A DNA stretch of 25,697 nucleotides from the IMG/VR virus record IMGVR_UViG_3300049423_000004, positions 1 to 25,697 of that record; one strand, given 5' to 3'. Below, piece after piece: positions 1-25,697 of the stretch. Each line of letters begins with the position of its first letter. The first letter of the stretch is position 1. Source of the DNA: a virus. The notes beneath the pieces are model-generated. The model saw only the letters and a program-made list of their open reading frames with translations. It was not told where the DNA came from and did not search any database. A program made the translations under genes and the position numbers.

Positions 1-87
1 AGTCGAGAGTCCGATGGCATTGCCTTCAACGATTTGGCCGGTGTCCAAGGTGGCGGAGCGGGCCAGGAAGGCCAGTGTCAATCATGA
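1..87 (+). CDS. C-terminal fragment of an unidentified gene (runs in from the left)
   Basis: Frame 1 is open from the first base to a TGA at 85-87 and encodes about 28 residues rich in Gly and Gln. The stop overlaps the ATG of the next gene at 84-86 (ATGA), a typical translational-coupling junction. That junction is the main reason to think this is the end of a real gene. The fragment is too short to assign a family. It could also be non-coding sequence that happens to be open. Confidence 0.35.
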   Translation, partial: SRESDGIAFNDLAGVQGGGAGQEGQCQS

Positions 88-350
88 TGCAGTCACGCTG
101 GATGTCTCTGGTGGAGTCGGTGGCCAACGTGCTGGTGGGCTATATCGTGGCGGTGGCCACTCAGTATTTGGTGTTTCCGCTGTTTGGGTTGCATGCGACC
201 TTGTCGCAGAACCTGATGATCGGATTAATCTTTACGGGTGTGTCGCTTGTGCGAAGCTACCTCCTGCGCCGGGCGTTTGAGGCCCGGCGAGTGCGTCAGG
301 CAAAAAGCTCGTCGTCGATGGCTGCTTGCACCACAAACCCAGTCAAGTAA
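84..350 (+). CDS. small two-helix membrane protein, DUF7220 family
   Basis: The 88-residue product starts QSRWMSLVES and has two hydrophobic segments at about residues 12-34 and 41-57. They are separated by the short FPLFGLH turn and followed by a basic RSYLLRRAFEARR stretch. This layout matches the small phage and plasmid proteins called DUF7220, which have no known function. Known: only the family layout. Inferred: an inner-membrane location. The ATG at 84 overlaps the upstream stop as ATGA, with AGGAAGG at 65-71. An upstream GTG at 75 in the same frame is less likely because that same purine run lies only 3 nt before it. The last 18 or so residues are read through the antisense of the convergent gene (55-bp overlap) and look like an extension beyond the usual family end. 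Confidence 0.7.
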   Translation: MMQSRWMSLVESVANVLVGYIVAVATQYLVFPLFGLHATLSQNLMIGLIFTGVSLVRSYLLRRAFEARRVRQAKSSSSMAACTTNPVK

Positions 351-661
351 GCCATGCCGCGAGGGATGCCCGTTTCCTTGGCTGTGATGCGCCCAATCGT
401 CCAGCCCATCCATTTGGCAGTGGCCTTGTCAATCGCGTCCTTGAGGTTGCAACCCACAAAAAGTCCGTTTTGGACATCGTCTGCAAAGTGGCGTCCGTAG
501 CGGCTGTCCAGGAAGGCTCTGACTTGTTCAGGTTCGCAACCTGTGGCTGCTGCAATCGCTGTGGATGCGATGGGCCAGGCGGAGGTAGCGTGCTCGTTCA
601 TGGTTCCCCAAAAGCCCCAGGATTCGTTTTGGGTGGCGAGGGTTTGTGTTGCGTCGGTCAT
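296..661 (-). CDS. conserved small hypothetical protein (last gene of the leftward array)
   Basis: The product is a 121-residue soluble protein. I recall similar short proteins in proteobacterial plasmids and phages near DUF3489 genes, but I know no function. Visible features are an N-terminal WGFWGTMNEHATSAWPIA stretch, a helical SRYGRHFADDVQNGL segment, and a conserved-looking KWMGWTIGR followed by GIPRGMAYLTGFV near the C-terminus. The start at 661 is chosen because GGAAG lies about 7 nt upstream on the minus strand. The longer frame to 745 would translate the leader repeat and its hairpin. The 3' end overlaps the convergent DUF7220 gene by 55 bp. It is preceded by leader repeat A and is probably cotranscribed with the three minus-strand genes to its right. 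Confidence 0.7.
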   Translation of the reverse strand: MTDATQTLATQNESWGFWGTMNEHATSAWPIASTAIAAATGCEPEQVRAFLDSRYGRHFADDVQNGLFVGCNLKDAIDKATAKWMGWTIGRITAKETGIPRGMAYLTGFVVQAAIDDELFA

Positions 662-670
662 GTCGTTCTT

Positions 671-749
671 CCGTTTGGTTTGTTGCGATGCTTCTAGTAA
701 CGCGCTGTTTGATTGAGAAGCCAAGTTAATTTGGCTTCCTTTCAATCAA
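671..749 (-). repeat. leader repeat A with extended hairpin
   Basis: This is the intercistronic element between genes 755-1114 and 296-661. Its leader portion (671-732) matches leader D (2220-2281) at 57 of 62 positions. On the minus strand a hairpin directly follows the upstream stop codon. The arms are TTGATTGA plus GAAGCCAA on one side and TTGGCTTC plus TCAATCAA on the other, with a 3-nt bulge and a 6-nt loop. The conserved core AACGCGCTGTTTG is at 699-711. Its role is unknown; RNA processing, a protein-binding site or attenuation are possible. Confidence 0.8.
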
Positions 750-754
750 TTGGC

Positions 755-1114
755 TTATCCGAGACGGGCTACGTACCTGGCGTAGTCACCGCCTTCGGGG
801 TTGATGTAAAGGTAGGGTCGACCCGGTGCGTAAACCTCGACGCATAGGGTGCCTTCGCGTGTTGTGCCACCCCGACCATTGAGCCAGGTGCGTGAACGCA
901 GCAGGTTGGCGGCAAACTCGTCAAATTCTGTGGTGCTCATCTCGCGGGTTTCTGTGACCAGCACTTTTTCAGGTTTTCCGCCGCCAAGTTCGCTCAGGTC
1001 GCAAGGCTTGCGGGCAAAGGGCAAGGTGATACTCAGCTCCTCGACTTGCAGGGCGATGTCGCAAAGTTGGACGGTGCGTGGTGTGCGCTCGATGGTGATG
1101 GTCATGGTGTTCAT
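755..1114 (-). CDS. hypothetical protein, third gene of the leftward array
   Basis: The product is a 119-residue protein with no family I recognise. The N-terminus (MTITIERTPRTVQL) looks like a beta-strand, and the C-terminus has a YAPGRPYLYINPEGGDYARY stretch. In between is a charged helical EFDEFAANLLRSRTW segment. No signal peptide or membrane segment is visible. The ATG at 1114 has AGGAAA about 6 nt upstream on the minus strand. A second in-frame ATG lies at 1105. It lies between hairpin elements B (upstream) and A (downstream), so it is likely part of the same leftward transcript as the DUF6900 and DUF3489 genes. Confidence 0.7.
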   Translation of the reverse strand: MNTMTITIERTPRTVQLCDIALQVEELSITLPFARKPCDLSELGGGKPEKVLVTETREMSTTEFDEFAANLLRSRTWLNGRGGTTREGTLCVEVYAPGRPYLYINPEGGDYARYVARLG

Positions 1115-1160
1115 TTCGTTTTCCTGTGAAGTTCGTCGTCAATCGCGACACCTCCATGAA

Positions 1161-1200
1161 GACGCTGTTCGAGAGAGAAGCCAAGCAAAATCGGCTTCTC
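1161..1200 (-). repeat. leader repeat B with hairpin
   Basis: This shorter copy of the leader element lies between genes 1214-1906 and 755-1114. It keeps ACGCTGTTCG and GAGAAGCCAAG, and the hairpin arms are GAGAAGCC (1175-1182) and GGCTTCTC (1193-1200). On the minus-strand RNA two more pairs form (A-U and G-U). On the + strand one of these is an A-C mismatch, which suggests that the minus-strand transcript is the functional molecule. Confidence 0.7.
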
Positions 1201-1213
1201 TTTGAATCTATTT

Positions 1214-1906
1214 TTAGGCTGCTGCCCGGTAGGTGCGCACGCCGCCTTGCGTCTTGTCTGACGTGATGGTCATGCCCAGTTTCTTCTTGAAAGCTCCGGC
1301 AAAGGTGCCGCGCACGGTGTGGGCTTGCCAGCCAGTTGCCTCGCAAATCTGGGCGATGGTGGCACCCTCGGCGCGCTGGAGCATCCCGATGATGGTGGCC
1401 TGTTTGCTGTGTTCTCGGGTGCGAATGACCTTCGCAAGGGGCTGCTCGGCAGGCGTTGTGGTTGGCGCTGGTTGGCCCTGTGTTGCGTCAATTGCAGGAG
1501 CTGGCACAACGGTGCCTGAGTGGCAATCGTCGCAGCCAGTGGCGTTGTCGTTCTGTTCGACTTGGGTTTCGGTTTCGATGGAAACGTCTTCTGACTCGGC
1601 GGTGTCCACACCTTGTACCCAAGATGCCTCAGCCTGCGCCACGGCTGTGTCAAGTTCGTGGTCTGGGTCTGGTGCGATGCTGCAAGTTGTGGGTCTAGCG
1701 CAGCCCAACGCGTCGTAGCCCTCGGCGGCGACCAGCCAGTCTGCCCCATGTGGCGTGATCAAGGCGCGATTGAAAAGTCCTTGCAGCACCTTTTGGCGTG
1801 CGCCGCCTTTGATGTTTTCTGGAAACCAGTCAACGCGGCCATCGGTGTGATGGATGGCGTGGTCCAACATCGCGTGCTGGGTGGTGGTCAGTGTGATTGT
1901 GCTCAT
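1214..1906 (-). CDS. DUF3489 domain protein
   Basis: The 230-residue protein has three parts. Residues 1-70 form a compact helical N-terminal region that includes GGARQKVLQGLFNRALI. Residues 75-160 form a low-complexity acidic and Pro/Thr/Gln-rich linker. From about residue 164 there is a C-terminal DUF3489 domain, recognisable from REHSKQATIIGML, the helix-turn-helix-like AQICEATGWQAHTVRGT and the closing GVRTYR. DUF3489 is commonly found on plasmids and phages. Its sequence suggests a winged-helix DNA-binding fold, but its role is not established. Start at 1906: AAGGAG lies about 6 nt upstream. Repeat C precedes the gene and repeat B follows its stop. Confidence 0.85.
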   Translation of the reverse strand: MSTITLTTTQHAMLDHAIHHTDGRVDWFPENIKGGARQKVLQGLFNRALITPHGADWLVAAEGYDALGCARPTTCSIAPDPDHELDTAVAQAEASWVQGVDTAESEDVSIETETQVEQNDNATGCDDCHSGTVVPAPAIDATQGQPAPTTTPAEQPLAKVIRTREHSKQATIIGMLQRAEGATIAQICEATGWQAHTVRGTFAGAFKKKLGMTITSDKTQGGVRTYRAAA

Positions 1907-1937
1907 TTGAGGCTCCTTTTGAGTGGTTGATTAAGAC

Positions 1938-1993
1938 GATGTGATGAACGCGCTGTTTGCAAGACAAGCCAAGCTCTTTCGGCTTGGCTTGTC
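1938..1993 (-). repeat. leader repeat C with 12-bp hairpin
   Basis: This copy lies between the DUF6900 and DUF3489 genes. AACGCGCTGTTTG (1947-1959) is identical to the core of copy A. The hairpin arms are GACAAGCCAAGC (1963-1974) and GCTTGGCTTGTC (1982-1993) with a 7-nt loop, a perfect 12-bp stem. Compared with copies A and B, the third stem position is C-G instead of G-C, a compensatory change. On the + strand the stem is followed by GTGATTTTTT, so it could also terminate rightward (antisense) transcription. Confidence 0.8.
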
Positions 1994-2001
1994 GTGATTT
2001 T

Positions 2002-2211
2002 TTAGGTGTTGCCAATCTCCGACTCAGTCGGTTTTGGCATGGATGCACCCAACTCAACCCCGGCTTTAAAGGCTGCTTCCAGGGCGCTGCGAACACCCCA
2101 GACTGAAACGTCATGGAAATCAAGGCTGTCTGAGTTGCGTGTTTCCAGGGTCTCGATAAAGAGGTGCTTCTCAGCAATCAGGGCAAAAATCTGGTCGAGG
2201 GTGTTTTTCAT
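2002..2211 (-). CDS. DUF6900 family small protein, first gene of the leftward array
   Basis: The 69-residue protein carries the hallmark IETLETRNSDSLDFHDVSVW string followed by RSALEAAFKAG, which I recognise as DUF6900. This is a short domain found on phages and plasmids and has no known function. The N-terminus is helical (TLDQIFALIAEKHL). No membrane segment or cysteine is visible. The ATG at 2211 is preceded on the minus strand by CGGAGTTAGAA. It is the first gene after the divergent control region and is led by repeat D. Repeat C lies just after its TAA. Confidence 0.8.
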   Translation of the reverse strand: MKNTLDQIFALIAEKHLFIETLETRNSDSLDFHDVSVWGVRSALEAAFKAGVELGASMPKPTESEIGNT

Positions 2212-2219
2212 TTCTAACT

Positions 2220-2320
2220 CCGTTTGGTTGGTTGCGATGCTTGTAGTAACGCGCTGTGTGCTTGAGAAGCCAAGTCAATTTCGAACATTTTTTGATTCTT
2301 TTTTGAACATTGATTGGCTT
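2220..2320 (-). repeat. leader repeat D with enlarged-loop hairpin
   Basis: Positions 2220-2281 match copy A at 57 of 62 bases. The left arm AAGCCAA (2267-2273) and TCAAT (2275-2279) can pair with ATTGA (2309-2313) and TTGGCTT (2314-2320) around a 1-nt bulge. The loop is about 29 nt and very AT-rich, against 6-10 nt in the other copies. This copy leads the first gene of the array. A promoter within or right of the loop is plausible, but no convincing -35/-10 pair was found. Confidence 0.6.
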
Positions 2321-2334
2321 GAAACCAACACCCC

Positions 2335-2388
2335 AACCTTCTGCAAATTTGCAGAAGGTTCCACCCCACCAGGCATGCAAATTTGCAT
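2335..2388. promoter_or_regulatory. pair of palindromes with shared core in the divergent region
   Basis: A perfect 26-bp palindrome (2335-2360; half-site AACCTTCTGCAAA) is followed by a 14-bp palindrome (2375-2388; ATGCAAATTTGCAT). Both contain TGCAAATTTGCA, with centres 34 bp apart (about 3.2 helical turns). They lie between the leftward small-gene array and the rightward packaging operon, as expected of a dimeric repressor or activator operator. A cos or terminase-binding role is an alternative because small-terminase genes often lie next to cos. No T-run follows, so a terminator is unlikely. Confidence 0.6.
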
Positions 2389-2394
2389 CTCTGT

Positions 2395-2411
2395 CTGACG
2401 CACCTGACGCA
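2395..2411 (+). repeat. short direct repeat upstream of small terminase
   Basis: CTGACGCA occurs twice, at 2395-2402 and 2404-2411, with a 9-nt period, between the palindromes and the terminase start. It could be a binding iteron (for example for the terminase) or chance. Confidence 0.3.
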
Positions 2412-2444
2412 TCACTTCTGAGATGAAACGAACACAACACACCC

Positions 2445-2999
2445 ATGGGACTATCGATTCGCGCCTACGCCCGTCATCGCGGGGTCACCGACACCGCCGT
2501 ACACAAGGCCATCCGCAGCGGGCGCATTAATGCGCTGGCCGACGGCACGATTGATCCCGATCAGGCGGATGCCCAGTGGGAGCGCAACACCAGTTCGCCC
2601 AAGACGGGAACACAACGACCGACCGTCAAGGTCAAGGTGCCGGAGGTCGATGGCGACGGTGAACGAAGTGGTGCAGGCGCTGCAACTAACACTGGCTCTG
2701 GCGGCGGTGGCACCTCGCTCTTACAAGCCCGAACCGTCAACGAGGTGGTTAAAGCGCAGACCAACAAAGTGCGACTGGCCAGGCTTAAGGGCGAACTCAT
2801 TGATCGGCCGCAGGCTATTGCCCATGTGTTCAAACTGGCCCGAAGTGAACGTGATGCCTGGCTGAACTGGCCCGCACGGGTCTCAGCCCAGATGGCCGCC
2901 AAATTGGAAATTGATGCGCACACCATGCACGTGGCGCTGGAGAACGCGGTGCGCGAGCACTTGCAGGAATTGGGTAACTTACAGGCAAGCGTTGACTGA
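2445..2999 (+). CDS. terminase small subunit (Nu1-like)
   Basis: The 184-residue protein probably recognises phage DNA (cos or pac) and recruits the large terminase. The first 50 residues form a helix-turn-helix of the type seen in lambda gpNu1 relatives (LSIRAYARHRGV, then AVHKAIRSGRI). A Gly/Ser/Thr-rich linker of about residues 50-90 (with GSGGGG) follows. The C-terminal helical region (about 95-184) contains a charged LARLKGELIDRPQA segment typical of the family and probably oligomerises or contacts the large subunit. The start is set by the HTH beginning at residue 3. The Shine-Dalgarno is weak. The stop overlaps the large-subunit start as TGATG (2997-3001). It is the first gene of the rightward operon. 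Confidence 0.8.
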   Translation: MGLSIRAYARHRGVTDTAVHKAIRSGRINALADGTIDPDQADAQWERNTSSPKTGTQRPTVKVKVPEVDGDGERSGAGAATNTGSGGGGTSLLQARTVNEVVKAQTNKVRLARLKGELIDRPQAIAHVFKLARSERDAWLNWPARVSAQMAAKLEIDAHTMHVALENAVREHLQELGNLQASVD

Positions 3000-5041
3000 T
3001 GAGCACCGAAATCGAAACCGATCACTACGATGGCGCAAGCGAAATAGAGCGAGCCTGGCGCGATGGCCTCACGCCTGACCCTCTGCTGTCGGTGTCCGAG
3101 TGGTCCGATCAGCACCGCATGCTCTCCAGCAAGGCATCAGCTGAGCCTGGTCGCTGGCGCACCAGCCGCACGCCGTACCTGAAGGAGATCATGGACTGCC
3201 TCTCGCCCAACTCGCCTGTGGAACGGGTGGTGTTCATGAAGGCGGCGCAACTGGGCGCGACTGAAATGGGCAGCAACTGGATTGGCTACGTGATCCACCA
3301 TGCGCCCGGGCCGATGATGGCGGTCTGGCCGACGGTGGACATGGCCAAGCGAAATTCCAAGCAGCGGATCGACCCTTTGATTGAGGAGTCCGCTGCATTG
3401 CGTGAATTGATTTCACCGGCCAGGTCGCGAGATTCCGGCAACACCATTCTGGCCAAGGAGTTCCGGGGTGGCGTGTTGGTGATGACCGGTGCCAACAGCG
3501 CAGTGGGGCTGCGCTCAATGCCGGTGCGCTATTTGTTCCTGGACGAGGTCGACGGTTATCCGCTGGATGTTGAGGGCGAAGGCGATGCGATTTCGCTGGC
3601 CGAAGCCCGCACGCGCACCTTCACCCGGCGCAAGATTTTCATTGTGTCGACCCCGACCATCTCGGGCGTGTCGGCCATTGAGCGCGAGTACGAGGCAAGT
3701 GACCAGCGGCGCTACTTTGTTCCCTGTCCGCACTGCGATCACCGCCAGTGGCTGCGTTTTGAGAACCTGCGCTGGGAAAAAGCCAAACCTGAGACCGCAG
3801 CCTATGTGTGCGAGTCCTGTGAACAGCCGATTGCAGAGCACCACAAGACGCGAATGCTCGAACTCGGCCAATGGCGCAGCATGATTGCGCAAGAGTCTGC
3901 AACGAGCAGCAAAGGTCGCAAAAAGACTGCCGGGTTTCACTTGTCATCCTTGTATAGCCCGGTCGGCTGGCGTAGCTGGCGCGATGTGGCTGCCGCCTGG
4001 GAGAGCGCGGTCAGCAAGGAATCCGGTTCCGCTGCTGCCATCAAGACCTTCAAAAACACCGAACTGGGTGAGACCTGGCTCGAAGAAGGCGAAGCACCGG
4101 ATTGGCAGCGCCTGATTGAGCGCCGCGAAGATTACCGAATCGGCAGCGTTGCACTGGGTGGCTTGCTGTTGGTGGCCGGTGCGGACGTGCAGAAGGACCG
4201 GATTGAGGTGTCGATCTGGGCATTCGGTCGCGGCAAGGAGTCCTGGCTGGTGGAGCACCGCGTGCTGATGGGTGACACTGCGCGCGATGCCGTCTGGAAA
4301 CGCTTGTCAGAGTTACTGGCCGAGCGCTGGACGCACGCCAGTGGTGTGTTGATGCCTTTGACCAGGCTGGCGCTGGACACCGGTTTTGCCACTCAGGAGA
4401 CCTATGCGTTTGCCCGCAGTTGTCACGACCCGCGACTGATGCCCGTCAAAGGGGTGCGCAGCGGTGCGATGGGTGGCGCGGCGCTGATCGGCACGCCTAC
4501 GGCGGTGGATGTGACCCAGGGCGGCAAGAAGCTGCGTCGAGGCATCAAGCTGTATTCGGTGGCGGTGGGCATGGCCAAGATGGAGCTTTACAACAACCTG
4601 CGCAAAGCAGCAGATGTGGGCTCGGACGGGACCACACCGCTTTACCCGGCTGGATTTGTTCATTTACCCAAAGTGGACGCCGAATATGTGCAGCAGTTGT
4701 GCGCCGAGAGTTTGATCACCCGGCACGACCGAAATGGCTTTGCACACCGTGAGTGGCAAAAGATGCGCGAGCGCAATGAGGCCTTGGACTGCTATGTGTA
4801 TGCCCGGGCGGCAGCGTCGAGTGTCGGTCTGGACCGCTTTGAGGAGCGCCACTGGCGCGAATTGGAAAAACAACTCGGGCTGGCGCGGCCACCCGACTCC
4901 GAGGTGAATGTCACCTCATCAAATTTGTCCATAGATTCCATTGATGCCAGCCTGACTGATGCAGGTCGCGCTGGCATCAGTGCTTCTGGACAGCCCAAAT
5001 TCGGTCGACGCGTGATCCGTAGTCCCTGGCTTAAACGCTAG
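2999..5041 (+). CDS. terL: terminase large subunit, GpA family
   Basis: The 680-residue packaging motor and nuclease is close in length to lambda gpA (641). An atypical Walker A, KAAQLGATE (residues 81-89), lies in the ATPase half. Walker B, YLFLDEVD, is at 178-185, and the coupling motif STPT is at 217-220. Two CxxC pairs (C243/C246 and C271/C274) look like the zinc-binding insert of GpA proteins. The C-terminal nuclease half includes GADVQKDRIEVSIWAFG (about 394-410) and a later ALDTGFAT segment, both of which fit an RNase H-like fold with acidic metal ligands. Translation is coupled to the small subunit by TGATG. A terminator hairpin follows about 60 bp after the stop, unusual inside a late operon. 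Confidence 0.95.
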   Translation: MSTEIETDHYDGASEIERAWRDGLTPDPLLSVSEWSDQHRMLSSKASAEPGRWRTSRTPYLKEIMDCLSPNSPVERVVFMKAAQLGATEMGSNWIGYVIHHAPGPMMAVWPTVDMAKRNSKQRIDPLIEESAALRELISPARSRDSGNTILAKEFRGGVLVMTGANSAVGLRSMPVRYLFLDEVDGYPLDVEGEGDAISLAEARTRTFTRRKIFIVSTPTISGVSAIEREYEASDQRRYFVPCPHCDHRQWLRFENLRWEKAKPETAAYVCESCEQPIAEHHKTRMLELGQWRSMIAQESATSSKGRKKTAGFHLSSLYSPVGWRSWRDVAAAWESAVSKESGSAAAIKTFKNTELGETWLEEGEAPDWQRLIERREDYRIGSVALGGLLLVAGADVQKDRIEVSIWAFGRGKESWLVEHRVLMGDTARDAVWKRLSELLAERWTHASGVLMPLTRLALDTGFATQETYAFARSCHDPRLMPVKGVRSGAMGGAALIGTPTAVDVTQGGKKLRRGIKLYSVAVGMAKMELYNNLRKAADVGSDGTTPLYPAGFVHLPKVDAEYVQQLCAESLITRHDRNGFAHREWQKMRERNEALDCYVYARAAASSVGLDRFEERHWRELEKQLGLARPPDSEVNVTSSNLSIDSIDASLTDAGRAGISASGQPKFGRRVIRSPWLKR

Positions 5042-5072
5042 GGGCTGTGTCGCACTGGTCGACCGTTTAACC

Positions 5073-5119
5073 GGAGCGTTTTGGCGCTCCTTCAATCACG
5101 GCACTTCGGTGCCTTTTTT
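5073..5119 (+). terminator. tandem hairpins; second is an intrinsic terminator
   Basis: The first hairpin has arms GGAGCG (5073-5078) and CGCTCC (5085-5090). The second has arms GGCAC (5100-5104) and GTGCC (5109-5113) around a TTCG tetraloop, followed by six T (5114-5119). This is a textbook rho-independent terminator in the + direction between the terminase and the fibre-like genes. Head genes downstream would need antitermination, leaky read-through or their own promoter. Confidence 0.8.
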
Positions 5120-5154
5120 ATTGCCTTTTCATTTCCTTATTTGGAGTTTTCCCC

Positions 5155-5661
5155 ATGAGTTTGCAAACACGCCTTGAATCCCTGGTTCTACGCCTTGCCG
5201 CCGAGTTCAAGACCATTTACGGTCAGGTCGGTACGCTGGCCAACCTCTCGACAACTGACAAAACCAGCCTGGTCAGTTCCATCAATGAGCTGCGCAGCCA
5301 GATTTCCACTTTGGCTGGCGTCACCATCATTGACGATGCCAACGCGGCTGGTACGGCCACCACGTTCTCGGCATCGAAGATCACCACCTTGCTCGATGCC
5401 CTCAAGGCTGACTTGCTCGGTGGTGCCGATGCAGCATTCGACACGCTCAAAGAACTGCAAACGGCCATCCTGGATGACCAGACGGGCATCGCGGCCTTGC
5501 TTGCCGCTGTTGACAAGCGGGTGCGCTTTGATGCGGCGCAATCCCTGACTGCCACCGAGCAGGAGCAGGCACGCCAGAACATCGGCGCGGTCTCTGTGCT
5601 GGACATCGGCAATGCGGATACCGACTTTGTGGCGGCGTTTGAAGCTGCGCTGCTGGCCTGA
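5155..5661 (+). CDS. fibre-like protein, possible head fibre
   Basis: The 168-residue protein resembles the shaft of phage fibres. It has an N-terminal amphipathic helix (LESLVLRLAAEFKT), then STTDKTSLVSSINELRSQI, the repeat-like DAAFDTLKELQTAILDD (about 99-115) and LTATEQEQARQNIGA near residue 135. The last is a short motif frequent in tail and head fibres. It ends with a TDFVAAFEAALLA segment. It lies between the terminase and gpW, in the head rather than the tail cluster, so I infer a capsid-attached fibre. A displaced tail fibre is also possible. GGAG lies 8 nt before the ATG. It is the first gene after the terminator, and the next gene starts 6 nt after its stop. Confidence 0.55.
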   Translation: MSLQTRLESLVLRLAAEFKTIYGQVGTLANLSTTDKTSLVSSINELRSQISTLAGVTIIDDANAAGTATTFSASKITTLLDALKADLLGGADAAFDTLKELQTAILDDQTGIAALLAAVDKRVRFDAAQSLTATEQEQARQNIGAVSVLDIGNADTDFVAAFEAALLA

Positions 5662-5667
5662 TCGTTC

Positions 5668-6072
5668 ATGAACCTGGCCCAACACATCACCGAATTGGCG
5701 CAGCGACTGGCTCTTGAACTCAAGACCCGCATTACCGCCGATCACCCTGGGGTTGCAAAAGCCTGGGTGTGCTTCGGGGTGGTTGTAACTGGCAGCAAAG
5801 CTTCGGTGGTGGTTCGGGCTGGGTTCAATGTGCATAGCGTCACCCGCACAAGCACTGGCAAATTCCGGGTGACGTTTTTGAGCCCCATGCCAGATGCCAA
5901 TTACTGCTGGCAGTCGTTCGCACGCAATGCTGGCAATCAATCCGCCATGAAACACGCTGGCGCACGCACCACAGCGGAGGCCAAGACCACCCAGTTTGTT
6001 GAGGTCGTCTGCACCACCTCAAACGGCACCTTGACCGACACCACCGAGATGAACCTGACCGTCTGGCGCTGA
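5668..6072 (+). CDS. fibre C-terminal domain protein
   Basis: The 134-residue protein begins with a helix ending RLALELKT that resembles the N-terminus of its neighbour (RLAAEFKT), so both may attach to the same virion site. After GVAKAWVCFGVVV comes a beta-rich domain with RAGFNVHSVTRTSTGKFRV and MPDANYCW. I recognise this combination from the C-terminal tip domain of many phage fibres. I infer the distal, possibly carbohydrate-binding, part of a two-component fibre. The function is not shown by sequence alone. Its TGA overlaps the following ATG (TGATG). Confidence 0.6.
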   Translation: MNLAQHITELAQRLALELKTRITADHPGVAKAWVCFGVVVTGSKASVVVRAGFNVHSVTRTSTGKFRVTFLSPMPDANYCWQSFARNAGNQSAMKHAGARTTAEAKTTQFVEVVCTTSNGTLTDTTEMNLTVWR

Positions 6073-6317
6073 TGCCCGAACAGAAAACAAACACCATGTC
6101 CTTCTCTCAAACCCAACTCGAAGCCTTGCAAGCTGCACTCACGCAAGGCGAGCGTCGCGTCTCATTCGGCGACAAGACCGTCGAATACCGCTCCGTTGAC
6201 GAACTCCGCCAAGCCATTCGCGAGGTCAAGCGAGGGCTGTCTGAGCAAGCCGCATCAACTGGCATGTGGCCCAGCGCGCCGCGTCAGATTCGCGTGACCA
6301 CATCCAAAGGCTTCTGA
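6072..6317 (+). CDS. gpW-like head-tail joining protein
   Basis: The 81-residue protein of the lambda W family fits between portal and tail and stabilises the DNA-filled head. The family signature is visible as TQLEALQAAL, then a short beta hairpin RRVSFGDKTVEYRSVDELRQAI, then a helix. Lambda gpW has 68 residues. The start at 6072 couples to the upstream stop (TGATG). An in-frame ATG at 6096 would give 73 residues, closer to family length, but has no clear Shine-Dalgarno. Its stop overlaps the portal start in the same TGATG fashion. Confidence 0.8.
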   Translation: MPEQKTNTMSFSQTQLEALQAALTQGERRVSFGDKTVEYRSVDELRQAIREVKRGLSEQAASTGMWPSAPRQIRVTTSKGF

Positions 6318-7849
6318 TGACTTGGTACACAAAAATCAGAAGTCTGTTTGGCCAGGTGGGTCAGGGACCGATACATGAAGCAGCAGGCCGTGGCAGGCGT
6401 GCACAGGCCTGGATGCCCGGCAACCCCGGCGCTGTGTCGGCGCTGCTCGCCACCAATTCTGAGTTGCGCACCAAAAGCCGCGACCTGGTGCGGCGCAACG
6501 CCTGGGCTCAGTCTGGCATCGAGGCCTTTGTGGCCAATGCGGTCGGCACCGGCATCAAGCCACAAAGTCTGGCCGGTGACGACACGTTCAAGGCGGCAGT
6601 GCAGACACTGTGGCGCGACTGGGTAGAGGAAGCCGATGCGGCAGGCCAGACAGACTTCTATGGTTTGCAAGCCTTGGCTTGTCGGGCCATGCTGGAGGGC
6701 GGTGAATGCCTGATCCGGCTGCGACCGCGCCGACCCGAAGATGGTTTGAGTGTGCCGCTGCAACTCCAGCTGATCGAGCCCGAGCACCTGCCACTGAATC
6801 TCAATATCGATCTCGATTCTGGCAATGTGGTTCGTTCGGGCATCGAATTCGATGGCGTTGGCAGGCGCGTGGCGTACCACTTGTACCGTTCCCACCCCGA
6901 GGATGGCAGGCTGGCACCCATGTCCGGCCAGGGTGGTCTGGAGACGGTGCGCATCGATGCCAGTGAAATCATCCACCTGTACAAGGTGTTGCGCCCGGGG
7001 CAGATTCGGGGTGAGCCCTGGCTCTCACGGGCCCTGGTCAAACTCAATGAACTCGACCAGTACGACGACGCGGAACTGGTGCGCAAGAAGACTGCTGCCA
7101 TGTTCGCAGGCTTTGTCACCCGCCAAAGCGTGGAGGACAACCTGCTGGGCGAAGGCCTGCCCGATGGCAATGGGGTATCGCTGGCTGGTTTGGAGCCCGG
7201 CACCATGCAGATTCTGGAGCCCGGCGAAGACATCAAGTTCTCTGACCCAGCCGATGTGGGTGGCTCCTATGGTGAATTTCTACGTGCCCAGTTTCGGGCG
7301 GTGGCAGCGGCCATTGGTATCACCTATGAACAACTGACCGGTGACCTCTCTGGCGTGAACTATTCCAGCATTCGGGCCGGGATGCTGGAATTCAGACGGC
7401 GTTGCGAGATGGTGCAGCACGGTGTGCTGGTGCATCAGATGTGTCGCCCAGTGTGGGCTGCATGGATGAAGCAGGCGGTGCTCAGCGGTGCCTTGACAGC
7501 GCCGGGTTTTGCCCGGGGCGGCAACGCAAAGCGGCGGCAATACCTCGCAGCCAAGTGGATTCCGCAGGGCTGGCAGTGGGTGGACCCTGAGAAAGAGTTC
7601 AAGGCCATGCTGCTGGCGATTCGCTCGGGGCTGATGAGTAGGTCTGAAGCCATTTCGGCTTTTGGTTATGACGCTGAGGACGTTGACCGGGAAATCGCTG
7701 CTGACAACCAGCGCGCCGATGACCTAGGTCTGATTTTTGACTCCGACCCAAGACGCACCTCGAAAGACGGTGGCAGCGCGGAGCCCAACAAGCATGCGAC
7801 CCAAGCCGCTTACAACGCAACCAGCGACCCGGTCACGACTGACACGTAG
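6317..7849 (+). CDS. portal protein, lambda gpB family
   Basis: The 510-residue protein forms the dodecameric ring through which DNA is packaged and ejected. Family features include an N-terminal GRRAQAWMPGNPGAVSALL, then LRTKSRDLVRRNAWAQSGIEAFVANAVGTG and, later, IRGEPWLSRALVKLNELDQYDDAELVRKKTAA, all characteristic of lambda-type portals. They are followed by QLTGDLSGVNYSSIRAGMLEFRR (about residues 337-359). The length agrees with lambda gpB (533). The start at 6317 is chosen for the TGATG overlap with gpW. The longer frame from 6266 would overlap gpW by 52 bp. The C-terminal 30 residues are polar and probably disordered. The protease gene starts 9 bp after the stop. Confidence 0.95.
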   Translation: MTWYTKIRSLFGQVGQGPIHEAAGRGRRAQAWMPGNPGAVSALLATNSELRTKSRDLVRRNAWAQSGIEAFVANAVGTGIKPQSLAGDDTFKAAVQTLWRDWVEEADAAGQTDFYGLQALACRAMLEGGECLIRLRPRRPEDGLSVPLQLQLIEPEHLPLNLNIDLDSGNVVRSGIEFDGVGRRVAYHLYRSHPEDGRLAPMSGQGGLETVRIDASEIIHLYKVLRPGQIRGEPWLSRALVKLNELDQYDDAELVRKKTAAMFAGFVTRQSVEDNLLGEGLPDGNGVSLAGLEPGTMQILEPGEDIKFSDPADVGGSYGEFLRAQFRAVAAAIGITYEQLTGDLSGVNYSSIRAGMLEFRRRCEMVQHGVLVHQMCRPVWAAWMKQAVLSGALTAPGFARGGNAKRRQYLAAKWIPQGWQWVDPEKEFKAMLLAIRSGLMSRSEAISAFGYDAEDVDREIAADNQRADDLGLIFDSDPRRTSKDGGSAEPNKHATQAAYNATSDPVTTDT

Positions 7850-7858
7850 AGGATTTTC

Positions 7859-9115
7859 ATGAACCTGTTACCGCATTTGGCGGCACGCCTGTTTGGTGCG
7901 CCGCTGCTCATCCATCGCCCAAAACTTGATGTGATCCTGTCTGTGCTGGGCGCACGCGTGGGGCTGGGTGACTTGTCGGCACCGACCGGCTTTATACCGC
8001 CTGATCGAAACGCGGCCCAGTCGGAGACCAACCCTGGTCAGTCTGACATTGCCGTGATCCCCATTTATGGCACGCTGGTGCGGCGTACCCAAGGGCTTGA
8101 AGCCCAGTCCGGTTTGACCAGTTACGCCGGTATTGCCATGGCACTGGATACAGCGCTGGCCGACCCGAATGTCGCAGCCATCGTGCTCGATATTGACTCG
8201 CCCGGTGGCGAATCCTCTGGCGTGTTTGATCTGGCGGATCGCATTCGCGCGGCCACGGCCATCAAACCAGTCTGGGCGGTTGCCAACGATATGGCGTTCT
8301 CCGCCGCCTATGCGCTGGCCAGTGCTGCCAGCCGCCTGATCGTCTCACGCACCGGCGGTGTGGGCTCCATTGGCGTGATTGCGATGCACGTTGATCAGTC
8401 TGTCCGGGATGTTCAAGACGGTGTGTCCTACACCGCCGTCTTTGCCGGGGACCGCAAGAACGATCTCAACCCGCACGCACCCATCTCGGGCGAAGCACAA
8501 AGTTTTTTACAGGGTGAGGTCAATCGAATTTATGACCTGTTTGCCACGACGGTGGCCAAACACCGGGGTATGGGCGTGAACACCATCAAAGGCACTCAAG
8601 CAGCCCTGTTCTTCGGCGCTGACGCGGTTGCTTCTGGTCTGGCTGATGACGTCGGCACGCTTGATGACGCGATCAGACAGATCAACTCCATGTTGCTGCC
8701 ACCGGTTCCCTCGCTCTCCCGACTACTCGCCAGTTCCATCCTCACTGAAACCTCTCTTGAAAAGGAAATCCCCATGACGCAATCTGCTCAATCCGCACCA
8801 ATGCTCGCCCAATCGAGCACAGTTGCCACAACTTCAAACACTGAAGCCGCGTTTGCAGTCTCTGATGCGATTGAAATCGCGCAAAGCTGCACGCTGGCTG
8901 GCCGCACTGACCTGATCGCTGGCTTTTTGGAAGCCAAAGTGGCACCCAGTCAGGTGCGCAGCCAGTTGCTCACGGCAATGGCACAGCAATCCACGGAAAT
9001 TGTCAGCCGAATTGACCCCAATGCCGTGCATCACCAGGAAATGGCTGCCTCCAACCCGGCATCTTCCGACAACCCGCTGATTCAGGCCGTTAAAGCCCGC
9101 ATTGCTGCTCGCTAA
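7859..9115 (+). CDS. S49-family head maturation protease (gpC-like) with C-terminal scaffold region
   Basis: The 418-residue ClpP/SppA-type protease probably cleaves scaffold and portal during procapsid maturation. The protease fold spans about residues 60-290, with IPIYGTLV, DIDSPGGE (111-118) and the catalytic-serine region NDMAFSAAYALA, where Ser148 aligns with the nucleophile. Lys200 in AGDRKND is the likely general base. A hydrophilic helical tail follows, which in lambda corresponds to the scaffold gpNu3. The length is close to lambda gpC (439). AGAGGA lies about 6 nt upstream of the ATG. An internal Shine-Dalgarno and in-frame ATG at 8774 indicate a nested scaffold product. Confidence 0.93.
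   Translation: MNLLPHLAARLFGAPLLIHRPKLDVILSVLGARVGLGDLSAPTGFIPPDRNAAQSETNPGQSDIAVIPIYGTLVRRTQGLEAQSGLTSYAGIAMALDTALADPNVAAIVLDIDSPGGESSGVFDLADRIRAATAIKPVWAVANDMAFSAAYALASAASRLIVSRTGGVGSIGVIAMHVDQSVRDVQDGVSYTAVFAGDRKNDLNPHAPISGEAQSFLQGEVNRIYDLFATTVAKHRGMGVNTIKGTQAALFFGADAVASGLADDVGTLDDAIRQINSMLLPPVPSLSRLLASSILTETSLEKEIPMTQSAQSAPMLAQSSTVATTSNTEAAFAVSDAIEIAQSCTLAGRTDLIAGFLEAKVAPSQVRSQLLTAMAQQSTEIVSRIDPNAVHHQEMAASNPASSDNPLIQAVKARIAAR
8774..9115 (+). CDS. nested in-frame scaffold protein (Nu3-like)
   Basis: An ATG at 8774 (codon 306 of the protease frame) is preceded by AAAGGAAATCCCC, a good Shine-Dalgarno about 7 nt upstream. It would yield a separate 113-residue product that is acidic to polar, rich in Ala/Gln/Ser and helical, as expected of a scaffold. 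The arrangement mirrors lambda C/Nu3. Independent translation is inferred from the ribosome site and family precedent, not proven. Confidence 0.7.
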   Translation: MTQSAQSAPMLAQSSTVATTSNTEAAFAVSDAIEIAQSCTLAGRTDLIAGFLEAKVAPSQVRSQLLTAMAQQSTEIVSRIDPNAVHHQEMAASNPASSDNPLIQAVKARIAAR

Positions 9116-9159
9116 ACCACGTCACAAATCAACTTTCCCCTCACTGATTGGAGAACTCT

Positions 9160-9537
9160 ATGGCTGAAATCAAACAAACCCTCAATCTGGGCGACTTGCT
9201 CAAGTACGAAGACGAAGGCTTTTATTCGCGCGACCGCGCCACCCTGACTGCTGGCCAAACCCTGGTACTGGGCACCGTACTTGGGTTTGTGGTCGCCACC
9301 GGACGGGTTAAACAACTCGATCCGAGCGCCACCGATGGCAGCCAAGTCGCCTGTGGCGTGTTGCTGCAAGACTGCGATGCCTATCTGGCAGACCGGGACG
9401 ACGCACTGATGCTGGCGCGCCATAGCGCAGTGGCCCAGCACGCGCTCACCTGGCCTGCCGCCATCACTGTTGCCGAGCGTGACGCTGCAGTGGCCCAACT
9501 CAAGGCCCTGGGCATTCTGGTGCGCCAAAGCGCCTGA
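9160..9537 (+). CDS. head decoration protein, gpD family
   Basis: The 125-residue protein matches the lambda gpD family (110 residues), trimers of which cap and stabilise the expanded capsid. Visible landmarks are the N-terminal extended arm, LTAGQTLVLGTVLGFV, a central ACGVLLQDCDA turn and the C-terminal helix RDAAVAQLKALGILVR. The ATG at 9160 has TTGGAG 6 nt upstream. The frame can be extended to a TTG at 9148, but that would place the ribosome site inside the gene. It lies between protease/scaffold and major capsid, as in lambda. Confidence 0.85.
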   Translation: MAEIKQTLNLGDLLKYEDEGFYSRDRATLTAGQTLVLGTVLGFVVATGRVKQLDPSATDGSQVACGVLLQDCDAYLADRDDALMLARHSAVAQHALTWPAAITVAERDAAVAQLKALGILVRQSA

Positions 9538-9588
9538 CCACCAAAGCCAATTCACCTCATCCCGCTCACTCATTGAAGGAAAGCCATC

Positions 9589-10611
9589 ATGGCCATCAAC
9601 AACCCGTTTCTCAATCCTGCTTTTTCCATGGCATCGCTGACAGCAGCGATCAACCTGCTGCCCAATCGCTACGACCGACTCGACCAGTTGGGTCTTTTTT
9701 CCGCCAAGCCGGTACGCACCCGCACCATCGTGCTCGAAGAAAAGGCCGGTGTGCTCAATTTGCTGCCCAGTCTGCCTGTGGGCTCACCCGGTACGGTCGG
9801 TATTCGGGGCAAGCGCACGCTGCGCAGCTTTGTCATCCCGCACATCCCGCACGATGACGTGGTGCTCCCTGAAGAGGTCTTGGGACTGCGCTCGTTTGGC
9901 ACCGAGAATGAATTTGCCTCCATTGCGGCGGTGCTGGCTGAGCACCTGGACAACATGCGCACCAAACACGCAGCCACACTGGAATATCTGCGCATGGGTG
10001 CATTGAAAGGCATCGTGTTGGATGCAGATGGCCGGGTTTTGGTGAACCTGTACGACGAATTCAAGATCACGCCCAAAACCATCAGCTTCAAACTCAACGT
10101 CGACACCACCAACGTGCTGGAAAAGTGTCTTGATCTCAAACGCTACTTGGGCAAAAGCCTGATGGGTGAGCGCATGAGCAGCGTTCAGTGTCTTGTTTCA
10201 CCCGAGTTCTTCACCAAGCTCGTGACCCACCCCAGCGTGGTCGATGCGTACCGCCTGTTCAATGAGAGTCAGATTCTGCGCTCCGATATGCGCTCGGGCT
10301 TTCCGTTTGCAGGGGTCACCTTTGAGGAATATGCCGGTGAAGCCAGCGTACCCGACGGCTCTGGTGGCTGGTCGACCAAGTCCTATATCGATGCTGGCGA
10401 AGGGCATGCGTTCCCGCTGGGCACGATCGACACCTTTGCCACCTACTTTGCGCCGGCTGACTTTAACGAGACAGTCAACACGCTGGGCCAGCCGATCTAT
10501 GCCAAGCAGGCTCCGCGACAGTTTGAACGTGGCACCGACTTGCACACTCAGAGCAATCCGCTGCCCCTGTGCCAGCGGCCGGCTCTGCTGGTGCGCCTGA
10601 CCGCGACGTGA
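9589..10611 (+). CDS. major capsid protein, lambda gpE family
   Basis: The 340-residue protein has nearly the same length as lambda gpE (341) and forms the icosahedral shell. Features typical of the family are NLLPNRYDRLDQLGLF near the N-terminus, RTIVLEEKAGVLNLLPS, the RSFVIPHIPHDD loop and the PLGTIDTFATYFAPADFNET region near the C-terminus. These fit the HK97-type fold. AAGGAAA precedes the ATG by about 7 nt. The stop (10609-10611) abuts a hairpin containing the next gene's ribosome site, so expression of that gene is probably coupled to this one. Confidence 0.93.
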   Translation: MAINNPFLNPAFSMASLTAAINLLPNRYDRLDQLGLFSAKPVRTRTIVLEEKAGVLNLLPSLPVGSPGTVGIRGKRTLRSFVIPHIPHDDVVLPEEVLGLRSFGTENEFASIAAVLAEHLDNMRTKHAATLEYLRMGALKGIVLDADGRVLVNLYDEFKITPKTISFKLNVDTTNVLEKCLDLKRYLGKSLMGERMSSVQCLVSPEFFTKLVTHPSVVDAYRLFNESQILRSDMRSGFPFAGVTFEEYAGEASVPDGSGGWSTKSYIDAGEGHAFPLGTIDTFATYFAPADFNETVNTLGQPIYAKQAPRQFERGTDLHTQSNPLPLCQRPALLVRLTAT

Positions 10612-10626
10612 TGGGAGCAATCCCAT
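10611..10626 (+). promoter_or_regulatory. hairpin sequestering SD and start codon of the FII-like gene
   Basis: ATGGGA (10611-10616) pairs with TCCCAT (10621-10626) around a GCAA loop of the GNRA type. The Shine-Dalgarno GGGAG (10613-10617) and part of the start codon at 10625 both lie inside the structure. The capsid stop codon ends at its first base, so a terminating ribosome would open it. Confidence 0.55.
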
Positions 10627-10930
10627 GACCACCTTGGTAGAAAAACTCTACCGCGCCGCTGCCAACGTCGGGTTTCTCAAGACCTGCGTCTGGCAACCCA
10701 GCGATGGCGGTGTAGATCAAACCCACTCGGTAGGGTTTTCTGCACCTGATCAAGACGTGCTCTCGGGGCTGGGAGTCAGCACCGAGTACGCGATGACCTA
10801 CCCAAACTCCTGCCTTGTGGGGCTGAAATCCCGCGAGGTGGTGCAAATCGAGGGCGATGTCTACCAGGTGCGAGAAGTCATGGCCGTGGGCGATGGCTCC
10901 GAGGTGCGCGCCAAACTGATGCGGGTGTGA
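10625..10930 (+). CDS. head completion / tail attachment protein (gpFII-like)
   Basis: The 101-residue protein follows the major capsid gene, where lambda-like phages encode gpFII (117 residues), the head-tail connector to which the tail docks. The second half reads YPNSCLVGLKSREVVQIEGD, then YQVREVMAVGDGSEVRAKLMR. This small beta-barrel signature is common in phage head-closure and tail-attachment proteins. Assignment rests on this pattern plus position. GGGAG lies 7 nt before the ATG but within a hairpin. The gene ends 17 bp before the convergent moron's stop. Confidence 0.65.
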   Translation: MTTLVEKLYRAAANVGFLKTCVWQPSDGGVDQTHSVGFSAPDQDVLSGLGVSTEYAMTYPNSCLVGLKSREVVQIEGDVYQVREVMAVGDGSEVRAKLMRV

Positions 10931-10933
10931 TCA

Positions 10934-10950
10934 CTGACTTGTGTAGTCAG
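10934..10950. other. small hairpin between convergent genes
   Basis: CTGACT (10934-10939) and AGTCAG (10945-10950) pair around a 5-nt loop between the ends of the FII-like gene and the reverse-strand moron. No T-run follows on either strand, so termination is unproven. It may just slow convergent transcription. Confidence 0.3.
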
Positions 10951-11603
10951 GTGCCAATCTTGATCCAGCCATTCCAAAGCATGCGATCCAGGGCTGCGTT
11001 GGCAGCCTTGCGGTCAAAGCGTTCAGGATCAAAGTCCAGTCCAGCCCATTCGCGCATTTCTTTGGCTTCTTCGCTGTAGGGGCTGTCCTCAAGGGTGGCC
11101 AGAGACTCCTGATAGCCCCAAATGCCACCCGCGTCTTCAGGCGGGCAGGCTCGCTGACCCGATTCCACCCATACCCGGCCAGCGTTGCTGTCGTCATTGT
11201 CCAGATCCCGTATGGACTCGACCGTGATCCGGTGCTGCCAACTGTCGCCAAAGTCGTACAGGTATTCAAACACCTCACCTGTTTCCAGCAGTTGATTGAG
11301 ACGGAATTTGGACTCATCCAAGGTTTCGATTTCCAAAAACTGGTCTTCTTCGTCGGGCGGTGCGTAACGCTTTTCACGAATCGTGAATTCATGCAAATGC
11401 GAGTCAGTCCAGCCCATGGCCGCTTGCAGGATGTGGTGAAACGCATTCAGGCGTGCGCGGCCATCGATGTAAATGCGTCGCCAGATCACGGGCTCTGAGT
11501 CCACCAACTCGACCTTGAGGATGAAAACACTCGGAGATGACTGGGATTTGAGGCTTTTTCTGCTGCCGCTGCTGGTGCCTTTGACGGGCTTGGATGTCGC
11601 CAT
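10947..11603 (-). CDS. pRiA4b ORF-3 / IS1096 passenger (TnpR-like) family protein; moron
   Basis: The 218-residue protein is of the pRiA4b ORF-3-like family, often labelled IS1096 passenger TnpR although it is not a resolvase. Hallmarks are EPVIWRRIYI (about 37-46), FHHILQAAMGWTDSHLHEF, EYLYDFGDSWQHRI, the CPPEDAGGIWGYQE motif and a C-terminal FDPERFDRKAANAAL. The first 25 residues are Ser/Lys-rich and probably disordered. The family's molecular role is unknown. It is the only gene opposing the late operon, sits exactly between head and tail modules, and has a candidate promoter 31 bp upstream. It therefore fits a moron expressed in the lysogen, possibly affecting host physiology or superinfection. 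AGAGG lies about 8 nt before the ATG. Confidence 0.9.
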   Translation of the reverse strand: MATSKPVKGTSSGSRKSLKSQSSPSVFILKVELVDSEPVIWRRIYIDGRARLNAFHHILQAAMGWTDSHLHEFTIREKRYAPPDEEDQFLEIETLDESKFRLNQLLETGEVFEYLYDFGDSWQHRITVESIRDLDNDDSNAGRVWVESGQRACPPEDAGGIWGYQESLATLEDSPYSEEAKEMREWAGLDFDPERFDRKAANAALDRMLWNGWIKIGT

Positions 11604-11633
11604 GAAGAGTGCCTCTTTGAACTCAAAACAAGC

Positions 11634-11662
11634 ATTTTATGAATGACCCATAACCCATCCAA
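11634..11662 (-). promoter_or_regulatory. candidate sigma-70 promoter for the moron
   Basis: On the minus strand TTGGAT (11657-11662) and TAAAAT (11634-11639) are separated by exactly 17 nt, about 31 bp upstream of the moron start. The -10 matches consensus at 5 of 6 positions and the -35 at 3 of 6. It lies within 65 bp of non-coding DNA between the moron and the tail terminator gene. Confidence 0.5.
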
Positions 11663-11667
11663 AAACC

Positions 11668-12111
11668 ATGACCCAGTCCATTCGTGAACGAATCCTGCAA
11701 GCAATCGTCGGGGTACTGACCCCGGTCGCCACTGATCAGGCAGCCACTGTGTGGCGAACGCCCAGCGTGTCCATCACGCGCGACCAGTGCCCAGCGCTGG
11801 TGGTGTTTCCTGAGAGTGAGTCACTGGCTGAGCGCGCCAACGACCGGGTCACCCGCGAGTTGACGGTGCGCATCACAGCGCTTGCGCGCGCGGTGCCGCC
11901 CGACGTTGCCGAAACGCAGGCTGATGCCTTGCTCTGTGCAGCGCATTCTGCCCTGATGCTTGACGTCAACCTAGGCGGCCTGGCGCTCGGCGTGCGGGAA
12001 GTCGAGTCCGAGTGGGAAGTGGAAGACGCTGACGGCGTTGCTGCCAGCACATCTGCGCGCTACCAGATCACCTACCGCACCCTGATCGCGGACATCGCAA
12101 TTCAAGCCTGA
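11668..12111 (+). CDS. tail terminator / completion protein
   Basis: The 147-residue protein lies directly upstream of the major tail protein, where siphophages encode the terminator that caps the tube and joins head to tail (lambda gpU position). The sequence has the expected layout: an N-terminal helix (IRERILQAIVGVL), a CPALVVFPESES strand segment, VTRELTVRITALAR, and a final YQITYRTL strand. No database search was possible, so the call rests on layout and position. No strong Shine-Dalgarno is visible. It is the first gene after the moron. Confidence 0.55.
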   Translation: MTQSIRERILQAIVGVLTPVATDQAATVWRTPSVSITRDQCPALVVFPESESLAERANDRVTRELTVRITALARAVPPDVAETQADALLCAAHSALMLDVNLGGLALGVREVESEWEVEDADGVAASTSARYQITYRTLIADIAIQA

Positions 12112-12160
12112 ATCCTTTTCCCCATTTTTTCATCCATTCCAACTTTAAGGATCCCAAACC

Positions 12161-12934
12161 ATGAGCACCTATGCATCATTCCAAGGCCGTGTTTACCTCG
12201 GCAAACGTGACGTTGAAGGCAACCCCATCGAGGTTCGCTCACCCGGCAACGTGGCCGAGTTGAAACTCTCGCTCAAAACCGACGTGCTGGAGCATTACGA
12301 GAGCCAGACCGGTCAGCGCACGCTGGATCACCGCATGGTCAAGCAAAAATCGGCCACGGTGAATCTGACCATTGAAGAGTTCACCAAAGAAAATTTGGCG
12401 CTGGCCCTGTACGGCAACTACGTGGTTGGCACGCCCGGCACTGTGACCAATGAGCCATTGGCGGGCGCTTCTCCCTTGGTCGGCGAGCGCTATTTCCTGG
12501 CTCACCCCAAGGTAGCCAGCCTGGTGATTCTGGACAGCAGCGCCACACCCGCGACCCTGGTCGAAGGGGTGGACTACACCGTCGATAAAGACTTCGGCGC
12601 TATCCAGTTGCTGCGTCTGAACGATGGAGGCACACCTGCCGTGGCCTACGCCGCCCCACTGAAGGCCAGCTACGCCTTTGGTGTCACTACCGAGATTGGC
12701 ATCTTTACCCAGCCACTGCCCGAGCGTTTCCTGCGGCTGGAGGGCATCAACACCGCCGACGGTAATGCAAAGGTGTTGGTTGAGTTGTACCGGGTGGCGT
12801 TTGATCCCTTGAAGGAAATCTCGTTCATCTCCAACGAATACAACAAGTTCGAGATGGAAGGCTCCCTCTTAGCCGATTCCAGCAAGCCTTTCGATGCAAC
12901 GCTGGGCCAGTTCGGCCGCATTGTCCAAATCTGA
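12161..12934 (+). CDS. major tail (tube) protein
   Basis: The 257-residue protein lies between the terminator and the tail assembly chaperone, the standard place for the tube subunit. Its length is close to lambda gpV (246). The N-terminus (FQGRVYLGKRD, then GNVAELKLSLKTDVLEHYES) and the C-terminal LKEISFISNEYNKFEMEGSLLAD, with the closing FGRIVQI, resemble tube proteins of this phage group. In between is ERYFLAHPKVASLVILDSS followed by a beta-rich insert (about 130-165). AAGGA lies about 9 nt upstream of the ATG. Confidence 0.8.
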   Translation: MSTYASFQGRVYLGKRDVEGNPIEVRSPGNVAELKLSLKTDVLEHYESQTGQRTLDHRMVKQKSATVNLTIEEFTKENLALALYGNYVVGTPGTVTNEPLAGASPLVGERYFLAHPKVASLVILDSSATPATLVEGVDYTVDKDFGAIQLLRLNDGGTPAVAYAAPLKASYAFGVTTEIGIFTQPLPERFLRLEGINTADGNAKVLVELYRVAFDPLKEISFISNEYNKFEMEGSLLADSSKPFDATLGQFGRIVQI

Positions 12935-12944
12935 AAGGCGCGTC

Positions 12945-13340
12945 ATGACTGATTTGGAAAAACTCATTCCCCAGGACACCCTGGTGCAGGTGGCAGGCGA
13001 AACCATTGCGATATCCCCCCTCAAAGTGGGCCAGTTGCCTGCTTTCCTGCGGGTGATCGCACCCGTGATGGCGCAATTGAGCCAACCGCAAATCAACTGG
13101 CTGGCGCTGTTTGGCGAGCGTGGTGACGATTTGTTGAACGCCATCGGCATCGCAGTCAAAAAACCGCGCGAGTGGGTGGACGACTTGGCAGCGGACGACG
13201 CGTTGCTGCTGGCAGCCAAGGTGATGGAGGTCAACGCTGATTTTTTTACCCGAACGGTGATTCCCAAACTCGACGGTCTGTTCAGTCTGGGCCAGGGCAT
13301 TCGGGAGGCCAATACTGGTTCGACCTTACCCAGCGCCTGA
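12945..13340 (+). CDS. tail assembly chaperone, short form (gpG-like)
   Basis: The 131-residue protein binds the tape measure during tail assembly in known systems. The N-terminus (LEKLIPQDTLVQVAGETIAI) and SPLKVGQLPAFLRVIAPV, then VKKPREWVDDLAADDALLLAAKVMEVNADFFTR, match small chaperones encoded between tail tube and tape measure. The start at 12945 is favoured by GAAAGG just upstream. The frame extends to 12894 but would overlap the tube gene. A T7 run at codons 100-101 with an upstream GGAGGT makes a fraction of ribosomes shift -1 into the extension at 13247-13537. Confidence 0.8.
   Translation: MTDLEKLIPQDTLVQVAGETIAISPLKVGQLPAFLRVIAPVMAQLSQPQINWLALFGERGDDLLNAIGIAVKKPREWVDDLAADDALLLAAKVMEVNADFFTRTVIPKLDGLFSLGQGIREANTGSTLPSA
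13226..13247 (+). promoter_or_regulatory. programmed -1 frameshift signal
   Basis: T TTT TTT (13241-13247) is read in frame as Phe-Phe. GGAGGT (13226-13231) lies 9 nt upstream, the spacing of Shine-Dalgarno-like stimulators such as that of dnaX. The -1 frame has a TGA (13238-13240) immediately before the run and is then open to 13537. A 3' stimulatory hairpin was not obvious. Confidence 0.7.
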
Positions 13341-13537
13341 TCGGGCATGGCCACCGGCTGCCCGACATCCTGGACTACACGCTGGCGCAGTTGAAAGGCT
13401 TTGCTGCTGCCAGCTCTCGCCTGGACAGCGCGCGTGATGCCCAACTCCTGTCCCTGATTGCCATTGGCAGCCGGGGCGACTCCAAAAACCTCGATCAAAC
13501 GCTTGAACGTCTGACCACTGCATCAAACCCGAAATGA
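13247..13537 (+). CDS. tail assembly chaperone -1 frameshift extension (GT-like)
   Basis: This -1 frame encodes 96 residues with no ATG or GTG start, only an internal TTG and a few ATT/ATC, so it is expressed only as a fusion with the upstream chaperone. Joined at the T7 site it gives a product of about 197 residues. The well-formed part (WFDLTQRLIGHGHRLPDILD, then YTLAQLKGFAAASSR) is helical, with codon use like the neighbours. Its stop overlaps the next gene's ATG as ATGA (13534-13537), which supports it being real. This mirrors lambda G/GT, in which the T domain recruits tail tube protein. Codons 13248-13315 look better in the zero frame, so a slip site nearer 13315 cannot be excluded. Confidence 0.75.
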   Translation, partial: YPNGDSQTRRSVQSGPGHSGGQYWFDLTQRLIGHGHRLPDILDYTLAQLKGFAAASSRLDSARDAQLLSLIAIGSRGDSKNLDQTLERLTTASNPK

Positions 13538-14178
13538 AAATCTCCATTCGAATCGACAGCGCCGCCGCGCAAGCCCAGCTTCGCCGATGGGGTGGGGAGT
13601 TTCGCGACAAGGTCAAAAAGGCGGTGGCCAAGGCTATGGCGAAAGAGGCAGTGGAGATCAAACGAGACGTGCGCGACCAGGTGGCATCGCAACTGACGGT
13701 GGTGAAGAAGACCTTTCTCAATGGGTTCTCCGCCTACGTGATCGACAAAGATCCCAGTCGTTTGCCTGCGCTCTACGTAGGCTCGCGCATTCCCTGGGTC
13801 GGAATGCATGAGAACGGTGGCGTGATCTCGGCCAAGATGCTGATCCCCTTGCATGGCCGGGTCGGCCGCAAACGTTTCAAGGCACAGATTGCCGAACTGA
13901 TGCGGGGCGGCAACGCCTACTTCATCAAAAACGCCAAGGGCAACGTGGTGCTGATGGCCGAGAACATCAAAGAGCACGACCGACCCTTGGCCGGTTTCAA
14001 GCGTCGCTACCGCAAAGCCGAAGGAATCAAGCGCATCAAACGCGGTGCAGATATTCCGATTGCCGTACTGGTGCCGCGTGTCATGCTCAAAAAGCGACTC
14101 GACATTGAGCGACTGGTGGTGCGTCGCATCCCACGACTGGCAGCAGGCATCGAACAACAAATCCGCACGGTCGGATGA
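13534..14178 (+). CDS. minor tail protein (DUF6441 / gpZ-like)
   Basis: The 214-residue basic protein sits between chaperone and tape measure. The N-terminal half is helical (FRDKVKKAVAKAMAKEAVEI), followed by RLPALYVGSRIPWVGMHENGG and a beta-rich segment containing GGNAYFIKNAKGNVVLMAEN. The C-terminus has IAVLVPRVMLKKRLDIERLV. The MHENGG string and overall layout recall tail-completion proteins of the DUF6441 or gpZ type. The family call is tentative. ATGA overlap with the frameshift extension indicates coupling. Confidence 0.45.
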   Translation: MKISIRIDSAAAQAQLRRWGGEFRDKVKKAVAKAMAKEAVEIKRDVRDQVASQLTVVKKTFLNGFSAYVIDKDPSRLPALYVGSRIPWVGMHENGGVISAKMLIPLHGRVGRKRFKAQIAELMRGGNAYFIKNAKGNVVLMAENIKEHDRPLAGFKRRYRKAEGIKRIKRGADIPIAVLVPRVMLKKRLDIERLVVRRIPRLAAGIEQQIRTVG

Positions 14179-14200
14179 CCCTCAAATATTGAACTGACCC

Positions 14201-17200
14201 ATGGCCAACAACCGTATCGCCGTTTTAGTCGCCCTTGAAGGTGCAGATGACGGGCTTAAACGCGCCCTGAATTCTGCCCAGCAAAGCCTGGGTGAGTTGG
14301 CATCGACAGCCAAGACCGCAGGCGACAAGGCTGCGCGCGGTATGGCCGAGGTCAAAGCAGGCATGTCAGCGTTTGGCGATCAGGTGGCGACCGCCAAAAC
14401 GCAACTGCTGGCTTTCCTGTCTATCAACTGGGCGGCAGGCAAGGTGCAGGAGATCGTCCAGATTGCCGATGCCTGGAACATGATGGGCGCACGCCTGAAG
14501 CTGGCAACAGCCGGTCAGAATGAGTTTGTCACCGCGCAAAAAGCGCTGTTTGACATCGCTCAGCGTATTGGTGTGCCAATTCAGGAAGTCTCGACCCTGT
14601 ACGGCAAGTTGCAGCAAGCGGTGCGCATGCTCGGTGGTGAACAGAAAGATGCCTTGACCATCACGGAGAGCATCTCGCAGGCCTTGCGCCTGTCCGGTGC
14701 GTCGGCCACAGAAGCCCAGTCCTCACTCTTGCAGTTCGGACAAGCCTTGGCGTCCGGTGTGCTGCGTGGCGAGGAATTCAATTCAGTCGTCGAAAACTCA
14801 CCCCGTCTGGCCCAAGCGCTGGCCGACGGCTTGAACGTGCCCATTGGTCGGCTGCGCAAGTTGGCTGAAGAGGGTCGACTCACCGCTGACGTGGTGGTCA
14901 ACGCCTTGATGGGCCAAAAGGACAAGCTCGCCGCCGAGTACGCGCAACTTCCAGCAACCGTCGCACAGGCCTTTCAGCGCCTGCAAAACGCCTTCGGGCA
15001 GTGGGTCGCGCAGGTGGATGCCGCCACCGGCATCACCAAAAAGCTCGCCGATGGTCTGACCTGGCTGGCCACCAATCTTGATACGGTCATGCAGTGGCTC
15101 AAAAGAATAGCCGAAGTGGGACTGGCGGTGCTCATTTACCGGCTGCTGCCAGCGTTGGTCACCGCTTGGCAAACCGCTGGAGCCGCAGCCATCACCGCTG
15201 CCACCGCTACCTCTGCGGCCTGGGCCACCGCCAATTTATCGGTCACAGCAGCCATTGCCAGCGTCGGGCTGCTCAAAACCGCCTTTGCCGTGCTGGGTGC
15301 GTTCGCAGTGGGCTGGGAAATCGGCACCTGGCTGTCCGAGAAATTCGAGATCGTCCGCAAAGCGGGCATCTTCATGGTTGAAATCCTGGTCAAAGCAGTC
15401 GAAGTTCTGCAATACAGCTGGGAAGCGTTTGCAGCAATCTTTACCAGTGACACCATCGATGCTGCCACCAAGCGTCATGAAGCTCGGCTGGCCGAGATGA
15501 ATGTGATCTTCGCCCAGATGTATGCCGATGCCACCAAGGGTTCGGACACCGCCAAAGCGGCCATGACCACTGCGGCCACCACAGCAGAAGAGATTGCCAA
15601 AAAGCTGGAAGCTGTGCGTCAGGGAACCCAAGAAGCGGTCGGTCGTGGCGTTGAAGCGGTTCACTCCGCAGTGGAAAAGCTCAAATCCCGGCTGGGCGAG
15701 GTGGAACAGGCGGTCACCAAGGCCAATGGCGTGGTGACGGATGCGACAGCAAAAATGGCTGAAGCGTACAAGGGTCTGACGGCCATGGTGGAAGCCAACC
15801 TGCAAAAACAGGTCGATGCTGTGAAAGCACGCTACCAGCAGGAGCAGACGGCACTGGATTTGTCGAAGGCGTCAGAGGCAACCCAGATCGCCAAGTCAAC
15901 CCTGCTGCTCACTGACGCACTGACTCAGCAGACCACCCTGCGGCAAAAGGCCACCACGGACACCTTGAAACTCATCGATGACGAGTCCAGCGCCAGGGTG
16001 GCAGCAGCAGCCAAACAAGGCCTAACGGAAGCCGAGCGCAGCGCCAACGTCACCCGGGTCGAAAACGAGATTCTGGCGACCAAACGCCAGTCCATGGTCA
16101 TTGCCGCCACGGAATACCGCGCCCACATTGATGCGCTCAACGCTGAGGCCAACCGGCATCTGGCAGAAATTCAGCGCATCGAAGAAGCCAAACGGCTGCT
16201 GACGATGACCACGGAAGAAAAAATCCGTGAACTGCGTCGTCAGGGCATGACTGAATTTGAGGCCACGGAAGACCGCAAACGTCAGATCGTTGAGTTGCAG
16301 AGCAAGGCGCGTGATGCACTGGCCGCTGGTGAATTTGAGCAAGCCAAGCAGTTTGCGCAAAAGGCCATGGATTTGGCGGTGCAAGTGGGCAGTGCCCAAA
16401 CCGCTGAAGCCAAAAAGGCAGAGGAAGCCAAGAAGCAATCCGAGCAAGCGCACACCCAGGTCGTGACCCTGGAGTCACAGGCGCGTGAGGCTTCTCGCAA
16501 ACAGGAGTACGACAAGGCTGCCGACCTGATGCGCCAGGCAGACACCCTGCGGGCCGAACTGGCCCAGAAAACCAAGGATTCTGATACTGCGATCACCCAA
16601 GGCAAGCAGGGTATCAACACGGCCATTGGTGACATCCGCACATCCGAGGAAATCCTGGTCAAGACGCTTGATGCACAGGCGCAGGCACACCAAAACGCAG
16701 CCAAGTCGGCGTTGAGTGCGCGTGACCAGATCAAGCAGACCCTGACGGATACGGAAACCCAGATCGACCAGATCACCGCCAAGCTCAAAGATGGTTTGAA
16801 AGTCACACTGGACGCGGACACCACCCGGTTTGACAAGGCCATGGCTGATCTTGATAAGGCAATGGCCGAGAAAGAAAGGCTGCTGGTCATCAAGGCCGAT
16901 CTGGAACAGGCCCAGAAAAAGCTCCAGGAATATGAAGCTTTGCTCAAAGAAGGCAAGACGCTGCCGGTGGATGCCGATGTCAGCCAGGCCAAAGCGGCGC
17001 TGGACAAACTGACCGCCTATGCAAAGCAAAACTCGCTGATCGAGCTGCAAGTCACTTCTGAAAAAGCCCAAGCAGCGATCAACAATGTGGAAGGCATGAT
17101 CAATGCACTGGGTCGCATCCGCACTGAGTCGCAGCACAGTGTGAACACCAATGCCGATGCGGCGCGCTCGCAAATCTCCAGCCTCAACGGCATGAATACG

Positions 17201-18229
17201 TCGAGCACCCACACGATCTATGTGACCAAGGTCGAAACGAACGCGACGGGTGGACTAGTGGGCGCAGGTCTGCCGCACTTCGCTGTCGGCGGTGCAGTCG
17301 CTCCCATGGTGCAGTCTGCATTTGCCCGAATGACCGGTGGCTCCGTGCCGGGCTCGGGCGATCAAGACACGGTACCGCGCACGCTGGACGCTGGCGCGTA
17401 TGTGTTGCGCAAAGCGGCGGTGCGCAAATATGGTGCTACTACCCTGTCAAAAATTGCCAATGGTGTGGCCCGGTTTGCCACGGGCGGTTCGGTGGTAACC
17501 CCCGGTTCGAACGTCATCAAGCACAACAAGGACGCGGTGGAAGCCCAGCAAATGATCGAGTTGGGTTTGTCCGGAATGCGTCAGTATGTGCAGTGGATGC
17601 GCATGCAGTACGGTGCTTCCATGAGTATCGGATTCGAGTACGACACCATGGTGGGTTACGGCCAACTGGCCAACACCGACCGTAGAACCTTGGAGAGCCT
17701 GCTCAATCGCAAGCAACTCACAGGCAACGAAAAACAAAAGCTCGATGCCATCAAGGCCAACTGGCGGCAAGCCATGGCGCAGCCACTGGCCTATGGTAAA
17801 GACCTTGAACGCGACCTGATGGAATACATGGAGCAGCACCAGGGTGAGTTTTACCGGGGCGGTGGAGTGGCCAAGTCCGATACGGTTCCCGCCATGCTCA
17901 CTCCCGGCGAATACGTGGTCAACCGGTCAGCGGTGTCGCGCTTTGGCACCGGCTTTTTTGAGTCGCTCAACAACCTGAGCCTGCCAGCGCAAGCCCTGGC
18001 CGCGCGCGTGCAGGGCTTTGCCAGTGGTGGACTTGTTCAGTCACTGGTGCCATCTCTGGCATCACCCATGTCAGTGCCAAGACCTGAATTGGCGGCGAGC
18101 AGTGCTCCGGTACGAACAGTGCGAGTTGAACTGGCGGCGGGAAACCGCAGTGTGTCAGCCACGGTCGATGCTAGGGATGAAACCCGACTGCTGGACATCT
18201 TGAAACAAGCGAAATCACGCGCTTTTTAG
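14201..18229 (+). CDS. tail tape measure protein
   Basis: The 1342-residue protein sets tail length and is ejected with the DNA. The conserved tape-measure domain spans about residues 85-280 (FVTAQKALFDIAQRIGV, then VLRGEEFNSVVENSPRLAQA and GRLTADVVVNAL). A hydrophobic Ala-rich region follows at about 304-376 and may insert in the host membrane. The middle (about 420-1000) is long charged coiled coil, including two TPR-like repeats near 697-725 and 757-783 (SKARDALAAGEFEQAKQFA; SQAREASRKQEYDKAADLM). The C-terminus has two related Gly-rich modules, near 1047-1078 (PGSGDQDTVPRTLDAGAYVL) and 1220-1252 (KSDTVPAMLTPGEYVVNRSAV). No lysozyme or peptidase domain is evident. The Shine-Dalgarno is weak. 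Confidence 0.95.
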   Translation: MANNRIAVLVALEGADDGLKRALNSAQQSLGELASTAKTAGDKAARGMAEVKAGMSAFGDQVATAKTQLLAFLSINWAAGKVQEIVQIADAWNMMGARLKLATAGQNEFVTAQKALFDIAQRIGVPIQEVSTLYGKLQQAVRMLGGEQKDALTITESISQALRLSGASATEAQSSLLQFGQALASGVLRGEEFNSVVENSPRLAQALADGLNVPIGRLRKLAEEGRLTADVVVNALMGQKDKLAAEYAQLPATVAQAFQRLQNAFGQWVAQVDAATGITKKLADGLTWLATNLDTVMQWLKRIAEVGLAVLIYRLLPALVTAWQTAGAAAITAATATSAAWATANLSVTAAIASVGLLKTAFAVLGAFAVGWEIGTWLSEKFEIVRKAGIFMVEILVKAVEVLQYSWEAFAAIFTSDTIDAATKRHEARLAEMNVIFAQMYADATKGSDTAKAAMTTAATTAEEIAKKLEAVRQGTQEAVGRGVEAVHSAVEKLKSRLGEVEQAVTKANGVVTDATAKMAEAYKGLTAMVEANLQKQVDAVKARYQQEQTALDLSKASEATQIAKSTLLLTDALTQQTTLRQKATTDTLKLIDDESSARVAAAAKQGLTEAERSANVTRVENEILATKRQSMVIAATEYRAHIDALNAEANRHLAEIQRIEEAKRLLTMTTEEKIRELRRQGMTEFEATEDRKRQIVELQSKARDALAAGEFEQAKQFAQKAMDLAVQVGSAQTAEAKKAEEAKKQSEQAHTQVVTLESQAREASRKQEYDKAADLMRQADTLRAELAQKTKDSDTAITQGKQGINTAIGDIRTSEEILVKTLDAQAQAHQNAAKSALSARDQIKQTLTDTETQIDQITAKLKDGLKVTLDADTTRFDKAMADLDKAMAEKERLLVIKADLEQAQKKLQEYEALLKEGKTLPVDADVSQAKAALDKLTAYAKQNSLIELQVTSEKAQAAINNVEGMINALGRIRTESQHSVNTNADAARSQISSLNGMNTSSTHTIYVTKVETNATGGLVGAGLPHFAVGGAVAPMVQSAFARMTGGSVPGSGDQDTVPRTLDAGAYVLRKAAVRKYGATTLSKIANGVARFATGGSVVTPGSNVIKHNKDAVEAQQMIELGLSGMRQYVQWMRMQYGASMSIGFEYDTMVGYGQLANTDRRTLESLLNRKQLTGNEKQKLDAIKANWRQAMAQPLAYGKDLERDLMEYMEQHQGEFYRGGGVAKSDTVPAMLTPGEYVVNRSAVSRFGTGFFESLNNLSLPAQALAARVQGFASGGLVQSLVPSLASPMSVPRPELAASSAPVRTVRVELAAGNRSVSATVDARDETRLLDILKQAKSRAF

Positions 18230-18242
18230 CGGTCACTCACCC

Positions 18243-18650
18243 ATGGAACTAAAAAACCTCTTTAGTGGGGCCACGTTGACCCTGCCTGACGATTTGCTGT
18301 GGAGCGACGAACACGGCTGGAGTCCAGTGGTCTCGAGCGTGTCTTACCTGATCACTGGGTCTCTCTTGGTGCAGTCGGCCACACGGCAGGCGGGGCGGGC
18401 CATTACCCTGGTGGGCGCTGCCGACATGGCCTGGGTTACGAGATCGGTTGTCAATGTTCTGCGCGACTGGGTGGCACTGCCACTTGACGCGGTCAGTGGC
18501 CGCTTTGAGTTGACGCTCACCGATGCCCGAGTTTTCACGGTGGCATTTCGTCATGCCGACGGGGCTCTTGAAGCCGAGCCCGTCACTGGGTTTCCCGCAC
18601 GGTCAGAGGCTGACTTCTACCGCATCACCTTAAAGCTGATGCAAATCTAA
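18243..18650 (+). CDS. conserved small tail-tip protein after the tape measure
   Basis: The 135-residue protein starts just after the tape measure stop. Visible landmarks are LTLPDDLLWSDEHGWSPV, the Gly-rich QAGRAITLVG, and a beta-rich C-terminal half ending FYRITLKLMQI. I recall proteins of this layout in the same position in Pseudomonas and Burkholderia siphophages. By position they may be distal-tail or baseplate components, but no function is established. No cysteine, signal or catalytic motif is visible, and no clear Shine-Dalgarno precedes the ATG. Confidence 0.6.
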   Translation: MELKNLFSGATLTLPDDLLWSDEHGWSPVVSSVSYLITGSLLVQSATRQAGRAITLVGAADMAWVTRSVVNVLRDWVALPLDAVSGRFELTLTDARVFTVAFRHADGALEAEPVTGFPARSEADFYRITLKLMQI

Positions 18651-18664
18651 ATTCTGGAGCCTTC

Positions 18665-21600
18665 ATGCCCATTCTCACTGGCGACATCAAATTAGTTGCA
18701 TCCCAAGTCATGGACGACGTGCCCGAGGGCGGTGGCGCGCCCACGGCCACGGTCATCACGGACGGCACCAGCAATGCCATCTTTCCGGACATCTCTGAAC
18801 TCGACCGCGCTGGTGGTCGGGTGAATTTGCGAAAACTCCACGTCTCGGTGCAGACGATGGACACCGACACCTACATGGGCTCGAACATCATCGTCTCCGA
18901 GCCTCCAGCGGATCCCAATGTCAGTGTCACGCTGTTCAGTACCCGCGACACCTTTGATCGGCGCGATGCGGCTTCTGCCAGGGTGGAGAGCTACCTCACC
19001 AAAGGACCGATGTGGGGCGGCATGCTGCTGGAAAACCATATTGCTGGTCAGCGTGCCGTGCAAATCTTGCAGGGTGTGGATGCTGAACTGCCTCGAATTG
19101 GCCAGACCATGGTGCTGGTGCAAAACGAGGGGACAACCAACGAGAGAAACCAGTACATCCGAACCACTGAGGTCAGCGCAGTCAAGCGCAAGTTCGAGGA
19201 TAGCCAGGGAAAGATGGTCGACATGAACGTGGTGACCTGTTCTATCAGCGATGCACTGCGCACGGATTTTCAGGGGTCTGAAGGCAACGCCAAGGCGGCA
19301 CCAGCAGCGGGTGCGACCAAGGTGAGAGACACCACGGTCGCAGATGCAGGCTCCTACGTTGGCGTGGTGCCACTGGCCGCAGCCGCCATTCTCGGGACGT
19401 TCAGCATTCGCGCCAGCAGCGTCTACACCCAACTGGTGCCCAGTGCCCAGACGGAAACGCCTCTGGTCGATCTGAAACCCAACGGTGAACAGGTGGTTTT
19501 ATCCGCAGCTGGCGGACCGATGACGATCACCACCTCGGTGGCCCTCAACACCTCTCACACCATCAGCGTGGGCCAGGCCATCATGCCCAACACGCTCAAA
19601 CTGACCACCGGCAGCTTGACCTTGGTCGATGACGGTGGCTTGTTGTCTGCTGCTGGCAGCGCAGTCGGTGCGGTGGACTATGCCAATGGGCTGATTTCAA
19701 TCACCGATCCATCTGTGAGCTACGCTGGGGCCAAGACGATCGTGTACACACCCGCTGCAACGCCGGTGCGTTCCTTGCACACCGCCAGCTGGGCTGTCAC
19801 GGCCGAATCACGCTCCAGCACCCTGGTCGCGATCTTTGATCCTGCTCCAAAACCGGGCAGTTTCGCGCTCAGCTACCGAGCACAGGGGCGCTGGTACACA
19901 TTGCGCGATGCGGGCAATGGCCAGTTGCGCAGTGCCTTTGGCTCGGTGGGCGCTGGCACGCTCAATTTCAATACAGGATCGATGATGGTCACCCTCGCGG
20001 CCTTGCCCGACGCGGGTACGCAGGTGCTCGCCACTTATGGGCTGGCCACTGCCGACACGGCTGTTTATGGTGTTGCCATTGCAGCCCAATCCGTGTTCAC
20101 TCTGGCCCACCCTGGTGTGGCACCGGGTACGGTCACATTGACCTGGGTGACCGGCGGCGTGGATAAAACCGCCACTGACAACGGACAGGGGCTGCTAACC
20201 GGGGACGCCACCGGCAAAGTGGATTATCTGGATGGCGTGATCACTTTCAAACCACTGATCCTGCCCAGCTCTGGCGCACAGGTCAGCATTGAATACTCGT
20301 GGGGCCCACCGATTGAAGAGAATTTCCAGGCGCCCGAGCGTTTTGCGCCAGACGGTCACATCGAGATCGTTCTGGCCAACCCCAATGTGCTGGCGCGCAC
20401 GGTCAAGGTCGAGTGGAACACCGTGTTTGATGAGAAAGACCTGACCATTGAGGGTCAGATTTCTACCCGTTGGCTCTCCCTGACCTACAAGCCCAATCGC
20501 GACCCTATCGTCATCGTCCATGACAACGGGGCTGGTGGTTTTCAGACGCGTCCGGAGTGCGCAGGCGTGATCAATTACGCGGCTGGGACTTTGAGGTTCA
20601 AGCCCGATACCGTGATTGCATTACCGAAGCCCAACTGGACAAAGGTGGTCATCGGAACGCAGGTGATTGACAACGCTTGGTACACAGGCACCCTGGCCAC
20701 GGAGAAAACGGTGTTTGGCGGGTTCACCTACCAGACCATCGGGGCCATCATGCCCACCGACATGTCCGGGTATGTCAAGGTCACTTACCGCACCAGCGCT
20801 GCTGGCAACACCAACACCGAGGTGTTTCCGGTCAAGCTTGCGGTCGATCTGACGCAAAGCTCGAGCGAGCCCATTGTGGGCGGGTCATGCAGCTTCACGT
20901 TGGGTGGAACACGTTTTATTGACCGCCAGGGCTCACTGATCACCAACATTGATCCGGCAACAGGTTCCGGTCTGACCTCGGGCAGCATCAACTACTCAAC
21001 CGGTATGGCGAGTCTGACCGTGCTGCCAGTGGGTGCGACGAATTCGGGCGTCATCACCAGCATGGTGACCAGTCAGAGTCCGATGTCGGTAACAGACGTG
21101 CAATTCAGAACCAGCACAGCACCGATTCGACCCTCCAGTCTGGCGCTGCAGTTTGTGCTGGCTGACGACGATGCTCAGGTCTCGCACATCGTCACATCGG
21201 ATGCCAACGGCAAGATTGAGTCGGCCAACGTTACAGGCAAGGTGGACTATGAGACCGGCATTGTGTCGCTGGCTTTTGGCAAATGGGAGTTGGCCGCAGG
21301 CAACGAAACCAAGCCCTGGTATGACGCGTCCAAAATCATCGGCGGGCATATCTTTGTGGCTTCCGCCGTCATGGCTGACTCCATCCGTTATGCGGCGGTC
21401 GCCTACAGCTATCTTCCACTGGATGCCAATATCCTCGGCATTGACCCGGTGCGCTTGCCCAGCGATGGGCGGGTGCCGATCTTTCGCCCGGGTGGTTTTG
21501 CGGTGGTGGGCAACACCCAATCGATCGCGGCGACTGTCGCCAACGGTCAGACCATCAACTGCGCACGGGTGCGTTTGAGCCGGGTACGGGTTGTCGGGTT

Positions 21601-22288
21601 TGATGGCAATGTCATCAACGCAGGGTACTCAGTCGACCTTGAAGCGGGATTGGTGACCTTCACCTCTGTTACAGGCTACAGCCAGCCCGTGCGAATAGAG
21701 CACCGGGTCGAAGACATGGCGGTGGTCAGCGATGTGCAGATCAGCGGGGAGTTGACCTTTACCCGGCCACTCACCCATGACTACCCCGTCACCAGTCCAC
21801 CCAGCAGCTTTGTCTCAAGCGCATTGATCGCAGGCGACCTCAAAGCTCGTGTGTCTGTGCTGTTCGATCAGGCGACTTGGAACGGCACCACCTGGCTCGA
21901 TGGGGTCAGCGGTACTGCGGCAACCGGCACGTTCAACGATGTGCTGGCACCCATTGTGGTGACCAACAAGGGCGCAGTCAGTGAACGCTGGGCGCTGGTG
22001 TTCACCAACACCACGAGTTTCAACGTCATTGGTGAGCACGTCGGTGTGATTGCCATTGGCAGTACCAACACCGATCTGAGCCCCAACAACCCTGCGACCA
22101 ACACACCGTATTTCAAGGTTCCGGCATTGGGCTGGGGCATTGGCTGGGCAGCAGGAAACATGCTGCGCTTTAACACCGTCGGTGCCATGACACCGGTCTG
22201 GGTGGTGCGAACCATCCAACAAGGGCCAAACACCGGCATCCAGCACTCCTTCACCTTACTGTCTCGCGGCGACGTGGATCGCCCTTGA
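18665..22288 (+). CDS. large beta-rich tail protein with repeated G-x-V-D-Y modules
   Basis: The 1207-residue protein is probably a structural part of the tail tip. Residues about 40-250 form a conserved N-terminal region (RVNLRKLHVSVQTMDTDTY, NIIVSEPPADPNVSVTLFST, GGMLLENHIAGQRAVQI). From 330 on, a short motif G-x-[VIL]-[DN]-[YF]-x-x-G recurs at about 335, 431, 517, 634, 773 and 858, plus a degenerate copy at 987. It often follows a D-x-G-x-G-x-L turn, which suggests tandem Ig-like beta domains. The last 170 residues differ (QATWNGTTWLDGVSG, NKGAVSERWALVF, WVVRTIQQGPNTG). I recall relatives in Burkholderiales phages without known function. GGAG lies 7 nt before the ATG. Confidence 0.75.
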   Translation: MPILTGDIKLVASQVMDDVPEGGGAPTATVITDGTSNAIFPDISELDRAGGRVNLRKLHVSVQTMDTDTYMGSNIIVSEPPADPNVSVTLFSTRDTFDRRDAASARVESYLTKGPMWGGMLLENHIAGQRAVQILQGVDAELPRIGQTMVLVQNEGTTNERNQYIRTTEVSAVKRKFEDSQGKMVDMNVVTCSISDALRTDFQGSEGNAKAAPAAGATKVRDTTVADAGSYVGVVPLAAAAILGTFSIRASSVYTQLVPSAQTETPLVDLKPNGEQVVLSAAGGPMTITTSVALNTSHTISVGQAIMPNTLKLTTGSLTLVDDGGLLSAAGSAVGAVDYANGLISITDPSVSYAGAKTIVYTPAATPVRSLHTASWAVTAESRSSTLVAIFDPAPKPGSFALSYRAQGRWYTLRDAGNGQLRSAFGSVGAGTLNFNTGSMMVTLAALPDAGTQVLATYGLATADTAVYGVAIAAQSVFTLAHPGVAPGTVTLTWVTGGVDKTATDNGQGLLTGDATGKVDYLDGVITFKPLILPSSGAQVSIEYSWGPPIEENFQAPERFAPDGHIEIVLANPNVLARTVKVEWNTVFDEKDLTIEGQISTRWLSLTYKPNRDPIVIVHDNGAGGFQTRPECAGVINYAAGTLRFKPDTVIALPKPNWTKVVIGTQVIDNAWYTGTLATEKTVFGGFTYQTIGAIMPTDMSGYVKVTYRTSAAGNTNTEVFPVKLAVDLTQSSSEPIVGGSCSFTLGGTRFIDRQGSLITNIDPATGSGLTSGSINYSTGMASLTVLPVGATNSGVITSMVTSQSPMSVTDVQFRTSTAPIRPSSLALQFVLADDDAQVSHIVTSDANGKIESANVTGKVDYETGIVSLAFGKWELAAGNETKPWYDASKIIGGHIFVASAVMADSIRYAAVAYSYLPLDANILGIDPVRLPSDGRVPIFRPGGFAVVGNTQSIAATVANGQTINCARVRLSRVRVVGFDGNVINAGYSVDLEAGLVTFTSVTGYSQPVRIEHRVEDMAVVSDVQISGELTFTRPLTHDYPVTSPPSSFVSSALIAGDLKARVSVLFDQATWNGTTWLDGVSGTAATGTFNDVLAPIVVTNKGAVSERWALVFTNTTSFNVIGEHVGVIAIGSTNTDLSPNNPATNTPYFKVPALGWGIGWAAGNMLRFNTVGAMTPVWVVRTIQQGPNTGIQHSFTLLSRGDVDRP

Positions 22289-22330
22289 TGCCCAACTGAC
22301 CAAAACTCCCTCATTCTCAAAGGAAACAAT

Positions 22331-23617
22331 ATGACATTGCCCGTGAAATATTACGCCAACACCATGCAAGGTGCTCCCCAACTGACCAACGACTGGGGCT
22401 GCATGACCGCGCTGCTTGATGCGGTTCTGGTCACCGGCTTCAACCTCAAGACCATCGCCACTCTGACCAGCGCTGCTGGTGTGGCCGCAGCCAGCATTCC
22501 CGCAGGGCACTTGTATTGGGTGGGTCAGGTCTTGACCATCTCTGGCGCAGACCAAAACGAGTACAACGGCGAGGTGCGTGTAATTGCTGTGACGACCAGC
22601 ACTTTCACCTATGCCATCACCGGCACGCCGGTGAGCCCGGCCACTGGGGCGAGCATCACCTCCAAGGTGGCACCCCTGGGCTGGGAGATTGCTTTTACGG
22701 CCACAAACAAGCGCGCTTACCGCAGCAAGAATGTCCTATCCAATCGCCCCTATCTGCGGGTGGATGACAGTTGTGATCCGGCCTACGCCACCACTTATGC
22801 CAAGAAAGCCAAGGTGACCATGGCGCAGGGCATGAGCGATATCGACACCTTTGTTGGGGCACGTGCACCATTCGATCCCGCAAATCCACACCAAAACGAA
22901 GTCGCAACGGGTTCCGGAAATACCGTGGTTGATGGTTGGTACAAGTGGTACTACGCCAGAGCGGGAGGCAATGGCCACGACGAATACGGCCCTGCTGTAT
23001 ACAACCGACCATGGGCTGTCGTTGGTGATGATCGTGGTTTCTACATCTTTAACGAGGGTGGAGACTCGGGTGGCTTGGGTGGCAAGTGCTTCACTGACTT
23101 TGAGAGTTATCGCAGCACAGATGGGTTCAACACCATTTTGGGCGCACAAGACACTTATTTGGGCGCAAACGCCTATGCCAGTCAACTCGATGGTGAGGGT
23201 TACCAAAGTTCCGATTGGCGGTCTCGTTTCCCGCGAACGTTGGACGGCACGGGCAAAGTCTTGATGCGCAGCTTTCTGCAAATTGGTAACAACGTCAATC
23301 CATCGTTTACCAGCCTGAACACCAACAATGGTCAGACGACCTCGGGCTACAGCACGGGCATCAGTTGGCCTAACGGCCCCGACTACAGCATGATCCTGCA
23401 CCCGACCTTGTTGAGAGAAACGTCGCATTTGCGCGGCAGGATGCCAGGCATGTTCTCGGTCCATAACGACAGTCCCAGTTTCAACCATCTCGACAACATT
23501 TCAGGCGTGGCGGGCTACCCAGGGCGCACTTTTTTACTGCTCAAGGTCGCACATGGGGTGGGTGGCGGCAATTACACCGCCACTCTTGCTTTTGATATCA
23601 CTGGCCCATGGTGGTAA
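22331..23617 (+). CDS. tail-tip protein of unknown function
   Basis: The 428-residue protein opens with LPVKYYANTMQGAPQLTNDW, followed by VLVTGFNLKTIATLTSAAGV and a small beta domain (about 50-110, with HLYWVGQVLTISGADQNEYN). The middle contains PYLRVDDSCDP and RPWAVVGDDRGFYIFNEGGD. I recognise the layout from proteins in tail clusters of Burkholderiales and Pseudomonas phages, where the function is unknown. The C-terminal half is Gly/Asn/Ser-rich and beta-like, as expected of an exposed virion surface. No enzymatic motif is visible. AAGGAA lies 6-7 nt before the ATG. The next gene starts 3 nt after its stop. Confidence 0.65.
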   Translation: MTLPVKYYANTMQGAPQLTNDWGCMTALLDAVLVTGFNLKTIATLTSAAGVAAASIPAGHLYWVGQVLTISGADQNEYNGEVRVIAVTTSTFTYAITGTPVSPATGASITSKVAPLGWEIAFTATNKRAYRSKNVLSNRPYLRVDDSCDPAYATTYAKKAKVTMAQGMSDIDTFVGARAPFDPANPHQNEVATGSGNTVVDGWYKWYYARAGGNGHDEYGPAVYNRPWAVVGDDRGFYIFNEGGDSGGLGGKCFTDFESYRSTDGFNTILGAQDTYLGANAYASQLDGEGYQSSDWRSRFPRTLDGTGKVLMRSFLQIGNNVNPSFTSLNTNNGQTTSGYSTGISWPNGPDYSMILHPTLLRETSHLRGRMPGMFSVHNDSPSFNHLDNISGVAGYPGRTFLLLKVAHGVGGGNYTATLAFDITGPWW

Positions 23618-23620
23618 GCC

Positions 23621-24694
23621 ATGAGTTGGTGGACTACTGTGCCGGGCTTGTTGCCTGTAGCGGCGTTTGACGCAAGCAGAATAAGCGACGCGCAACTGCT
23701 TGATGGCGTGGGGGTTAACCACATCACCGCCACCAGCACTCTGCTGCCCAACGATTTCCAGCTCAAAGGTGTGGCGGGTAATGGCAATCCGATGGCTTTG
23801 AGTACGCCGATTCCCATGCCAGCGACTGGTGTGGTTGCCGGGTTTTGGGCGCCGAAGCGTCGCAATGTGCTGCTGACTCCGGACTACAACGACACCACCA
23901 GCTATGCACTGCACCTGTCGGACAACGGGCAGGGCTGGTATGCCGCAAAAGCCAATGCATCTTCGCCCTACGGCTTGTACGGATCCATTGGCACGCGTTA
24001 CTTTGTGGCGATGGTCACACGAGGATCAGACTCCATTTTGTATGTCGACGGCAATTTGGTGGGCGTGCCAGTCAGCAGCAGCTACACCATGAGCCAGATA
24101 GGTCAGATTGGCTATGGCGCGAACGGGAACGAGTACAACCTCGACGCTGATGAGTATTTCCATGCCCTAGGCATTTGGACGGGTGGGGCCACACAGGCTG
24201 ATGTTCGAGCCCTTGAGGCCGCTGTGCGTTTCGCGTTGGTCGGCGTACCTGCCACCTTCCACGGATTTGGCACCGACCTGAGCCGCGTAAACACCATCCA
24301 AGCGGTGAGTCTGGCGACTCAAGGTCTGGGTAATAACACGGGGCGCATCAACACCGCGCCAATGCAGGCTCTGGATGGTCTTGGTGTGCGCAGCAAGGCG
24401 ATCGTGCCAATCGTGGGGAAAAACGACATTTACTTCGGTGGTGTCGGCCAGGTGGTGGGCACCGTCAAAAACTCACCAGCCACACCAGTGCGGCGGCGCG
24501 TTTTGCTGATCGAGGAAGCCTATCGCGCCGTTATTCGTGAGACATGGAGCGAAGCGGCTACCGGTGCCTATTCTTTTGGCCGGGTCGCCATGAACACCAC
24601 CTACACCGTGGTGAGCTACGACCACACCCAAGCCTTTCGGGCGGTGGTGGCTGATCGGGTGGTTCCGGAGTTGATGCTGGAGTACACGTCATGA
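23621..24694 (+). CDS. tail protein with LamG-like and carboxypeptidase-regulatory-like domains
   Basis: The 357-residue protein appears to have three parts. Residues about 1-215 look like a concanavalin/LamG-type jelly roll: TSYALHLSDNGQGWYAAK, TRYFVAMVTRGSDSILYVDG, and a final ADEYFHALGIWTGGATQ followed by a helix. A linker containing NNTGRINTAPMQALDG follows. Residues about 280-350 resemble a carboxypeptidase regulatory-like beta sandwich (VVGTVKNSPATPVRRRVLL, TGAYSFGRVAMNTTYTVVSYD). Such domains commonly bind glycans, so host-surface recognition is an inference. Its stop overlaps the next start as ATGA. Confidence 0.65.
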   Translation: MSWWTTVPGLLPVAAFDASRISDAQLLDGVGVNHITATSTLLPNDFQLKGVAGNGNPMALSTPIPMPATGVVAGFWAPKRRNVLLTPDYNDTTSYALHLSDNGQGWYAAKANASSPYGLYGSIGTRYFVAMVTRGSDSILYVDGNLVGVPVSSSYTMSQIGQIGYGANGNEYNLDADEYFHALGIWTGGATQADVRALEAAVRFALVGVPATFHGFGTDLSRVNTIQAVSLATQGLGNNTGRINTAPMQALDGLGVRSKAIVPIVGKNDIYFGGVGQVVGTVKNSPATPVRRRVLLIEEAYRAVIRETWSEAATGAYSFGRVAMNTTYTVVSYDHTQAFRAVVADRVVPELMLEYTS

Positions 24695-25098
24695 CGCTGG
24701 CCATTTCTCCTGCGCACAAGCTGGCGCGACTGACCGGGACTCTTTCGTTTGCGGATGCGGGCCCTCAAACCAGCCGCATTCGACTTTACGCAACGACCCA
24801 GCCAGTAACCGGTGGCGACCCGGGCGGTGGATTGCTGGTGGAAATCCTGCTGGCCAAACCTTGCGGAGAGATCAATGCCAGCATGCTGACCCTCAAGCAG
24901 TCAGAGCCATCGGGTGACCTGATTCTGGAGACTGGCACTGCGCTTTGGGCACGCTGGATCAACGGCCGTGACGAAGTGGTGGCCGACGGTTCGGTGTCGG
25001 ACGCTGCGGGTACCGGAGATTTCAAACTCTCGGGCACCAGCGGCACGGTGCTTTACGCCGGTGCGCGTGCGCTATTGGGGCAATGCACTTTGACTTGA
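24691..25098 (+). CDS. small beta-rich tail protein
   Basis: The 135-residue protein is translationally coupled to the preceding gene (ATGA at 24691-24694). The sequence is strand-rich: LARLTGTLSFADAG, SRIRLYATTQPVTGGDPGGG, then WARWINGRDEVVADGSVSD and a closing GTVLYAGARALLGQCTL. I recall short proteins of this type next to LamG-like tail proteins in the same phage group. There is no known function and no catalytic motif. A structural role in the tail tip is inferred from position. Confidence 0.6.
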   Translation: MTLAISPAHKLARLTGTLSFADAGPQTSRIRLYATTQPVTGGDPGGGLLVEILLAKPCGEINASMLTLKQSEPSGDLILETGTALWARWINGRDEVVADGSVSDAAGTGDFKLSGTSGTVLYAGARALLGQCTLT

Positions 25099-25126
25099 TG
25101 TTCTTTGATTTGTGAGGATTCACGGC

Positions 25127-25697
25127 GTGCCAGAAAACTTGGTCTTTGCTGGTACACCGCTCATTGAATCGCTGGTTCTGGTGTTTGGGGAAGGTGTCAC
25201 TGACCCGAACGCCAGAATCACTGATCTGGTTTTTGCACAGCCGCCCAAGGTGCATCCGACGCGGTTGGTTTTTGGTGACAGTGACACCAACACCCATCCC
25301 GACTCGCTGCTCGAAGTGTCCGGGGTGCTGCCAGAACTGGTCGCACGGCTACACCTGGTCATTGGGGTGCCGGTGGCTTTGCAAGCGGCATTGCCTGATC
25401 TGGTCGGCACGGTCGCTGTGAAGTACCAGAGCCAGACGCAACGGCCGATGGTGGCGCAGGTGCAGACCTGGTCGCAGGTGTCGATGGTCACCGAGTCCGG
25501 CTTGACCCAACCACAGCAGCACGCGCAAGCAACCAATGCTGGCGCGCAGGAACAAGCGCAAAACGCTGCGTCCGAGCATTTTGGTGTCAGCCCGGGCTAT
25601 GTTGAGGCAATTCGTTCCAGCCGAGAGGTGGGATCGCAGTTTCAGGATGGCTGCGTAACGCGGTCACGCCTGCAAGCCAATTGGTCGGATGGCCTGG
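25127..25697 (+). CDS. large tail protein, N-terminal part (runs off the window)
   Basis: This frame is open from a GTG at 25127 to the window end (190 codons, no stop). GAGG (25114-25117) lies 9 nt upstream of the GTG. The product has two repeat-like units near the start, LIESLVLVFGEG and THPDSLLEVSGVLPELVARL, then LQAALPDLVGTVAVKYQSQT, and later a Gln/Ala-rich helical region (TQPQQHAQATNAGAQEQAQN). Beta-like N-terminal repeats followed by W- and Q-rich helices recall long tail proteins of Burkholderiales phages, perhaps replacing lambda gpJ in function. That is inference, and the C-terminal part is outside the window. Confidence 0.7.
   Translation, partial: MPENLVFAGTPLIESLVLVFGEGVTDPNARITDLVFAQPPKVHPTRLVFGDSDTNTHPDSLLEVSGVLPELVARLHLVIGVPVALQAALPDLVGTVAVKYQSQTQRPMVAQVQTWSQVSMVTESGLTQPQQHAQATNAGAQEQAQNAASEHFGVSPGYVEAIRSSREVGSQFQDGCVTRSRLQANWSDGL

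Follow-up and report, generated by a model that had tools for sequence, protein, structure and literature searches.

An optional antisense PF07929 gene at the head-tail join of a temperate phage: a probable accessory gene of lysogens

The window analysed, a whole stretch of 25,697 nucleotides that makes up an IMG/VR virus record, carries late genes in a lambda-like order, namely terminase, portal, protease, decoration protein, capsid protein E, head-tail attachment, tail terminator, major tail protein, and tape measure. Against this order runs one opposing gene (10947 - 11603, minus strand). Its left flank is the gene for the head-tail attachment protein (Phage_attach, PF05354; 10625 - 10930, plus strand; Pfam) and its right flank that for the tail terminator (phrog_4204; 11668 - 12111, plus strand; PHROGs), so that it sits exactly at the boundary of head completion and tail terminator genes, as the original prediction had it. 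That prediction had assigned the interval 10930 - 11667 to the gene; an opposing PF07929 gene is indeed present there, but the open reading frame itself takes up positions 10947 - 11603 only. A search of phage records with megablast returned no match. Two further minus-strand genes lie to the left of the terminase (window 755 - 1906), with 87% and 68% identity in a Rhodoferax prophage (L174).

The gene starts with ATG at position 11603 and encodes a protein of 218 amino acids, whose membership of the pRiA4b ORF-3-like family was borne out by a match to PF07929 (PRiA4_ORF3; E = 9.8e-58, 195.1 bits against a gathering cut-off of 26.6 bits; residues 26 - 199 on profile positions 2 - 172 of 173). 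The closest solved structure is 2i1s (E = 2e-27), that of MM3350, a Methanosarcina protein of unknown function. The AlphaFold2 model of the protein reached a pLDDT of 83 overall and below 50 for residues 1 - 20, and 2i1s was also its top fold match in Foldseek (E = 8e-16, TM 0.69 - 0.84), hence an MM3350 fold behind a disordered basic N-terminal tail is predicted. This tail (KKKHRSSQS type) is conserved among the copies at the head-tail join. In addition, the ORF3 alignment contains invariant residues (WR, GW.D.H.H.F, YD.GD.W.H, and CPP.D.GG), which suggests a conserved surface or site. The protein had no match in PHROGs or NCBIfam, nor in PADLOC at E-values up to 1, where it matched no described defence family.

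The conserved basic, unstructured tail could point to a regulator of phage or host expression, for instance one keeping the late genes quiet in the lysogen, rather than to a defence protein. A weak local fold match to SNAPC3 (TM 0.37, rmsd 6.4; Foldseek), a subunit that binds DNA and contains a ubiquitin-like domain (PMC9758055), goes in the same direction. However, this match is local, a likeness to SNAPC3 at sequence level was looked for and not found, and the Pfam scan of the protein revealed neither a helix-turn-helix (HTH) nor any other known DNA-binding domain. Furthermore, most close relatives of the phage are without the gene, which therefore cannot be a core regulator. A regulatory function instead of defence is thus considered unlikely.

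Comparison with a phage of 90% identity (L018) delimited the insertion. Positions 2362 - 10928 and 11677 - 17466 of the window abut at 18319/18299 in L018 (blastn), leaving a clean gap of 748 bp (10929 - 11676), whereas the flanks in L018 are separated by about 20 bp. Together with the closed sites described below, this indicates that the insertion consists of the gene plus its upstream region with the promoter, and nothing else. Relatives were gathered in two ways, by the ORF3 protein and by the capsid protein, the latter in viral contigs and genomes regardless of ORF3. Capsid, attachment, and terminator genes were all recognised in 96 non-redundant loci. In 79 of these, the attachment/terminator join was closed (9 - 97 bp), the terminator starting within a few bases of the attachment stop, and in the other 17 it held the PF07929 gene; among the capsid-selected relatives alone, it was found in 13 of 94. 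Every occupied site scored for strand (42 of 42) carries it in antisense orientation. The G+C content of the gene is 55.4% versus 58.6% for the late region (GC3 of 64.8 versus 67 - 72), and its dN/dS (0.02 - 0.10) is similar to that of the neighbouring capsid and tail genes, according to which it is under strong purifying selection. Because of this selection and the clean empty sites in relatives, the reading frame is not a chance feature.

These data also bear on the idea that the opposing gene nevertheless encodes a part of the virion or an assembly protein. The position between connector genes and the conservation of the site would fit such a protein, but most relatives that share the capsid, attachment, and terminator genes lack it, L018 included, all copies scored run against the late operon, and the relatives of its product are found in insertion sequence (IS) elements, plasmids, and chromosomes. 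This possibility is largely refuted and retains very little credibility; a conserved virion or assembly component, the outcome named in the original prediction as speaking against it, is incompatible with the patchy distribution and the orientation. The protein is not a core part of the virion.

The history of the gene at this join appears to be one of repeated exchange. Parsimony on the terminator tree gave 10 presence changes, at least four of them forced by well-supported branches, in a tree of few columns in which gain and loss are not distinguishable. Moreover, two phages (L056 and L065) share 97% protein identity in the tail terminator, 99% in the major tail protein, and 98% in the capsid protein, but only 52% in ORF3. 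As judged from these comparisons, gain, loss, and replacement of the gene do not follow the history of its flanks. A further pair (L008 and L010; ORF3 91% versus flanks 61 - 63%) was not relied on as a case of ORF3-only transfer, because by dS ORF3 (0.71) falls between the major tail (0.53) and capsid (0.88) genes; fast or replaced flanks may explain these identities as well. In the tree, all 49 copies from the head-tail join group together in a single clade (support 99), which also takes in a truncated chromosomal relic. This would most simply be explained by a single ancient capture at the join, after which the gene spread and was lost as the flanking genes recombined. When the same locus was checked in related prophages, as had been proposed, no cargo other than PF07929 was present among loci with both flanks recognised. 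An IS110-family transposase gene was located behind the attachment gene at the same join in a Lysobacter prophage (L123:11570 - 12706).

The gene probably has its own sigma70-like promoter, predicted from a conserved -10 element and a weak, unconserved -35 element. The -10 element (TAAAAT; 11634 - 11639, minus strand), 30 nt upstream of the start codon, takes the form TA[ACG]AAT at all 36 non-redundant occupied sites; the exact hexamer TAAAAT occurs at 26 of these, compared with 0.7 expected from shuffles, and TACAAT or TAGAAT at the same position in the remaining ten. The element is preceded by CA or CG at occupied sites. The TTGGAT-17-TAAAAT promoter initially proposed can be read in the sequence and its -10 half stands, but the candidate -35 hexamer (TTGGAT; 11657 - 11662, minus strand; 17-bp spacer) matches three of six consensus positions, which is why a generic promoter scan missed the combination, and no -35 hexamer is conserved across the occupied head-tail-join sites. 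Behind the gene, no transcription terminator was listed by the scan.

With the ORF3 alignment, two further antisense sites in late operons were retrieved from viral contigs, namely between the large terminase and gpW/portal genes (20 loci) and immediately behind capsid protein E (seven loci), the capsid-E and terminase–gpW/portal sites being covered by loci L312 - L320 and L313 - L340. Copies from these two sites fall largely in clades of their own, one capsid-site copy (L309) standing apart. The three antisense sites represent only three independent orientations, for which the chance is 1 in 8. At the terminase–gpW/portal site, 10 of 12 cases have TTGNNN-17-TANNNT, against 0.1 expected, and this element reaches into the start of the late gene that follows. 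The occurrence of different promoters before the same kind of backwards gene strengthens the case that separate transcription matters. In one locus (L312), the PF07929 gene behind capsid protein E adjoins an HU-like gene and Phage_attach. Another phage (L351:15488 - 18297) contains two adjacent genes that each encode a ParB N-terminal domain fused to an N6/N4 DNA methylase.

Outside phages, the family is widespread, as had been stated, with 2766 matching plasmid records. Host and plasmid copies are mostly distinct again from the phage clades and often lie beside IS66. This could make the phage gene a stranded passenger remnant of an IS66/IS1096-type transposon, without function for the phage. 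Indeed, among 64 genes neighbouring host copies, IS66 transposases are the most frequent kind (eight), plasmid PF07929 copies are found directly behind IS66, elements of the ISAzba1 group carry a PF07929 gene (PMC3942029), and IS66 and an IS1096 TnpR-type gene occur in phages Marin and LouisV14, respectively. In contrast, the occupied gap contains no transposase gene, and the edges of the cassette show neither terminal inverted repeats nor a target duplication; a mobile cassette was considered and rejected for want of edge repeats, no hallmarks of self-mobility being seen. One ancient clade at one site, with a low dN/dS and a conserved -10 element, is likewise unlike a stranded remnant, which makes this explanation improbable, although an IS passenger may have been the ultimate origin of the gene.

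Two relics in bacterial chromosomes show decay rather than upkeep. One relic (L218:2938 - 3738) has broken attachment and terminator flanks, a dN/dS of 0.20, and a lost invariant Trp, and a second (L184/L236; L236:9523 - 10107) is a truncated ORF3 without phage neighbours. Retention of these relics for host benefit was rejected because both decay, and away from the phage there is no sign of a strong benefit to the host. Several neighbours are weak hints of a defence role. A type I restriction gene adjoins one host copy, and in three Rhodobacterales plasmids (L355, L356, and L357) the PF07929 gene lies directly upstream of an AbiEi-type gene, alongside an AbiEii toxin-family gene in two and a TerB-domain/ATP-binding pair in two; because these plasmids are related, they amount to hardly more than a single case. 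On plasmids L353, L355, and L359, translesion polymerase genes (umuDC-like and DinB/DnaE2-type) adjoin the PF07929 gene or lie close to it.

As to the lifestyle of the phage, a 38-kb contig (L002) represents the same phage (100% identity over the 19.8 kb compared) and has, besides DUF2924, genes for a large serine recombinase and for a repressor-like protein of HTH/IrrE type. Such a recombinase also turned up in six of the 11 other records searched (five of the nine virus records among them), whereas no tyrosine integrase was found in 12 related viral contigs. The Rhodoferax genome contig L174 (75.7 kb) harbours an occupied relative with a recombinase and, further on, typically bacterial genes (radical-SAM and outer-membrane), which is consistent with an integrated prophage. 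By the recombinase and the repressor-like gene, the phage is temperate.

Taken together, the patchy presence, precise empty sites, antisense orientation, conserved -10 element, and temperate nature of the phage support the placement of the gene at a moron site, as first suggested, phages that are otherwise alike either carrying or lacking it at the one site. It is probably an optional accessory gene (moron), expressed in lysogeny and opposed by late transcription. In such a scheme, transcription would proceed leftward from the gene's own promoter, against the late operon, and the protein would be made in the lysogen while the late genes are silent. Upon induction, late transcription across the head-tail junction would run antisense over the gene and lower its expression. 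The lysogen would benefit from the protein, most likely through interference with competing phages, by analogy with the anti-phage genes tab and tai (PMC10884400, PMC11364771), and the gene would move from phage to phage when the conserved flanking genes recombine, not through any mobility of its own. If the gene is indeed a moron, a defence function is plausible on this analogy and on the few defence-gene neighbours of plasmid relatives, somewhat short of an even chance, and the lysogenic-conversion or superinfection-exclusion role first suggested is a candidate on the same grounds; another cytoplasmic host-modifying or regulatory role is the alternative benefit. More speculatively, and on balance doubtful, PF07929 might be a prophage-borne anti-phage family that was captured independently at least three times antisense in late operons, the phage's own late transcription silencing it during lytic growth and so replacing a counter-defence gene of the kind that accompanies tab and tai.

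In the literature searched, the function of this widespread family is nowhere described and the family was not previously recognised as a recurrent antisense moron; the only mention of it in phages found was a passing one, of an expressed copy in a phage of a snail symbiont (PMC8418041). The recurrent, orientation-fixed capture in late operons, the selection, and the conserved -10 element now provide a concrete and testable setting, that of an accessory gene of lysogens, and a direct test is offered by natural pairs of near-identical phages, one member of which lacks the gene. Should the defence function hold, antisense placement may be a general route by which prophages switch off their own defence at induction.

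Regarding known systems, the protein shares its domain and top fold with PF07929 PRiA4_ORF3/MM3350 (2i1s), the phage copies at this join being a clade of their own with the conserved basic tail. Passenger PF07929 genes of IS66/IS1096 elements belong to the same family but lie beside transposases on the element, whereas the phage gene stands alone at a gene join. The tab gene of Pseudomonas phage JBD26 is a single minus-strand gene with its own promoter that sits at the terminase genes, a fixed join within the late operon, and is optional among near-identical phages (PMC10884400). The PF07929 gene is likewise single, minus-strand, optional, and placed at a fixed late-operon join; tab, however, encodes 83 amino acids, is unrelated by its description, and is paired with a sense-strand anti-tab gene. 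Similarly, tai of phage phi80 (tai/ati, a noncontiguous operon) is divergent and interrupts the Q-controlled late operon, whose transcription opposes it (PMC11364771). The likeness to tai is one of arrangement, both genes being read against the late operon, but tai lies upstream of the packaging genes with an adjacent counter-defence gene. Unlike tab and tai, the PF07929 gene at the head-tail join thus stands without a sense-strand counter-defence gene beside it.
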